From positions 62,001-126,000 of the forward strand of contig JAHIZO010000005.1 in assembly GCA_018814405.1 (NCBI GenBank): a DNA stretch of 64,000 nt. The letters run 5' to 3'. Positions 1-64,000 of this stretch are shown in pieces; the stretch's first letter is position 1; every line of letters starts with the position of its first letter. A program made the position numbers and the translations under genes. Below the pieces are notes generated by a model, which saw only the letters and a list, made by a program, of their open reading frames with translations, searched no databases and was not told the DNA's origin. The stretch is from Gammaproteobacteria bacterium. Lineage in GTDB: Bacteria > Pseudomonadota > Gammaproteobacteria > Burkholderiales > Gallionellaceae.

Positions 1-975
1 CTTCTCTATATTGGAGAGCGCTTCGCGCACGATGTTATAGGTCTGTATCTCGTGTTCCAGGGGCAGATCGAGGTCGGCGATGCGCACTTTGCAGTCAAGC
101 ACGATATGGTTGCGCCGGTTGAATTCGCCGCACAGGTCTTGCAAGGCATACAACAAGCCGGCCGGATTCATCTCGCTGCGAAAATCGGTGATCAGTGCCC
201 GCACCGCTTTCTGGCCGATCTCAAGCGCGTCTTCGATATCTCCGACGTATTTCGCGGCCGTGTTCTTGTTATTGCGCACCGCGTCGCGTAGCAGTGTGGT
301 GTTCATGCGTGCGTAATTCAGCGTCTGGGCCAGCGAGTCATGTATCTCGTTGGCAATGGACTGGCGCTCCATCAATAATTCTGCGCGACGCGCTTCGCGA
401 CCGGCTTGGGTGTGTTCGATCAGGGCAGCCAGCATATCGGCGAAGTTGACCGCCATCTGAGCGGTCGGGCTGAACGTGGTCTGCGGGGTGTCAAAGAACA
501 GGGTGAATACACCGAGCAGCGTGTCGGCAGATTCACGGCCTTCCAAGGGGATGGAGATCACCGATTGCATGCGTTGACTGGCTGAGCCGCATTGTCGGGT
601 CTCGCAATTTTCGATGGTGGTGGCGCACATGCCGTGGCGGAAAGCGTCACGATTGCATTCTTCGCAGGCCAGTTCACTCACGCGTTCGGAATCCAGCTCC
701 TCGTTCGAGAGGCCGACAGTACTGATGACGGGCAGGGTCTGCTCATCCGGCAGCAGGATGCGGATCACCCCGGCGCGTGCATGCAACATGCCGAGGGCGG
801 ATTCCAGGCAATGGTTGAGCAGGGTCTCAAGATCGCTGGCGCGCTGGGAAATGAAGCTCTGTTCCACGCATGCGTCCACACCGCCGTCCAGATCGGGCGG
901 AATGAATTCCGGCTCGCTTGTCCAGAAGAATTCGGTTTCATCCGAAAGCTCTGCGGGGATGGATAGTCTGTTCAT
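1..975 (-). CDS. NarX-like GAF sensor histidine kinase (C-terminus cut by window edge)
   Basis: The 325 codons seen run off the left edge in frame, so the ATPase domain is incomplete. The first ~190 residues form a GAF-like domain with a Cys-rich stretch (LACEECNRDAFRHGMC, then CETRQC). A HisKA_3 dimerisation region follows with the phospho-acceptor motif NEIHDSLAQ, and the N-box start REALSN lies at the edge. This is the NarX/NarQ/DegS subfamily, whose partners are NarL/LuxR-type response regulators. There is no transmembrane segment, so it is probably cytosolic. The clustered cysteines could bind an Fe-S cluster or metal as in NreB-like sensors, but that is inference. The ATG at 975 gives the full GAF region; the partner regulator is not in view. 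Confidence 0.85.
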   Translation of the reverse strand, partial: MNRLSIPAELSDETEFFWTSEPEFIPPDLDGGVDACVEQSFISQRASDLETLLNHCLESALGMLHARAGVIRILLPDEQTLPVISTVGLSNEELDSERVSELACEECNRDAFRHGMCATTIENCETRQCGSASQRMQSVISIPLEGRESADTLLGVFTLFFDTPQTTFSPTAQMAVNFADMLAALIEHTQAGREARRAELLMERQSIANEIHDSLAQTLNYARMNTTLLRDAVRNNKNTAAKYVGDIEDALEIGQKAVRALITDFRSEMNPAGLLYALQDLCGEFNRRNHIVLDCKVRIADLDLPLEHEIQTYNIVREALSNIEK

Positions 976-1205
976 CGTGACTCTGCAAGAAAGGGTTGCT
1001 TGATCCAGCTCAAGACGTTTTGCGGTACTGAAGTACGCTTATCGTTTCAAGGTTATGTCGCTTTTCAATAAATATCAACCGTTAGGCAATTGTGTTCGAA
1101 TATCCCCCGCCAATCGGGGTGGGACGACGCTCACCCGATATGGCTATAGACCCCGCGCGCTTTATTCTGCCTAATGCGGGCTAATTCCAGACAGACAGCA
1201 AGGGT

Positions 1206-1739
1206 ATGAAGATCTGCATCGTTTCAGACAGTCATGATCGTTCCGACGCATTGGTGCATGCCATCAACGCAGCCAAGGACGAAGGCGCGCAAGCAGTGAT
1301 CCATTGCGGCGATCTGATCGGTGCCAATACCATGCGCGCCTCTCTCAAGCTCGGGCTGCCCATCCATGCCGTGCACGGTAACAATCTGGGTGATGTCCAC
1401 GCACTGTACCGCATGATGAAGAACAACCCCGGCGTATTCACCTATTACGGCGAAGAAGCTGTGCTGGAACTCGGCGGTCGCAAGCTATTCATCACCCACA
1501 TGCCAAACCACGGACATGCTTTTGCCTGCACCGGCGATTACGATCTGGTCTGCCATGGCCACAGTCATACCGCGCATGTTGGGCTGCAAAAACACGTCCA
1601 GGACGGTGCATGCTGGCTGGTCAATCCCGGCTCGGTCGCCGGTATCGATGCGCCCGGCATAGTTGCTATGCCGACTTGGGTGCTGGGCGACTTGTCCAGC
1701 ATGCATTTCGAGATACGCAAACTACCTGAGGTTTGCTGA
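1206..1739 (+). CDS. YfcE/MJ0936-type metallophosphoesterase
   Basis: This 177-residue protein has the calcineurin-like phosphoesterase motifs in order: DSHD (residues 8-11), GDL near 37, GNN near 59, a metal His in FITHMPNHG, GHSHT near 118 and NPGSV near 139. These supply the two-metal site. Family members hydrolyse phosphodiesters in vitro (YfcE type), and the physiological substrate is generally unknown. GNN replaces the more usual GNCD of the third motif. Start ATG at 1206 has only a weak AAGG ahead of it. It stands alone between a divergent sensor kinase and a rhodanese gene. Confidence 0.85.
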   Translation: MKICIVSDSHDRSDALVHAINAAKDEGAQAVIHCGDLIGANTMRASLKLGLPIHAVHGNNLGDVHALYRMMKNNPGVFTYYGEEAVLELGGRKLFITHMPNHGHAFACTGDYDLVCHGHSHTAHVGLQKHVQDGACWLVNPGSVAGIDAPGIVAMPTWVLGDLSSMHFEIRKLPEVC

Positions 1740-1850
1740 GCGATCCGGTTGCTGGTAAGCCACGTCATCCAGCCGAAGAAATTGCAGGATATGGCCGGAA
1801 AATAATAGGGCTATAATCTGTCAGACCAGAACTAATCAGGAGCAACGACC

Positions 1851-2237
1851 ATGCAACATCTCACCCCAAAAGAAGCTTACGATTTTCTGCAGTCCAATCC
1901 CGAAGCAGTGTTTGTCGATGTGCGCAGTGAGATGGAATATATGTTCGTCGGCCATCCGCGCGGTTCCATCCATATCCCCTGGGTAGACGGACCGGATTGG
2001 GAGATCGATCCCATGTTCGTTGCGCATGTGCGCAAAGCAGCCAGTGTGAATCGTCCGGTGGTGCTGATCTGCCGTTCCGGCCGTCGTTCCACCGATGCAG
2101 GTTTGGCACTGGAGAATGCAGGACTGAAGGATATCTACAACGTCACGCACGGATTCGAAGGTGATTTGGACGACACCCATCATCGCAATTCGCACAACGG
2201 CTGGCGCTTCGAGGGCCTGCCTTGGGCTCAGACCTAA
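1851..2237 (+). CDS. Single-domain rhodanese-like sulfurtransferase
   Basis: A 128-residue single rhodanese domain. DVRSEMEY marks the N-terminal CH2A-like region, and the active-site loop CRSGRRS holds the cysteine that carries the persulfide. No signal peptide is seen, so it should be cytoplasmic. Rhodaneses move sulfane sulfur from thiosulfate, GSSH or cysteine desulfurases to acceptors such as TusA; both TusA and DsrE2 occur about 44 kb away. An SD (GGAG) sits 8 bases before the ATG, and a TATAAT box lies at 1812-1817. An inverted-repeat element begins just after the stop codon. Confidence 0.88.
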   Translation: MQHLTPKEAYDFLQSNPEAVFVDVRSEMEYMFVGHPRGSIHIPWVDGPDWEIDPMFVAHVRKAASVNRPVVLICRSGRRSTDAGLALENAGLKDIYNVTHGFEGDLDDTHHRNSHNGWRFEGLPWAQT

Positions 2238-2238
2238 T

Positions 2239-2376
2239 AAACCTTGAATAAGCTACTGCGCGTCTGTATTGCGGCGTTGCGCGGTGTTCGAAATCCTCAT
2301 GTACCGAATGTACATTCCGGTTTTTCCGCGCCGTGCGCCTTGCACTCCAGCCGCTCGCTACGCTTCTTCAAGGTTT
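2239..2376. repeat. 138-bp imperfect inverted-repeat element
   Basis: The ends are AAACCTTGAA (2239-2248) and TTCAAGGTTT (2367-2376), a perfect 10-bp terminal inverted repeat. The inner arms continue to pair imperfectly towards a centre near CATGTACCGAATGTACATTCC, so the whole element can fold into one long hairpin. There is no coding capacity. It resembles intergenic palindromic units (ERIC/MITE-like) of proteobacteria. I saw no second copy in this window. Confidence 0.6.
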
Positions 2377-2467
2377 ATAGCGTGAAAAATGTAGCGACCA
2401 CTCTGACCTTCTAGTTATCTCCCTCCTGCGGTATCCATGGCCGCATCTTTGCGGCAATATTGCGGCC

Positions 2468-3631
2468 ATGGATAAACGCTTCGATTCCGCGCCCGTTCGC
2501 CCCAACACTGCCAGCCTGAAATACGATCTGCGCCGCGAGGTGTTCGGTCGCGCGGATGTCATTCCGCTGTGGGTGGCTGATATGGATTTCGCCGTACCGG
2601 AAGCGGTGCAACGCGCACTGACGCAACGCGCAGAGCATCCTGTGTTCGGTTACACCATCCATCCCGATTCGATGTACGACGCGCAGATACATTGGCTGTC
2701 CACACGTCATGGCTGGAATGTGACGCGCGGATCCATCCTGTTCTGTCCCGGTGTCGTGCCATCGCTGCACGCCTGCATCATGGCGCTCACTCAGCCCGGC
2801 GACGGTGTGATCGTGCAGCCGCCGGTGTATGCACCGTTCCTGACTGCCGCTCAGACCTGTGGACGCAAGTCATTGCTCAATCCGCTCAAGTTGGATGCAG
2901 GCAGATATACATTCGATCTGGAAGACCTCGAACGCTGTGCGCAGGCAGGCGGGCGCATGTTGATCTTGTGTTCGCCGCACAACCCGGTCGGGCGTGTATG
3001 GCAGCAAGAGGAATTACAGGCGCTGTTAGCTGTATGCGAGCAATACGACATCACTGTGGTCTCGGACGAGATCCATGCCGACCTGATCTATCCCGGTTTT
3101 CAGCATGTGGCACTCGCCACGCTGAACAGCAAAGTGAAGATCGTCACCGCTGTTGCGCCAAGCAAGACTTTCAATATCCCCGGTCTCGGTCTGTCCGCAC
3201 TCATCGTGCCGGAAGCATCCGATCGCAAAGCCATCACTCAAGCATTCGATACCCTGCATGTCAGCGCCTGTAACCCGTTCAGCATCGCCGCATTCGAAGC
3301 GGCGTATCGCGAGGGTGCGCCATGGCTGGATGACCTGATGGGGTATCTGGCCGGTACGCGCGACATGGTGCGTGACTATCTGCGCCAACAACTGCCGCAG
3401 ATCAAAATGGTCGAACCGCAAGGGACGTATCTGCTGTGGCTGGATTGCCGCGAGATGGGAATGAGCGACAAACAACTTAAAGACTTCTTCGTGCAGAAAG
3501 CAGGGGTGGGCATGAGTCCGGGCGCGATGTTCGGCACCGATGGCAGCGGCTACATGCGCATGAACATCGGCGCACCGCGCAGTCTGATCAATCAGGCGCT
3601 GGAGAATATCTCAGTCGCGATGCGCGATTGA
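2468..3631 (+). CDS. patB: PatB/MalY-type PLP-dependent C-S lyase
   Basis: This 387-residue fold-type I PLP enzyme belongs to the MalY/PatB family (putative C-S lyase, cystathionine beta-lyase type). WVADMDF at 35-41, SPHNPVG near 169-175 and VSDEIHADL near 198-206 are family signatures. K233 in APSKTFNIPGL is the Schiff-base lysine. The reaction expected is alpha,beta-elimination of cysteine S-conjugates to pyruvate, ammonia and a thiol. Start ATG 2468 gives the usual length. It converges with the EamA transporter gene with one base between their stop codons. Because egtB and egtD lie just beyond, it is a candidate for the C-S lyase step that EgtE performs elsewhere; that link is inference from position. 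Confidence 0.85.
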   Translation: MDKRFDSAPVRPNTASLKYDLRREVFGRADVIPLWVADMDFAVPEAVQRALTQRAEHPVFGYTIHPDSMYDAQIHWLSTRHGWNVTRGSILFCPGVVPSLHACIMALTQPGDGVIVQPPVYAPFLTAAQTCGRKSLLNPLKLDAGRYTFDLEDLERCAQAGGRMLILCSPHNPVGRVWQQEELQALLAVCEQYDITVVSDEIHADLIYPGFQHVALATLNSKVKIVTAVAPSKTFNIPGLGLSALIVPEASDRKAITQAFDTLHVSACNPFSIAAFEAAYREGAPWLDDLMGYLAGTRDMVRDYLRQQLPQIKMVEPQGTYLLWLDCREMGMSDKQLKDFFVQKAGVGMSPGAMFGTDGSGYMRMNIGAPRSLINQALENISVAMRD

Positions 3632-3632
3632 A

Positions 3633-4472
3633 TCAACGCTTGCCAAAGCGCAGCACCAGCAATATTCCACCCAGTATCAGCACGGACGACACCAGCAAGT
3701 CGCGCGTGACGGCTTCGTCCAGCAGCAGGATGCCGGCAATGGCTGCGATCACCGGAGCAGAGAGTTGTACGGTCGAAGCGGTCATGGCGCGCATGTGCTG
3801 CAACACGCGATACCACAGCACATAACCCAAAGCCGACGTCACCGCACCCGATAGCACGGCATACAACACACCTTGCATATCCAGTCGCAGCCAAGGCAAT
3901 GCGATCAGCGAGAGTGCAACAGTCATCGGCGCGGCACGCAGGAAGTTACCTGCCGTTGCCGCAGCCGGATGCGGTTGGCCACGCCCGAACATGGAATACA
4001 CACCCCAAGCGACACCGCTGCCCAACATCAGGATCGAATCCAGCACCGACGGCGCTTCCACACTGGGTGATACCAGTATCACTAGGCCGATCATCGCTGA
4101 AACGAAGCCCACAGCCTGGATGCGCGTCATGCGTTCACCCGCGATGAATCCGGCAATAAGCATGGTTGCCTGTACTGCACCGAACAACATCAAAGCACCG
4201 GCGCCGGTGTCTATGCTGCGATAGGCGAAAGAGAGTGAGACGGCATATATGAACAGTGCTGTCGCGCTGCGCCAGCTACCATGCGCCAGCGGGGCTTTTC
4301 GCTGCAAACTCATCAACAGCCACAACATCACCGCAGCGGACAACAGGCGCACGCTGGTGAAGGTGGCTGCGTCGATGGCGGTCTCTTTAAGCGCCATGCG
4401 ACAGAACAATGAATTGCCGGCGAAGGCGATCATGGTCATCGTGGTGAGGGTGACAAGGCGGAGCTTGGTCAT
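3633..4472 (-). CDS. EamA/DMT-family permease
   Basis: A 279-residue drug/metabolite transporter superfamily protein with two EamA repeats and about ten hydrophobic helices. The first helix is near residues 5-25, and a glycine-rich segment around GAGALMLFGAVQATML sits in the first repeat. Family members export or import amino acids, nucleosides and small metabolites; substrate cannot be read from sequence. It is on the same strand as egtB and egtD, 62 bases after egtD, so it is probably the last gene of that operon and a candidate ergothioneine or thiol-metabolite transporter (inference). Confidence 0.8.
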   Translation of the reverse strand: MTKLRLVTLTTMTMIAFAGNSLFCRMALKETAIDAATFTSVRLLSAAVMLWLLMSLQRKAPLAHGSWRSATALFIYAVSLSFAYRSIDTGAGALMLFGAVQATMLIAGFIAGERMTRIQAVGFVSAMIGLVILVSPSVEAPSVLDSILMLGSGVAWGVYSMFGRGQPHPAAATAGNFLRAAPMTVALSLIALPWLRLDMQGVLYAVLSGAVTSALGYVLWYRVLQHMRAMTASTVQLSAPVIAAIAGILLLDEAVTRDLLVSSVLILGGILLVLRFGKR

Positions 4473-4534
4473 GGTGCGGGCAGCGGAACAGAAGGCAGCG
4501 ATGCTACCTGAAACAGGTTCGAACGGCCTATCGC

Positions 4535-5524
4535 TCAGCGCGCCAGTTTCAGCGATTCGGAAGCAGACTGGCTAAAGTAGTGCACGTTGAACCATTCATT
4601 CTCGTCGTGCCAGGTCGATTGCAGGTGCCAGCCTGCGGTACGCGCCAACTGTTTGAATTCCTGCGGGGCGTATTTGTAGGAATTTTCGGTGTGGATGGTT
4701 TCGCCCGCTTTGAACGCGAATGATTCTCCATCCATCTGTATGGATTGCTTGCACTGACTGACCAGATGCATCTCGATGCGCCCATGTTCCTCGTTGTAAT
4801 ACGCATGGTGGGCGAACTGCTCTGCATCGAGCTGCGCGCCAAGTTCGTTTTGCATGCGCTTGAGCAGATTGATGTTGAAAGCGGCGGTGTGACCGGCGGC
4901 ATCGTTATAAGCGGCATTCAAAGTCTCGATAGATTTCTTCGCATCCACGCCGATCAGCAAACCACCGCCTGGACCGACCAGCGCGGCGATGCGCTTGAGT
5001 AACTTCACGGCGTCGCCCGGGGTGCAGTTGCCGATGGTCGAGCCGGGAAAAAATACGACATAGCGCTTGCCTGCATGGTGCTTGATCGCATGATCCGTCA
5101 GTTGATGGTAGTCGGCACACAGTGGTTGCATCTGCAACGCGGGGAACATGGCTTGCAAACGTTGCGTGCTGTTGAGCAGGTGCGGCTCACAGATATCGAT
5201 GGGCACATACACCGCGTCATTAGCCAGATGCCGCAAGATCAACGGCGTCTTGGTGGCGCTGCCGCTGCCAAGCTCGATCAGTGTGCAGCTTGTGCCGATC
5301 ATTTCGGCCATCTCTGCACCGTGACGTTCGAGGATGCCGGTCTCGGTGCGTGTCGGGTAATACTCCGGCGTGGTGCAGATCAGATCGAACAGATGCGAAC
5401 CATGCGCGTCGTAAAAGAATTTTGGCGGAATGGATTTTGGCTGATGACGCAGACCTTCGCGCACGCTGATGAGGAAATCGTCCTCTCCCTGATCAGACTT
5501 GGGCGTGGGTGATACGCGCCTCAT
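4535..5524 (-). CDS. egtD: L-histidine N-alpha-methyltransferase EgtD
   Basis: The 329 residues match the EgtD (DUF2260) family throughout. PKFFYDAHGSHLFD and CTTPEYYPTRTE mark the substrate-binding domain. ELGSGSATKT is the SAM-binding glycine loop, and FFPGSTIGN and GVDAKKS follow. EgtD trimethylates histidine to hercynine with three SAM, the first step of ergothioneine synthesis. The ATG overlaps the egtB stop codon as ATGA, so the two are translationally coupled. Confidence 0.93.
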   Translation of the reverse strand: MRRVSPTPKSDQGEDDFLISVREGLRHQPKSIPPKFFYDAHGSHLFDLICTTPEYYPTRTETGILERHGAEMAEMIGTSCTLIELGSGSATKTPLILRHLANDAVYVPIDICEPHLLNSTQRLQAMFPALQMQPLCADYHQLTDHAIKHHAGKRYVVFFPGSTIGNCTPGDAVKLLKRIAALVGPGGGLLIGVDAKKSIETLNAAYNDAAGHTAAFNINLLKRMQNELGAQLDAEQFAHHAYYNEEHGRIEMHLVSQCKQSIQMDGESFAFKAGETIHTENSYKYAPQEFKQLARTAGWHLQSTWHDENEWFNVHYFSQSASESLKLAR

Positions 5525-6759
5525 GAGATGTCCTCCGCCAGACGCAGGCCGGAGAACATCCAGCGGTCAGCGGCCCGGAAAAAGTTGCGGTATGTGGCGC
5601 GCATATGATCCTGTGCGGTGACGCAACAACCGCCACGCAACACCATCTGATCGCTCATGAACTTGCCGTTGTATTCACCCAATGTGCCGGGCAGCGGCTT
5701 GAAGCCGGGGTAGGGCAGATAGGCGCTCTGCGTCCACTCCCACAGATCGCCGAACATCTGGTTATGACCTGCCTGCGCGGGGCGAGGCACATACAAACCG
5801 TTGTCGAGGAAGTTGCCCGAGATGCTTTGCGCACTCGCCGCATGTTCCCACTCCGCTTCGGTCGGCAACCGCTTGCCCGTCCAGCGCGCATAGGCATCCG
5901 CTTCGTAATAACTCAGGTGCGACACCGGTTCGTCCAGACGCAGTGCATGTGCCCCGGTTAGGTCGAAATGCATCCAGTCGCGATCCTGTTTGAACCAGTA
6001 CAAGGGCGCTTGCCAGCGCTGTTCTTGCAGCGAGCGCCATGCATCGGACAACCAAAGGTCGACGCGCGTATAGCCACCGTCCTCGATGAAAGCCAGATAT
6101 TCCGCGTTGCTCACCAGCCGTGTGGCGAGTCGGAAATCTTGCACATAAGTCTTGTGTCGCGGGCGTTCGTTGTCATAGGCAAACGCATCTCCGCTGTGCC
6201 CGATCTCGGTGATGCACGCGGAGAATTCCTGCCAGTCCATTGCGACAGCGGGGGCAGCAGGTGGCAGTTCGATCTGGTGATAGACCGGATGCAGCGGATT
6301 GATGGAGAAATTGTAGCGCGTGTCCATCAGCAACAACTCCTGATGCTGTATCTCGTGTTCCAGCCCCAGTCGCAGGCGCTGTCGGATATCGGCGGCATGT
6401 TGTTCGGGCACATCGTTCAGCAGTTCGAGCAGTGCGCCATCGACATGATGACGGTAGTCGTACACCTCTTGCACAGTCGGACGCGACAGCATGCCGCGCT
6501 GCGGGCGCGGAAAGAAAGTGCCCGCCGTCTCGTAATAGGAATTGAATAGGTGCGCATATTCCTCGCGGAGCATGCAGTAGCGCTTGGCATACGGCACAAG
6601 GATGAACATCTCGAAGAACCAAGTGGTATGCGCCAAGTGCCACTTGGGCGGACTCACACTCTCCATCGCCTGGATGCAGTAGTCCTCCACCTCAAGTGGT
6701 GCACACAATGCCGCTGAACGCGCACGCACCATGCGGAATCGCTCGATCAATCCATCCAT
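5521..6759 (-). CDS. egtB: Ergothioneine sulfoxide synthase EgtB
   Basis: The 412-residue protein has an N-terminal DinB-like four-helix domain and a C-terminal formylglycine-generating-enzyme-like (sulfatase-modifying) domain. Iron ligands are expected at H44 (HLAHTTWFFE), H135 and H139 (EHEIQHQE). The C-terminal domain shows RLPTEAEWEHAA, GDLWEWTQS and LRGGCC. EgtB uses O2 and non-haem iron to join hercynine to a thiol (gamma-Glu-Cys or Cys) as a sulfoxide. No egtA or egtC is adjacent, so cysteine may be the direct donor (inference). The gene overlaps the upstream DUF427 gene by 13 bases and egtD by 4. Confidence 0.93.
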   Translation of the reverse strand: MDGLIERFRMVRARSAALCAPLEVEDYCIQAMESVSPPKWHLAHTTWFFEMFILVPYAKRYCMLREEYAHLFNSYYETAGTFFPRPQRGMLSRPTVQEVYDYRHHVDGALLELLNDVPEQHAADIRQRLRLGLEHEIQHQELLLMDTRYNFSINPLHPVYHQIELPPAAPAVAMDWQEFSACITEIGHSGDAFAYDNERPRHKTYVQDFRLATRLVSNAEYLAFIEDGGYTRVDLWLSDAWRSLQEQRWQAPLYWFKQDRDWMHFDLTGAHALRLDEPVSHLSYYEADAYARWTGKRLPTEAEWEHAASAQSISGNFLDNGLYVPRPAQAGHNQMFGDLWEWTQSAYLPYPGFKPLPGTLGEYNGKFMSDQMVLRGGCCVTAQDHMRATYRNFFRAADRWMFSGLRLAEDIS

Positions 6760-7073
6760 ATATGATCAACCTCTACTTTGACGCCGCGCCAGAACGCGAC
6801 GTGATCCTTGAGGCGAGCCGCCATCGCGGACGGTTCGGGGTAGTGCCATGCTGCATCCTCGTTCACCTTGTCGTCAACCTCGACATTGCAATAACTGCCT
6901 TTGCCTTTCCATGCCCTGCGGAGAACGGGAAGTGCCGCGCTATGGATCACGTTGCTTGGTGCTTCCACACCGATCACTTGTTCCATATTGTTTTTGCGTG
7001 GTGCGCGCCTGCATGAATAGCCTTCAGAAGGCGCTGCAGAAAAGGATGCAATTGGCATTGACTGGGCGCGCAT
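6747..7073 (-). CDS. DUF427 domain protein
   Basis: The C-terminal ~75 residues match the DUF427 fold: WKGKGSYCNVEVDD, AAWHYPEPS and HVAFWRGVKVEV are its characteristic strand motifs. The biochemical function of DUF427 is unknown. The 13-base overlap with egtB puts it first in the ergothioneine operon. The start is uncertain: ATG 7073 gives 108 residues, while the ATG at 6986 (MEQVIGVEAP) gives about 79 and fits the domain better. Neither has a clear SD. Confidence 0.7.
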   Translation of the reverse strand: MRAQSMPIASFSAAPSEGYSCRRAPRKNNMEQVIGVEAPSNVIHSAALPVLRRAWKGKGSYCNVEVDDKVNEDAAWHYPEPSAMAARLKDHVAFWRGVKVEVDHIWMD

Positions 7074-7088
7074 GGAAAAGGATACTTC

Positions 7089-7937
7089 GTGCCGTGCGGT
7101 TGGATGTTACCGCCGCTTATTTTTCAACTAATTTCGTACTCTGTGGCTTCTGAGACTGATTCTTCCGTGATTCGATTGAGCGACCTGCGTCTGGATGACG
7201 CACGCGCCTTGCTTGAGCATGATCCGTCGAGCGAGCTGCCCGCTCCGGAAGCTTCCCCCGTCGTTTATATGCAGAGCCTTCTGGACGGTTTGTGCGAGCT
7301 TTCCTTGCGCGATCCGCTCACCGGATTGTCCAACCGGCGTCACTTCAATCATCTGCTCAACCGCGAGATCGAATCGGTCGCGCGTTCCGGCGAATCTGTC
7401 TTGTTGCTGATCATGGATATCGATCATTTCAAGAAGGTCAACGATACCTACGGTCACCATGCGGGCGATCTGGTGTTGCAGGCCGTCTCCAAGTGTCTGG
7501 AAACCTGCGTGCGACCGATGGACACCGTGTCGCGATTCGGTGGCGAGGAGTTCGCCGCCATCCTGCCCAATTGCCCGAGTTCATTTGGCCCTGTCGTGGC
7601 AGAGCGTATCCGCGAGGCGGTGGCCGGGCTCGCCATCAACGTGTCACCGTCGGAAACGATAAAGATCACCATCAGCATCGGTGGTGCCTATGCGCCGGAG
7701 TGGGTGCGTTCCACCATCGATCTGTGGACCGAGCGGGCAGACGAGCAGCTCTATCGCGCCAAATCGGCAGGCCGAAATTGCGTTTTCATTGAAGAACAGC
7801 GCGGCGTTGCCGTTAGTGCAGATGAGAAGGGCATGTTGTTCGGGAATCTGTTGTTTGGCGATCCCGCATCCGCAAGCCTCGCTGATGATGTTTCAAACAG
7901 TGCAGTAGCAGACAGTGAAATGAACAGGGCAAACTGA
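7089..7937 (+). CDS. GGDEF diguanylate cyclase
   Basis: A GGDEF domain fills roughly residues 70-235: DPLTGLSNRR, MDIDHFKKVNDTYGH, the active-site loop RFGGEEF and the product-inhibition I-site RPMD five residues before it. All point to active c-di-GMP synthesis. The short N-terminus has no recognisable sensor domain or membrane helix, and there is a ~45-residue C-terminal tail. The start is uncertain: GTG 7089, ATG 7104 or GTG 7143 are all possible and none has a good SD. Two bases separate it from the FlhG-like ATPase gene, so they form one transcript. Confidence 0.88.
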   Translation: MPCGWMLPPLIFQLISYSVASETDSSVIRLSDLRLDDARALLEHDPSSELPAPEASPVVYMQSLLDGLCELSLRDPLTGLSNRRHFNHLLNREIESVARSGESVLLLIMDIDHFKKVNDTYGHHAGDLVLQAVSKCLETCVRPMDTVSRFGGEEFAAILPNCPSSFGPVVAERIREAVAGLAINVSPSETIKITISIGGAYAPEWVRSTIDLWTERADEQLYRAKSAGRNCVFIEEQRGVAVSADEKGMLFGNLLFGDPASASLADDVSNSAVADSEMNRAN

Positions 7938-7939
7938 AG

Positions 7940-8776
7940 ATGAGTGAAGTTTCCAATCCACCACAAGACGCAGTGATGACGGCGGACCTGACGTCCAAGG
8001 TCCGTAGCAAGGTGATCGCGGTGACCAGCGGCAAGGGCGGGGTCGGCAAGACTTTCGTCTCGGCCAATCTGGCTTCGGCGCTGGCCAAGCGCGGACTGCG
8101 CGTGCTGGTGTTGGATGCCGACCTGGGCTTGGCCAATCTGGATGTGGTGCTCAATCTCTATCCCAAGATCACGCTGCACGACGTCTTCACCGGCAAATCC
8201 AAACTGGAAGACGCGATCTACAAAGCCCCGGGCGGTTTCTCGGTGCTGCTGGCAGGTTCCGGCATGGTGGAATATTCGCGTCTAGCGCCCGAAGTGCGCG
8301 ACGATTTCCTGCGCATCATGGAATTGCTGGTACCGAACTACGACATCGTACTGCTGGATACCGGCGCAGGTATCTCTGACGTGGTGCTGTTCGCGGTCTC
8401 CATGGCATCCGAAGTATTGCTGGTAGCGACACCCGAGCCGACTGCGCTGACCGACGCCTATGCCACCATCAAAGTGCTGTCAGCTCAACAGAAGCGACAA
8501 AGCATTCGCGTCGTCATCAATCAGGTGACACGTACCGGCGATGGCACTGCCATCACCACACAGTTGCAGCAGGTGCTGGATCGCTTCGTGAACAAGGATT
8601 CCGAACACCCGCTGAAGCTGATCCATATGGGTGACATCCCAGCAGATCAAGCAGTGCGTCAAGCCATCATGAAACGTCAGTTGTTGGCACAGTCTGATCC
8701 GGGTTGTTCGGCGGCACTGGCGATCACACAACTCGCAAGCAAGGTCGAAGCCGCCGTCATCAAGCACGGCGCGTGA
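7940..8776 (+). CDS. FlhG/MinD-family P-loop ATPase
   Basis: A 278-residue deviant-Walker ATPase. SGKGGVGKT near residues 34-42 is the P-loop with its signature lysine, DADLGLANLDVVL is the switch region typical of FlhG/YlxH, and DTGAGISD is Walker B. FlhG sets flagellar number by acting on FlhF and FleQ-like regulators. Here there is no flhF, fliA or other flagellar gene nearby, and the partner is a diguanylate cyclase two bases upstream. Assigned to the FlhG branch by the GLANLDVVL motif; MinD proper is less likely. The short N-terminal tail before the P-loop lacks the FleQ/FliM-binding DQAxxLR motif. Confidence 0.82.
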   Translation: MSEVSNPPQDAVMTADLTSKVRSKVIAVTSGKGGVGKTFVSANLASALAKRGLRVLVLDADLGLANLDVVLNLYPKITLHDVFTGKSKLEDAIYKAPGGFSVLLAGSGMVEYSRLAPEVRDDFLRIMELLVPNYDIVLLDTGAGISDVVLFAVSMASEVLLVATPEPTALTDAYATIKVLSAQQKRQSIRVVINQVTRTGDGTAITTQLQQVLDRFVNKDSEHPLKLIHMGDIPADQAVRQAIMKRQLLAQSDPGCSAALAITQLASKVEAAVIKHGA

Positions 8777-8962
8777 TCCTCGTCTGTCCTGAGGAAGGTA
8801 GACGGAAAAGATCGATACGTATCTAGTGAGAAGTTCATCGAACTAGGCAGTTTTTCGGCCATTGCGGACGATGATGGTTTGCAGAAATAGGAGTTTGTTT
8901 CGACCGCACGATGACCGTTTCAGATTCGGTAACGGTCAACGCCAAACTCACTCCCAACCTGA

Positions 8963-11584
8963 TTAATGTCGCTTCTGCTTTATAAGCGCTTCAAATTCTG
9001 CAATCGGCACCGGCCTGCTAAACAAGTAGCCTTGGAAGTCGGTGCAGCCGTATTCCAGGAGCAGTTCGACCTGCTCCCTCGTCTCGACCCCCTCAGCGAT
9101 GACGTCCAGACTTAGTCCATGCGCCATGGCGATGATGGTGCGGACGATAGCCTTGTCGTTGCTGTCGGTGGCGATGTCGCTGACGAAGGAGCGGTCGATC
9201 TTGAGCTGGTTGAGCGGCAGTCGTTTCAGGTATTGCAAAGATGAATATCCGGTACCGAAATCGTCCAGCGAGAACAGTACGCCGAGCGGCTTCAAGGCAT
9301 GCATCGTGTCGATCAAGTCGTCGACGTTCTCTAACAACATGCTTTCGGTGAGTTCGAGCTTGAGCAGGTTCGGTTTAACCGCATGGTGTTGCAGCAGGGA
9401 CTGCAGCACAGCGACGAAATCCGTCTGGCGGAATTGTCTGGCGCTCACGTTGACCGAAATGACAAGGTCGCGCGTCAGAACATTTTGTTGCCACAAGCTG
9501 AGTTGCGCACAGGCCGTGTCCAGCACCCATTCGCCTATGGGGATTATCAGGCCGGATTCCTCGGCCAGCGGAATGAAATCGACGGGATTGACCAATCCGC
9601 GCTTGGGATGCCGCCAGCGGATCAGCGCCTCGGCACCCAGCGGCGTGCTCGAGCCATCCGTCTGAATCTGGTAGTACAACTGGAACTGATGGCGATCGAG
9701 GGCCCGGCGCAGGTCCGCTTCGAGTGCCGCCCGCACAGTGACCGCTTCTTGCATGGATTTGTCAAAGAAACACAGCCTGTTGCGACCGTCTTTCTTGGCC
9801 TGATACATGGCGATGTCGGCGTGTTTCAAAAGTTCTTCCGATCCCTGTCGGTGCCCCATGAACAGGATGGCACCGATACTGGGGGTGCTATGACACTCGT
9901 GGTGCGCAAGCAGATAAGGCTGGTTGAGCAGTGACAATATCTTGTTCGCGATCGCCTCGGATTGCACGGCGGCTTCAATACTGTTTTCACTCAGTTCTTC
10001 CAGCATCACCACGAACTCATCCCCTCCTAGGCGGGCCACGGTATCGCCTTCCCGCACACAGGACTCCAGCCGTTGCCCGACCTGCTCCAGCAGCATATCG
10101 CCGATGTCATGCCCCAGGGTATCGTTCAGCGTCTTGAAATCATCCAGATCGATGAACAGCAGCGCACCGTGCCGGCCACTGCGCGTGCTGGCGGTCAGCG
10201 CATGCTTGAGCCTGTCGTGCAGCAAACGACGATTGGGCAGCCGGGTCAGCAGATCGTAATAGGCCAGATGCTTGATCTCGTCCGCTGCCTCCCGGTTCAG
10301 GGTGATATCGGTCAGGGTGCCGACGTAATGGGTGGTCTTGCCTGCCTCATTTTTCACCGCCGTGATGATGAGATGCTCCGGATAGACTTCACCGTTCTTG
10401 CGACTGTTCCAGATCTCCCCTTCCCAGAAGCCGGTATGCAGGATGGTGCTCCACATCTGTTTGTAAAAATCGGCATTCTGGCGGCCGGATTGCATCATGC
10501 GCGGATTCTTGCCGACGACTTCCGCTTCGGTATAGCCGGTGATGGCGCAGTAGGCCTTGTTGACCTGCAGGATCGTACCGGCGACATCGGTGATCACCAT
10601 GCCTTCCTGCGACTCGAAGGCGGTGGCGGCGATACGGATCTTTTCGTCAGTCACTTTGTATTCGGTGACATCCTGTATCGTGCCCAACATCTTTTCAGCC
10701 GTGCCATGCGCATCCAACATGACCTTGCCATACCCATGCACCCAGCGTATGGCGCCATCGGTCTGGCGGATGATGCGGTATTCCCTGTCGAAGATGCTGC
10801 CCTTGCCCAGCACGTCGTTGACAAAGTAGTTCTGCATCATCGTCCGGTCATTCTGGTGGATGAGGGCTATCCATCCTTCGACGGTGCGATCATAGGTCTC
10901 ATCGATACCGAACAGGGCATCCAGAAACGGGGTGCTTTCCCATCTTCCATTCGGGATATCCAGCACATAGCTGCCCAATCCGGCGATAAGTTGCGACCCG
11001 CGCAGTAGCTCCTCGCTTTCTTGCAGCGCCTGATAGGCTTGATGGCGCTTGGTGATGTCCGTCAGCGCGATGCGCACCCAAGGGCCGCTTTCCGGTTTAG
11101 GCAATCGCACGCACTCCAATCGCGCATGAATGCATGCGCCGTCGTGCCTGTTGAGCGCCAGCTCGATGGTCTGCGCTTCCTCGCAAGTGGACACATGCAG
11201 GAGATGGCGATGCCAGCTGTCTCTATCTTGCGGGGACACGAAGCTGTCGAAGCGGCGATGGCTCAGCCTGATGCGATCCACACCAAGCAGGCTGGCACAG
11301 GCAAGGTTCGCTTGGGCTATCAAGCCCTTGTCATCCAGCGTCAGATAGCCGACAGGCGCAAAGTCATACAGGTCGATATAACGGTCCCGGCTCTCTTCCA
11401 GTTGTTGCTGGGTGTTGCGTAATTCCTCGTTCTGCATCTCCAGCTCGATCTGGTGTACCTGCAGCTCGTGCAGGAGTTTGTCCAGGTCTGCACGCTCATG
11501 CGGTGCGGGGTTCGCTGCGCGCTGCGCCTTCAGTTGCGCCTCGGCTGCGGCCCGCAAAACAGAGGGTTTATCGCGGCTGGCCAT
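8963..11584 (-). CDS. PAS-PAS-PAS-GGDEF-EAL c-di-GMP turnover protein
   Basis: 873 residues without membrane helices. A Glu/Gln-rich coiled coil (about 20-70) leads to three PAS/PAC units (about 70-185, 190-310, 315-430). A GGDEF domain follows with intact RLGGDEF and an I-site REGD upstream. An EAL domain covers about residues 615-865 with EALIRWRHP, ELTESMLLEN, DDFGTGYSSL and the distal Gln/Glu region. Both catalytic signatures are present, so it may make or break c-di-GMP depending on the PAS signal. The gene starts 6 bases after the stop of the CheB-CheR hybrid gene and is probably co-transcribed with it. Confidence 0.92.
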   Translation of the reverse strand: MASRDKPSVLRAAAEAQLKAQRAANPAPHERADLDKLLHELQVHQIELEMQNEELRNTQQQLEESRDRYIDLYDFAPVGYLTLDDKGLIAQANLACASLLGVDRIRLSHRRFDSFVSPQDRDSWHRHLLHVSTCEEAQTIELALNRHDGACIHARLECVRLPKPESGPWVRIALTDITKRHQAYQALQESEELLRGSQLIAGLGSYVLDIPNGRWESTPFLDALFGIDETYDRTVEGWIALIHQNDRTMMQNYFVNDVLGKGSIFDREYRIIRQTDGAIRWVHGYGKVMLDAHGTAEKMLGTIQDVTEYKVTDEKIRIAATAFESQEGMVITDVAGTILQVNKAYCAITGYTEAEVVGKNPRMMQSGRQNADFYKQMWSTILHTGFWEGEIWNSRKNGEVYPEHLIITAVKNEAGKTTHYVGTLTDITLNREAADEIKHLAYYDLLTRLPNRRLLHDRLKHALTASTRSGRHGALLFIDLDDFKTLNDTLGHDIGDMLLEQVGQRLESCVREGDTVARLGGDEFVVMLEELSENSIEAAVQSEAIANKILSLLNQPYLLAHHECHSTPSIGAILFMGHRQGSEELLKHADIAMYQAKKDGRNRLCFFDKSMQEAVTVRAALEADLRRALDRHQFQLYYQIQTDGSSTPLGAEALIRWRHPKRGLVNPVDFIPLAEESGLIIPIGEWVLDTACAQLSLWQQNVLTRDLVISVNVSARQFRQTDFVAVLQSLLQHHAVKPNLLKLELTESMLLENVDDLIDTMHALKPLGVLFSLDDFGTGYSSLQYLKRLPLNQLKIDRSFVSDIATDSNDKAIVRTIIAMAHGLSLDVIAEGVETREQVELLLEYGCTDFQGYLFSRPVPIAEFEALIKQKRH

Positions 11585-11590
11585 GATCGT

Positions 11591-14248
11591 TCAGTGAGCG
11601 TCGCCGCGCAGGCGCAGCTCACCCTCCAGTTGTTTGGCCTTGCTGATCTCGCTGAAGGTGATGACCACGCCGTCGATGACGTTCTCCAGCGTGCGGTAAG
11701 GCATGATCTTCACCTGGAACCAGCGTCCGTCATGGGTCGCGATCTCGCGGTCGGAAAAGACCAGTGTGCGCAGCACCTCGTTGATTTCCTCCAGCAGGTC
11801 CGGATAGACGAGTTCGTTGACGATGTCGGACAGCGGGCGTCCCACATCACCGGGGATCAGCTTGAACAACCGCGTCGCCTGCCTGGTGAAGCGGCGCACA
11901 TGCAAGGCATTGTCGAGGAATACCGTGGCGAGGTCGGTACTGTTGAGCAGATTCTTCATGTCGTTGTTGGTCGTCGACAACTCCTCCACCTTGGATTGCA
12001 ACTCGATGTTCACCGTCTGCAGTTCCTCGTTCATGGACTGCATCTCCTCTTTGGAGGTGGTCAACTCCTCGTTGGTCGACTGCAGTTCCTCGTTGGTCGA
12101 CTGCAACTCTTCGTTGGTCGATTTGAGTTCTTCCTGCGAGGTCTGCATCTCCTCCTGCAAGGTCTTCATGTCCTGCTGCGCGCGGGCAAGCGCCAGCTCC
12201 AGCTCATCGACACGCGGATGTTTTCGTGTAGTCCTTTTGCCGGGGGCGGATGCCGCTGTCGCGGCAGACGCGGCAACATCGGTGAATACGATCAGCACCA
12301 TGCCTTTGAGGGCGTCCGGTTCCTGCACCGGGTATACGGTCATATCCACCTTCTGCACAGCCTCACCGCTGCCGATGCCAATATCGCGGCAAACGATGGG
12401 CTTGTTGCTGCGCAAGGCTTTGGGCAGCGCGATGATAATCTCCTGGCGCAGGCCGTCGCGCGCCATGGCGTGGATGTTCCAATTGGCCTTGCCCATGGCC
12501 GGCTCCAGATATTTTCCGGTGCGTCCGTTGATGAAGACAAGATCGCCTGCGGCATTGACCAGCACCGAGGCGGGCGAGAATTTTTGCAGGACCAACTGTT
12601 CGGTGAGACTTTGCAGATTGACGGGTGTAGGTTCGGTGGTGCGCATAGTGGGTAAGTTGGTGAATGGAGGATGACGGGTGGGGAATTCGACCTCGAGCGC
12701 GCTGAGCGGACTGGGGTTGCGCCGGAACAGACGGGATTTACTTTCCAGTGTTGTGAACTGGTCTGTGTTGCTGCCTATCGTTTCGGCATTGCCCAGCATG
12801 AGTATGCCGCCGGATTTGAGGCTGTAGTGGAACAGCGGTAGCAGTTTTCTTTGCAGTTCCGCATCCAGATAGATCAACAGATTGCGGCAGGTGAGGATGT
12901 CCAGCTTGGAGAACGGCGGGTCCATGATGACGTTCTGCGGCGCGAACACCACTTGTTCGCGTATCTCCTTGCCGATCCTGTAACCGTCGTTCTCCACGAT
13001 GAAGAAACGCCGCAAGCGCGCTTCGCTGACATCGGCGGCGATGTTGGCGGGATAGATGCCGAGGCGCGCTTTTTCAATGGCATCCGGATCGAGGTCGGTG
13101 GCGAAAATCTGTAGAGAATATCTGCCTTGCAGTTGCATGCGTTCCAGCACCTCGCGGAAAGCGATTGCCAGAGAATACGCCTCCTCGCCCGTGGAGCAGC
13201 CGGCGACCCATGCGCGCAGCGCGGTCCCTTCCGGGGTGGCGGCAAGCAACTCGGGCAGCGCCTTGTCCTGAAGATATTCCCAGACGGCAGGATCGCGAAA
13301 GAAGCTGGTGACGCCGATCAGCAACTCCTTGAACAGCAGGTCGACCTCCTGCTTGTTCTCGCGCAGATAGCGCACATAGTCGGCAATGCGGGCCAACTGG
13401 TGGATCGCCATGCGGCGCTCGATGCGACGATACACGGTGCTTTTTTTGTAATGGGAAAAATCGTGTCCCGTCCTCTCGCGCAGCAGGATGCATATCTTGT
13501 CGAAGCCGCTACGCTGCGCCTCGGTTTCAAGCCCTTCCTTCACAGAGGTGCCTGCACGGGGTTTGTTGCCATGGCCGAGGCACTCGATGATGCGCAGCGG
13601 CAACTGATCCGCCGTGTCGACGATATCCGCCATGGCGGTTTCAATGGCATGGCGCGGCATGCTGTCGAACTTGGACGAAGAGGGTTCCTGCACCAGCACC
13701 AGTCCGCCGTTCTCCTTGATGGCGCGCACGCCCAGCGAACCGTCCGAGCCCATACCGGAAAGGATGACCCCGACAGCGTTGTTGCGCATATCGTCGGCAA
13801 GCGTGCGGAAAAAGAAATCGATCGGCAGGCGCATTCCACGGGGCGCGACCGGATCGAGCAGGTAGAGGAGGCCGTGCAGGATGGAAAGATCCTTGTTGGG
13901 CGGGATCACATAGACGTGGTTCGGCTCGACACGGGTGCGGTTCCCGGCCTGCGCGACAGTCATGCCTGTCGCGCGTTGCAGCAACTCGGGCATGATGCCT
14001 TTGTGTGTGGGATCCAGATGCTGGATGACGACATAGGCCATGCCGCTATCGGCAGGCACGTTGCCAAGGAACTGTTCCAGCGCTTCCAGGCCACCGGCGG
14101 AGGCACCGATGGCGACGATAGGGAATGGGTTGGCGCTCGGTTTGGATTTGACGGCTATTGCAGGCTTGGCGGAAATATCAGCTGCCGGTGCTTTCCCTTT
14201 TTGGGACGCAGCAGTGCGAGATTGTGCTGTTGGCAGCTTCTTGGTCAC
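11591..14248 (-). CDS. CheB-CheR-PAS hybrid protein
   Basis: A fusion of chemotaxis methylesterase and methyltransferase domains. The CheB part has the catalytic Ser in IGASAGG, His in VIQHLDPTHKG and Asp in SGMGSDGS. The CheR part has TSFFRDP and the SAM-binding loop AGCSTGEEAYS. A long heptad coiled coil of NEELQST-type units and a PAS domain end the protein. No receiver domain precedes CheB. Start: an in-frame ATG at 14281 exists, but GTG 14248 is preceded by GGGGGA five bases upstream and is preferred. Such hybrids usually act in non-chemotactic sensory clusters; no MCP or CheA is near. Confidence 0.88.
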   Translation of the reverse strand: MTKKLPTAQSRTAASQKGKAPAADISAKPAIAVKSKPSANPFPIVAIGASAGGLEALEQFLGNVPADSGMAYVVIQHLDPTHKGIMPELLQRATGMTVAQAGNRTRVEPNHVYVIPPNKDLSILHGLLYLLDPVAPRGMRLPIDFFFRTLADDMRNNAVGVILSGMGSDGSLGVRAIKENGGLVLVQEPSSSKFDSMPRHAIETAMADIVDTADQLPLRIIECLGHGNKPRAGTSVKEGLETEAQRSGFDKICILLRERTGHDFSHYKKSTVYRRIERRMAIHQLARIADYVRYLRENKQEVDLLFKELLIGVTSFFRDPAVWEYLQDKALPELLAATPEGTALRAWVAGCSTGEEAYSLAIAFREVLERMQLQGRYSLQIFATDLDPDAIEKARLGIYPANIAADVSEARLRRFFIVENDGYRIGKEIREQVVFAPQNVIMDPPFSKLDILTCRNLLIYLDAELQRKLLPLFHYSLKSGGILMLGNAETIGSNTDQFTTLESKSRLFRRNPSPLSALEVEFPTRHPPFTNLPTMRTTEPTPVNLQSLTEQLVLQKFSPASVLVNAAGDLVFINGRTGKYLEPAMGKANWNIHAMARDGLRQEIIIALPKALRSNKPIVCRDIGIGSGEAVQKVDMTVYPVQEPDALKGMVLIVFTDVAASAATAASAPGKRTTRKHPRVDELELALARAQQDMKTLQEEMQTSQEELKSTNEELQSTNEELQSTNEELTTSKEEMQSMNEELQTVNIELQSKVEELSTTNNDMKNLLNSTDLATVFLDNALHVRRFTRQATRLFKLIPGDVGRPLSDIVNELVYPDLLEEINEVLRTLVFSDREIATHDGRWFQVKIMPYRTLENVIDGVVITFSEISKAKQLEGELRLRGDAH
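12045..12128 (-). repeat. Four tandem 21-bp units in the coiled coil of the CheB-CheR gene
   Basis: Units at 12045-12065, 12066-12086, 12087-12107 and 12108-12128 each encode seven residues of the form STNEELQ. The middle two are nearly identical at DNA level and the outer two are diverged. They extend a heptad coiled coil in register, so copy-number change would lengthen the coil without breaking frame. Confidence 0.85.
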
Positions 14249-14654
14249 ACCTATCCCCCTTGTGATGGCACACCCGAACAAACGCCACTTGAGACCACCA
14301 TAGTCTAATCTAACACAGAGCCACAGTCGATTATGCGGCTTGATTTGCGCTTAAAGTAGCACATGCGCACGATTCTTAATACTGTCCACACCTTCTTGCG
14401 GAGCGCATTATGGCCATACCTGACAAGCAGCGACTGCAATCTAGTGAGAGACCGAATTCCGTATAGGAAGACTATCCGGCTGATTTCGTAGAAGCCGTTG
14501 GTACAACTTGATTAGGCCGACCGCTATTGAATGTGAAGCGGACATCGCTTCTGCTTGATCAGAAATGCATTCAGCAAACAGCCGATGTCTCTTATGGCCG
14601 ATGAACAGCCTCTTCAACAATGCCCTGCGGTCAGGAGGGAAGGGGAGATATGCT
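14249..14654. other. Intergenic region without a recognisable gene
   Basis: About 400 bases separate the start of the CheB-CheR gene from the end of hupE. I see no coding signature longer than about 20 codons, no RNA gene and no clear terminator. The segment around 14510-14560 (GACCGCTATTGAATGTGAAGC) looks like decayed intergenic or coding sequence. The promoter of the CheB-CheR gene should lie at its left end. Confidence 0.5.
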
Positions 14655-15224
14655 TCAGATGGTCACCAGCATCCACGCCCCCATGGCGGCGATACTCATA
14701 CCCAATATCTGAACCATACGCGTGAAACGTTCACGCAGCATGCTGCCCATGGCGATGCCGCTCACATGCAGCGATGCGGTGGCGAGCAGGAAGCCTGCGG
14801 CATAGGCGAGCGGGGCGGCTGCACTGGGCATCTCGCTGCCGTGTGCGTAGCCGTGGAAGATGCCGAATGCGGCGGTGAGCGCGAAGCTGACCGGCAGTGC
14901 CAACTTGCTCGGGCTGACGATGAGCAGGCCGAGAATCAACACCGAAGCGGCGATGCCTGGCTCGATCAGTGTCAGCGAGGGGATCATCATGCCGATGAAC
15001 GCGCCGCCTGCCAGCATGGCCATGAAGGTGGCTGGTAATTGCCAGACACGTTGACCGCCAAGTTGCCCGGCCCACAGGCCAACGGCCAGCATGGCAAGCA
15101 GGTGATCCATGCCGCTAAAGGGGTGCATCAATCCAGTGCTGAATCCTGATGAACCGTGTCCGGTGTGCGCGCTGGCGGCAGTGCTGATGAAGAGCAGGGC
15201 GAGAGTGATGAGGGTGCGTTTCAT
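14655..15224 (-). CDS. hupE: HupE/UreJ-family nickel permease
   Basis: The 189 residues comprise a signal peptide (to about residue 19, AASAHTGH) and six hydrophobic helices. The HupE/UreJ signature HPFSGMDHLLAM in the first helix and FGIFHGYAHGSEMP in the fourth carry the metal-binding His and Asp. The family transports nickel for hydrogenase or urease. It is the last gene of the hydrogenase operon, 15 bases after hynL, which fixes its role as Ni supply for the [NiFe] centre. Confidence 0.92.
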   Translation of the reverse strand: MKRTLITLALLFISTAASAHTGHGSSGFSTGLMHPFSGMDHLLAMLAVGLWAGQLGGQRVWQLPATFMAMLAGGAFIGMMIPSLTLIEPGIAASVLILGLLIVSPSKLALPVSFALTAAFGIFHGYAHGSEMPSAAAPLAYAAGFLLATASLHVSGIAMGSMLRERFTRMVQILGMSIAAMGAWMLVTI

Positions 15225-15239
15225 GTTTGGGCTTCCTTT

Positions 15240-16972
<1,733 letters not shown>

Positions 16973-16976
<4 letters not shown>

Positions 16977-18250
16977 GATGCTTTCCCTTCTGCGTTATCC
17001 GTCAGGTGGTCTGCGATGAGCTCGGTCAGTCCGATGACTTCGACATCCATGCGGTTGAGTTCCAGTCCGTCCAGCAGCATGGTGCGACAGTTGGAACAGG
17101 AGGTGACCAGCAACTTCGCATCGACCGCTTCGAGCTGCGACTTTTTGCGACTGAACACCTTGATGCGCAGCCGTTCTGCTCTATGGTTTGCGCTGACGCC
17201 CCCACCCCCGCCGCAGCACCAGTTTTGCACCCCGGCATCCGGCATCTCGACGAAATTCGGCGCGACCTGCTTCAGAAGGTTGCGCGGCTGTTCGATCACG
17301 CCGCCGCGGCGCACCATCTGGCACGGGTCATGGAAAGTCATGCGCGTCTCGTCCACGCTGTCGGTCTTCAAGCGTTCTGAACTGCGCAGTTCATCCAGCA
17401 GTTCGATGATGTGGATGACCTGAAACGGGTAGGGGCGACCGATCAGGTTGGGGCCTTCCCAGCGCAGGGCGGTGTAGGCATGGCCGCACTCGGGACTGAT
17501 GACGTATTTCACCTTGAGCCGTTCCGCAGCATGCACGATGCGGCCGAGGATATCTGCGGCCAGATCGGAAGAGCCGATCTGGATGCCGCTGTTGGTGCCC
17601 TCGAAGCCGTCCGAGGCCAATGTCCAGGAAACATCCGCCTGTTTGAAGATGCGTGTCACCGCACTGATGATCTCGGGGTAGTCGGCTACTTCGGCTGAGG
17701 ACAGCACCATCATGTAGTCTGCGCCTTCCACATCCAGCGGTACGGTCAGGCCGGTCTCTTTCTCGGCATGTTTGATCTGCGCCTTCAGCGTCTTGAGGTT
17801 CACCCCCATCGGGCTGCCCTGTTCGATGGCGCGCTGGGTCGCGCCTTTCAATCCTTCCGGTGCATGACCGGATGCGACCATGCCTTCGCGCATCTTGCGC
17901 ACCATGTAGGTGATGTCGTTGCCGACGGGGCATGCCAGCGAGCAGCGGCCACATAGCGTGCAGCTGTCGTACACCAATGGTTCCCACTCGGCTAGTTCTT
18001 CGTCGGTGACGGGTTTGGACAGACCGACCTTTTTCAGTAGTTTTCCCCAAAAGGTGTATTCCTGCTGCCACAGGCGGCGCATCGGTTCCAGTTTGTGGAT
18101 GGGGGTGTATTTTGGATCCTGCGTCTCGGTGTAGAACAGGCAGGACTCGGCACACAGTCCGCAATGTACACAGGTCGAGAAGAACGTGGCGACCGGGGCG
18201 TCTATCTGCGCGAGCAGTGTGGTGATGCCGCGCTGGAGTGATGTACTCAT
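16973..18250 (-). CDS. isp2: Isp2, HdrD-like iron-sulfur subunit of the hydrogenase
   Basis: 425 residues. Two [4Fe-4S] ferredoxin motifs lie at the N-terminus: CVHCGLCAESC near residue 25 and CTLCGRCSLACP near 95. One complete CCG domain (HDPCQ, then WCCGGGGG, then SCSNC) occupies the C-terminal third. A preceding CCG repeat is degenerate and keeps only PECGH. This is the architecture of HdrD, DsrK and GlpC. In Isp hydrogenases it is thought to couple HynSL through Isp1 to quinone or a thiol/disulfide partner. It sits 16 bases after isp1 and overlaps hynL by 4 bases. Confidence 0.92.
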
Positions 18251-18266
18251 GTCGTTGTTTCCTCTC

Positions 18267-18929
18267 CTATGCGTTGATGCCCTTGAACCCGTTCACCGCG
18301 CCGTTGTACCAACGTGCCATGAAGGTGGTGAACATGTGGGCCAGTTTGGTGAACGGTGCGACGACCATCAGCAGTTCGACGCTGGCGATATGCAGCGTCA
18401 GCAGCGTGAGGTATTCGAAACCGATATTGCGCAACAGCATGAACCCTGTCAGTAGCGGCAGGAAGGAAAGCGTCCAGGTAAGGAAATCTTCGAAGCCGGA
18501 TAGCAGCCGTTTCACCGGGTCGATGAACCTGTGCACCAGCAGGGCGACCATGGCTCCGATGGCGAGCACGGCCGCGATGTCGATCACGCCGCGTGGCAGA
18601 GCGGGCCAGCCGAAGCCGAATACCGCCCGGAACAGGTCTATGTGCTGGCTGAGAAAGAACAGTGTGATCAGGAAGCCTACATGGAACACATAGCCTGCGA
18701 TGACAGTGAAGAGACCGCGCCCGCTCAGGCTGGGTAGCATGAAACTGCGCTGCCACATGGTGCGCAGGCCGCCGGCCCATTCCGAGCCGCGCGCTACGGC
18801 CAGCGAGGGTTTGCGGCCCAGCAATAGCAGGTGTAGCACGCGATAGCTCATGCCCAATACGAACACTGCTGTGGCGATCTGCAATCCCGTGCCGCGCACC
18901 CAGAGCAACAATTCCTGATCCATGATCAT
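18267..18929 (-). CDS. isp1: Isp1, NarI-like cytochrome b membrane subunit
   Basis: 220 residues with about five membrane helices (roughly 13-35, 72-95, 112-130, 150-168 and 175-195). Histidines in the helices (VFHVGF, LVHRFID, TLHIASVE, KLAHMFTTF) can bind b haems as in NarI and DsrM. It anchors the Isp2-HynSL complex and passes electrons to the quinone pool. Its ATG overlaps the hynS stop by 4 bases (ATGA). The assignment rests on gene order plus the NarI-like pattern. Confidence 0.9.
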   Translation of the reverse strand: MIMDQELLLWVRGTGLQIATAVFVLGMSYRVLHLLLLGRKPSLAVARGSEWAGGLRTMWQRSFMLPSLSGRGLFTVIAGYVFHVGFLITLFFLSQHIDLFRAVFGFGWPALPRGVIDIAAVLAIGAMVALLVHRFIDPVKRLLSGFEDFLTWTLSFLPLLTGFMLLRNIGFEYLTLLTLHIASVELLMVVAPFTKLAHMFTTFMARWYNGAVNGFKGINA

Positions 18930-20017
18930 TCTCCTTTCAGGTCGGAGACCGTCAACTTTTGGCGCGTGCGCTGTGCTCGTCGCTGTTTGGCGCGATCCGC
19001 AGTGCTCAGCACCACTGCAGCCGCGGCACCGGCCAGTGCCGCGGCTTGCGCGAAAGCGGTGACATCGGCGGCGGGTGCGGGCAAAGGCGTATAGAAACTA
19101 CCGACATCCCAGAACTTCGGCTCCGAGCAACCGAGGCAGCCGTGTCCGGCCTCGATGGGGAAACCCGCTCCGCCGTTCCACTTGGTAGTGGCGCAAGCAT
19201 TGTGGGTGGTCGGGCCTTTGCAGCCGAGCTCGTACAGACACCAGCCATTGCGTGCGCCTTCGTCATCGAAGGTCTTGGCGAACTTGCCCTGGTCGTAGAA
19301 CGGGCGGCGGTAGCAACGGTCATGGATGGTCTCGCCATAGAACGCCTTGGGCCGGCCCTGATCATCCAGTGCGGGCAGCGCGCCGAAAGTGAGGTAATGC
19401 GCGAGCACGCCGGTGATCACGGCTGGGATGGGTGGACAGCCGGAGATGTTGATGATGGGTTTGTCCTTGATGATGTCGGACACGGCGACCGCGCCGGTGG
19501 GGTTGGGCTGTGCGTTGGGCAGGCCGCCGAACGCGGCACAACTGCCGACAGCGACGATGGCTGCCGCGCCTTCGGCTGCTTCCTGAAGCATGTCGAGGTT
19601 GGTGCGACCGGCGATGGTGGAATACACGCCGCCGTCCTTGAGCGGGATGGAGCCGTCCACCAGCAACAGATACTGGCCGTGGAATTCCTTCATCGCATCT
19701 TCGCGCGCCTGTTCGGCAGCGTGGCCGGAGGCGGCCTGCAGGGTGTGGTGGTAGTCGAGCGACACCATGTCGAAGATCAGACTCTCCAGCGTGGGCGAAT
19801 GCGAACGCGTCAGTGATTCGGTACAACCCGTGCATTCCTGAAACGACAGCCAGATCACCGAAGGTCGTTTCACTTTCGCCAGCACGGCGGCGATGGCTGT
19901 TGCGCTGCCGGGCGGCAGGGCCATCATGGTCGCCATCGCGGCACAGAACTTGAGGAAACTGCGGCGGCTCACACCTTGTTCATGCAGGCGTTGCTCCAGC
20001 GTCTCGTGTTCTTTCAT
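18926..20017 (-). CDS. hynS: [NiFe] hydrogenase small subunit
   Basis: 363 residues. A Tat signal (SRRSFLKFCA, then a hydrophobic core) exports the folded dimer. The proximal cluster motif is ECTGCTES with the standard cysteines, and it lacks the extra cysteines (CTCCSES type) of O2-tolerant group 1d enzymes. Later Cys/His positions (VGSCAAFGG, SGCPP, CYRRPFYD, CLYELGCKGP, CATTKWNGG, HGCLGCSEPKFWD) complete the medial and distal clusters. A hydrophobic stretch near residues 318-337 may be a membrane anchor. It lies 9 bases after the hupH-like gene. Confidence 0.95.
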   Translation of the reverse strand: MKEHETLEQRLHEQGVSRRSFLKFCAAMATMMALPPGSATAIAAVLAKVKRPSVIWLSFQECTGCTESLTRSHSPTLESLIFDMVSLDYHHTLQAASGHAAEQAREDAMKEFHGQYLLLVDGSIPLKDGGVYSTIAGRTNLDMLQEAAEGAAAIVAVGSCAAFGGLPNAQPNPTGAVAVSDIIKDKPIINISGCPPIPAVITGVLAHYLTFGALPALDDQGRPKAFYGETIHDRCYRRPFYDQGKFAKTFDDEGARNGWCLYELGCKGPTTHNACATTKWNGGAGFPIEAGHGCLGCSEPKFWDVGSFYTPLPAPAADVTAFAQAAALAGAAAAVVLSTADRAKQRRAQRTRQKLTVSDLKGE

Positions 20018-20026
20018 CGTGTCACC

Positions 20027-20434
20027 TCACTTGTTCTGCGACAGTGTGTGCTGCAGCCGTTCCAGTCCGTCGCGCACGTCTTCCGGCTGGCTGTGCAGGA
20101 TGGCGGGCACGGCGGCGATCTCGATCAGGTCGGCGATGACATCGCCTTCGACGTTGTAGTGCGTCACCCACCACACGCCGGGGTAATGCGTCTCGTAGAG
20201 TTCGGAATCACCGATGGTCTCCAGTCGCGCCGAAGCTTCGCCGCGGCCCAGCGCGGTGCGCAGCCCTTCGTATTCATCCGGTGAGAAAGGCAGGCTCTTC
20301 AAGTCGATCATGGAAGTCTCATCGGTGTCGATGAAACGAGCCAGACGGGTGGCGATCTCGTTGAGTAATGCATCGACGCTGCCGATCGAATTCAGGTCAG
20401 TGGCGACTTTGATGGAGATATCGTCGAGACTCAT
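20027..20434 (-). CDS. HupH/HyaF C-terminal-domain hydrogenase assembly protein
   Basis: 135 residues from ATG 20434. The C-terminal half matches the HupH_C domain: LGRGEASARLETIGDSEL, then YPGVWWVTHYN and IEIAAVP. In other bacteria HupH/HyaF assists processing or Fe-S loading of the small subunit. This copy is short, a single domain. The reading frame is open further upstream, but ATG 20434 overlaps the protease stop codon as ATGA and is clearly the start. It directly precedes hynS. Confidence 0.85.
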   Translation of the reverse strand: MSLDDISIKVATDLNSIGSVDALLNEIATRLARFIDTDETSMIDLKSLPFSPDEYEGLRTALGRGEASARLETIGDSELYETHYPGVWWVTHYNVEGDVIADLIEIAAVPAILHSQPEDVRDGLERLQHTLSQNK

Positions 20435-20907
20435 TGCCAGCCCTCCAGTATCTGTTTGGTTTGTGTGCATACCTGCGGCATGGCAGCGGCAACAGCAGCC
20501 GAGGGATGTTCTCCCCAATCGATCACATCCGGTTGGATACCGATCAATGCGCGCCGGGTGGGTAGATGGTCGGCCAGATGCGCGATGGCCATCAGGTCTA
20601 GCAGGCTCACTTCATGCACGCTGCGCTTGCGGTTGCTGCCGAGGAATTCATCCATCGCCTCGCCTTCGAACACTTGTGTATGGCCGGGGGAGGCATTGAG
20701 ATTCGCGGCGTCGATGACGATGAGACGGGAAGTGTCTTCGATGGCGGTTGCCAGTGTGAAACTGAGGGTGCCGCCGTCAAGGAAGGTGATGTCGTCGCGA
20801 TCTGCCAGCGCCTCGCGCAGGAAATTCATCGCATGGATACCCGCGCCTTCATCCTGCAAAAGGCTATTGCCGATACCGAGGATCAGGGTCTTGCTGGAAT
20901 CACACAT
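20431..20907 (-). CDS. HyaD/HupD-family hydrogenase maturation endopeptidase
   Basis: 158 residues from ATG 20907. GIGNSLLQDEGAGIH carries the conserved Glu, FLDGGTLSF the Asp, and HEVSLLDLM the His that together sense nickel in the precursor. GIQPDVIDWG is also typical. It removes the C-terminal tail of HynL after Ni insertion. It is the first gene of the hydrogenase operon. A longer open frame runs back across hypC on the other strand and is not used; ATG 20949 is an alternative start. Confidence 0.92.
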   Translation of the reverse strand: MCDSSKTLILGIGNSLLQDEGAGIHAMNFLREALADRDDITFLDGGTLSFTLATAIEDTSRLIVIDAANLNASPGHTQVFEGEAMDEFLGSNRKRSVHEVSLLDLMAIAHLADHLPTRRALIGIQPDVIDWGEHPSAAVAAAMPQVCTQTKQILEGWQ

Positions 20908-20988
20908 GACATTCGAAATGGTGAGCAGGCGACAGGTGCAATCTAGCATTAGAATGGGGACACTACAACCAACCATTGGTGTTATTCC
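20908..20988. promoter_or_regulatory. Divergent promoter region between hydrogenase structural and hyp operons
   Basis: These 81 bases must hold both promoters, since the operons point away from each other here. No consensus sigma-70 or sigma-54 element stood out on either strand. hypC has no evident SD, which suggests a short leader. Confidence 0.5.
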
Positions 20989-21225
20989 ATGTGCCTCGGC
21001 ATCCCCATGCAGATCGTCAGTATCGATGGTTTCAACGCTCGCTGCGAAGCCAAGGGCGTCTCGCGTGAAGTGAGCCTGTTCTTGTTGCAGGGAGAAGACA
21101 TTAAGATCGGCGACCACGTGATGGTGCATGTGGGCTACGCCATCCAGACCATGACCGCACAGGAAGCACGTTCGACCTGGGAGTTGCTGGATGAGATGCT
21201 GGCGGCAGAGGATAGCGATGCTTGA
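20989..21225 (+). CDS. hypC: Hydrogenase maturation chaperone HypC
   Basis: 78 residues of the HypC/HybG/HupF family. It begins MCLGIPMQ, whose Cys2 ligates the Fe(CN)2CO precursor and contacts HypD and the large-subunit precursor. VMVHVGYAI is the second family motif. It overlaps hypD by 8 bases. Confidence 0.96.
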   Translation: MCLGIPMQIVSIDGFNARCEAKGVSREVSLFLLQGEDIKIGDHVMVHVGYAIQTMTAQEARSTWELLDEMLAAEDSDA

Positions 21226-22315
21226 AGCCAAGGACTGGCTAGCACGCATCCATGCACTGAACATCGAGCAGCCTATGCGCATCATGAACGTGTGTGGCGG
21301 GCATGAGCGTTCCATCTCCATGGCTGGCTTGCGTACGGCCTTACCCAAACAAGTACAACTGATCGCCGGACCCGGTTGCCCGGTGTGCGTGTGTCCGGAA
21401 GAGGATGTGTATCAGGCGATCCAACTCGCTGTGCATGCGGGTGTGATCCTAGTCGCGTTTGGCGACATGTTGCGTGTGCCGGTGAATGTGGCGAAGGGCG
21501 CGTTGCGTTCGCTGGAGCAGGCCAAGGCGGCGGGAGCCGATGTGCGGCCCATCGCCAGCCCGCGCGAGGCGGTGCAGATCGCGCAGCAGAATCCCGAGCG
21601 ACAGGTGGTGTTCTTCGCCGCCGGGTTCGAGACCACCATGGCGCCGGTGGCAGCGATGTTGCTGGAAGGCGTGCCGGACAATCTTTCGCTGTTGCTCTCG
21701 GGGCGACTCACCTGGCCTGCAGTCGCCATGTTGCTGGATTCGGGCGAAGCAGGTTTCAACGCCTTGGTCGCGCCGGGCCATGTGGCGACGGTGATGGGGC
21801 CGGAGGAGTGGAGCTTCGTGGTCGAACAGCATCACATGCCTGCCGCGGTGGCGGGTTTCACGCCGGTGTCCTTGCTGGCGGCGATGTATTCTGTGTTGCG
21901 CCAATCGCTTGAAGATAAGTGCTTCCTCGATAACTGTTATCCCGAACTGGTGAAGCCGGGCGGCAATCCTGCTGCACGACGATTGTTGGCAAAGGCGTTC
22001 GATGTCACCGACGCCAACTGGCGCGGCATAGGCATCATCCCTGCATCGGGTTACGCGCTCGCACCGGCTTATGCAGCGCACGATGCCAGGCTGCGTTTCC
22101 CGGCTTACAACGACACCGAACGTAAACGCGCCGGGCAGATGCCACCGGGCTGCGATTGTGCGCGCGTGGTGCTGGGTCGCATCGATCCGGATGCATGCAA
22201 ACTTTACGGCACAGCTTGCACGCCTAAGTATCCGGTCGGGCCGTGCATGGTGTCGGACGAGGGTGCTTGTCGCATCTGGTGGTCGACTGGCGTACGGGCT
22301 GCGGTGCATGATTGA
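21218..22315 (+). CDS. hypD: Hydrogenase maturation protein HypD
   Basis: 365 residues from ATG 21218, which overlaps hypC by 8 bases. MNVCGGHE, GPGCPVCVCP and CPEED are the conserved Fe-binding and thiol-redox motifs. FAAGFETT and APGHV follow. The four C-terminal cysteines of the [4Fe-4S] cluster lie in GCDCARVVLG, CKLYGTACTP and GPCMVSDEG. HypD with HypC is the scaffold on which the CN and CO ligands of the active-site iron are assembled. Confidence 0.96.
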   Translation: MLEAKDWLARIHALNIEQPMRIMNVCGGHERSISMAGLRTALPKQVQLIAGPGCPVCVCPEEDVYQAIQLAVHAGVILVAFGDMLRVPVNVAKGALRSLEQAKAAGADVRPIASPREAVQIAQQNPERQVVFFAAGFETTMAPVAAMLLEGVPDNLSLLLSGRLTWPAVAMLLDSGEAGFNALVAPGHVATVMGPEEWSFVVEQHHMPAAVAGFTPVSLLAAMYSVLRQSLEDKCFLDNCYPELVKPGGNPAARRLLAKAFDVTDANWRGIGIIPASGYALAPAYAAHDARLRFPAYNDTERKRAGQMPPGCDCARVVLGRIDPDACKLYGTACTPKYPVGPCMVSDEGACRIWWSTGVRAAVHD

Positions 22316-24536
22316 AGCGCGCAGATGGTTGTTGACTGGCCGCGTGCAAGGCGTCGGTTTCCGGCCTTTTGTGTTTTTGATGGCGCAACGATTCGACCTC
22401 AAGGGAGTAGTACAGAATCAGCTCGGGCAGGTGATGGTGGAGGCGGAAGGCGAACCAGCGACGCTGGATGCGTTCTCCGCAGCGCTCATGTCCGATGCGC
22501 CTCCGCTTTCCCATCCGCACATCGCCAATCTAGCAACCATCCCGCTGTTCGGTTTCACTGCATTCGAGATACTCGACAGTGCCAGTGCAGGCGAAACACA
22601 CATCCATGTGCCGCCCGATCTGTATCTGTGCGCAGACTGCCAGCGCGAGATGGAGACGCCGCAGGACAGACGCTATCGCTATCCCTTCATCAACTGCACG
22701 CAATGCGGCCCGCGCTACACACTGATCGCGCGCATGCCCTACGACCGTGTTAACACCACGATGGCGGGGTTCGACTTGTGTGAAGCCTGCCGCGACGAAT
22801 ACGAAGACCCGACCAGCCGACGCTTCCATGCCGAGCCTATCGCCTGTCCACAATGCGGGCCGCAACTGGCATTCGTGGCGGGTGATGTGCGCTTGCAACG
22901 CGAGGCCGCTCTGGATGCCTGCATCGCAGCACTGCGTCGCGGCGAGATCGTCGCGGTGAAAGGCATAGGCGGTTATCACCTGATGTGCGATGCACGCAAT
23001 GCCGATTCCATCGCGCGCTTACGCGCACGCAAACATAGACCGCATAAAGCACTGGCGGTGATGTTCAAAGATATGGCGGCGGTGCGCGCTGAGCTGGATG
23101 TGTCAGCGCAGGCTGCAACTGCATTGTGCGATGCCGCGCGTCCCATCGTGCTTTTGCCTCGCAGTCCTGCATGTAGTTTGCCCGAAGGCATCGCGCCCGG
23201 CCTGAATGAGGTCGGCGCGATGTTGCCTTACACACCTTTGCATCATCTGCTGCTGGCTGCACTGGATACGCCGCTGCTCGCAACCTCGGCCAACCTCAGT
23301 GGTGAACCGGTGCTGACCGAAGGCGCTGAGGTGGAAGCAAGGCTGTGCAACGTGGCGGATGCTTTCCTGCATCATGACCGTCCCATCGCGCGTCCGGCGG
23401 ACGACTCGGTGCTGCGCATCATCGCCGGACAGTCGCGGTTGATCCGCCCCGGACGCGGCATCGCCCCCATCGAAATTGAATTGCCATTTGAAATGCCGCA
23501 GCCGACGCTTGCAGTGGGTGGGCACATGAAGAACACCATCGCGCTGGGCTGGTGTACACGTGCCGTGCTGACGCCGCATATCGGCGATATGGATGCACCG
23601 CGCAGCATCGCCGTATTCGAACAGGTCATCGCCGACATGCAGCAACTGTATGGCGTGAACGCGGAGACCATCGTGTGCGATGCGCATCCCCACTATGCCA
23701 GCAGTCGCTGGGCGGCGAAGCAGGGATTGCCCGTGCAAACGGTCTGGCATCACCATGCGCATGCCGCCGCGCTGGCGCTGGAACATGGCGCGGACAAGAC
23801 CTGGCTCACTTTCGCATGGGACGGTGTCGGACTGGGTGAGGACGGCACCTTGTGGGGCGGCGAGACCTTGCACGGGCGCATCGGCGACTGGCGTCGTGCC
23901 GCCTATCTGCGACCTTTCAGATTGCCCGGCGGCAACAAGGCTGCGCGTGAACCTTGGCGTTCGGCAGCGGGCTTGTGTTGGGAGGCGGGCATGGACAGAT
24001 CATTCCCAGTCGATGACATCACCTTGCTGCACACCGTCTGGCAGCGCGGCATCAACACGCCCTACACCAGCGCGGCAGGTCGTTTGTTCGACGGCGCGGC
24101 ACATCTGCTCGGACTCCTCGATCATGCGAGTTACGAAGGGCAGGGCGGTATGTTGCTTGAGCAGTGTGCGACAGGCGAGGCGGCAGACATCGTGTTGCCA
24201 CTCCACGAAGATGCAAAAGGTATGTTGGTCATCGATTGGCAACCCTTGATCGCAGCCATGTCGCGCAAGGAGATTCCGCTGGAGACGCGCGCGATGCAGT
24301 TCCATCGCAGTCTGGCACACAGCATCGTGATGCAGGCACAACGCCTTCATACACAGCAAGCGTTCGATGCGGTGGGGCTGACGGGCGGCGTGTTCCAGAA
24401 CAAGTTGCTGGCCGAGTTGGCACTGGAAGGATTGCATGAAGCAGGATTCGCGGCCTATCTGCCGCAACAGATACCGTGCAACGATGGCGGCATCGCCTTG
24501 GGACAATTGATGGAAGCAGGTGTGAAGAATGGATGA
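22308..24536 (+). CDS. hypF: Carbamoyltransferase HypF
   Basis: 742 residues from ATG 22308. The acylphosphatase domain (TGRVQGVGFRPFVF) is followed by two zinc-finger pairs (CADC, CTQCGPRYT, CEACRDE, CPQCGP). A YrdC-like domain (GGYHLMCDA, RKHRPHKALAVM) follows, then a Kae1-like domain with VCDAHPHY, WHHHAH and DGVGLGEDGTLWGGE. HypF activates carbamoyl phosphate and hands the carbamoyl group to HypE, the source of cyanide ligands. It overlaps hypD and hypE by 8 bases each. Confidence 0.96.
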   Translation: MIEARRWLLTGRVQGVGFRPFVFLMAQRFDLKGVVQNQLGQVMVEAEGEPATLDAFSAALMSDAPPLSHPHIANLATIPLFGFTAFEILDSASAGETHIHVPPDLYLCADCQREMETPQDRRYRYPFINCTQCGPRYTLIARMPYDRVNTTMAGFDLCEACRDEYEDPTSRRFHAEPIACPQCGPQLAFVAGDVRLQREAALDACIAALRRGEIVAVKGIGGYHLMCDARNADSIARLRARKHRPHKALAVMFKDMAAVRAELDVSAQAATALCDAARPIVLLPRSPACSLPEGIAPGLNEVGAMLPYTPLHHLLLAALDTPLLATSANLSGEPVLTEGAEVEARLCNVADAFLHHDRPIARPADDSVLRIIAGQSRLIRPGRGIAPIEIELPFEMPQPTLAVGGHMKNTIALGWCTRAVLTPHIGDMDAPRSIAVFEQVIADMQQLYGVNAETIVCDAHPHYASSRWAAKQGLPVQTVWHHHAHAAALALEHGADKTWLTFAWDGVGLGEDGTLWGGETLHGRIGDWRRAAYLRPFRLPGGNKAAREPWRSAAGLCWEAGMDRSFPVDDITLLHTVWQRGINTPYTSAAGRLFDGAAHLLGLLDHASYEGQGGMLLEQCATGEAADIVLPLHEDAKGMLVIDWQPLIAAMSRKEIPLETRAMQFHRSLAHSIVMQAQRLHTQQAFDAVGLTGGVFQNKLLAELALEGLHEAGFAAYLPQQIPCNDGGIALGQLMEAGVKNG

Positions 24537-25533
24537 GACGCATATCAGTCTGGCGCACGGAAACGGCGGGCGCTACATGCGCGAGCTGATCGACGAACTG
24601 TTTGCGCGCCACCTGCACGACCCGCTGCTGAATGTGCAGGTGGACGCTGCATCGCTGCCGCACATGGACGGCGTGCTGATGATGACCACCGACGGCTTCA
24701 CCGTGCAGCCACTGGAATTCCCCGGCGGCAGCATCGGTTCGCTGGCGGTGCACGGCACGGTGAACGACCTCGCCGTGTCCGGCGCGACACCGCGCTACCT
24801 CACCCTGAACGCCTTCATCGAGGAAGGTATGGAGATCGCTCAACTGGATCGCATCATCGCCGATCTGGCGCGCGCCGCACGCGAGGCGAACGTGTCCGTG
24901 GTGGCGGGGGACACCAAGGTCGTGCGACGCGGCGAGGGCGGCGGTCTGTATCTCGCCACCACCGGCATCGGCGAACGGCCTGCCGAAGTGAAGCTGGGGC
25001 TGGATCGTATCCGAGAGGGAGATGTCATTCTGGTCAGCGGGCCGGTCGGCGATCACGGCATCGCGGTGCTGTTGGCGCGCGAACAGTTCGGTTTGAGCGG
25101 TGACCTTAAGTCGGATGCCGCCAGTGTGTATCCGCTGGCGCAGGCATTGATGTCATTGACCGGATTACGTTTCATGCGTGACCCGACCCGCGGCGGACTC
25201 GCTACCGTGATGCACGAGATCTGCCGCGCCACCGATTTGCAAATACAGCTACAGCAAGAGGCTATCCCGGTACGCGAACAAGTGATGACAGTGTGCGAGA
25301 TGCTTGGTTACGATGCGATGTATCTGGCGTGTGAAGGACGGCTGGTGGCTGTAGTCGATGCGACGCAAGCAACCACCGCACTGGCTGCGATGCAGGCTCT
25401 GCAGCAAGGGCAGGGCGCTGCCATCATCGGCACTGTGCAAAGCGGTCGCGCGCAAGTTGTGATGCAGACCGAGTTCGGCGGGCAGCGCCTGCTTGAAGAA
25501 TTGGAAGACGATCCGCTGCCACGTATCTGCTGA
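24529..25533 (+). CDS. hypE: Hydrogenase maturation protein HypE
   Basis: 334 residues of the PurM/AIR-synthase-like HypE family. AHGNGGRYMRELI starts the ATP domain, with VVAGDTKVV and DPTRGGLA further on. The C-terminus PRIC ends with the cysteine that receives the carbamoyl group and is dehydrated to thiocyanate. It is the last gene of hypCDFE; hypA and hypB, the nickel-insertion genes, must lie elsewhere. Confidence 0.96.
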   Translation: MDETHISLAHGNGGRYMRELIDELFARHLHDPLLNVQVDAASLPHMDGVLMMTTDGFTVQPLEFPGGSIGSLAVHGTVNDLAVSGATPRYLTLNAFIEEGMEIAQLDRIIADLARAAREANVSVVAGDTKVVRRGEGGGLYLATTGIGERPAEVKLGLDRIREGDVILVSGPVGDHGIAVLLAREQFGLSGDLKSDAASVYPLAQALMSLTGLRFMRDPTRGGLATVMHEICRATDLQIQLQQEAIPVREQVMTVCEMLGYDAMYLACEGRLVAVVDATQATTALAAMQALQQGQGAAIIGTVQSGRAQVVMQTEFGGQRLLEELEDDPLPRIC

Positions 25534-25537
25534 CCTA

Positions 25538-25903
25538 TTACATCATGCTGCCGAAGGAGCGATCCTCAGTGTGCGGCGGCAAGGGCAGTCCGGCGAGTCG
25601 GCTGGCCTGACCGACCGGCCCGCTAGGGAATAATTCGTACAGATGGCTGCGACCATGTACTTCACCGAACCGCATCTCCAAATCGTGCAACACCTCGCGT
25701 GCAGCATCGGTATTCCCATGCGTGCGGAAGCGTTCGCGCAGATAGTAGATGACCTTCCAGTGTTCATCGGTCAACTCGATCCCTTCGAGTCTGGCCTCCC
25801 GATTCGCAAAGTGTGGCGACCATGGTGCCAATTCGGACATGTTGCCTTCCGGGTCGTGCTCGAAACGAGCGGGATCATGTATGGATTTGTTGATGTCGAG
25901 CAT
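25538..25903 (-). CDS. DsrC/TusE-family protein lacking both C-terminal cysteines
   Basis: 121 residues. It aligns over its length with DsrC/TusE: LTDEHWKVIYYLRERF, MRFGEVHGRSHLYELFPSGP and GQASRLAGLPLPP. Canonical DsrC has Cys in the segment equivalent to QASRLAG and a penultimate Cys in PTGCV. Here the first is Ser and the tail is replaced by PHTEDRSFGSMM, so trisulfide chemistry is impossible. Such cysteine-less homologues have been proposed to be regulatory (RspA type). SD GGAGG lies 8 bases before ATG. It converges with hypE, with 4 bases between the genes. Confidence 0.88.
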   Translation of the reverse strand: MLDINKSIHDPARFEHDPEGNMSELAPWSPHFANREARLEGIELTDEHWKVIYYLRERFRTHGNTDAAREVLHDLEMRFGEVHGRSHLYELFPSGPVGQASRLAGLPLPPHTEDRSFGSMM

Positions 25904-25925
25904 GATGATTCCTCCTGCTGACTAG

Positions 25926-25944
25926 GGTGGACAGGACGTCCACC
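25926..25944. promoter_or_regulatory. Perfect inverted repeat upstream of the DsrC-like gene
   Basis: GGTGGAC-AGGAC-GTCCACC, two perfect 7-base arms with a 5-base spacer. It lies 23 bases before the start codon and just downstream of the putative -10 box. The position fits a repressor operator or a leader hairpin; no cognate regulator is identified. Confidence 0.5.
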
Positions 25945-25953
25945 GTTGAAGTC

Positions 25954-25982
25954 ATCATCAAACTCTTGAGTATTTTTGTCAA
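25954..25982 (-). promoter_or_regulatory. Candidate sigma-70 promoter of the DsrC-like gene
   Basis: On the minus strand a consensus TTGACA (25977-25982) is followed after 17 bases by GATGAT (25954-25959). The spacing is ideal, the -35 perfect and the -10 weak. Confidence 0.45.
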
Positions 25983-26058
25983 CTATGGGCGTTGCAGGGA
26001 TATTGCGGGGGTAATGATCCTGCGGAGATGTTGGGAGAATCGAGGTAGGTTTCTGCTT

Positions 26059-26092
26059 TTCGGCCTTATGTGAAGATTTACATAAGGCCGAA
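26059..26092. repeat. Perfect 13-bp stem hairpin
   Basis: TTCGGCCTTATGT and ACATAAGGCCGAA are exact reverse complements around an 8-base loop. It lies 9 bases after the stop of the 26102-26485 gene. No U-run follows on either strand, so it is not a canonical intrinsic terminator; it could be an RNA-stabilising 3' hairpin or a protein-binding site. Confidence 0.65.
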
Positions 26093-26101
26093 TAGCCGCC
26101 T

Positions 26102-26485
26102 TCAAGAACTTCCTTCTCTCATTGCTGCTCGTGTGATCCGGTCAAAGCCAAGGGTGGAATGCTTGTCGAAATCGAGATACTGGTCGGTGACGTCGAGGTG
26201 GGTGACAATGCCGTTGCTGTTGCACCAAGTGTCCCATGCGGTTTTTCCTGCTGGGTAGTTTCCGGGTAGGCCGACGAGTTTATAGAGCCTGCCGCTGCGG
26301 GTGCTGACGGTCATGTTGTGCGCGTCGAATTCGCCGATGGCGCTGGAGGTGCGGGCGAAGTTGTTGGTGACATCGTGGCCGTGCACATGATGACTGCGAG
26401 TACCTTGTTGGGTGCTGATCTCCATCACGCTCCAGCGTCGCAGGGTGACTTCTCTTGATTCTTCAGGAGCTTTTCTGACAGCCAT
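26102..26485 (-). CDS. Hypothetical protein, 127 aa
   Basis: I do not recognise this protein. It is soluble, with no signal peptide or membrane helix. Visible features are a charged N-terminus, RSHHVHGHDVTNNFA with four histidines, and a C-terminal KTAWDTWCNSNGIVTHLDVT. The SD is weak (GAAGA). It follows the 56-residue gene on the same strand and probably shares its transcript. A strong hairpin lies right after its stop. Confidence 0.55.
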   Translation of the reverse strand: MAVRKAPEESREVTLRRWSVMEISTQQGTRSHHVHGHDVTNNFARTSSAIGEFDAHNMTVSTRSGRLYKLVGLPGNYPAGKTAWDTWCNSNGIVTHLDVTDQYLDFDKHSTLGFDRITRAAMREGSS

Positions 26486-26570
26486 CGTAGTCTTCTGTTC
26501 TCTTCAAAGGCTGTTATCTTAGCTGAGTCTAGGCCAGAGGTTTTCTTTTTGAGAATTAATTGATAGTAGC

Positions 26571-26601
26571 CGCGCGAGCCTGGTCTGGCTGCGCGGCTGC
26601 T
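26571..26601. repeat. Inverted repeat between two small genes
   Basis: AGCCGCGC and GCGCGGCT form perfect 8-base arms, and the inner GAGCC/GGCT can extend the stem with one bulge. It lies between the 56-residue gene and the 127-residue gene on the minus strand. There is no U-run; it may be an attenuating or processing hairpin. Confidence 0.45.
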
Positions 26602-26617
26602 TTCTTTGCTGAATACT

Positions 26618-26788
26618 TTATGGACGCTTGGGAGTGGAGTACGGCACTTCTTTCTGATGCGGTTCCCAAGTGGTTTCATAACCAACAAAGAACTGCCCCG
26701 GCACGATTTCTTTCTGACGGGTCGTTACGTGGAATGCGTGGCCATCAGGAACTTTGGGGCGGCAAAACTGCTTCTTTTCTTCACTCAT
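26618..26788 (-). CDS. Small hypothetical protein, 56 aa
   Basis: ATG 26788 is preceded by GGAGA eight bases upstream, a strong ribosome-binding site, and the frame stays open for 56 residues to TAA at 26618. The sequence is hydrophilic and Glu/Lys-rich, starting MSEEKKQFCRPKVPDG and ending TPKRP, with one Cys and three His. No family is recognised. It follows the HIT gene on the same strand by 45 bases. The strong SD and the composition argue for a real gene. Confidence 0.6.
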   Translation of the reverse strand: MSEEKKQFCRPKVPDGHAFHVTTRQKEIVPGQFFVGYETTWEPHQKEVPYSTPKRP

Positions 26789-26833
26789 GATCCTATCTCC
26801 TTGGGTTGAAAAAACGGTTGTTGAAAACTCTAT

Positions 26834-27247
26834 TCATCGTGTGTAGTGCGCCTTCTTCGGAATCACATGCCTCACGCCCCCTTGGGGGTTCTCTACGTCG
26901 CCTTTGTAGCGGGGGATGATGTGAATATGGACATGTAAGATGCTTTGTCCGGCTGCGGGCCCGACATTGACACCGATGTTGTAGCCGTCCGGATGGAACG
27001 CTTCATCAAGGAGTTCCTTTTCTTTCTGGATGAGGTCCATGCATGCTGCGACTTCTTCAGGTGTCAGTTCGAAGAAACTGGCGACATGCCGGCGCGGGAT
27101 GACCAACGTGTGGCCTGGGCTGGTCGGGTAGGTGTCGCGCGCGCTGAAAGCAAGTTCATGCTGTATCGATACCCCGCGTGGATCAGTGCAAAACAGGCAC
27201 GGATTATTGGGGTCTCGTTTCTTTTCTTGTGCGGCTTCAGACGACAA
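26834..27247 (-). CDS. HIT-family nucleotide hydrolase
   Basis: 137 residues with the histidine triad HVHIHIIPR near the C-terminus, where the middle His is the nucleophile towards nucleoside phosphates. CLFCTDPRG at the N-terminus resembles the zinc Cys pair of Fhit/GalT relatives. HTLVIPRRHV is the second family motif. The start is TTG 27247, preceded by GAGG at 8 bases; no better ATG exists before the domain. Family enzymes hydrolyse AMP-lysine, AMP-NH2 or dinucleoside polyphosphates, and the substrate here is unknown. Confidence 0.88.
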   Translation of the reverse strand: MSSEAAQEKKRDPNNPCLFCTDPRGVSIQHELAFSARDTYPTSPGHTLVIPRRHVASFFELTPEEVAACMDLIQKEKELLDEAFHPDGYNIGVNVGPAAGQSILHVHIHIIPRYKGDVENPQGGVRHVIPKKAHYTR

Positions 27248-27308
27248 CAGAACACCTCTTTCTGTACGTTATACTCAGGCCAAGGATCATATTAACGAGG
27301 AGATCATC

Positions 27309-27725
27309 TTGGCATCGAATGAAGCACGGGCTTATTTTGCATTGCTTGGTTATCATTTCAACCCCGACGACATTACGCGCTTGCTTGGGATAGAGCCCAC
27401 TTCCGTCAATGCTGCGGGCGCACACAGCAGTCTGGATAAACCCGTGATAAGTTCCTGGGAGATATCAACAGAGACTACTGCCGGCGCGGTGGACGTATTT
27501 GCCTTAGCGGACATCATCGTCAAGCAGCTGGAACCCATTAAAGAAAAAATCGTTGAAGTCTGTAAAAGTCACAATCTATCTCCAAGGTTGGGCGTGGCGC
27601 TGACTTTATCCATCGATAAAGGTGAATCTAGCCCGGATGTCGGTTTCGGAGCCAGAACGATCCGCTTCCTTGCCGACACCGGTTCATTCATCGAAGTGCA
27701 AAACAAACTTTCCAGTCGGGTCTGA
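27309..27725 (+). CDS. DUF4279 domain protein
   Basis: 138 residues from TTG 27309, which has AGGAG six bases before it; a frame open further upstream overlaps the HIT gene and lacks an SD. ARAYFALLGYHFNPDDITRLLGIEPT is the N-terminal signature of DUF4279, with SSWEIST and RLGVALTLSI following. The function of DUF4279 is unknown. It is divergent from the HIT gene, with a possible -10 (TATACT) near 27270. Confidence 0.72.
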   Translation: MASNEARAYFALLGYHFNPDDITRLLGIEPTSVNAAGAHSSLDKPVISSWEISTETTAGAVDVFALADIIVKQLEPIKEKIVEVCKSHNLSPRLGVALTLSIDKGESSPDVGFGARTIRFLADTGSFIEVQNKLSSRV

Positions 27726-27743
27726 TCCATCACTCGCTTGCCT

Positions 27744-28772
27744 CTAGCTGTTGAGCACCGCCATCTGCGACTGCGCTATTTGTAGCTGTTCTTTGCAGTG
27801 CTTCAGGCAGAGTGGTTGTAGCGCATGAGAAAAACATTCGATGATCACCTCGAATTCATCCGCCATCTCTTCTGCAAGCGCAGCATCGTTGGTCATTTGA
27901 GCCAGCACATTTTGCGCAGTCGCCTTATTCACACGGCAGAGAACTGCCACATGGATAGGCAGCTGCTGTTCCATACTTACCGTCAAAGCTTTTTCGTATG
28001 AATTGATCGCTTCTTTCAAACGATCAGGATTCTCTTCCGACTCGCCGAGATGATGCAAAACGACCGCCCGATTGTTATGGGTCGCGGTCAGCTCTAATGC
28101 GTATTCATCTGCGTCGAGTACGGCCAGCGCATTCTTATAGGCAACAACGGACTTTTGAAGCTGTCGGTTGCCCTTAAGCAGCATTCCGTAGGTATGGAAC
28201 GTGTCTCCAAGCTGTAGCATGGTGTACATCCAGTCTTCCGGATGTGTATCTCGTGTCCAAACCAGCAAAGCATTGGTATAAGCATCGACAGCGCTATTGA
28301 GCGGCTTCGTGGTTTCGGACAGCCGGCCGAGCGCTTGATTAGCCGTGCCCAGACAATATTGTGTGGCTGCCCATTCCAAGGGGGAGCTTTCCTGTGTGAA
28401 CTCCCCCAATGCCTCGCTAAAGCACTGAATGGCCCGTTCAAACAATTCTGCATCTCTACGTTGCTGCCCCATTGCGGCCAAAACGTTGCCAAGATAATTC
28501 TGCGTCTGAGCCCAAGCCAACGGTTCTTGAGCGCGATATTGCGCTGTCAGCGATCCTTCAAGGGTTTCACGCAAAGGTTCAAGAATGTTGGCGCTGAAAC
28601 GGTGTTGTTCAAAGTTTCCACGCGTATATAGAAAATTATCGGAGACGGCCACCTTGGTATCCGGTGTGGCTGCATCTATCCAATCATCGCCCAGCGCGGC
28701 TAAAGAGTTGGCTAAGGCCAGTTCTAAGGCCTTATTACGTGGATGAAGTGAGTATGTATGAGAGAAATCCAT
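27744..28772 (-). CDS. Tetratricopeptide-repeat protein
   Basis: 342 residues, soluble, mostly helical. Repeats of the form LAWAQTQNYLGNVLAAMGQ, LEWAATQYCLGTANQALG and LELTATHNNRAVVLHHLGE are TPR units of the subgroup with W/A at position 4, about six in total between residues 75 and 310. This class usually mediates protein-protein contacts. The start codon follows the stop of the FKBP gene directly (TAAATG), so translation is coupled. Confidence 0.75.
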   Translation of the reverse strand: MDFSHTYSLHPRNKALELALANSLAALGDDWIDAATPDTKVAVSDNFLYTRGNFEQHRFSANILEPLRETLEGSLTAQYRAQEPLAWAQTQNYLGNVLAAMGQQRRDAELFERAIQCFSEALGEFTQESSPLEWAATQYCLGTANQALGRLSETTKPLNSAVDAYTNALLVWTRDTHPEDWMYTMLQLGDTFHTYGMLLKGNRQLQKSVVAYKNALAVLDADEYALELTATHNNRAVVLHHLGESEENPDRLKEAINSYEKALTVSMEQQLPIHVAVLCRVNKATAQNVLAQMTNDAALAEEMADEFEVIIECFSHALQPLCLKHCKEQLQIAQSQMAVLNS

Positions 28773-29279
28773 TTAAGCGCGTTCGAGAATCTCGTTAAGT
28801 TCAGGGTCGGCGCCGACCGCTCCGCCAAGCTCGATCTCTTCTTCAGTGGCTTCGCGTATAGACAAGACTTCCAGCATGAAAGTGACTTCTCTGCCGCAAA
28901 GCGGGTTATTGCCGTCCACAGTCAATGTCTTGTCATCGAATCGGGTGACGATGAAGTTTCTGGGTTCGCCTTTCTCATTTTCCATGGTGATGGTCATGCC
29001 GATCTCCCGATACTCTTCCGGGACGTTCTCTATGCGATCGGTGAATACCAGAGACTCATCTCTCTCGCCATATAGCTGCGTAGTGTCGATCGGCACATCG
29101 ATGACGTCGCCGACTTTTTTTCCATACAGGAATTTGGTCACTTCTTCTGACATCACATCATTCACGCCATGCACATAACCCAGCGGGTAATCCACAGTGA
29201 CCAGTACATCGCCGGTTTTGTCATCGACGACTTTGTAATTCAGTTCAACGAATGTTCCGTCTTCAATCGTATCTGACAT
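28773..29279 (-). CDS. SlyD-like FKBP-type peptidyl-prolyl isomerase
   Basis: 168 residues. The FKBP domain with inserted flap is seen in TFVELNYKVVDDKTGDVL, PLGYVHGVNDVM and MENEKGEPRNFIVTRFD, ending in VDGNNPLCGREVTFMLEVL. SlyD of E. coli has a His/Cys-rich metal-binding tail; this protein lacks one and ends acidic (GADPELNEILERA). It is a cytosolic folding helper. Location 15 bases after the 116-residue gene and touching the TPR gene suggests a three-gene unit. Confidence 0.82.
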   Translation of the reverse strand: MSDTIEDGTFVELNYKVVDDKTGDVLVTVDYPLGYVHGVNDVMSEEVTKFLYGKKVGDVIDVPIDTTQLYGERDESLVFTDRIENVPEEYREIGMTITMENEKGEPRNFIVTRFDDKTLTVDGNNPLCGREVTFMLEVLSIREATEEEIELGGAVGADPELNEILERA

Positions 29280-29294
29280 GTTTAATCGACCTTA

Positions 29295-29645
29295 TTAAAA
29301 CAGTGTGGCACCAAAGATCTTCACCTTCTCTTTTTCATAGCCCAGCACCAGTCTGCCCAGCCATTCGCCTCTATTCTTCTTGTTTATCACTTTGTATAAA
29401 ACAGTGACATATTCCCCGCGGCGGATCATGCCTAGATAGGAGTATTCGTCTGACAGGTTCTTTGCAAGATCGCTTCTCGCAAACTGCTTGCCCATTTCAA
29501 CTTCATTGGCGCCGGCAATGAATGTGCTGGAAAAGTTGCGCGTGAAAGCACCGTAGTTTGCTTCATTGGAGTACTTGATAAGGTCGGCCCACATGGGGTG
29601 TGCCAACTCCAAGATCTCTTCATCTGTCTTTTCAATAATGTTCAT
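29295..29645 (-). CDS. Hypothetical protein, 116 aa
   Basis: Not recognised. From ATG 29645 (SD AGGTGAG nine bases upstream) the 116 residues start MNIIEKTDEEILELAHPMW and end in a mixed alpha/beta segment (RGEYVTVLYKVINKKNRGEWLG). The size and the pattern of one N-terminal helix followed by a curved sheet recall nuclear transport factor 2-like or SnoaL-like folds, but this is only a guess. It is first in the unit with the FKBP and TPR genes. Confidence 0.6.
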   Translation of the reverse strand: MNIIEKTDEEILELAHPMWADLIKYSNEANYGAFTRNFSSTFIAGANEVEMGKQFARSDLAKNLSDEYSYLGMIRRGEYVTVLYKVINKKNRGEWLGRLVLGYEKEKVKIFGATLF

Positions 29646-29714
29646 AAAGTATCTCACCTACACAGGGTTTCATCATTTTATCTATAACCAGGCCACGCTT
29701 CGCTCAGGATAGAT

Positions 29715-29752
29715 AAAAAAGGACCAACACCATACATGTCAGTCCTTTTTTT
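29715..29752 (-). terminator. Intrinsic terminator after aprA
   Basis: AAAAAAGGAC (29715-29724) pairs with GTCCTTTTTTT (29742-29752) around a 17-base loop. Read on the minus strand, the stem ends in a run of U, 43 bases after the aprA stop. The symmetric A/T tails mean it could also stop transcripts from the opposite side. Confidence 0.75.
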
Positions 29753-29795
29753 ACAAATATATTTACCGGCTTGTAAAAACCAAACCTATATTTGC

Positions 29796-31685
29796 TTAGT
29801 GCCCTTCAGGCGCTGCTTTTTCAACATCTCCCACCAGGTGGTAAAGCGGTGCTTTTTCCATCGTGTATTCACCTGTTTTTGGATCGCGGCGAGAAACTGT
29901 CAGTACATGCCAGTTCTCATCATCCAGCTTCATTGCATCACCACGATAGTAGTATCCGGGCCAGCGTGTCTCCTTACGGAACAGCGTATGGTGGAACACA
30001 CTTTCAGAGGTGAGGAAACGATGTTTCAGTTCCCATGCACGCAACAACTCGTGAATGTCTGAAGCAGCGACTTTTTCCAGATCCTCACCCAAGATGGACA
30101 TCTTCTTGAGGCCGATGTTCAGCAGCTTGTCGTTGGTCATGTAGTTCACGCCGAAGCCACCGCAGTACTCATCCATCAGCTTCTGCAAACGATCCAGACC
30201 TTGTCTAGGATTGATGAAGTTCGGGTTGACTGATCCGGCAACGACTTCGTTCTTAAAGACCGCGTATGTCTCCAATGGCTTGTAGATCTTGGTCTTCAGC
30301 TCTTCGATCTGCTTGCTGGAGACACGGATGCCTTCTGCTTTGCCATCATCGATATATTTACAAGCAGCCTTGGCAGCCAGACGACCTTCAGTGAACGAAC
30401 CTGATGAGAAGGCGTGTGGTGTACCACCTACGGCATCACCTGCGCCAAACAGACCTTCAACGGTGGTCATGCGGTTATAGCCCCAGAAATATTCGTCAGG
30501 AGAGACATCTTCCGGACCCGAGCACCATGCACCGCAACCGGTAGCGTGCGAACCCATGACATAAGGCTCGGACGTGGTCAGTTCAGGGTTCTCATACTTC
30601 GGATCAACGTCAGTCGCTGCCCAAAGTACGGCTTGACCCACAGTCATGCCGAGGAAGTTGTGCCAGCCGATCTCTTCAAGGTGCGGATCCTGGAATGCTT
30701 CCATGGTCACCATGTGGATCGGGCCGCGACCGGCATTCACCTCGTTGATGATCGCGTGGTTACGCAGACAGGTTGGAATAGGGCGGTGCGTACGGTGTGA
30801 GACTTCCGGATCCAAATATTCCTTGCCCACCATTTGCTGCAGTGCGGGGAACCACTTGGACTCGTACTCTTCACCATAGGCATTCTGGGTATAAGTCTTG
30901 AGATGCAGGAAGTAGGCACCGACAGGACCGTAACCATCTTTGAAGCGAGCCAGCACGATACGGTTTTCCATCTGTGTCATCTTGGCGCCAGCGTCGATCA
31001 TCAGACCGTAGGCAGAACCGGAAGACCATGGTGCGTACCAGACACGACCCGCACCTTCGCCCACGGAGCGTGGTTTGAAGATGTTGGAAGCACCACCGGC
31101 ACCGCAGATAACGGTCTTTGATTTGAATACGTGGTAGTTGCCTGTACGTACATTGAAACCGACAGCACCCGCGACGCGGTTCTCTTTGGAATCATCCATC
31201 AGCAGATGGGTCAAGCAGACACGATTGAATACTTTGTCTGCTGATTTCTTGGCTGCTTCAGCAACGATAGGCTTGTACGATTCACCGTGGATCATGATCT
31301 GCCAACGGCCTTCACGCAGGAACGAACCCTTCTTCTCGTCGCGCATGATGGGCAGGCCCCATTCTTCAAAGTTATGCACGGTGGAGTCGACGTGGCGTGC
31401 CATGTCAAAAGCGAGGTCTTCACGCACCATACCCATCAGGTCGATACGCGCATAGCGCACATGATCTTCTGGATTGTTCTCGCCGAAGCGTGTGCCCATG
31501 TAGCAGTTGATCGCATACAGGCCCTGGGCAACCGCACCGGAACGCATGATGTTCGCTTTTTCTGCGATAACGATCTTCTTGTTCTTGCCCCAATATCTGG
31601 CTTCAAACGCAGCACCTGTGCCACCAAGGCCGGCACCAGCAACGAGGATGTCGATATCGTCTTCAATGATAGTTTGGTATGCCAT
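29796..31685 (-). CDS. aprA: Adenylylsulfate reductase alpha subunit
   Basis: 629 residues, the usual AprA length. The FAD-binding motif GAGLGGTGAAFEA is near residue 17. RSGAVAQGLYAINCY, CGAGGASNIF and GSHATGCGAWCSGPEDV are AprA-specific, and TTVEGLFGAGDAVGGTPHAFSSGS is the second FAD region. In sulfur oxidisers AprBA runs in reverse, joining sulfite and AMP to APS in the cytoplasm. It starts one base after the aprB stop codon and ends at a clear terminator. Confidence 0.96.
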   Translation of the reverse strand: MAYQTIIEDDIDILVAGAGLGGTGAAFEARYWGKNKKIVIAEKANIMRSGAVAQGLYAINCYMGTRFGENNPEDHVRYARIDLMGMVREDLAFDMARHVDSTVHNFEEWGLPIMRDEKKGSFLREGRWQIMIHGESYKPIVAEAAKKSADKVFNRVCLTHLLMDDSKENRVAGAVGFNVRTGNYHVFKSKTVICGAGGASNIFKPRSVGEGAGRVWYAPWSSGSAYGLMIDAGAKMTQMENRIVLARFKDGYGPVGAYFLHLKTYTQNAYGEEYESKWFPALQQMVGKEYLDPEVSHRTHRPIPTCLRNHAIINEVNAGRGPIHMVTMEAFQDPHLEEIGWHNFLGMTVGQAVLWAATDVDPKYENPELTTSEPYVMGSHATGCGAWCSGPEDVSPDEYFWGYNRMTTVEGLFGAGDAVGGTPHAFSSGSFTEGRLAAKAACKYIDDGKAEGIRVSSKQIEELKTKIYKPLETYAVFKNEVVAGSVNPNFINPRQGLDRLQKLMDEYCGGFGVNYMTNDKLLNIGLKKMSILGEDLEKVAASDIHELLRAWELKHRFLTSESVFHHTLFRKETRWPGYYYRGDAMKLDDENWHVLTVSRRDPKTGEYTMEKAPLYHLVGDVEKAAPEGH

Positions 31686-31686
31686 T

Positions 31687-32169
31687 TTAGTAGTAAACCC
31701 CTTTTTTAAGTGTCAAGCCATTCGATTCCAGTGTATGTAAACCGCCTTCATCCATGCGGATGTACTTAGGCTCGTTGAACAACAATTCACTGTCACGCAT
31801 TTCTTTGCTTGGAGCGGGAGCATCTGCGAGTTTTGGTGTCGCAGAGCCCCAGGGCTTGGTGGTGATAGGCGCCAACAGATCCATTTCTTTTTTGCCGTTG
31901 CGGAACTTGATGCGCCACGCGATGGTGCCTTTTTCTTCATCACGGATCACGCGAACACTGTGTCCAAGTGGTGCGAAGTCGGCATAACCGCGTACATCAA
32001 TTGCCTGGTGCGGGCAGGCTTTTACGCAGGAGTAACACTCCCAGCACATATTCGGTTCAATGTTGTAAGCACGTCGCAATGATTTATCGATGTGCATGAT
32101 GTCGGAAGGGCAGATGTCGACGCATTCTCCACAACCATCACAACGAGTCATATATACAAAGGTTGGCAT
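31687..32169 (-). CDS. aprB: Adenylylsulfate reductase beta subunit
   Basis: 160 residues. Two [4Fe-4S] motifs, CDGCGECVDICP near residue 10 and CWECYSCVKACP near 42, conduct electrons to the flavin of AprA. The C-terminal half (IAWRIKFRNGKKEMD and beyond) is the tail that wraps round AprA. It is the third gene of sat-aprM-aprB-aprA. Confidence 0.96.
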   Translation of the reverse strand: MPTFVYMTRCDGCGECVDICPSDIMHIDKSLRRAYNIEPNMCWECYSCVKACPHQAIDVRGYADFAPLGHSVRVIRDEEKGTIAWRIKFRNGKKEMDLLAPITTKPWGSATPKLADAPAPSKEMRDSELLFNEPKYIRMDEGGLHTLESNGLTLKKGVYY

Positions 32170-32212
32170 AATTGAGTCCTCTAGTTTCTATAGATAAATG
32201 TCTAGTGAGTGG

Positions 32213-33049
32213 TTAGTAGTGGTTGGGTCTTTCGGCCTTGATGCAGAGCCCCATGTTGGGCGGGTTCTTGCCCATATACATCGGTACATCCGGAAACTTG
32301 CGATGCACTTCCGGATCGGTCAGGTCATAGTCAGGCGGCAGGTTCTCGCGAGAACCATCTGCACGGGTGATCTTCTTCTGATGAGCCGCAGCAGGCTTGA
32401 AGAACATGTGCGCGAACTTGGACCAATACACGCCGCCGAACAGAACGGTGGTGGACAGGATGAACAAGGCAAATGGAATGCCCAATCCGCCGCCGGTGAA
32501 TGACCAGATCAATGCGAAAGTCGAGGTGGCAAGCAGCGAGACAATGAACAAGTCTGCACGCTCGAAGCGGAAGCATGGAAGACCTTCGGCAGACACGTCA
32601 ACGCGGATAAAGAACCAGAACCAGTATCCGCCCAAAGCCAACATAAGTGCACCGACATGCCAAAGCTTGGGCAGGATCGCTGGGGTGACAGCGTCTGGCG
32701 CTGTATAACCAAAGATCATCATCACGGTAGTCACAGCGAAGATGATGAATCCGTACATGGTCAACAGATGGGAAAGTCTGCGTCGTGGATTGCTGAATTC
32801 ACCTGAGGTCAACACTTCATTGACCAGCACTGAAACAGCGATCGATGCTTTTTCGCCACCGCTCACCGAGCGTTTTGCACTCTTCTGGGCTTTTTTTGCA
32901 TTCTCGAAAAAGTACTTCGCGCTTTTCTTGTGGATCATATCCAGTATCGTTCCGCCCATGACCAACAGGACCATAAGAACGATATATCCCTGCATCATTT
33001 CGGGTGATATGACTTCTGTAAGTGAAGCAAAGGGGTTGCTCGTGAACAT
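32213..33049 (-). CDS. aprM: AprM, membrane anchor of APS reductase
   Basis: 278 residues with about five membrane helices (roughly 20-42, 98-118, 130-152, 165-190 and 195-215) and a 50-residue cytosolic C-terminal tail. LTMYGFIIFAVTTVMM, KLWHVGALMLALGGY and VYWSKFAHMFFKPAAAHQ carry histidines that could bind haem or quinone. AprM is the proposed quinone-linked anchor of AprBA in many beta- and gammaproteobacterial sulfur oxidisers that lack qmoABC, and no qmo genes are seen here. It lies 43 bases before aprB. Confidence 0.92.
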   Translation of the reverse strand: MFTSNPFASLTEVISPEMMQGYIVLMVLLVMGGTILDMIHKKSAKYFFENAKKAQKSAKRSVSGGEKASIAVSVLVNEVLTSGEFSNPRRRLSHLLTMYGFIIFAVTTVMMIFGYTAPDAVTPAILPKLWHVGALMLALGGYWFWFFIRVDVSAEGLPCFRFERADLFIVSLLATSTFALIWSFTGGGLGIPFALFILSTTVLFGGVYWSKFAHMFFKPAAAHQKKITRADGSRENLPPDYDLTDPEVHRKFPDVPMYMGKNPPNMGLCIKAERPNHY

Positions 33050-33122
33050 CAGGTTCTCCTCAATAAATTTGTCACAAGTTGGCTGTCAATCTTTAGTCGT
33101 CGAGTGCTAAGTTTTACTTCTG

Positions 33123-34298
33123 TTAACCGCTATTTAATCCTGCGTAATATTTGCGCAATATCTCCAGCACTTCAGGACGGCTGAACTCGGCGGGGACTTC
33201 TTCACCATCCGAGAGCATTTTGCGTAATTGGGTGCCGGATACTTGCAAACGGTCTGCATCGGTATGCGGGCAGGTGCGGCCCGAGGCCATGCCGCCGCAT
33301 TTGTAGCACCAGAAGGAGATGTCGATCTTCAGTGCTTGTGTCTCCAGCGCATTTTGCGGAATAGTGTCGAAGATGTGATGCGCATCGAATGGGCCGTAAT
33401 ATTTGCCGACGCCTGCATGGTCGCGACCGACGATGAGGTGCGAGCAACCATAGTTCTGGCGGAACAGAGCGTGCAGCAGCGCTTCGCGCGGTCCGGCATA
33501 GCGCATATCCAACGGGTAGCCAGCTTGCACGACGGTCTTGCCGACGAAGTAGTTTTTGGTCAGTGCGATGATGGCATGGGTGCGTACTTCGGCCGGGATG
33601 TCGCCCGGCTTGAGGTTGCCGAGCAGGGAATGGATCATCACGCCGTCGCACACTTCGATGGCGATCTTGGCCAGATATTCATGCGAGCGGTGCATGGGGT
33701 TGCGTGTTTGGAAGGCGGCGACCTTGCTCCAGCCCATCTCGGTGAACAGTGCACGTGTCTCTTTCGGCGTCATGAACAGCGCACCGTATTTTTGCGGGAA
33801 GCCGCCTTGCGACAAGACTTTCACTGAACCGGCCAGATTCACCTCGCCTTGATTCATCACCATTTTCACACCTGGATGTTCGATGTCTGTGGTGCCGAAC
33901 ACGGTGGCGCATTCGTGGGCTTTGTCGATGGTGTATTTCTCAGTCACCTTCATGGTGGCGAGGATGCTGCCGTCATCGGGATCGATCAGCGCGATGTCGC
34001 TGCCGGTGGGGATGGCATCTGCTGCTGATTTGTCTGTGGAGAGGGTGATGGGGATGGGCCAGAACAGGCCGTTGGTGAGCGTCATGCCATCGCATACGCC
34101 TTGCCAGTCGGCGTGGCTCATGAAACCGTCGAGCGGCGTGAAACCGCCGATGCCGAGCATGATGAGGTCGCCTTTTTCGCGAGAACTCACTGTTACCTGA
34201 GGGTAACTGCGTGCCCGATTCAACTCTGCAATCAGATCTTCGCCAACTAGTAACAGCGGTTTCAGATCTTTCCCGCCATGCGGGTTTACCAATGCCAT
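33123..34298 (-). CDS. sat: ATP sulfurylase (sulfate adenylyltransferase)
   Basis: 391 residues of the homo-oligomeric Sat family rather than the CysDN type. [13 protein letters not shown] holds the HxxH active site, with [17 protein letters not shown] and [15 protein letters not shown] (zinc site) further on. In the oxidative direction it converts APS plus pyrophosphate to ATP plus sulfate, giving substrate-level phosphorylation. A strong SD (GGGAGG) precedes the ATG. It is the first gene of the apr operon, divergent from soeA. Confidence 0.95.
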
Positions 34299-34384
34299 AA
34301 AGCCTCCCTTTGGGGTCTAGCTACGGATGGAGAATCATCGAAATTTCAGGTGCGCACAGTAGAGGAACATTACAAGTGAGGCGA

Positions 34385-34452
34385 TACCCCTCATGGGTTG
34401 AGGGTTGCACCCCCCATAGGGGTTATGTCTTTCCCCCTCATCACGGCTATGG
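34385..34452. promoter_or_regulatory. Candidate sulfur-regulon operator between sat and soeA
   Basis: Two GC-rich inverted repeats, TACCCCTCATGGGTT (34385-34399) and ACCCCCCATAGGGGTT (34409-34424), are followed by GGCTATGG (34445-34452). Matching elements precede tusA and, less well, soxY. The halves resemble the TACYYMT heptamer of NarL/LuxR-type regulators. Position between divergent operons would let one protein control both. No experimental support is visible; this is pattern inference. Confidence 0.45.
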
Positions 34453-34575
34453 CAGCACTGGCGCTGGTTACGCATACTTCGGCACCTGAAAGATTGAGTA
34501 AATTCGTAGGGCAGCTGCACACGAAAAATAAAGTGTTGCGCCCCGATAACGATCAACCCACACAAGATTTTGCCC

Positions 34576-37491
34576 ATGTCATCGACACCATTGCACGACC
34601 CATTGGCGCCGCCGGTTGCTGGCGCCACAACCGAGATCAAGAAGACCACCTGTTATATGTGCGCTTGCCGGTGCGGCATCCGCGTACATCTTCGCAACGG
34701 CGAGGTACGTTATATCGACGGTAATCCCGACCACCCTCTGAACGCGGGCGTGATCTGCGCCAAGGGGTCTTCGGGCATCATGAAACAGTATTCGCCGGCA
34801 CGCCTGACCAAGCCGCTGCGCCGCAAGCCGGGCACCGAGCGCGGGGCAGGTGAGTTCGAAGAGATCAGCTGGGAAGAGACTTTCACCTTGCTCGCCGATC
34901 GTCTTGGCGAGTTGCGCGCGACCGACCCGAAGAAGTTCGCGCTGTTCACCGGACGTGACCAGATGCAGGCGCTGACCGGTATGTTCGCGCGCCAGTTCGG
35001 CACGCCGAACTATGCGGCGCACGGTGGCTTCTGCTCGGTCAATATGGCGGCCGGCATGATCTACACCATCGGCGGTTCGTTCTGGGAGTTCGGCGGTCCC
35101 GATCTGGAACGCTCCAAGCTATTCATCATGATCGGTACGGCGGAAGACCATCACTCCAATCCGATGAAAGTGTCGCTGGCCAAGTTCAAGCGCGAGGGCG
35201 GTCGTTTCATCTCCATCAATCCGGTGCGCACCGGCTATTCGGCCATCGCCGACGAATGGGTGCCTATCCGTCCCGGTACTGACGGCGCGCTGTTCCTTGC
35301 CATCATCCGCGAGCTGATCGAGCTGGGCCTGTATGACCGCGAGTTCCTGGTGCGCTACACCAACTCGGGTCAACTGGTGAATCTGGATGCGGCGCATGAC
35401 GAGTTCGGCATGTTCGTGCGTACCGAGGTGCCGGAAGAAGAGGGCTGCTACGATCCGCAGAACAAACTGTGGTGGGATCGCAATACCAACAAGCCGGTGG
35501 TGACGCATAGCGAAGGTGCGGATCCGTTCCTGCGCGGCGAGTTCAAGTTGAGCGACGGTACGCCGGTGAAGCCCGCGTTCCAGTTGCTGAAGGATCGCGT
35601 TGCGGAATACACACCGGAGTGGGCGGAAGGCGTGACCGGTATCGCTGCCGACACTATCCGTCGTCTGGCGCATGAGATGGGCATCACTGCGCGTGACCAG
35701 AAGATCGAGCTGCCGATCGCGTGGACCGATAGCTGGGGCAAAGAGCATGAGACTGTCACCGGCAATCCGGTGGCGTTCCACGCCATGCGCGGACTGGCTG
35801 CACACTCCAACGGTTTCCATACCATCCGAGCACTGTCCATTTTGATGACGCTGTTGGGCACCATCGACCGTCCGGGCGGTTTCCGTCACAAGACACCGTT
35901 CCCGCGTCCGATCCCGCCTTGCGCGCGTCCGCCTAACGACCCGCGTGCAGTGCAGCCGAACACACCGCTGGATGGCATGCCGCTGGGTTGGCCGGCCGAT
36001 CCGGACGATCTGTTCGTGGACAAGGAAGGCGAAGCGGTACGTATCGACAAGGGCTTCTCCTGGGAATACCCGCTGTCGGCGCACGGCCTGATGCATAACG
36101 TGATCACCAACGCATGGCGCGGTGATCCGTACCCTATCGACACGCTGCTGCTGTTCATGGCCAACATGGCATGGAACTCCAGCATGAACACCAGCGAAGT
36201 GCGCAAGATGCTCACCGACAAGAATGAGAACGGCGAGTACAAGATCCCGAACATCGTGGTGTGTGATGCCTTCCATTCCGAGACCACCGCATTCGCCGAC
36301 CTGATCTTGCCGGATACGACCTATCTGGAACGTCACGACGTGATGTCCATGCTGGACCGTCCGATCTCCGAGTTCGACGGCCCGGTGGATTCGGTGCGTA
36401 TCCCGGTGATGCCACGTACCGGAGATTGCCTGCCGTTCCAAGAAGTGTTGATCGAACTGGGCACGCGTCTGAAGTTGCCGGCTTTCGTCACTCAGGACGG
36501 TGCGCGCAAATACAAGGATTACCCGGATTTCATCGTAAATTGGGAGACTGCACCGGGTTCCGGTATCGGCTTCCTGTCCGGCTGGCGTGGCAAGGGCGGC
36601 GAGAAGAGCATGAAGGGCGAGCCGAATCCCAACCAGTGGGAGATGTATGCCAAGAACGACTGTGTGCACCACGAGGTGTTGCCGCGTTCCTACCAGTTCA
36701 TGCGTAACTGGAACAAGGGTTATCTGGAATGGTCGCAGCGTAACGGCATCACGCGGTACTCCGAACCGATCCTGATCCACCTGTATTCCGAGGTGATGCA
36801 GAAGTTTCGTTTGGCTGCGCAGGGCAAGAGCATCACACGCCAGCCGCCAAAGCATCTGGCCAAACGCGTCGAGACTTATTTTGATCCCTTGCCGTTCTAC
36901 TACGAACCGCTGGAGACACAGGCCAGCGACAAGTTGAAGTATCCGCTGTCTGCCGTGACGCAACGCCCGATGGCGATGTATCACTCATGGGATTCGCAGA
37001 ATGCTTGGCTGCGTCAGATCCACGCGCACAATTATCTGTACGTGAACGCACTGACTGCGAAGAACGCGGGCATCGGCGACGGCGACTGGATTTGGTGCGA
37101 ATCGCAATGGGGCAAAGTGCGTTGCATGGCACGTTATAGTGAGTCGGTGGAGCCGGGTACGGTGTGGACTTGGAACGCTATCGGCAAAGCAGCCGGTGCA
37201 TGGAATCTGACACCAGACGCGAACGAGTCGCAGCAGGGCTTCCTGCTCAATCACCTGATCTCGGAAGAATTACCGAAGCAGGCGGACGGTTCGCGTTTCT
37301 CCAACTCCGATCCGATCACCGGACAGGCTGCTTGGTATGACGTGCGTGTACGAATCTACAAAGCGGAAGAGGGAGAGCCGCAGCAGACCTCGCCGCAATT
37401 CCCACCCATGAAGAAGTATCCCGGCATGAAAGATGCGCCGACCTGGTTGGCCTACTTGGCGGGTGCAAAGAAGAAAGGCGGTGCGAAATGA
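34576..37491 (+). CDS. soeA: Sulfite dehydrogenase molybdopterin subunit SoeA
   Basis: 971 residues from ATG 34576 (a TTG lies two codons upstream). The N-terminal [4Fe-4S] motif CYMCACRCG with a distal Cys in GVICAKG opens a complex-iron-sulfur molybdoenzyme. EERSKL-type spacing, GTAEDHHSNP and the C-terminal MGD-binding domain (MAMYHSWDSQNAWLRQIH) follow. There is no Tat signal, so the enzyme is cytoplasmic, as known for SoeABC of Allochromatium, which oxidises sulfite directly to sulfate. The gene order A-B-C and the apr/sat neighbour support sulfite over polysulfide or thiosulfate as substrate. Confidence 0.9.
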   Translation: MSSTPLHDPLAPPVAGATTEIKKTTCYMCACRCGIRVHLRNGEVRYIDGNPDHPLNAGVICAKGSSGIMKQYSPARLTKPLRRKPGTERGAGEFEEISWEETFTLLADRLGELRATDPKKFALFTGRDQMQALTGMFARQFGTPNYAAHGGFCSVNMAAGMIYTIGGSFWEFGGPDLERSKLFIMIGTAEDHHSNPMKVSLAKFKREGGRFISINPVRTGYSAIADEWVPIRPGTDGALFLAIIRELIELGLYDREFLVRYTNSGQLVNLDAAHDEFGMFVRTEVPEEEGCYDPQNKLWWDRNTNKPVVTHSEGADPFLRGEFKLSDGTPVKPAFQLLKDRVAEYTPEWAEGVTGIAADTIRRLAHEMGITARDQKIELPIAWTDSWGKEHETVTGNPVAFHAMRGLAAHSNGFHTIRALSILMTLLGTIDRPGGFRHKTPFPRPIPPCARPPNDPRAVQPNTPLDGMPLGWPADPDDLFVDKEGEAVRIDKGFSWEYPLSAHGLMHNVITNAWRGDPYPIDTLLLFMANMAWNSSMNTSEVRKMLTDKNENGEYKIPNIVVCDAFHSETTAFADLILPDTTYLERHDVMSMLDRPISEFDGPVDSVRIPVMPRTGDCLPFQEVLIELGTRLKLPAFVTQDGARKYKDYPDFIVNWETAPGSGIGFLSGWRGKGGEKSMKGEPNPNQWEMYAKNDCVHHEVLPRSYQFMRNWNKGYLEWSQRNGITRYSEPILIHLYSEVMQKFRLAAQGKSITRQPPKHLAKRVETYFDPLPFYYEPLETQASDKLKYPLSAVTQRPMAMYHSWDSQNAWLRQIHAHNYLYVNALTAKNAGIGDGDWIWCESQWGKVRCMARYSESVEPGTVWTWNAIGKAAGAWNLTPDANESQQGFLLNHLISEELPKQADGSRFSNSDPITGQAAWYDVRVRIYKAEEGEPQQTSPQFPPMKKYPGMKDAPTWLAYLAGAKKKGGAK

Positions 37492-38219
37492 CACAACTCG
37501 CATTGGTGATCGACCTGAACGTGTGCGTGGGCTGTAGCGCCTGCGTGACCAGCTGCAAGGAATGGAACACTTCCGGTTCTGCCGGGCCCTTGGTGGATGA
37601 ACGTCCCTACGGTGAGAACCCGACCGGTACCTTCTTCAATCGTGTGCAGACCTACGAGATGGGCACGTTCCCGAACAGCGAGACGATGCACTTCCCCAAG
37701 TCTTGTTTGCATTGCGAAGACCCGGCTTGCGTACCGGTATGCCCGACCGGTGCTTCGTACAAGCGCAAGGAAGACGGCATCGTGCTAGTGGACTACGACA
37801 AGTGCATCGGCTGTAAATACTGCTCCTGGGCGTGTCCGTACGGTGTGCGCGAGTTCGACGAGCAGGAGAAGGTGATGAAGAAGTGCACCTTGTGTGTGGA
37901 TCGCATCTACGACATGTCGATGCCGGAAGCGGATCGCAAACCTTCCTGCGTGAAGGCATGCCCGACCAGCGCACGTCTGTTCGGTGACATCCACGATCCG
38001 GAATCTGAAGTGTCAGTGGCGATCCGCGAAGATGGTGGCTATGCGCTGATGCCTGAGTGGGGCACGCATCCTTCGAATCACTATCTGCCGCGTCGCAAGA
38101 CCAAGATGAAGATCCATGCCGACGAGCTGGAGCGCGCCGACAATCCGCTCAAACTCGATCAGCAATTGCCCAAACCGGACAAGGATCAGTCGACGATGGA
38201 CGACGTGTCGGCCTGGTAA
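37488..38219 (+). CDS. soeB: Sulfite dehydrogenase iron-sulfur subunit SoeB
   Basis: 243 residues of the DmsB/PhsB type. Four cysteine clusters can be read: CVGCSACVTSCKEWN, CLHCEDPACVPVCP, CIGCKYCSWACP, and CTLCVDR with CVKACP. They hold four Fe-S clusters linking SoeA to SoeC. Its ATG overlaps the soeA stop as ATGA. Confidence 0.93.
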   Translation: MTQLALVIDLNVCVGCSACVTSCKEWNTSGSAGPLVDERPYGENPTGTFFNRVQTYEMGTFPNSETMHFPKSCLHCEDPACVPVCPTGASYKRKEDGIVLVDYDKCIGCKYCSWACPYGVREFDEQEKVMKKCTLCVDRIYDMSMPEADRKPSCVKACPTSARLFGDIHDPESEVSVAIREDGGYALMPEWGTHPSNHYLPRRKTKMKIHADELERADNPLKLDQQLPKPDKDQSTMDDVSAW

Positions 38220-38239
38220 ACAGAACTTAGCGAGACATT

Positions 38240-39211
38240 ATGAAACCAGCATTCTCAGTGATTTTTTTAACGACTTTGATCGGTGCAGCACAGGGCCTGT
38301 TCCTGGCCTTGTTCACGCATCAGTCGTATGCGCTGTTCGGTCTGTTGCCGATGCAGTCCGATGACTTCTATGGCTACGGCACGATCATCGTGTTGGTGTT
38401 ATTGGCTGCCGGACTGGTTGCCTCGTTCTTCCACTTGGGGCGTCCCGAACGCGCATGGCGTGCGGCGACGATGTGGCGCACCTCATGGCTGTCGCGCGAA
38501 GTGATCGTGCTGCCCGCGTTCATGGGCGTGGCCTTCCTGTTCGGTGTGTCGCATCTGTTCGGCATCCGTCCGGAGATCGTGACGCTGCCCGGCGGCATGG
38601 TGGTCGATCTGTCATTGGTGCTGGGTGTGATCGGGACTTTATTGGCTTTTGCACTGTTCGTATGTACTGCGATGATCTACGCTTGTCTGCGTTTTCTCAA
38701 GGAATGGAACTCGCCGCTGACAGTCATCAATTACATCCTGATGGGTGGTTCGTCCGGTTTCATATTGGCAGCGTTCTATGCGGCTTCTGCCGCGCCGGAT
38801 CAGGCAGACTTCTTCGCCGGTTGGGCCATCATCATCACCGTGCTGGCACTGATCGGACGCGCGGCTTCCTTGATACGTAACGCACGCCTGAAGCCGACCT
38901 CGACCATCCAGACTGCGATCGGCGTTAAGCATCCCAAGATCACCCAGCGTTCCATGGGCGCGATGGGCGGTTCGTTCAATACGCGTGAGTTCTTTCACGG
39001 CAAGAGCGATGCATTCCTGCGTACGATCAAGCCGACATTCTTGTTGCTGGGTTTCGTGCTGCCACTGGTGCTGTTGGCGCTGGGACTATCCAATCCCGCG
39101 TTGCTGGGCTTGGCGTTTATACTGCAATACCTCGGACTGCTGGCCGAGCGCTGGTTCTTCTTTGCGCAGGCCAACCATCCGCAGAACCTTTATTACCAGA
39201 CCGTAGGCTGA
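38240..39211 (+). CDS. soeC: Sulfite dehydrogenase membrane subunit SoeC
   Basis: 323 residues of the DmsC/NrfD-like anchor family with eight or nine membrane helices. SFFHLGRPERAWRA after the second helix and ALFVCTAMIYACLRFL are family motifs. It anchors SoeAB on the cytoplasmic face and reduces quinone. It begins 20 bases after soeB. Confidence 0.9.
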   Translation: MKPAFSVIFLTTLIGAAQGLFLALFTHQSYALFGLLPMQSDDFYGYGTIIVLVLLAAGLVASFFHLGRPERAWRAATMWRTSWLSREVIVLPAFMGVAFLFGVSHLFGIRPEIVTLPGGMVVDLSLVLGVIGTLLAFALFVCTAMIYACLRFLKEWNSPLTVINYILMGGSSGFILAAFYAASAAPDQADFFAGWAIIITVLALIGRAASLIRNARLKPTSTIQTAIGVKHPKITQRSMGAMGGSFNTREFFHGKSDAFLRTIKPTFLLLGFVLPLVLLALGLSNPALLGLAFILQYLGLLAERWFFFAQANHPQNLYYQTVG

Positions 39212-39221
39212 TGCAATACTG

Positions 39222-41018
39222 ATGGCAACTCAAACTCGTACTCGTATCTGTAAAGACTGGCTGTGCAAGACGCTTCCATTCATGCAATGGAAGCATCTGG
39301 TAGACAAACAATCCTCCCGTGCCGATCTGATCGCCGGCCTGACCGGTGCGATGATCGTGTTGCCGCAAGGCGTCGCGTTCGCCACCATCGCCGGTATGCC
39401 GCCGGAGTACGGTCTGTATGCGGCCATGGTGCCGGCCATCATCGCCGCCCTGTTCGGGTCGAGCTGGCATCTGGTGTCCGGCCCGACCACGGCCATTTCC
39501 ATTGCGGTGTTCGCGGCCATGAGTCCGCTGGCCGATCCGGGTTCGCCAGAATTCATCAGTATGGTGCTGACGCTCACCTTCCTGGTGGGCTTGTTCCAGT
39601 TGATACTCGGGCTGGCGCGCATGGGGGTGTTGGTCAATTTCATCTCGCATACGGTGGTGATAGGCTTCACGGCCGGGGCGGCGGTGCTGATTGCGGCCAG
39701 CCAGGTGAAACATTTCTTCGGTATCACCATCGAACGCGGCGCACATTTCCATGTGGTGATCGAACAGCTGATCCTGCAACTCGGCGACATCAATCTGTAT
39801 GTCACGCTGGTCGGTGCGGTGACGCTCGCTGCAGGGATTCTAGCGAAACGACTCATCCCCAAGATGCCTTACATGATCGTGGCCATGGTGGTCGGCAGCG
39901 TAGTGGCTTGGCTGGTCAATCTGGAAATCGGCGTGGCGACCACCCACATCACGACGGTCGGAGCCCTGCCTGCGCACCTGCCGCCACTCTCGTTGCCGGA
40001 CTTTTCCTATGCAACCATCCACAAGGTACTGTTTCCGGCGCTGGTGGTGACCATGCTGGCACTGACCGAGGCGGTCTCCATTTCGCGCGCCATCGCGGTG
40101 AAATCCGAACAGCGTATCGACGGTAATCAAGAGTTCATCGGCCAGGGCTTGTCCAACTTGTTCGGTAGTTTCTTCTCAAGCTATGCCTCGTGCGGCTCGT
40201 TCAACCGCAGCGGTGTGAACTACGCGGCCGGTGCGCAGACGCCGCTGGCGACGGTGTATGCCTCGATCTTCCTGTTGTTGATCCTGCTGCTGGTCGCGCC
40301 GTTGGCGGCCTATCTGCCGACTGCGGCGATGGCGGGCATCCTGTTCTTGGTGGCCTGGGGGTTGATCGATTTCCACCATATCTCCAGCATCATGAAGACC
40401 AGCCGAAGCGAGACTGTCATCTTGTGGGTGACACTGGTCGGTACCTTGGTTGACCTAGAGAAAGGCATCTTCTTCGGCATCCTGCTCTCGCTGGCGATCT
40501 ATCTGTATCGCGTCTCCAAACCCGGCATGCGTCCTGTCGTGCCGTCGCCGGAAGAGGGCGCCTACCATTTCGTGGGTGCAGAGGACCATCAGCAATGTCC
40601 GCAACTATCGATCATGCGTATCAACGGTGCATTGTTCTTCGGTGCGGTCGATAACGTGCGTGACCGCCTGCACCAGATCGACGAAGATGATCCGCAAAAG
40701 AAATCGCTGCTGCTCACCGTGCGCGGCCTGACCTTCGTAGATGTGGCCGGTGCCGAGATGCTGGCCCAAGAGGCACGCCGCCGAAAAAAACTCGGTGGCA
40801 AGGTGTATTTCTACTCGTGCAAGGAAGCGACGAAGGATTTCCTGAAAAAATCCGGGGCGATGAAAGATATCGGCGAAGAGAACTTCTTCCCGGTGATGTC
40901 GAACTGGGTCGGGAAAATCTATCCCGATCTGGATCCGGAGATATGCCGCAATTGCAAGGCGCGGATATTCTCCGAGTGCCATGGCAGCTTGCCGAACGGT
41001 GAGCCTAGGACGAGCTAG
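39222..41018 (+). CDS. SulP-family anion transporter with STAS domain
   Basis: 598 residues. Up to about 430 lies the SulP membrane core (RADLIAGLTGAMIVLPQGVAFATIAGMPPEYGLY, GPTTAISIAVFAA). A STAS domain follows (about 460-560: LSIMRINGALFFGAVDNV, LTVRGLTFVDVAGAEML). SulP proteins move sulfate, bicarbonate or other anions. The C-terminal tail has an unusual CRNCKARIFSEC cluster. Its position 10 bases after soeC suggests transport of the sulfate produced or co-regulated anion balance; direction cannot be read from sequence. Confidence 0.9.
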   Translation: MATQTRTRICKDWLCKTLPFMQWKHLVDKQSSRADLIAGLTGAMIVLPQGVAFATIAGMPPEYGLYAAMVPAIIAALFGSSWHLVSGPTTAISIAVFAAMSPLADPGSPEFISMVLTLTFLVGLFQLILGLARMGVLVNFISHTVVIGFTAGAAVLIAASQVKHFFGITIERGAHFHVVIEQLILQLGDINLYVTLVGAVTLAAGILAKRLIPKMPYMIVAMVVGSVVAWLVNLEIGVATTHITTVGALPAHLPPLSLPDFSYATIHKVLFPALVVTMLALTEAVSISRAIAVKSEQRIDGNQEFIGQGLSNLFGSFFSSYASCGSFNRSGVNYAAGAQTPLATVYASIFLLLILLLVAPLAAYLPTAAMAGILFLVAWGLIDFHHISSIMKTSRSETVILWVTLVGTLVDLEKGIFFGILLSLAIYLYRVSKPGMRPVVPSPEEGAYHFVGAEDHQQCPQLSIMRINGALFFGAVDNVRDRLHQIDEDDPQKKSLLLTVRGLTFVDVAGAEMLAQEARRRKKLGGKVYFYSCKEATKDFLKKSGAMKDIGEENFFPVMSNWVGKIYPDLDPEICRNCKARIFSECHGSLPNGEPRTS

Positions 41019-41042
41019 GGTGTAGTTATTGAAGGAGGCCAG

Positions 41043-42986
41043 ATGAGCAGCGAAGCCAGTCATACCAAAACCATTGTTGCGGCCTTCATCTTTCTTGCGG
41101 TCGGTGTGGCATCCTTCATGTTCGGGCCGAGCCGCGAGATCGCCGTCGTACTCAATCTGCTGCTGCTCACTGTGTTCCTGTTCGCCTTCGAGGTGGTTGG
41201 TGTGGATGTTGCGGCGGTCACTATCATGGTGCTGTTGGGTCTGATCAGTCACTTCAGTAGTGTGATCGGCCTGCCGCAGCCACTGGTCGAAGGGCGGGAG
41301 TTGTTCCGCGGGTTCTCCGGCAATGCGGTGATCTCCATCATCGCCGTGATGATCGTCGGTGCCGGGTTGGACAAGACCGGCCTGATGAACAAGGTCGCCG
41401 GCTTCATCCTGCGCGTGGCGGGCAAGACCGAGACGCGCATCATCCCTGCGGTCTCCAGTACCGTGGGTATCATCTCCAGCTTCATGCAGAACGTCGGCGC
41501 AGCGGCGCTGTTCCTGCCGGTGGTCGGTCGCGTTTCGGCGCGCACCGGACTGCCGATGTCGCGGTTGCTGATGCCGATGGGTTTTTGCGCCATTCTCGGC
41601 GGCACCATCACCATGGTCGGTTCCAGTCCTTTGATCCTGCTCAACGACTTGATGCTTGCCTCCAACAAAGGCTTGGCACCCGAGCAGCAGATGCAGACTT
41701 GGTCGCTGTTCTCGGTCACACCGATCGGCTTGGCGTTGCTGGCCTCGGGTATCGCTTATTTCGTGCTGGCGGGCCGCTATGTACTGCCCGGTGGCGACAA
41801 AGCGAGCGTGACCAGCGGCGCCAACGCGATGGATTATTTCCGCAACCTGTACGGTCTGGACTACGCGGCATTCGAAGTGGTGGTGCCGGACGTCAGCCCG
41901 CTGGTCGGTAGGCTCATCAACGATATCGAGCAGCCTAACCGCTTGCGCGTGATCGCCATCATGCGTACTACGGATGACCTGCGCATCGGTCCTGCGCGCG
42001 ACATCGAGATCGTGGCGGGTAGCGTGCTGGGCATCCTCGGCGCGCCGGAGCGTCTGCGTGAGTTCGCTTTGACCAATGGTCTGCAATTACGCGAGGAACT
42101 AGAAACCTTCGCCGAGCAATTATCAGCGGCAAAATCGGGTATCGCCGAGATCGTTATCCCGCCCCGTTCGGGGTTGATCGGCAAGAGCGCACGCGATCTG
42201 TGGCTGCGCAAGAAATATGGGGTGTCGCTGATGGCGCTACATCGCGGTAGCAAGACGCTGCGCGAGGGTGACGGGGTGCGCGACATCCCGTTCCAGTCAG
42301 GTGATGCGCTAGTGGTACATACCGGCTGGGAGACACTGGCGCACCTGCAGAAGGACCGGGATTTCGTGGTCATCACTACCGAGTTCCCGCGCGAGGAGTC
42401 GCGCCCGCACAAGGTGACGGCCGCGTTGGGCAGTTTCATGCTGGCACTGGTGCTGATCCTGTTCACCAATATCACCCTCTCCATCGCGCTGATGACGGGT
42501 GCGATCGGCATGGTGCTGCTGCGCGTGCTCAGCATCGACGAAGCGTACCGCGCGGTGAGTTGGAAGTCGGTGTTCCTGCTGGCCAGCCTGATCCCGCTCG
42601 GCCTTGCGGTGGAGACCAGCGGCACGGCTAGATGGATCGCCGAGCAGACTCTGTCCGTGCTTGGCGGCACGCCGATCTGGGTGATCCAGCTGGCGATCGT
42701 CGTACTGGCTACGTTCTTCACGCTGGTGATGTCCAACGTTGGCGCGACGGTGCTGCTGGTGCCGCTGGCGGTGAACATCGCCATCGGTGCCGGTGCTGAC
42801 CCGGCAGTGTTCGCACTGACCGTGGCGCTGGCGACCTCCAATTCATTCTTCCTGCCTACCCATCAGGTCAATGCGCTGCTGATGGGGCCGGGCGGTTATC
42901 GCGTGGTCGATTACATGCGTGCCGGCGGGGTGATGACGATAGTGTTCATCGTTGTGCTGATGCTCATGCTGAACCTGATCTTCTGA
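41043..42986 (+). CDS. SLC13/DASS-type transporter with two RCK_C domains
   Basis: 647 residues. Two membrane halves (about 10-245 and 455-645) flank a soluble insert with two TrkA-C/RCK_C units (about 275-360 and 365-445: LRVIAIMRTTDDLRIGPARD, GVSLMALHRGSKTLREGDGVRDIPFQSGD). NVGAAALFLPV and SNVGATVLLVPLAV are the paired NxGA motifs of sodium:sulfate/dicarboxylate carriers. SLC13 proteins with TrkA-C domains include sulfate transporters of the SAC1/SLT type. SD GGAGG is strong. It is the fifth gene of the soe operon. Confidence 0.87.
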   Translation: MSSEASHTKTIVAAFIFLAVGVASFMFGPSREIAVVLNLLLLTVFLFAFEVVGVDVAAVTIMVLLGLISHFSSVIGLPQPLVEGRELFRGFSGNAVISIIAVMIVGAGLDKTGLMNKVAGFILRVAGKTETRIIPAVSSTVGIISSFMQNVGAAALFLPVVGRVSARTGLPMSRLLMPMGFCAILGGTITMVGSSPLILLNDLMLASNKGLAPEQQMQTWSLFSVTPIGLALLASGIAYFVLAGRYVLPGGDKASVTSGANAMDYFRNLYGLDYAAFEVVVPDVSPLVGRLINDIEQPNRLRVIAIMRTTDDLRIGPARDIEIVAGSVLGILGAPERLREFALTNGLQLREELETFAEQLSAAKSGIAEIVIPPRSGLIGKSARDLWLRKKYGVSLMALHRGSKTLREGDGVRDIPFQSGDALVVHTGWETLAHLQKDRDFVVITTEFPREESRPHKVTAALGSFMLALVLILFTNITLSIALMTGAIGMVLLRVLSIDEAYRAVSWKSVFLLASLIPLGLAVETSGTARWIAEQTLSVLGGTPIWVIQLAIVVLATFFTLVMSNVGATVLLVPLAVNIAIGAGADPAVFALTVALATSNSFFLPTHQVNALLMGPGGYRVVDYMRAGGVMTIVFIVVLMLMLNLIF

Positions 42987-43004
42987 TTGTCGATGCATCG
43001 ACAA
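42987..43004. promoter_or_regulatory. 18-bp perfect palindrome upstream of soxY
   Basis: TTGTCGATGCATCGACAA reads the same on both strands. It begins directly after the stop of the SLC13 gene and 112 bases before soxY. A spacer-free palindrome of this length suits a dimeric repressor or activator site, and it is too short and U-poor for a terminator. Confidence 0.5.
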
Positions 43005-43010
43005 AACATA

Positions 43011-43050
43011 ACCCTAAAGAGTTAGGGGTGACACCCCTTGCTGGTTATGG
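43011..43050. promoter_or_regulatory. Overlapping inverted repeats and GGTTATGG element before soxY
   Basis: ACCCTAA-AGAG-TTAGGGGT (43011-43029) overlaps AGGGGTG-A-CACCCCT (43024-43038), and GGTTATGG lies at 43043-43050. These resemble the elements upstream of soeA and tusA and are candidate sites for a shared sulfur regulator. Confidence 0.4.
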
Positions 43051-43116
43051 ACGCAACATAGGGGCTAGTATCAAATGCCCCCTCGGCGAGTAGTCCTTTT
43101 TATAGCAGGGGGCTGG

Positions 43117-43593
43117 ATGCATAGTTGTGATGGTGTGGATAACGGGCGTCGTCAAGCAATCAAAACCGGAAGTGGTCTTGGCCTGCTGGGATTGTTCGCT
43201 ATGCTCGGATTGTTGCCCGCTGCGGCGCTCGCAGGCATCGAGCGCAAGGCTTTCGAAACCAATTCGCTGAATGAGGCGCTCGATGCATTGGGCGGCCTGA
43301 TCGCCGAAGAAAGCACCCATATCACGCTGACAGCACCCGATGTCGCCGAGAACGGCGCGCTGGTGCCGGTGACTGTGGAAAGCACACTGACCGATGTCGA
43401 GCAAATCTCTATCTTGGCCGACCGCAATCCCACTATGCTGGTCGCGCACTACACCCTGCCCGAGGGCACTGACGCTTACCTCTCCACCCGCATCCGCATG
43501 GCCGAGACGTCGAATGTGATCGTTCTGGTCAAAGCGGGCGGGCGTTTCTACCGCGCTTCCAAACAAGTCAAAGTCACAGCGGGAGGTTGCTGA
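43117..43593 (+). CDS. soxY: Sulfur carrier subunit SoxY
   Basis: 158 residues from ATG 43117, which has AGGGGG five bases upstream; a longer frame from 43075 lacks an SD. A Tat-like signal (NGRRQAIKTGSG followed by a hydrophobic core to AALA) exports it. The immunoglobulin-like domain begins at IERKAF, and the protein ends TAGGC, giving the sulfur-binding cysteine of the SoxY swinging arm (usually GGCGG, here shortened). With SoxZ it carries sulfur intermediates in the periplasm. No soxA, soxX, soxB or soxCD is in view. Confidence 0.92.
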   Translation: MHSCDGVDNGRRQAIKTGSGLGLLGLFAMLGLLPAAALAGIERKAFETNSLNEALDALGGLIAEESTHITLTAPDVAENGALVPVTVESTLTDVEQISILADRNPTMLVAHYTLPEGTDAYLSTRIRMAETSNVIVLVKAGGRFYRASKQVKVTAGGC

Positions 43594-43907
43594 TGGCCGC
43601 GCCTTCCAAGATACGCGCATCGCTCAAGGACGGCGCTTACGTCGAGGTGAGGATGCTGATGTACCACGATATGGAGAACGGCCGTCGCAAGGACGAAGCC
43701 GGCAATCTCGTGCCTGCTTGGCATATCACTGAATTCAGAGTGCAGCATCAGGGGCGGACTGTGCTGGAAGGGCAGTTCGGTCCCTCCGTGTCCAAGAATC
43801 CGTATCTGGTGTTCCGCTTCCGGGGCGCGAACAAGGGGGACATGCTGTCCCTTTCATGGCAAGACAATCGGGGGGATAGTCGCGTGGATGACGCAATCAT
43901 CGATTGA
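43593..43907 (+). CDS. soxZ: SoxZ
   Basis: 104 residues from ATG 43593, which overlaps the soxY stop as TGATG and has GGGAGG six bases upstream. The domain shows VEVRMLMYHDMENGRR, PAWHITEF and SLSWQDNRGDS, typical of SoxZ. It has no signal peptide and is co-exported with SoxY, with which it forms the SoxYZ carrier. Confidence 0.94.
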   Translation: MAAPSKIRASLKDGAYVEVRMLMYHDMENGRRKDEAGNLVPAWHITEFRVQHQGRTVLEGQFGPSVSKNPYLVFRFRGANKGDMLSLSWQDNRGDSRVDDAIID

Positions 43908-43979
43908 CCAGGGCAGGGGCCGCCGCCGGGCGGGAAAAGCAGCAGACGTCGTTCAATTCAACTCAGGGGAGGTTTGACT

Positions 43980-44288
43980 ATGATTTCGTTTCGAATACTA
44001 TTGATTTTCATCGGACTGGGCTTGTGCTCTGTCGCACAGGCGGCAGGGGTCGATAAACACGCACGCAACATGGCAGCATCCTGTTCTGCCTGCCATGGCA
44101 CGGACGGCTACAGCGAAGGCGGCATGCCGGTGATCGCCGGTATGGACAAGGCGCTGTTCGTGGCCACAATGAAGCAGTTCAAGTCCGGCGCGCGTCCGGC
44201 CACCGTCATGCACCAGCATGCCAAGGGTTACTCCGACGAGCAGATCGAGATGCTTGCGAAGTTCTTCGCTGCGCAGAAGCGCAAGTGA
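43980..44288 (+). CDS. Monohaem cytochrome c, likely FccA/SoxE-type
   Basis: 102 residues from ATG 43980 (GGAGG eight bases upstream). A Sec signal ends near AQAAG, followed by the haem motif CSACH. The distal ligand is probably the Met in GMPVIAGM. Its position 41 bases before fccB suggests it is the cytochrome subunit of flavocytochrome c sulfide dehydrogenase. It has one haem; the Allochromatium FccA has two. Confidence 0.85.
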   Translation: MISFRILLIFIGLGLCSVAQAAGVDKHARNMAASCSACHGTDGYSEGGMPVIAGMDKALFVATMKQFKSGARPATVMHQHAKGYSDEQIEMLAKFFAAQKRK

Positions 44289-44329
44289 TGCCCGTGCCAA
44301 CCTGAACAACAGAACAGAGGGAGAATAAT

Positions 44330-45607
44330 ATGTCATTCAGTCGTCGTGATTTACTGAAGGCCGGTATCGCCGGTATCGCAATCGGTTCATTTCCGAGCTT
44401 GGCATTCGCATCCAGTGAACTGGTCAAGAAAAAAGGCCAGCGCGTAGTGGTGGTGGGTGGTGGATTCGGCGGCGCGACCGCTGCCAAGTACCTCCGCAAA
44501 TGGAGTAACAACAAGATCGAAGTGGTGCTGGTCGAGCGCAATACCAGTTTCATCTCCTGTCCGATGAGCAACACCGTGCTCGGCGGTAGCCGGAAAATCG
44601 AAGATCTGACCATGAGCTATGACACACTGCAGAAGAAGTATGGCGTCAAACTGGTAAAGGGCGAGGTCACTGCCATTGATCCTGACAAGAAGACCGTCAT
44701 GTTGGCAGACGGTCATCTTAGTTATGACCGTCTGATCGTGTCGCCTGGTGTGGACTTCATGTTCGACAAGGTCGAGGGGCTGGACGCTCAGGTGGCGAGT
44801 GAGAGCATCCCGCATGCCTGGAAGGCCGGCGCGCAAACAGTACTCCTGCGCAAGCAGTTGGAGCAGATGGCGGACGGCGGCGTGTTCGCGCTCGCCATCC
44901 CGAAAGGGCCGTATCGCTGCCCCCCTGGCCCTTACGAGCGTGCCTGCCAAGTAGCGAGTTACCTGAAGGAGCATAAGCCCAAGTCCAAGGTGCTGGTGCT
45001 GGATGCCAATCCGGACATCGTCTCCAAAAAGGGACTATTCATGGCGGCGTGGAACGAGTTGTACCCGGGTATGGTGGAATACCGCCCGAACTCGATGGTG
45101 ATGGGTGTCGATGTGGCCAGCAAGACGGCCAAGACCGAGTTCGAGGACGTGAAGGCGGACGTGCTGAACGTCATCCCGCCGATGCGTTCCGGTGTGGTGG
45201 CAGACATGGCCGGTCTGGCCAACGTCGATGCACGTTGGTGTGGTGTGGATTTCCTCAGCTACGAATCCAAGGTGCACCAGAACATCCACGTCATTGGCGA
45301 TGCAGTGTCGGCTGCGCTACCCAAATCAGGCCACATGGCGACCTCACAGGCCAAGATCTGTGCCGCAGCCATCATCGAGATGATGAGCGGCAAACAGCCC
45401 GATCAGGCACCGATTATCGCTAACACTTGCTACAGCATGGTCAGCAGCGACGAAGCGATGCACGTGGCTAACGTGTATCACTTCAATGCCGAGAAGATGG
45501 CCATGGTGTCGGCGGAGGGCGGCGGGGTATCGGCCAAGCGTTCCGAAATGGAAGGCGCGTTCGCCGGTTACTGGCTGAAGAACATCCTCAACGACGTATT
45601 GCTCTGA
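44330..45607 (+). CDS. fccB: Flavocytochrome c sulfide dehydrogenase, flavoprotein subunit
   Basis: 425 residues. A Tat signal (SRRDLLKAG) leads to the FAD motif VVVVGGGFGGATAAKYL. Cysteines C77 (FISCPMSN) and C367 (ANTCYSMV) match the redox-active pair of FCSD, and C197/C206 (RCPPGPYERAC) are also conserved. It oxidises sulfide in the periplasm and hands electrons to the neighbouring cytochrome. It is also called SoxF when next to sox genes. A strong terminator follows. Confidence 0.93.
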   Translation: MSFSRRDLLKAGIAGIAIGSFPSLAFASSELVKKKGQRVVVVGGGFGGATAAKYLRKWSNNKIEVVLVERNTSFISCPMSNTVLGGSRKIEDLTMSYDTLQKKYGVKLVKGEVTAIDPDKKTVMLADGHLSYDRLIVSPGVDFMFDKVEGLDAQVASESIPHAWKAGAQTVLLRKQLEQMADGGVFALAIPKGPYRCPPGPYERACQVASYLKEHKPKSKVLVLDANPDIVSKKGLFMAAWNELYPGMVEYRPNSMVMGVDVASKTAKTEFEDVKADVLNVIPPMRSGVVADMAGLANVDARWCGVDFLSYESKVHQNIHVIGDAVSAALPKSGHMATSQAKICAAAIIEMMSGKQPDQAPIIANTCYSMVSSDEAMHVANVYHFNAEKMAMVSAEGGGVSAKRSEMEGAFAGYWLKNILNDVLL

Positions 45608-45617
45608 TGTTCCGCTG

Positions 45618-45664
45618 CGCACCCGCCACGACGGCTTGCCGCTCGTGGTGGGTGCGTTTTTATT
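45618..45664 (+). terminator. Intrinsic terminator after fccB
   Basis: CGCACCCGCCACGA pairs with TCGTGGTGGGTGCG with one mismatch around an 11-base loop and is followed by TTTTTATTT. It lies 11 bases after the fccB stop and separates soxYZ-fccAB from tusA. Confidence 0.85.
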
Positions 45665-45694
45665 TGGTCAGACTCGAGGGGGTTGCTCAATCAT

Positions 45695-45762
45695 AACTCC
45701 TATGGGTTACCTTTTTCACCCGTCGTGGCTATGGACGTCTATGCAAGGTATATCCCTATAAT
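45695..45762 (+). promoter_or_regulatory. tusA promoter with sulfur-regulon-like elements
   Basis: AACTCCTATGGGTT (45695-45708) matches the inverted repeat before soeA, and GGCTATGG (45727-45734) covers the -35 position. TATAAT (45757-45762) is a perfect -10 box. No consensus -35 is present, which would fit dependence on an activator bound at the upstream elements (inference). Confidence 0.5.
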
Positions 45763-45820
45763 GCTAGTCAGGTTTTGTGCGGTGACGCACTTTTTGTAAA
45801 CAACGAGTAGGAGAGAAACA

Positions 45821-46048
45821 ATGAATTTCGATAAAGAGTTGAACGCACGTGGCCTGTCCTGTCCTTTGCCTATCGTCAAGACCAAAAAGTCATTGGCAGA
45901 TATGACTACTGGTCAGATTCTCAAAGTCATTTCGACCGATACAGGTTCTGTTAAAGATATGGCAGCTTTCGCTGAACAGACCGGCAATGCGCTGGTGGCG
46001 CAGGAAGAAGTCGGCGGCGAATTCGTCTTCTACATGAAAAAGGGCTAA
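45821..46048 (+). CDS. tusA: Sulfur carrier protein TusA
   Basis: 75 residues. The TusA signature CPLP has its persulfide-carrying cysteine at C14, and DTGSVKDMAAF follows. In sulfur oxidisers TusA delivers sulfane sulfur to Dsr or sHdr enzymes in the cytoplasm. SD AGGAGAG lies before the ATG. It is transcribed with dsrE2, 36 bases apart. Confidence 0.95.
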   Translation: MNFDKELNARGLSCPLPIVKTKKSLADMTTGQILKVISTDTGSVKDMAAFAEQTGNALVAQEEVGGEFVFYMKKG

Positions 46049-46084
46049 GGCCTTTTTTACAACTTACATACAGGGAGTACGAAA

Positions 46085-46552
46085 ATGGCAAAGAAAATGG
46101 CGATCATCGCCACCAAAGGCACACTGGATATGGCATATCCACCGTTCATCCTGGCTTCAACCGCTGCAGCATTGGGTTACGACGTGCAGGTGTTCTTCAC
46201 TTTCTACGGTCTGCAACTGCTTCGCAAGGATCTGTCCGACGTGAAGATCAGCCCGCTGGCAAATCCGGCTATGCCTATGCCAGTCCCGATGCCAGTGATG
46301 GTGCAGATGCTTCCGGGTATGGAAAGCATGGCAACCATGATGATGAAACAAAAGCTGGCCAAGCACGGCGTCGCTTCTCTGGAAGAGCTGCGCGACCTGT
46401 GTCTGGAAGCGGATGTGAAATTCATCGCATGTCAGATGACCGTTGACCTGTTCGAGTTCGACAAGAGCGAATTCATCGACAACGTCGAGTACGGTGGCGC
46501 GGCCACATTCATGAGCTTCGCCGGCGAGACAGACATCTGTCTGTTCGTATAA
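46085..46552 (+). CDS. dsrE2: DsrE2-family sulfurtransferase
   Basis: 155 residues of the DsrE/DsrF family. The DsrE2 hallmarks are the Met/Pro-rich insert PAMPMPVPMPVMVQM (about 61-75) and C116 in FIACQMTVDLF, the likely persulfide site; C106 and C152 are other cysteines. tusA-dsrE2 pairs are a known unit of dissimilatory sulfur oxidisers, often with rhd and sHdr genes; neither follows here. Confidence 0.9.
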   Translation: MAKKMAIIATKGTLDMAYPPFILASTAAALGYDVQVFFTFYGLQLLRKDLSDVKISPLANPAMPMPVPMPVMVQMLPGMESMATMMMKQKLAKHGVASLEELRDLCLEADVKFIACQMTVDLFEFDKSEFIDNVEYGGAATFMSFAGETDICLFV

Positions 46553-46634
46553 AGATTTGCAGTTATAAATATAAGCTGTTGCTGTTCGTTGCATTTGTCG
46601 CACTAATGTCCACACCATCTCAGGGAGAGAACAA

Positions 46635-48056
46635 ATGAAATTCAGTAGATCGGCAGTCGCAATACTCGTACTTGCAGCACTTTCCACTCAACAAGCCTAC
46701 GCCACCAACGGTATGAACCTGTCCGGATATGGTCCGGAAGCGCATGCAATGGGCGGTGCTTCCATGGCTTATGACAACGGCACGGCTGCCTTGATGAATA
46801 ATCCTGCAACGCTAGGCTTGATGGAGGAAGGACATCGCTTCGATGCCGCTATTGGTGGGCTTTTCCCGAGCATCACTGCAAAGGCTCCGACCATGCCCAA
46901 TGCTGATTCCAGCGCAACTGCGTTCTACATGCCAGCCATGGGTTGGATCAACAAGTCTGGCAAGCTAGTCTATGGTGCCGGTGTCTTTTCGCAGGGCGGC
47001 ATGGGAACGGAATATTCAGCCACATCTTTTATGGCAGCCGGTTCCGGTGAAAAAGTGCGCTCCGAAGTGGGTGTGGGCCGTGTCATTGTGCCGCTGGCTT
47101 ACCAGCTAGATGAACAGTTCACAGTTGGCGGCACCGTGGACTATGTTTGGGCAGGCATGGACCTGAAGATGGCGTTGACTGGTGCTCAGTTTGGCGACAT
47201 GGTGACCGCTCTCGGTGGTACGCAGACTTACGGTTCAGCCAGTGGTTCAATGGTGAGCACTCTGGCTGGAGCATTTGGGGGTGGAGCTTTGACCGCTATG
47301 AACTGGGCGCGGGTCGACTTCTCCAATAGCAGCGCGTTCACAGGTCAGGCCCAAGGCGGCGGGTTTGCTTTCAAGCTCGGTGCAACCTTCAAGGCCAGTA
47401 GCGATCTGACTTTGGGAGCGACCTTTCACAGCAAGACCTCAATGGGAGATATGAACACTAGCAGCGCCTCAATGTCCATGAATGTGGATGGTCCAGGTGT
47501 AGGGGGTGTTCCTACCACCATTCCGGTTTCCGGTAGTATTTCCGTGCACAATTTCCAGTGGCCCCAAACCATCGGTTTTGGCGCTGCCTATCAAGCCAGC
47601 GATGCATTGATGTTGGTTGCCGACTACAAACGCATTGGCTGGAAAGACGTCATGAAGGATTTTAAGGTGACTTTCACGGCCGATGCCACACAAGCGAATC
47701 CAGTGGCGACGGGCTTTGGCTTGGGCGGACAGGTGGTGGATATGGGCATGATTCAGAACTGGGATGATCAAAACGTATTACAATTCGGAGCGGCCTATAA
47801 AGTCAGTAGTGCTTTGACTGTGCGTGGTGGCGTTAATGTGGCAAATAACCCTGTTCCAGATAAGTATATGAATCCGCTGTTCCCGGCAATCGCCAAGACC
47901 AATTTGTCTGGTGGTGTGGGTTATGCCTTCGATAAGCAGTCCAGTATTGATGCGTCTTTTGCCTATGTGCCGACCACTTCGGCTACCAATGGCGGTGGCG
48001 CGACTGTTGACTTTGGTGGTAGCAGCGCGCAGCTGTTGTACTCTCACCGTTATTGA
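46635..48056 (+). CDS. OmpP1/FadL-family outer-membrane protein
   Basis: 473 residues. A Sec signal ends at QAYA, and the FadL start ATNGMNLSGYGPEAHAMGGASMAYDNGTAALMNNPATLG holds the NPA-type motif of the N-terminal hatch. A 14-strand barrel follows, ending LLYSHRY with terminal aromatic. FadL proteins pass hydrophobic compounds across the outer membrane. Its place right after tusA-dsrE2 invites a role in uptake of a hydrophobic sulfur species, but that is inference. Confidence 0.85.
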   Translation: MKFSRSAVAILVLAALSTQQAYATNGMNLSGYGPEAHAMGGASMAYDNGTAALMNNPATLGLMEEGHRFDAAIGGLFPSITAKAPTMPNADSSATAFYMPAMGWINKSGKLVYGAGVFSQGGMGTEYSATSFMAAGSGEKVRSEVGVGRVIVPLAYQLDEQFTVGGTVDYVWAGMDLKMALTGAQFGDMVTALGGTQTYGSASGSMVSTLAGAFGGGALTAMNWARVDFSNSSAFTGQAQGGGFAFKLGATFKASSDLTLGATFHSKTSMGDMNTSSASMSMNVDGPGVGGVPTTIPVSGSISVHNFQWPQTIGFGAAYQASDALMLVADYKRIGWKDVMKDFKVTFTADATQANPVATGFGLGGQVVDMGMIQNWDDQNVLQFGAAYKVSSALTVRGGVNVANNPVPDKYMNPLFPAIAKTNLSGGVGYAFDKQSSIDASFAYVPTTSATNGGGATVDFGGSSAQLLYSHRY

Positions 48057-48076
48057 GTTTTCAGTAGTTGCACCAG

Positions 48077-48109
48077 ACGGCGCCCTTCGCAAGAAGGGCG
48101 CCGTTTTTA
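48077..48109 (+). terminator. Intrinsic terminator after the FadL-like gene
   Basis: ACGGCGCCCTTC and GAAGGGCGCCGT form a perfect 12-bp stem with a GCAA tetraloop, followed by five T. It lies 20 bases after the stop codon. Confidence 0.95.
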
Positions 48110-48188
48110 TTGTATGAGATTGCAAGAAAGTGGTAGGGCGTATGTGCTAGAATGCGCCCCCTTTGAATTCCATTCAGGTAGCAATATC

Positions 48189-50018
48189 ATGTCCCGCGCG
48201 CTCCGCAATATCGCCATCATCGCCCACGTTGACCACGGCAAGACCACCCTCGTTGACCAACTCCTGAAGCAGTCAGGCACTTTCCGCGACAACCAGAAGG
48301 TTGATGAGCGCGTGATGGATAGCAATGACTTGGAAAAGGAACGTGGCATTACCATCTTGGCCAAGAACACCGCCATCAAATACGGTGAATACCACATCAA
48401 TATCGTCGACACACCGGGACACGCCGACTTTGGCGGCGAGGTGGAGCGAGTGCTGGGCATGGTGGACGGCGTGGTGCTGTTGGTGGACGCCGTTGAAGGC
48501 CCGATGCCGCAGACACGTTTCGTGACCAAGAAAGCGCTTGCGCTGGGTCTGAAGCCTATCGTCGTGATCAACAAGGTCGACCGTCCGGGTTCGCGTCCTG
48601 ATTGGGTGCTGGACCAGACTTTCGATCTGTTCGATAAGTTGGGTGCAACCGAAGAGCAACTCGACTTCCCAGTGATCTACGCTTCCGGCCTGAACGGTTG
48701 GGCGTGTATGGATCTGAACGATGCGCCTTCCAAAGGTGGTTCGGCTTCAGATATGAAAGCGCTGTTCGAGCTCGTGCTGAAGCACGTGCCGACACCTCCG
48801 GGCAATCCTGATGCGCCTTTGCAATTCCAGATCGCGGCACTTGATTACTCCACATTCACCGGCCGCCTTGGCGTTGGTCGTGTGTTGAATGGCCGTATCA
48901 AGCCGGGTCAGCAAGTGGTGGTGATGAATCACGAAGAGCAGACCGGTTCTGGTCGTATCAATCAGGTGTTGGGCTTCCAAGGTTTGGATCGTGTGCCGGT
49001 GGAAAGCGCTGAGGCTGGCGACATCATCATCATTTCCGGACTGGACGAGATCGGTATCGGCGTCACAGTCTGTGATAAAGAGAATCCGGTCGGTCTGCCG
49101 GTGATGGGCGTGGATGAGCCGACACTGAACATGGACTTCATGGTGAATACTTCGCCGTTGGCCGGTCTGGAAGGCAAGTTTGTGACTTCCCGTCAGATCC
49201 GTGACCGTTTGACCAAAGAGCTGCTGACCAACGTTGCTTTGCGCGTGGAAGATACAGAAGACGCTGACGTGTTCCGTGTTTCCGGTCGTGGCGAGTTGCA
49301 CCTAACCATCTTGCTGGAGAACATGCGTCGCGAAGGTTTTGAGATGGCCGTGGCCAAGCCGCGCGTTGTCTATAAAGAGATCAATGGCGAGAAGTGCGAG
49401 CCATACGAAAATCTGACCATCGACCTGGAAGATGCACACCAGGGCGGCATCATGGAAGAGATCGGTCGCCGTCGTGGTGAACTGACTAACATGGAATCAG
49501 ACGGCCAAGGCCGTACCCGTCTGGAATACCACATTCCTGCACGCGGTTTGATCGGCTTCCAATCCGACTTCATGACCATGACGCGCGGCTCCGGTCTGAT
49601 GAGCCACGTGTTCGATGACTACGGTCCGGTCAAGGCTGACCTGCCAGGCCGTCACAACGGCGTGCTGATCTCGGCTGAAGATGGTGAGGCGGTTGCCTAC
49701 GCACTGTGGAAGCTGGAAGACCGCGGTCGTATGTTCGTTGTGCCTGGCGACAAACTGTACGAAGGTATGGTCATCGGTATCCATAGCCGCGATAACGATC
49801 TGATCGTGAACCCGATCAAGGGTAAGCAACTGACCAACGTGCGTGCTTCCGGTACCGACGAGGCAGTGCGTTTGACTACTGCTTTGAAGATGACGCTGGA
49901 ATCTGCGGTTGAATTCATCGATGACGACGAGTTGGTCGAGCTGACACCAAAGTCGATCCGTATCCGCAAGCGCTTCTTGAAAGAGCACGAGCGTAAGCGT
50001 TCGAATAAGGCTAGCTAA
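48189..50018 (+). CDS. typA: Ribosome-associated GTPase TypA/BipA
   Basis: 609 residues from ATG 48189 (AGG about nine bases upstream); an in-frame start at 48114 would reach into the preceding terminator and is rejected. [17 protein letters not shown], the switch [25 protein letters not shown] and [13 protein letters not shown] are the G motifs. The BipA C-terminal domain ends at [12 protein letters not shown]. It aids 50S assembly and stress growth. Confidence 0.97.
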
Positions 50019-50039
50019 ACCGGTCTGAAGTAGTACAGC

Positions 50040-50063
50040 AAGGGGCGCGCAAGCGCCCTTTGT
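50040..50063 (+). terminator. Hairpin terminator after typA
   Basis: AAGGGGCGC and GCGCCCTTT form a 9-bp stem with a GCAA loop (one G-T pair); the following T-run is short (TTTGTCATTT). It lies 21 bases after typA. Confidence 0.65.
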
Positions 50064-50100
50064 CATTTATACTTCTGCCACAAATCCATTCTCGTCGAAC

Positions 50101-51342
50101 ATGCTGGAAACACTACTCCTGATCATTCTCCTGTTGCTGCTGATCATCTCGCTGACGTTACAGTTTAGACAGTCCGCGAATACGGCATCGGCACTTGAGC
50201 AACAGCACCGTGCCATGCTCACCGATATTGCCGACGGTCTGAACAAGCAAGGTGATCGTCTGATCGCTTCCCAAGTTTCAGAATCGGAACGGCTGCGCTC
50301 TGCGGTCGGAGAAGAGTTGCGCGCCACGCGCGAGGATATTGCCAAGTTGCGCACCGAGATGTTGGGGCAGATGCTGGAGAAAATGGCGGAGCATGGGCGT
50401 GCTGACCAGAAGCTGATCCAGGATTCTTTCAACAACGCTTCCCAGCACCTGCGTACCAGTATTGAGACTTTGAGCAAGACCGTGGATGGCCGTCTGGAAC
50501 AGATCGGCGGCAAGGTGAACGAGCGTCTGGATGAAGGTTTCAAGAAGACCAACGAGACGTTCGTAAGCGTGATGGCGCGTTTGGCGACCATAGACGAGGC
50601 ACAGAAGAAGATCGACGGCCTTACCACCAACGTCGTCAGCCTGCAGGAACTGCTGGGCGACAAGCGTTCGCGAGGTGCGTTCGGTGAGGTGCAGCTGGAA
50701 GGGTTGGTGCGTAACATCATGCCGTCCAACGCCTACGAGATGCAGTACACCCTGCCCAACGGTACGCGTGTCGATTGCGTACTCAAACTTCCGGAACCGA
50801 CCGGTATGGTAGCGGTGGATTCCAAATTTCCGCTGGAGAACTATCGCCGCATGCTGGACGGTGAGGTGGGTGCGGAAAGACAGTTCAAGTCTGACTTGAA
50901 GAAACATGTCGATGACATCGGCAGTAAGTACATCATCCCGGACGTGACCTCGGATGGCGCGGTGATGTTCATCCCGGCCGAAGCGGTGTTCGCCGAGATT
51001 CATGCGCACCATCCCGACTTGATCGAATATGCGATGCAGAAACGCGTGTGGGTGGTTTCGCCCACTACGCTGATGGCCGTGCTAAATACCGCGCGCGCGG
51101 TGATGAAAGATGTGGAGACGCGAAAGCAAGTGCATATCATCAAGGATGAGTTGGGCAAGCTGGGTAAGGAGTTCGGTCGCTTCGACGAGCGCATGAAAAA
51201 GCTGGCGGATCATATCCGTCAGGCACACGAGGATGCACAAAGCGTGCGCACCACCAGTGAAAAGATATCCAAGCGTTTCATCAGCATCGAGCAGGTGGAG
51301 CTGGATCATCCTGTCGCCTTGCCGGATATCGATAAAGAATGA
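50101..51342 (+). CDS. rmuC: DNA recombination protein RmuC
   Basis: 413 residues. One N-terminal membrane helix (about 2-20) leads to a coiled coil (about 25-175) and the RmuC nuclease-like domain (ELLGDKRSRGAFGEVQLEGLV, VDSKFPLENYRRML, IPAEAVFAEIHAHHPDL). RmuC limits recombination at inverted repeats. It is just upstream of nadE, possibly one transcript. Confidence 0.94.
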   Translation: MLETLLLIILLLLLIISLTLQFRQSANTASALEQQHRAMLTDIADGLNKQGDRLIASQVSESERLRSAVGEELRATREDIAKLRTEMLGQMLEKMAEHGRADQKLIQDSFNNASQHLRTSIETLSKTVDGRLEQIGGKVNERLDEGFKKTNETFVSVMARLATIDEAQKKIDGLTTNVVSLQELLGDKRSRGAFGEVQLEGLVRNIMPSNAYEMQYTLPNGTRVDCVLKLPEPTGMVAVDSKFPLENYRRMLDGEVGAERQFKSDLKKHVDDIGSKYIIPDVTSDGAVMFIPAEAVFAEIHAHHPDLIEYAMQKRVWVVSPTTLMAVLNTARAVMKDVETRKQVHIIKDELGKLGKEFGRFDERMKKLADHIRQAHEDAQSVRTTSEKISKRFISIEQVELDHPVALPDIDKE

Positions 51343-51353
51343 GCAGAGGTTCT

Positions 51354-52958
51354 ATGAAGATCGCCATCGCACAAATCAATTGCCTGCTGGGTGACTTGGA
51401 CGGCAACGCCGACAAGATAGCTGAGTATGCAGATCGTGCGCGAGAGCAGGGGGCATCCATGCTGCTGACGCCGGAGATGAGCCTGTGCGGCTACCCGCCG
51501 GAAGACCTGTTGCTGCGTGATGGTTTCTATCATGCCTGTCGGCAGGCATTGCACAAGCTGGCTCAACGACTGCATGGCATCACGGTCGTGGTCGGTCATC
51601 CCCATCAGCAAGGTGGGGAGAATTTCAACGCGGCCTCGGTGCTGCGTGATGGGAACATCATCGCGACCTACCACAAGCATGAGTTGCCGAACCACAGCGT
51701 GTTCGACGAAGTGCGCTATTTCTCTCAAGGTACATTGCCTTGTGTGTTCGAAATGGAAGGTGTTCGTTTCGGCATCAATATCTGCGCCGATGTATGGGAG
51801 GCGACTGCCGCGCAGCGTGCGCGCGACGCGGGTGCACAGGTGTTGTTGGTGTTGAATGCATCGCCTTATCATGTTGCCAAGGTTGATTCGCGTCATGGCG
51901 TTGTGCGTGAACGTATTGAAGAGACCGGTATGTCGGTGGTCTACGCCAATCTGGTCGGTGGTCAGGATGAGCTGGTATTCGATGGTGCCTCGTTCGTTAT
52001 GGATGGCGAGGGCGATATCACCCATCAGCTCTCTGTATTTGAAGAAAGGCTGGGTATTGTCGAGTTGCAGGATGGCTGTCCGGTAGCGGGCGAGCGAGTG
52101 GAGATGTTGCGCGAAGAAGCCAGCATCTACCAGGCTCTGTGTCTGGGCGTGCGCGACTACATCACCAAGAATCGTTTCCCCGGCGTGTTGCTGGGCCTGT
52201 CCGGCGGTATTGATTCTGCGCTGACGCTGGCGGTGGCGGTGGATGCGCTTGGAGCCGATAAGGTGCGCGCGGTGATGATGCCTTCGCCCTACACGGCGCA
52301 AATCAGTATCGACGATTCGCGCGAGATGGTGGAGTTGCTCGGCGTACCTTACGAAGAATTGGACATCGTGCCGATCTTCGATGCCTTGCAGGATACTTTG
52401 GCGCCGCTGTTCAAAGGGTTGCCTGTGGATACCACTGAAGAGAATCTGCAAGCACGCATCCGTGGCACGCTGCTGATGGCGCTTTCCAACAAGACCGGTT
52501 CGCTGGTGCTGACCACCGGCAACAAATCGGAGATGACCGTGGGCTATGCGACCTTGTACGGTGACATGGCGGGCGGCTTCGCGGTACTCAAGGATGTCAG
52601 CAAGACTTGGGTCTATCGCTTGTCCAACTGGCGCAACGTGCAGAGTCGAACCATCCCCGAACGCATCATCACCCGTCCGCCCAGTGCGGAGCTAAGACCG
52701 GACCAGACCGATCAGGACAGTCTGCCGCCCTACGACGTGCTGGATGCCATCATGGCTTGTTATGTGGAGCGCAACATGTCCATCGAGCAGATCGTGGAAC
52801 TCGGCTATGCATCGGAAGATGTGCGCCGTGTGGTGAAGCTGATTCGCATCGCTGAATACAAGCGACGTCAGGCACCCGTCGGTATCCGGATCACCGACCG
52901 CAGCTTCGGCAAGGATTGGCGATATCCCATCACCGTGCGTTATCAGGACGGGTTCTGA
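51354..52958 (+). CDS. nadE: Glutamine-dependent NAD+ synthetase NadE
   Basis: 534 residues from ATG 51354, which has AGAGG five bases upstream; ATG 51339 overlapping the rmuC stop is an alternative. The N-terminal nitrilase-like glutaminase has the Glu in LLTPEMSLCGYPPEDL, Lys in YHKHELPN and Cys in NICADVWE. The C-terminal synthetase has the P-loop LSGGIDSALTLA. It amidates nicotinate adenine dinucleotide. Its end overlaps the convergent membrane-protein gene by 29 bases. Confidence 0.96.
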   Translation: MKIAIAQINCLLGDLDGNADKIAEYADRAREQGASMLLTPEMSLCGYPPEDLLLRDGFYHACRQALHKLAQRLHGITVVVGHPHQQGGENFNAASVLRDGNIIATYHKHELPNHSVFDEVRYFSQGTLPCVFEMEGVRFGINICADVWEATAAQRARDAGAQVLLVLNASPYHVAKVDSRHGVVRERIEETGMSVVYANLVGGQDELVFDGASFVMDGEGDITHQLSVFEERLGIVELQDGCPVAGERVEMLREEASIYQALCLGVRDYITKNRFPGVLLGLSGGIDSALTLAVAVDALGADKVRAVMMPSPYTAQISIDDSREMVELLGVPYEELDIVPIFDALQDTLAPLFKGLPVDTTEENLQARIRGTLLMALSNKTGSLVLTTGNKSEMTVGYATLYGDMAGGFAVLKDVSKTWVYRLSNWRNVQSRTIPERIITRPPSAELRPDQTDQDSLPPYDVLDAIMACYVERNMSIEQIVELGYASEDVRRVVKLIRIAEYKRRQAPVGIRITDRSFGKDWRYPITVRYQDGF

Positions 52959-53394
52959 TTCTGCGCGACGCGCTGGCGGCGAGCAGGTGCAAAGGCAGTA
53001 ACAGTGCCAACGCGATGCCCAGCCCCTGATGCAGTTGGCTGATGGTTTCGTGCCAGTCTTCGTGCGGCGGGTAGTAGATGCCAAGCCCGCTGATAGCCAG
53101 TAACGCCAGCACCATAGTCAACATCAAGCCATTCTTGCGATTGCGATGCGCCCGCCAATTGCCTTGTTGATGCAGGTTGGACAATCTGCCTGCCATCCAT
53201 AGCAGAGCGTAAGCAGTGATGCCGTGCAGGACCAGCATGCGGTGACGTAGCGTATGTAGCGGATCGGTGTAGTCCTGTTCATCCACCTGCCAGCCCAGCA
53301 CCATCCACGCAATGCCACTCGCGATCACGAGCAGGCTGCAGAGCAAAACCGTGTTGCGCGCGAACGGACTCAAGCGTACGCCCCAAGTGTTCAT
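52930..53394 (-). CDS. Cytochrome b-like membrane protein
   Basis: 154 residues with four membrane helices (about 14-34, 53-72, 88-107 and 122-142). Histidines in helix 2 (RHRMLVLHGITAY) and in and around helix 4 (WHETISQLHQG, LPLHLL) could hold b haem, as in DUF4405-type proteins. Family unsure. It overlaps the FMN-binding gene by 4 bases and is last in the Fur-boxed operon, so it may pass electrons across the membrane to the FMN protein. Confidence 0.65.
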   Translation of the reverse strand: MNTWGVRLSPFARNTVLLCSLLVIASGIAWMVLGWQVDEQDYTDPLHTLRHRMLVLHGITAYALLWMAGRLSNLHQQGNWRAHRNRKNGLMLTMVLALLAISGLGIYYPPHEDWHETISQLHQGLGIALALLLPLHLLAASASRRIRTRPDNAR

Positions 53395-53906
53395 GGATGT
53401 TCTCCCGTCATGGTCTGCCGATGCAGCAGCAGTGCGATTCGCGTCAGCTTCTGTAGTGCACGGACTGATAAGGTGGCCCCGGATATGCCGTCTATGGCGC
53501 GATCCAGCTGCCTATCTGCGCCTAGTCGGGCACCGGAGAATTGAGCAGTGAAGGCAGGGCTTTTTACTTCCCAGCCGCGACTTTCACGGTAGATCAGCAC
53601 GCGCACCTTTTCGACCCTGTTATGGTCGATCACGATGCCGACCGTGATCGGTCTTTCCTTCCCGATCTCATCCAGTACCCAGGCGGTACGGTCGCTGCTA
53701 CGCCAGTAACTCACCCGTGCAAGCGGATAGTCGTGCCGCAGGATGTCACGCATGTTGGCGCGCAGTTCGCCGGTAAGCCAGATGTGTTGTGCTTTGGGCA
53801 CTTCATTGAACGCGCCGCTCAGGAAGGTTTTGACTTCGCTGGCGGGTTCGCCGGCGCAAGCCGGGAGCGCAAAGCTGAGCAGGGCGAATAAGCTTATCCA
53901 AGCCAT
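53391..53906 (-). CDS. Exported FMN-binding domain protein
   Basis: 171 residues from ATG 53906. A Sec signal ends near PACAGEPA. The C-terminal FMN_bind domain carries DGISGATLSV, where the Thr of SGAT is the residue that receives FMN covalently in RnfG/NqrC relatives. VGIVIDHNRVEKVRVLIYRESRGWEV precedes it. It lies one base after the porin gene. A role in periplasmic flavin-based reduction, perhaps of ferric iron, is inferred from Fur control. Confidence 0.82.
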   Translation of the reverse strand: MAWISLFALLSFALPACAGEPASEVKTFLSGAFNEVPKAQHIWLTGELRANMRDILRHDYPLARVSYWRSSDRTAWVLDEIGKERPITVGIVIDHNRVEKVRVLIYRESRGWEVKSPAFTAQFSGARLGADRQLDRAIDGISGATLSVRALQKLTRIALLLHRQTMTGEHP

Positions 53907-53907
53907 A

Positions 53908-55038
53908 TCAGAACTGGTAACCCAGGCCGAGGTTGAGTCCGTCGTATTCGCTTTGTCCGGAAGGCGCGCGTTGATTCTGATAGTCCACTTTGACGACCAC
54001 ATCGGGATGCGGCCAGAAGTTCATACCCAGATCGGTTTGTTGAAAACGGCTGTCGCTGCTATCACCCGCGCGGTTGTCCCAACTGTTGTAGCGCGCGAAT
54101 ACGCCCCAGCGCTCGGAAAGTCGCCATGAAGGTTCCGCGTACCAGCCGTTCTGGCGGTCTGCGCCCAGTGCTGCCGGGCCGCTTCCTGCGAGCCTCCAAC
54201 CTGCGTACAGCAGGCGCATGCCGAATGCGCCGCGTGTGACCACTGCGTGGGTCTCATACAGGGTCGCTGCCCCGGCCGAGGCATCTGTGCGCTGCGTGAT
54301 ATCCGATTGGTGGTGCAGCGCGGCAGCCAGTTCCACTCCGGGTATGCCCGTCCATTTCAAACGGCCTGTGTAAGCAGCATCGGTAGCCCGGGCTTTCGAC
54401 GCATTCTGACGGCCAGCGCGTACCGCATAGTTGGATGCGGCAGTCGTGGACAGGCCGCTGGTGAGCGCCGCATCAATGGCTAGGCCATTCTGCAAACGCT
54501 TGCTCAACATGACGCCGCCTTCACTCCAGGTGGTGGGGATGATGTTCACTTCAACCGGATTCCGTTCCACGCCGTAGAAAGTCGGTGGTTCATGCGTTTC
54601 GCTGAGGATGCCTAGCGGCATGAGCATCATGCCTGCCCGAATGCGCATCGCCTCATTCATGGCGTATTCGATATACGCCTGTTCCAGTACGACGACCCCC
54701 GAACTTCCCGTGTCGCTGTGTTCGACTTCCAGTTCGGAGATGAATCGTGTCTGGTCGTCGAAATCATGCGACATGAACAGGACGAAGCGGTGGATATCCA
54801 GTTCATCCTTGGCGCTGCCGTTCGGGTTCTTGAGTTTGTTCAAATGCAGTTCACCGTAGCTGCCGAAGCTGGTGCGTTGATAGTTATGTTGCGTTGTTGT
54901 CTGCGCACTGCCAAGCACTGCTTCAAGTTGCGCTTCCAGACTTTCGATCCGCTGTTCGAGTGTGGCATCCGCGGCGCTTGCAGCAATAGGGATCAGCAAG
55001 GCGAGGGCGGTGATATGGCGCTGGATCACGATGTTCAT
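53908..55038 (-). CDS. Putative outer-membrane porin
   Basis: 376 residues from ATG 55038 (SD AGGAG). A signal peptide ends at ASAAD, followed by a short coiled coil (LEQRIESLEAQLEAVL) as in trimeric OprO/P-like porins. The barrel begins at SFGSYGELHLNKL and ends GLNLGLGYQF with terminal Phe. It heads the operon with the FMN and membrane proteins under a Fur box, so it is probably induced under iron limitation. Confidence 0.82.
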   Translation of the reverse strand: MNIVIQRHITALALLIPIAASAADATLEQRIESLEAQLEAVLGSAQTTTQHNYQRTSFGSYGELHLNKLKNPNGSAKDELDIHRFVLFMSHDFDDQTRFISELEVEHSDTGSSGVVVLEQAYIEYAMNEAMRIRAGMMLMPLGILSETHEPPTFYGVERNPVEVNIIPTTWSEGGVMLSKRLQNGLAIDAALTSGLSTTAASNYAVRAGRQNASKARATDAAYTGRLKWTGIPGVELAAALHHQSDITQRTDASAGAATLYETHAVVTRGAFGMRLLYAGWRLAGSGPAALGADRQNGWYAEPSWRLSERWGVFARYNSWDNRAGDSSDSRFQQTDLGMNFWPHPDVVVKVDYQNQRAPSGQSEYDGLNLGLGYQF

Positions 55039-55085
55039 ACATGCTCCTGATGAATAGTTAGAAAGTTGTTTTGCAATGCCTAAAC

Positions 55086-55120
55086 GATAATGATTCTCAA
55101 TATAGATGAGAATGATTATC
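55086..55120. promoter_or_regulatory. Extended Fur box between the porin operon and fur
   Basis: GATAATGATTCTCA and TGAGAATGATTATC are inverted repeats with one mismatch around a 7-base spacer, an excellent match to the GATAATGATAATCATTATC Fur consensus in tandem form. It lies 48 bases before the porin start and 69 before fur, so Fur probably represses both. Confidence 0.9.
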
Positions 55121-55188
55121 ATGCGCAAGCAATATTTGCTAGACTGAAACAATGCTGGAACGTCTAATTCGGCCTTATCGGAGGGAAT

Positions 55189-55614
55189 ATGGATAGCGAA
55201 GAGTTACGCAATGCAGGATTGAAGGTGACGACACCCCGGCTCAAGATATTGACCTTGCTGGAAAATTCAGCAGAACGGCACATGACAGCCGAGACTATCT
55301 ACCGCCTGCTGGTGGAAGGCGGCGAGGTGATCGGATTGGCGACGGTATATCGAGCGTTGGCCCAGTTCGAGGCGGCCGGACTCATCACGCGTCATCACTT
55401 CGACAGTGGCCAGACGGTATACGAGTTGGAACGTGGCCCGCATCACGACCATATCGTGTGCATACGTTGTGGTCGGGTGGAAGAGTTCTATGACAAGGTC
55501 ATTGAGGAGCGCCAGCGCGAGATCGCCGCATCGCTGGGTTTCACGCTGAGCGATCATGCGCTGACCCTATACGGCCAATGCAACAGCGCGGATTGTCCGG
55601 GCCGCAACGGTTAG
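55189..55614 (+). CDS. fur: Ferric uptake regulator Fur
   Basis: 141 residues. The winged-helix domain is followed by the metal sites HHFDSGQTVYELERGPHHDHIVCIRCGRVEEF; CIRC is the structural zinc pair, and the second Cys pair near the end is CNSADC. SD GGAGGG precedes the ATG. The Fur box upstream indicates autoregulation. Confidence 0.95.
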   Translation: MDSEELRNAGLKVTTPRLKILTLLENSAERHMTAETIYRLLVEGGEVIGLATVYRALAQFEAAGLITRHHFDSGQTVYELERGPHHDHIVCIRCGRVEEFYDKVIEERQREIAASLGFTLSDHALTLYGQCNSADCPGRNG

Positions 55615-55672
55615 GCGTATTCGTGCCATTCCTGTTGGGCTATACTTGAACAAACCATCAAATAACCGCTGA

Positions 55673-56035
<363 letters not shown>

Positions 56036-56068
56036 TCGTCCGGGCGGGGGCCTTGCGGGCGTGAACTG

Positions 56069-57769
56069 ATGCACATGATCAGTACTTGGTGGTATGGCTT
56101 GAGCATGCGACTCAAGCTTTCCCTGTTGATTCAGGTGGGGTTGCTCATCGTGCTCGTTTTCACCCAGCGTTGGTTGATGGCCAGCTTCGAAGCCAAGATC
56201 CTGCAATCAGCGCAAGTGCGTGCCGAAGAGACTGCCGATGGCATCATCAACGGCATGAACATGTTGATGCTGACCGGCAAGATATCCGATCCGGAAAACC
56301 GCATGTTGTTCCTCGACAAGATGAGACAATCTCGCGGGATACGCGAATTGCGCATCATCCGTTCCGAACTGGTGGACCGTCAGTTCGGTCCCGGTCTGCC
56401 CGAGGAGCAGGCGCAGGATGAGATCGACCTGCGCGTATTGCAGACCGGGAAACCCTATTTCGAACGTCGCGATGCCGAGAAGCAGTCATTGCGTGCGGTC
56501 TTTCCTTTCATCGCCAGTCACAACTACAAAGGTACGGATTGTCTGAGCTGCCACCATGTGCCGGATGGAACAGTGAATGGTGCGGCGAGTATCGTGCTGG
56601 ATCTGACCGAGGAATTCGCACTTATCCGTTCTATCAATGCATGGCTGTGGATGGGGCAGTTGTTGTTGCAGCTCGTGCTGTTCTTCATGATCGACGTGCT
56701 CATCCGTTCCTTCACCGACCCGCTGCACAAGTTGCAGCAAGTCATGTCTGCCATGCAGGAGGACGGTGATCTTTCCAGACGCGTCGACCTCCGGTCGCGC
56801 GATGAGATCGGTAAGATGGGTGATGCCTTCAATGCGCTGGCAAACAGTTTGCAAACGAGCGTTGAGCAGGTAAAGAAAGGTCAGGAGCAACTGCGCCTCG
56901 CGGCAGAAGTGTTCGTCAGCAGTGCTGAGGCCATCGTGATCACCGATGTGAACAACGACATCATGCAGGTGAATCGCGCTTTCACCCTGATCACGGGATA
57001 CCCAGCTGAAGAAGTGATCGGCAAGAACCCGCGCATCCTGAAGTCGGGCGAGCAGGGGCCGGAGTTCTACAAGGAGATGTGGGCTACCTTGCTTGCCACC
57101 GGAGCATGGCAGGGCGAGATCATGGATAGACGCAAGAGCGGAGAGATCTATCCCAAGTGGCTGTCCATCGCGGTGGTGAAGAACGAGCAAGGAACTGTCA
57201 CCAACTACATCGCGTTGTTCACAGACATCACCGAGCGCAGGGCCTCATTCGAACGCATGCAGCATTTGGCACACTTTGATGCATTGACCAGTCTGCCGAA
57301 TCGTACTTTGCTGAATCAGCACATCGAGCAGTCTCTGCTGACAGCCAAGCGCAACCATAACAAGATGGCTTTGCTGTTTTTGGACTTGGATGGTTTCAAG
57401 GTGGTGAACGACACCTTGGGTCATCATGCGGGAGATATATTGTTGCGGGAAGTGGCCAACCGTCTGAAGCGTTGTGTCAGGGAGACGGATATGGTCTCGC
57501 GCATGGGCGGAGATGAATTCGTCGTAGTGATGTCTGCAATCAACAGATCTGAAGATGCCGCTCAGGTGGCCAAAAAGATCATCGATTCGCTCAGCATTCC
57601 ATTTGAGATTGAGGGGGTTATAGTGAATATCGGAACGAGTATCGGTATCAGCATCTATCCCGATGATGCCGATGAAAGTGATGTCTTGAAGAAATTCGCC
57701 GATGCCGCGATGTATGAAGTCAAACTGTCGGGGAAGAACCACTACCGTTTTCACGGGCAGTTGATTTAA
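56069..57769 (+). CDS. Diguanylate cyclase with periplasmic c-type haem sensor
   Basis: 566 residues. Two membrane helices (about 15-33 and 192-213) enclose a ~155-residue periplasmic domain of the DUF3365/Tll0287-like type. That domain contains a haem c motif CLSCH at residues 158-162. HAMP (about 214-270), PAS (about 280-395, with IVITDVNNDIMQVNRAF) and GGDEF (about 400-560) follow. The active site RMGGDEF and I-site RETD are intact. A covalent haem suggests sensing of redox state, O2 or NO. It starts 33 bases after glnB, and its end overlaps the convergent smr gene by 50 bases. Confidence 0.9.
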   Translation: MHMISTWWYGLSMRLKLSLLIQVGLLIVLVFTQRWLMASFEAKILQSAQVRAEETADGIINGMNMLMLTGKISDPENRMLFLDKMRQSRGIRELRIIRSELVDRQFGPGLPEEQAQDEIDLRVLQTGKPYFERRDAEKQSLRAVFPFIASHNYKGTDCLSCHHVPDGTVNGAASIVLDLTEEFALIRSINAWLWMGQLLLQLVLFFMIDVLIRSFTDPLHKLQQVMSAMQEDGDLSRRVDLRSRDEIGKMGDAFNALANSLQTSVEQVKKGQEQLRLAAEVFVSSAEAIVITDVNNDIMQVNRAFTLITGYPAEEVIGKNPRILKSGEQGPEFYKEMWATLLATGAWQGEIMDRRKSGEIYPKWLSIAVVKNEQGTVTNYIALFTDITERRASFERMQHLAHFDALTSLPNRTLLNQHIEQSLLTAKRNHNKMALLFLDLDGFKVVNDTLGHHAGDILLREVANRLKRCVRETDMVSRMGGDEFVVVMSAINRSEDAAQVAKKIIDSLSIPFEIEGVIVNIGTSIGISIYPDDADESDVLKKFADAAMYEVKLSGKNHYRFHGQLI

Positions 57770-58273
57770 GCAGTATCCATGCAGCGCCGCTGCCACCAGC
57801 ATGCAAAGGGGCGTCGCAGAATGCCAGCACAAGCGGATGTTGGATCAGCCAATGCCGGGCAAGGCGTCTCAACAATCCTTCTCCTTTTTCGCTATGCCAG
57901 CCTTTGCCGTGAATCACGTTCACGCAACGCAAACCTTGTTGCGCCGCCTGATGCAGGAACGAGCTCAGCAGTCTTCTCGCTTCATCACTGTTCAATCCAT
58001 GCAGATCAAGTTCATCCTGAACTGGCCATTCGCCGCGTCGCAATTTGCGCAGCGTCATGCGGTTCAGGCCGTTGCTCAGGTATTCAGTGGGCGCGTTATC
58101 GCCAGCCCCATGATCAGAGAGCGTATCGGCGATCTCGGCTTCAGGAGGCGCGTTGCGTAGGTATGGTTTGCGCGGAGTGGGAGAGGAGGCGCGACGGTCG
58201 TTAGGCTTGAGTGGTGTCACGTCGTCCAGCAGTTGCCGGAACAAGTCTTCATCCTGTTCCGGCTGGTCTTTCA

Positions 58274-58274
<1 letters not shown>
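57720..58274 (-). CDS. Smr-domain protein
   Basis: 184 residues from ATG 58274, which overlaps the trxB stop (TGATG). After a disordered acidic N-terminus of about 85 residues, the Smr domain shows ELDLHGLNSDEARRLL and VIHGKGWHSEKGEGLLRRL. Stand-alone Smr proteins of the SmrA/SmrB group nick DNA or cut mRNA on collided ribosomes. The upstream trxB link is probably only transcriptional. Confidence 0.88.
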
Positions 58275-59245
<971 letters not shown>

Positions 59246-59313
59246 TTATATGTAATGAAGAATGGTAGAAATTTAACAGTAGGGGCAAGTGCTGTCGAGT
59301 AAAATGCTCGGCC

Positions 59314-60267
59314 ATGAGATTAATCAGCTTGTTTGTCCTCCTGTTTTCCAGCCACGTTGCTTTCGCAGCCAACCTACCCGGAATCCCGCAATTCATCGAT
59401 GAGATGGTGGAGCGCCATCACTTTAAGCGTGCAGATCTGGAACGTGTGTTCCGTCGCGCCGAGCAACGCCCTGATGTGATCGAGGCAATAGAAAAGCCCG
59501 CGACCTTGAAGCCCTGGGCGGAATACCGCGCCAACTTTGTCAATCCGCAGCGTATCAAGGACGGCCTAAAGTTCTGGAAGAAGAACGAAATATTCCTGAA
59601 TCGTGCACAACAACAGTTCGGTGTGCCGGCCGAATACATCGTCGCCATCATCGGCGTGGAGACCATGTATGGCAAGCAGACGGGACGTTTCCGTACGCTG
59701 GATGCATTGACCACGCTGGCATTCGATTTTCCGCGCCGGGCGCCTTATTTCCGGGCCGAACTGGAGCAATACCTATTGTTGGCAAGCGAGCAGGATTTCA
59801 ATCTCTTGGCGATCAATTCTTCCTATGCCGGAGCACTAGGCATTCCGCAATTCATGCCCAGCAACTATCGCAAGTATGCGCTGGACTATAACGGCAACGG
59901 TCATGTCGATATTTTGCATGAGCCAGCCGACGCGATCGGCAGTGTGGGGAACTACTTCAAGCATTACGGTTGGCGTAGCGGCGAACCGGTCACCACACAG
60001 GTGCGTGTCGCAGAAGGAAGTGATCTGGGAGATATGATGGTGGCGCGTCCTGTCATGGGGTGGACGACCGATGCCGGGGTATCGTTTGAAACAGAGCCTA
60101 AAGGTGTGTTGCCTCCTGCCTGGTTGCTTGATCTGACGCTGGAGAACGGCAAGGAATACTGGCTGGCATTTGAGAACTTCGACGTCATCATGCGTTACAA
60201 CATCAGCAGTTATTACGCGATGTCGGTGCATCAACTGGCGCAGGTGATGCGCGCTTCCAGACCCTGA
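59314..60267 (+). CDS. mltB: Membrane-bound lytic murein transglycosylase B
   Basis: 317 residues. A signal peptide ends near AFAAN without a lipobox, so it may be soluble periplasmic. The catalytic Glu is E116 in GVETMYGKQTG; SYAGALGIPQFMPSNYRKYALD and DAIGSVGNYFKHYGW are family motifs. It cleaves peptidoglycan glycan strands to 1,6-anhydro ends. Confidence 0.94.
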   Translation: MRLISLFVLLFSSHVAFAANLPGIPQFIDEMVERHHFKRADLERVFRRAEQRPDVIEAIEKPATLKPWAEYRANFVNPQRIKDGLKFWKKNEIFLNRAQQQFGVPAEYIVAIIGVETMYGKQTGRFRTLDALTTLAFDFPRRAPYFRAELEQYLLLASEQDFNLLAINSSYAGALGIPQFMPSNYRKYALDYNGNGHVDILHEPADAIGSVGNYFKHYGWRSGEPVTTQVRVAEGSDLGDMMVARPVMGWTTDAGVSFETEPKGVLPPAWLLDLTLENGKEYWLAFENFDVIMRYNISSYYAMSVHQLAQVMRASRP

Positions 60268-60726
60268 TCAGTAAACGCGGCGGGCGCCGTTGTAGCGCGA
60301 TTTCCAGTAGTTCAGCTCCATGTTCTCCACACGGATCCGGCTGCCTGTCTTGGGCGAATGCACGAACTTTCTTTCGCCAACGTAAATGCCGACATGGGAA
60401 AAAGGTCTGCGCTGGGTGTTGAAAAACACCAGATCGCCGGGACGAAGTTCGCGTTGGCTTAGCGGGTCACCGACACCGCTCAGTGCCTTGGTCGTCCGGG
60501 GGAGATTAATATCCAGCACTTCACGATAGACATGCCCGACATAGCCGCTGCAATCGAAGCCGCTACGCGTACTGCTGCCGCCATACTGGTATGGGGTTTC
60601 AGCCAGACTGATGGCATACATCACCAGATCGTTCATACGCTCATTGCTGGCACTATCTTGACGTACCGGGGCTGAGCCGCAAGCAGTCAGCAATGCGATC
60701 AGCAATAGCAGGGATATTTTGTGCAT
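60268..60726 (-). CDS. NlpC/P60 family lipoprotein endopeptidase
   Basis: 152 residues from ATG 60726 (AGGA eight bases upstream; an ATG three codons earlier sits inside the SD). The lipobox LTAC gives a lipoprotein. Catalytic Cys lies in FDCSGYVGHVY, His in FSHVGIYVG, with FVHS and GSRI after it. It resembles Spr/MepS and NlpC and should cut peptidoglycan cross-links. It converges with mltB with no gap between stop codons. Confidence 0.92.
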   Translation of the reverse strand: MHKISLLLLIALLTACGSAPVRQDSASNERMNDLVMYAISLAETPYQYGGSSTRSGFDCSGYVGHVYREVLDINLPRTTKALSGVGDPLSQRELRPGDLVFFNTQRRPFSHVGIYVGERKFVHSPKTGSRIRVENMELNYWKSRYNGARRVY

Positions 60727-60854
60727 GTCTGACATCCTGTGATTTGGCTGAATTATAAAGCCTTGTGGAGGCAGCTGCCGCGAGGCGTTAAAACCTAGTC
60801 CCGTAGAGCAGGCTTCTCAAGTAGAATCGGGATATCAATCAACTGGAGTGCGTG

Positions 60855-61946
60855 ATGAGCTTTTCCGAAGTCGATGTACAGAATGCCCTAAAGAACCTGA
60901 TCGATCCCAATACCAAGAAGGATTTCGTAAGCGGTAAATCGGTCAAGAACGTCAAAGTCAACGGCAGCGATGTGACACTGGATATCCTGTTGGGGTATCC
61001 GGCACAGAGCGTGTGGGGAGAGATCAAGGCACAGGTCGAAACGCATCTGCAGTCTGCCTTGTCGGGCGCGGGCAAGATCGAAGCCAATGTCAGCAGCAAA
61101 GTGGTGTCGCATGCGGTGCAGCGCGGTGTGAAGCTGGTGGATGGTGTGAAGAACATCATCGCGGTGGCTTCCGGCAAAGGCGGCGTGGGCAAGAGCACCA
61201 CGGCGGTGAATCTGGCGCTGGCGCTGGCAGCCGAAGGCGCGCGCGTCGGCATGCTGGATGCTGATATCTACGGCCCTTCACAACCCACGATGCTTGGCCT
61301 TAGCGGCAACCCGGATTCTGAAGACGGCAAGACGATGAAGCCTCTGGTCAATCACGGCCTGCAAGTGATGTCGATCGGATTTCTTATAGACGCCGATACG
61401 CCGATGATCTGGCGCGGCCCGATGGTGACACAGGCACTGGACCAATTACTGCATCAGACCAGCTGGGACAACCTGGATTATCTGGTGATCGACCTGCCGC
61501 CGGGTACCGGCGACATCCAGCTCACTCTGGCGCAGAAGGTTCCCGTCACCGGCGCTGTGATCGTCACCACGCCGCAGGATATCGCGCTGATGGATGCACG
61601 CAAGGGCCTCAAGATGTTCGAGAAGGTCGATGTGAAGATCATCGGTATCGTGGAGAATATGAGCACGCATATATGTTCCAACTGCGGCCACGAAGAACAT
61701 ATTTTCGGTGCTGGTGGCGGAGAGAAGATGTGTGCCGACTACAACACTGAATTCCTCGGTAGCCTGCCGCTGGACATCCGTATCCGTGAGCAGGCCGACT
61801 CGGGTGAACCCACTGTGGTGTCAGATCCGGACGGCAACATCTCCAAGGTCTACAAACAGATCGCACGTCGCGTGGCGGTGAAGATCGCCGACATGGCGCA
61901 GGACCATAGTGCGGCATTTCCGAAGATCGTGGTCCAGAACACCTGA
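60855..61946 (+). CDS. apbC: Iron-sulfur carrier ATPase Mrp/ApbC
   Basis: 363 residues from ATG 60855 (GGAG six bases upstream). An N-terminal DUF59/MIP18 domain (to about 90) precedes the ATPase with [19 protein letters not shown], the switch [14 protein letters not shown] and the C-terminal [12 protein letters not shown] pair that binds a bridging [4Fe-4S] cluster. It transfers Fe-S clusters to target proteins, of which this genome region encodes many. Confidence 0.95.
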
Positions 61947-62695
61947 TGCGTATTCTGATCAGTAACGACGACGGCTACTTTGCGCCGGGTTTGGCTTGTC
62001 TGGCGAAGCATCTGTCAGCCATTGCCGAAGTGACGGTGGTCGCGCCAGAGCGTGATCGCAGCGGTGCCAGCAACTCACTCACGCTCAATCGTCCACTCAA
62101 TCTGCGCCGTGCAGCCAGCGGCTTTCATTACGTGGATGGCACGCCGACAGACTGCGTACACCTCGCAGTGACCGGCATGCTGGATGTTCAGCCCGATATC
62201 ATCGTGTCGGGTATCAATGCAGGCGCGAACATGGGCGATGACACTATCTATTCAGGTACGGTGGCAGCGGCAACAGAGGGTTTCTTGCTGGGCGTGCCGG
62301 CCATCGCCATCTCCATGTCTAAATTTGATCCGGAGCACTTCGATACAGCGGGGAAAGTTGCTGTCGAACTGGTGCAACGTTTTATGCAAGAAGCGAGACC
62401 ACATCCATGGTTGCTCAATGTGAACGTGCCGGATATCCCCTACGAACAACTGCAGGGGATGGAAGTGACCCGTCTTGGCAAACGGCATAAGGCAGAGCCT
62501 GTGGTCAAAGCCAGTAATCCCCACGGTCAACCGATCTACTGGATCGGACCGGCAGGCAAGGCGCAGGATGCGGGCGAGGGTACTGATTTCAATGCGATCA
62601 ACAATAACCGCGTTTCCATCACCCCGCTACAGATTGATTTGACGCAATACAGCCAGCTTGATGCGGTACGTACCTGGATGGGAGCCTCTGCATGA
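61946..62695 (+). CDS. surE: 5'/3'-nucleotidase SurE
   Basis: 249 residues. [11 protein letters not shown] holds the metal-binding Asp pair, [14 protein letters not shown] the phosphate loop and [26 protein letters not shown] the rest of the site. The start overlaps the apbC stop by one base (TGATG) and its end overlaps pcm by 4. Confidence 0.96.
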
Positions 62696-63348
62696 ACTTG
62701 CAGCACGCGGGCATAGGCATGACCTCGCCGCGCACGCGGGCACGCATGGTCGAGCGTCTGCGTACCCAGGGTATTCGTGATGAAACGGTACTGGCCGCGA
62801 TGAACAATGTGCCGCGCCATATGTTCGTGGATGAGGCCCTCGCGGGTCGTGCCTATGACGATGTTTCGCTACCAATCAACTACGGACAGACTATCTCGCA
62901 ACCCTACATCGTGGCGCGCATGACGGAAGTGCTGCGTAACGGCAAGCAGTTGGGCAAGGTGTTGGAGGTCGGCACCGGTTGTGGATATCAAGCTGCGGTT
63001 TTGGCTCAGGTCGCACAACAGGTTTATAGCGTGGAACGCATCTTGCCGCTGCATGAACGTGCCCGCAAATTGCTGCGTGAATTGAAGATCAGGAATGTCG
63101 TGCTGCGCCATGCCGATGGTACGAGCGGTTTGATGGAAGGTGCGCCCTTCGAGGGCATCATCATGGCATGCGCTGCTCCAGCATTGTCCGAGGCGCTGAA
63201 AGAGCAGTTGGCGGTGGGTGGTAGAATGGTGCTGCCCGTAGGCACTCAGGAACAGTTCCTATATCTGGTCGAACGTACCGAAAACGGTTTCAAGGAGACG
63301 CGCTTGGAGGCGGTGAAGTTCGTACCACTTCTGGCGGGAATAGCATGA
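62692..63348 (+). CDS. pcm: Protein-L-isoaspartate O-methyltransferase
   Basis: 218 residues. [31 protein letters not shown] is the substrate-binding signature and [16 protein letters not shown] the SAM loop. It repairs isoaspartyl residues. It is part of the conserved surE-pcm-nlpD order with 4-base overlaps on both sides. Confidence 0.96.
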
Positions 63349-64000
63349 CAGGCAATTTTTCTAAAGCGTTACATACAAGCAATATTCTCATCGCATTGTT
63401 GCTGGCAGCATTGCTAACTGCCTGTGCAGGCCCGGCTGCCAGTGGTAAACGTGCGCCTATCGTGGAGTACGGTTCTGGCCCAGTACTGTCTGCTGCGGAC
63501 AAGCCTGCGGAAACCAGCACGATCTATGTGGTGCAGGCGGGAGACACTTTGTACAGCATCGCATTCCAGAATGGCTTGGACTATATGGAAGTGGCGCAGC
63601 AGAACGGTCTCAAAGATCCAACCGCTATCCAAGTGGGGCAGAAGCTGCGCTTGATAGTCCCCGCAGAGGAAGTGGTTTCCGAAGAGCCGACTCAGATCGT
63701 TACGCGCATCCCGCGTGCCGGTGAGATCAAGAATCAACCCAAAGTAGGGCGCTTGCTATATTCGGCGCAAGCCTTGGCCAAAGCGCAGCACATCCAAGAT
63801 GATGAGCCTTCTACTACATCTGTCGCAAGTGCTGCTCCGGCGTCGACGGTGGTCGAGGAGGGGGTGGAATGGGGGATGCCGACGCGCGGCAAGGTGATTG
63901 CCGGTTATTCCAAGAGTGCCAATCGCAAGGGGGTGGATATTGCAGGCTCTCAAGGCCAGCCCATCCTCGCCAGTGCTTCCGGCAAAGTGGTGTATAGCGG
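63345..64000 (+). CDS. nlpD: NlpD-like LysM/M23 lipoprotein (C-terminus cut by window edge)
   Basis: 218 codons are visible before the right edge. The N-terminus has a lipoprotein signal with lipobox LTAC. A LysM repeat (YVVQAGDTLYSIAFQNG) follows, then a linker, then the start of the M23/LytM domain (WGMPTRGKVIAGY, GVDIAGSQGQPILASASGKVVY). NlpD activates amidase AmiC at division; rpoS usually follows but is out of view. ATG overlaps the pcm stop (ATGA). Confidence 0.93.
   Translation, partial: MTGNFSKALHTSNILIALLLAALLTACAGPAASGKRAPIVEYGSGPVLSAADKPAETSTIYVVQAGDTLYSIAFQNGLDYMEVAQQNGLKDPTAIQVGQKLRLIVPAEEVVSEEPTQIVTRIPRAGEIKNQPKVGRLLYSAQALAKAQHIQDDEPSTTSVASAAPASTVVEEGVEWGMPTRGKVIAGYSKSANRKGVDIAGSQGQPILASASGKVVYS

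Follow-up and report, generated by a model that had tools for sequence, protein, structure and literature searches.

The window, i.e. the whole 64,000-nucleotide stretch of Gallionellaceae DNA analysed here, carries sat and soeA, which belong to two routes of sulfite oxidation, as well as soxY and tusA, and similar short sequences precede these genes. This raises the question of whether the sequences form an operator and, if so, which regulator reads it. A preliminary description suggested that a single regulator, perhaps of the NarL/LuxR type, governs a sulfur regulon of which both sulfite-oxidation routes are part. That suggestion is supported: the analysis found a regulator of the NarL type whose distribution and gene neighbourhood match. 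We consider it probable, at roughly 80%, that the element consists of two operator sites read by a NarL-type response regulator, which a partner NarX-like kinase feeds.

Architecture of the operator

Two tandem dyads, 21–26 bp apart from centre to centre, precede tusA, soxY, soeA, a yfcE-type phosphoesterase gene and sqr. The distal dyad is more symmetric than the proximal one, and the GGYTATGG motif is the right half of the second, degenerate dyad copy (ACCC-N4-TGGYTATGGACG). A −10 box lies downstream of the second dyad, most commonly 30 nt from GGYTATRG. The features of the window are as follows.

1..975, minus strand: proposed cognate kinase, N-terminal 325 residues of 406 aa (GAF fold, then HisKA_3)
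1104..1123, plus strand: phosphoesterase-facing operator site 1, oriented away from the divergent kinase gene; a degenerate copy in this genome
1133..1152, plus strand: phosphoesterase-facing operator site 2 (ACCCGATATGGCTATAGACC), from its matrix score
1206..1739, plus strand: yfcE-type metallophosphoesterase, candidate regulon member
33123..34298, minus strand: sat (ATP sulfurylase) of the indirect sulfite-oxidation route, ahead of aprBA-like genes
34356..34361, minus strand: putative sat −10, TACTGT, at 27 nt from the minus-strand GG of site A; a sequence reading without statistics
34383..34402, plus strand: operator site A (GATACCCCTCATGGGTTGAG), soeA–sat intergenic, from matrix scores; promoter-proximal for sat on the minus strand
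34408..34427, plus strand: operator site B (CACCCCCCATAGGGGTTATG), upstream partner of both divergent promoters
34436..34455, plus strand: operator site C (CCTCATCACGGCTATGGCAG), from its matrix score; promoter-proximal for soeA
34475..34480, plus strand: putative soeA −10, TACTTC; its distance to the site C GG, 30 nt, fits the spacing peak
34576..37491, plus strand: soeA, identified by its molybdopterin-enzyme matches, its orthologs and the gene order; direct sulfite-oxidation route
37488–39211: soeB and soeC-like genes, after soeA
43007..43026, plus strand: soxY operator site 1 (CATAACCCTAAAGAGTTAGG), pair score 45.8
43034..43053, plus strand: soxY operator site 2 (CCCCTTGCTGGTTATGGACG), from its matrix score
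43117..43593, plus strand: soxY, likely start 43117 (MHSC...GRRQ), followed by soxZ, a cytochrome c gene and an FCSD/SQR-like gene
45692..45711, plus strand: tusA operator site 1 (CATAACTCCTATGGGTTACC), pair score 53.2 and relatives' sites
45718..45737, plus strand: tusA operator site 2 (ACCCGTCGTGGCTATGGACG), from its matrix score and relatives' sites
45757..45762, plus strand: tusA −10, TATAAT, from the sequence and the spacing in relatives
45821..46048, plus strand: tusA, then a DsrE2-like gene (46085–46552)

The strings on which the preliminary description relied are all in place on the plus strand: TACCCCTCATGGGTT at 34385, ACCCCCCATAGGGGTT at 34409, AACTCCTATGGGTT at 45695 and AGGGGTGACACCCCT at 43024, with the GGYTATGG part as GGCTATGG at 34445 and 45727 and as GGTTATGG at 43043. 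The spacing of 22 bases that it counted between GGCTATGG and the −10 hexamer is confirmed for both tusA (TATAAT, 45757) and soeA (TACTTC, 34475), and the tusA element does match the stretch from 1132, upstream of the metallophosphoesterase gene, at 16 of 20 positions. Its soxY element, AGGGGTGACACCCCT, has to be corrected: it is out of register and spans the gap between the real soxY sites, the true dyad being CATAACCCTAAAGAGTTAGG (43007–43026) and the second site beginning at 43034. The soxY −10, TATCAA at about 26, is off the 30-nt spacing, and soeA site 2 deviates from the tusA form.

NarL sites consist of two inverted heptamers in a 7-2-7 spacing. When the dyads are centre-aligned to the NarL heptamer TACYYMT (PMC4886647) in this layout, they match at 10.25 of 14 positions in 20 sites from relatives and at 10.5 of 14 in four sites of this genome, compared with about 5.1 for shuffled sequence; the next-best register gives 6.7 and 8.25 of 14, respectively. 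The half-sites are TAACCC, not exactly TACYYMT, and the third heptamer base in the dyads is mostly A.

Specificity and conservation

A strict matrix was trained on relatives' tusA, sox and kinase-adjacent sites, with the sites of this genome and all soeA sites excluded. In the window it scores tusA at 53.2, soxY at 45.8, the site from 1104 at 22.1 and soeA at 20.4, against maxima of 8.7 in a 360-kb sample of the same genome and 7.5 in the reversed window. The soeA, phosphoesterase and sqr sites are weaker, yet above everything in the 360-kb sample. Site B scores 20.4 when paired with site C, and its minus-strand pairing with site A scores 19.7. A second matrix, trained solely on relatives' tusA promoters, gives 57.4 for tusA, 47.9 for soxY and 19.4 for soeA on the reverse strand, toward sat; the forward soeA score, 14.3, is marginal against the background best of 13.65 (360 kb of the same genome).

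The signal resides in the pair of sites, not in the GGYTATGG core alone. Across 34 genomes of the genus the TGGYTATGGACG core has 57 exact matches and the reversed control pattern also 57, and in this genome TGGYTATGGAC with one mismatch allowed has 76 matches vs 104 for the control. Of 54 distinct exact-core contexts in the genus, 35 have an upstream dyad and score at least 41, 19 score 9 or less, and none falls between. Among 80 core near-matches in this genome (75 of the 76 one-mismatch TGGYTATGGAC matches plus further ones), a two-site score above 15 occurs only before tusA and soxY. The preliminary description had asked whether the motif is equally frequent before unrelated genes; this is so for the core alone and not, in the sampled sequence, for the two-site element.

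Conservation in orthologous intergenic regions, on which the same proposal also depended, is borne out in the samples of loci: the operator is present at 27 of 30 tusA loci and at all 14 Gallionellaceae-like soeA loci (scores 11.9–33.7), the latter grouped by title and likeness after the sites had been seen. Site A recurs at the same place in loci L005, L006, L007 and L010, and CTCATCACGGCTATGG of site C is exact in seven of the ten loci L005–L014. A further locus titled Gallionellaceae (L062) has no soeA operator within its 181 bp of upstream sequence. The strict matrix also finds operators outside the training genera and orders, at sat and, separately, in the tusA-dsrE2 region in L019, a Rubrivivax MAG, as well as in a Curvibacter tusA-dsrE2 region (L076), before tusA of an Azoarcus MAG (L060) and before soxY of L042, with gene names in these four assigned by eye. 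At exact-core loci of regulator-bearing genomes outside the genus, the dyad is present in only one of eight.

The candidate regulator and its proposed partner kinase

The kinase gene runs on to the left of the window and is followed there by genes for a NarL-type regulator, about 240 bp from the window, and an SQR-like protein (G000:C9:59680-62975). The regulator is one of four LuxR-HTH proteins found in this genome. It has PF00072 (receiver) and PF00196 (GerE HTH) domains, both over cut-off, as in the NarL/FixJ family, and its best PDB match is 1a04 (E 5.7e-40). It is NarL-like and not NarL, as it scores 188.8 bits (207.7 in L030) with the NarL equivalog model NF007935, below the cut-off of 250.

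The kinase has a HisKA_3 and HATPase_c transmitter with a GAF-like module. Its best models are NarQ and NarX, matched over the C-terminal part only and below their curated cut-offs. NarX and NarQ are defined by a periplasmic nitrate sensor (P-box), transmembrane segments and a HAMP domain, according to PMC8199190; the 406-aa kinase shows no match to such a sensor or to HAMP and has no strongly hydrophobic stretch, the top 19-residue hydropathy being 1.17 (1.28–1.61 in three other kinases). Three cysteines, C104, C107 and C124, are conserved in 12 of 12 diverse kinases, C107 being absent from 4 of 29 rows of the genus alignment, and the cluster aligns roughly with NarX C302–C316.

Operator and regulator occur together. 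A regulator ortholog (71–100% identity) is present in 29 of the 34 genus genomes, and the operator turned up in each of them; of the five without regulator, the operator was found in one (G023, 69% complete) and was not seen in the small amount of sequence examined from the other four. Of 48 regulator loci, 46 carry the operator, which points outward from the kinase gene in 40 and/or toward sqr in 21, and the proportion is 17 of 19 for loci of other genera absent from training. Ten soeA loci, mostly of Burkholderiales, have the pair immediately upstream of soeA in divergent orientation, with the sites in between. These are the ten that score at least 8 among the 12 soeA loci with the pair outside the Gallionellaceae-like group, vs 2 of 51 without it (Fisher 3e-8); for all 77 soeA loci the figures are 10 of 12 vs 16 of 65 (2e-4). 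The genomes in these counts are not independent, and one sulfur island carrying both regulator and operator could partly cause the co-occurrence. There are exceptions: no operator lies near the regulator of L337 and L339, L019 and L072 combine the regulator with a poor soeA site, and L036 and L031 have operators and no regulator in the stretch examined. The pair is missing from the up to 10 kb examined on each side in the 14 Gallionellaceae-like loci of soeA.

Proposed mechanism and alternatives

We infer that two regulator dimers would bind the dyads TAACCCN-NN-NGGGTTA, about two helical turns apart, and activate transcription. The degenerate downstream site overlies the −35 region, with the −10 at a nearly fixed distance and no recognisable −35, and this layout is that of an activator-dependent promoter. 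The regulator would be phosphorylated by the partner kinase, a predicted NarX-like protein lacking periplasmic sensor, membrane helices and HAMP, with a three-cysteine GAF-like module that probably responds to a sulfur or redox signal inside the cell. The putative regulon comprises sat-apr and soeABC (divergent, with three common sites), soxYZ, tusA-dsrE2, sqr and the yfcE-type phosphoesterase gene.

Since site 2 overlies the −35 region, the regulator might instead repress, blocking polymerase until a signal releases it. Inspection by eye shows no usable −35 at tusA, and the −10 spacing is kept (peak 30 nt), as expected if polymerase needs contact at site 2, so repression appears unlikely. Chance likeness among GC-rich inverted repeats that precede a handful of genes could have been suspected, as the first comparison covered few sites by eye and the core occurs at control frequency; the scores of the two-site element lie far above the sampled background and are sharply bimodal, the element is conserved, and chance is refuted.

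The operator could also be real and bound by another regulator of the sulfur island, e.g. of the LysR type, the NarL-type pair being a neighbour with a different target. In LysR-type promoters about 21 bp separate the recognition site from the activation site, an arrangement that the dyad spacing and the more symmetric distal dyad resemble. Against this, the dyad is even-centred and fits the NarL layout best in one register, and the genes beside which the pair adjoins the operator vary, being soeA in Burkholderiales, sat in L019, and the phosphoesterase or sqr in Gallionellaceae. A rough LysR regex matched one protein (in L056) in the window, four loci of this genome and 80 soeA loci; we regard this alternative as quite unlikely. 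An ordinary nitrate/nitrite system coupling sulfur oxidation to denitrification is suggested by the nearest known proteins, NarL and NarX/NarQ, and is highly improbable given that the kinase shows no sensor or HAMP match and only C-terminal model matches. Moreover, a search for narG found it in 0 of 34 genus genomes, and none of 29 NarL-like loci from other genomes of the class has an operator scoring at least 8.

Relation to known systems

The operator and the proposed pair resemble NarX/NarQ-NarL/NarP of E. coli in the regulator, nearest NarL, in the transmitter, nearest NarQ/NarX, in the GAF-like module with a cysteine cluster that roughly aligns with that of NarX, and, as far as the partial heptamer match goes, in the 7-2-7 layout. 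They differ in their sulfur-oxidation targets, their tandem dyads and the kinase's want of a nitrate sensor or HAMP match. In Bacillus licheniformis, a Gram-positive bacterium, the NarL-family regulator and kinase NreBC are reported to activate the sulfide-oxidation genes sqr and pdo, the kinase being a PAS protein and reported sulfide sensor, under a second repressor, YrkD (PMC9918477). As reported there, NreBC likewise joins a NarL-type pair with sulfide-oxidation genes; the present kinase is instead of the GAF-cysteine type (three kinases have no PAS match and a GAF fold in its place), and sat, soeABC, soxYZ and tusA are among the targets. TspSR and RsrSR of Acidithiobacillus caldus are two-component systems reported to control thiosulfate-oxidation genes, within periplasmic thiosulfate metabolism, through repeats before their targets (PMC6335251). 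The sites given for them, the UAS TGTCCCAAATGGGACA of the sigma54-dependent TspR and AACACCTGTTACACCTGTT for RsrR, both differ from the present operator; the present regulator has no AAA+ match, and the tusA −10 is TATAAT. SoxR and sHdrR, described as ArsR-type sulfane-sulfur repressors of proteobacterial thiosulfate oxidation (PMC12423496), are one-component repressors, unlike the pair described here.

The data suggest, at the sequence level, one master switch over sulfur- and sulfite-oxidation genes in this bacterium and its relatives, one that would resemble a NarX-NarL pair minus the nitrate sensor. No description of such a switch, or of control of SoeABC, Sat/Apr, Sox and TusA in betaproteobacterial sulfur oxidisers, was found in the open-licence PubMed Central literature searched. 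More tentatively, the kinase may sense sulfane sulfur, persulfide or sulfite directly through the CxxC...C set of its GAF module and, via the regulator and the tandem 7-2-7 operators, be the master switch of Gallionellaceae and Burkholderiales over the oxidation of sulfide, of thiosulfate and, by both routes, of sulfite. According to a review, no evidence exists for sensing by the GAF-like domain of NarX on its own (PMC8199190). The present kinase touches on this point, as its predicted GAF-like module stands without a sensor and keeps its conserved cysteines. The result supplies a regulator, kinase, operator and target list that are testable both in iron and sulfur oxidisers and in growable Burkholderiales.

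Operator and target genes

The computational analysis establishes an operator of two tandem dyads upstream of sulfur-oxidation genes, its conservation and targets, its co-occurrence with a gene pair for a NarL-type regulator and a NarX-like kinase, and the protein families involved. The preliminary description had proposed one regulator, perhaps of NarL/LuxR type, for these genes from strings shared before soeA/sat, soxY and tusA. A sequence check finds all of these strings in the window where they had been placed, and gene matches bear out the gene names: sat and aprBA-like genes (minus strand), soeABC-like genes, soxYZ and tusA. The source genome (G000) is 2.38 Mb, and its closest soeA relatives are titled Sideroxydans and Gallionellaceae. 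The features concerned are as follows.

1-975, minus strand: kinase gene, cut by the left edge of the window
1206-1739: yfcE-type metallophosphoesterase gene
39222-42986: SulP-type and DASS-type anion transporter genes, between the soe genes and soxY
43075: start of the longest soxY frame; relatives' starts favour 43117 (MHSC...GRRQ)
G000:C9:61103-61762, minus strand: regulator gene, about 240 bp beyond the window's left edge
G000:C9:59680-62975: region of the regulator-kinase pair and an SQR-like gene
G000:C9:36176-36634: two diverged TusA-like domains within one 204-aa frame

The soxYZ genes are accompanied by a cytochrome c gene and an FCSD/SQR-like gene, and a DsrE2-like gene follows tusA. 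The two transporters are candidates for sulfate or sulfite transport. For the gene with two TusA-like domains, many relatives have a similar pair of matches.

Architecture of the operator

The tusA promoters of relatives have a single architecture in common: an upstream dyad near GATAACCC-N4-GGGTTATC, a second and less symmetric copy, ACCC-N4-TGGYTATGGACG, and a TATAAT. The centre of the second copy lies 21-24 bp downstream of the first (among 25 training pairs, 15 have 22, 8 have 23, and 21 and 24 occur once each), and the TATAAT begins 30 nt from the second copy's GG except in the two most distant pairs (L112 and L114). Inspection of these promoters revealed no recognisable -35. The GGYTATGG of the preliminary description thus makes up the right half of this second copy. 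Its soxY string, AGGGGTGACACCCCT, spans the gap between the true soxY sites and is not itself a site.

Among 127 distinct two-site hits scoring at least 14 in the scanned loci, centre spacing is 22-25 in 118, 21 in 5 and 26 in 4. Near-consensus -10 hexamers (at least 5/6) peak at 30 nt, with 27 hits, the next highest position having 5. The soeA-sat region carries three copies in G000 and four relatives' loci (L005, L006, L007, L010) and two copies in L009 and L011-L014. Read on the reverse strand, the G000 array faces sat with a score of 19.7 (third matrix, described below), and a TANNNT hexamer, read by eye here and in relatives, lies 27-28 nt beyond it.

Dyads were compared, centre on centre, with a pair of TACYYMT heptamers in inverted orientation and two bases apart. 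The upstream dyads of relatives (20 sites) match this NarL form at 10.25 of 14 positions, against 6.7 in the next-best register; the four G000 sites match at 10.5, against 8.25, and shuffled sites at about 5.1. Judged by base pattern, the dyad form appears to agree with a NarL-type dimer. It should be pointed out that the operator is not identical to a NarL site, as its third heptamer base is mostly A.

Scores and background

A first matrix was built from 20 unique training pairs in relatives' tusA promoters; 25 of 29 tusA loci outside G000 yielded a pair, and L099, L104, L111 and L113 were dropped. In the window it scores tusA at 57.4, soxY at 47.9 and soeA at 19.4 (reverse strand) and 14.3 (forward). 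The two best background scores in 360 kb of the same genome are 13.65 and 10.66, and the forward soeA pair is marginal by this tusA-trained matrix alone. Scores of a second matrix are not used as evidence because its training includes G000 and soeA sites. The third matrix was trained on 56 unique pairs taken from tusA, sox and kinase-adjacent loci of relatives, with G000 and all soeA sites left out. It gives tusA 53.2, soxY 45.8, the phosphoesterase 22.1, soeA 20.4 and, beyond the window, the site upstream of sqr 29.4, values that are less than independent because close relatives are in the training. Genus scores of kinase-adjacent sites are partly circular, as those training sites were chosen by their site-2 letters. 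Background maxima are 8.7 in a sample of the G000 genome and 7.5 in the reversed window.

Chance similarity was considered as an explanation of the shared strings. The core, i.e. the exact right-half string of the second site, does stay at control frequency: 57 matches against 57 for the reversed pattern in the 34 genus genomes, and, with one mismatch, 76 in G000 against 104 for the control, with no enrichment in either case. For the two-site element, chance is rejected, as scores are far over the sampled background and bimodal. When the upstream dyad is scored together with the exact core, 35 of the 54 distinct genus contexts covered reach at least 41, 19 reach at most 9, and none falls between. 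By eye, dyad-bearing contexts precede tusA, soxY, or genes for cytochromes and flavoproteins, and those with no dyad lie mostly within reading frames. In G000, 80 core near-matches were examined, made up of 75 of the 76 above (G000:C10:99459 was left out) and those of a further search; only tusA and soxY among them score above 15. The exact TGGYTATGGACG core is largely restricted to this genus, and loci of other genera often carry TATAGACA. Exact-core loci outside the genus (n=17) give no discrimination by regulator presence, because the dyad is found in 0/9 from genomes lacking the regulator and in only 1/8 from genomes having it. A pattern modelled too closely on the G000 soeA site gave four matches, soeA among them.

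Co-occurrence with the regulator

A search of G000 yielded four LuxR-HTH proteins, one of which is the regulator. The regulator gene is flanked by the kinase gene and the SQR-like gene, and E. coli NarL is the top PDB match of its product; farther left comes a moeA-like gene (named by eye). An ortholog is present in 29 of the 34 genus genomes (71-100% identity), with a second copy at 63-69% in G003, G005 and G026. The operator, at a score of at least 12, occurs in loci of all 28 regulator-bearing genus genomes other than G000, which also has it. Among the five genomes lacking the regulator, it is present in G023 (69% complete) and was not seen in G010, G019, G020 and G027, an absence that rests mainly on the lack of a dyad-bearing exact core and of a tusA ortholog, few stretches being covered.

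In the wider family, 41 of 60 genomes have a regulator match at E <=1e-45. In 48 regulator loci, the operator faces out of the kinase gene in 40 and faces sqr in 21; L337 and L339 have it in neither position. It is found in 17 of 19 regulator loci from other genera, all absent from third-matrix training. A class-wide search matched 128 of 369 genomes at E <=1e-40, and none of 29 new NarL-like loci from it has an operator scoring at least 8; this search showed only that NarL-like proteins are common.

Upstream sequence was available for 77 of 80 soeA loci (all except L044, L077 and L079). In ten, mostly with Burkholderiales titles and one an Azoarcus MAG, a pair of this kind adjoins soeA in divergent orientation, and the two sites lie in between. 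The operator (11.9-33.7) is present in 14 of 14 Gallionellaceae-like loci, a group defined by title and likeness once the sites were known; here the pair lies outside the fetched stretch of at most 10 kb each side. L062, which has a Gallionellaceae title and was kept in the other group, lacks an operator in the 181 bp of upstream sequence available. In the other 63 loci, a score of at least 8 is found in 10/12 with the pair in the locus and 2/51 without (Fisher 3e-8), and in all 77 loci in 10/12 versus 16/65 (2e-4), P values that overstate independence because the rows are related.

The kinase and its probable signal

The kinase has 406 residues, with HisKA_3 and HATPase_c domains. Its gene apparently has a promoter of its own that looks constitutive (TTGATA-17 bp-TAACCT in G000, similar in several relatives). 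The NarL-like regulator brings nitrate control to mind. Of the NarQ and NarX models, the kinase matches the C-terminal parts only, with scores under the cut-offs; neither a sensor nor a HAMP domain is matched, and none of its stretches is strongly hydrophobic. C104, C107 and C124 are the sole invariant cysteines in 12 kinases (G000 at 28-34% identity to the other 11); across 29 genus rows, in which G000 is entered twice, C104 and C124 are never missing, and C107 is found in 25. In E. coli NarX, a cluster of cysteines sits at a roughly corresponding position. The structure predicted for the part encoded in the window has a mean pLDDT of 65.5, with block means of about 70-89 across most of the GAF region and 58-69 around the cysteine loop, and in fold it corresponds to GAF domains from kinases and other signal-transduction proteins (3hcy, 2qyb; TM by target 0.76-0.78). 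According to a review (PMC8199190), nitrate-sensing kinases are defined by their sensor domain, and no evidence is reported there for sensing by their GAF-like domain alone. Nitrate control is rejected as the main reading, as the kinase has no sensor domain and narG is found in 0/34 genus genomes. On these grounds, the signal is probably an intracellular one, related to sulfur or to redox state.

Proposed mechanism and regulon

Phosphorylated regulator dimers would occupy both dyads on one face of the DNA and might recruit polymerase to promoters that have no -35. The same three sites may serve both sat-apr and soeABC, and because these sites are common to the two, both sulfite routes would rise together. 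Among the papers searched, two-component control of sulfur oxidation is described for NreBC of B. licheniformis (PMC9918477) and, in A. caldus, for TspSR and RsrSR (PMC6335251); none of the three has the operator, kinase or target set seen here. No description of a soeABC or Gallionellaceae regulator was found in the literature searched, subscription papers and preprints being outside its scope.

A cross-order scan used a matrix trained only on Gallionellaceae tusA, sox and kinase-adjacent sites, with genes named by eye. Operators lie before sat (adjoining the pair) and the tusA-dsrE2 region in Rubrivivax (L019), before soeA and the tusA-dsrE2 region in Curvibacter (L076), before soeA and tusA in Azoarcus (L060), and before soxY and soeA in L042. 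In genome G436, soeA is, by coordinates, the gene facing out of the kinase side (L336), as in Burkholderiales. In G000 and several relatives, the yfcE-type metallophosphoesterase gene diverges from the kinase gene and is apparently controlled by the same operator. In L178, L188, L183 and L169, an operator precedes c-type cytochrome and FCSD/SoxF-like flavoprotein genes (named by eye). Genome G034 has an operator before a gene for a Rieske-type iron-sulfur protein (L327, G034:C150; named by eye), which would connect this regulatory switch with the cytochrome bc1 complex.
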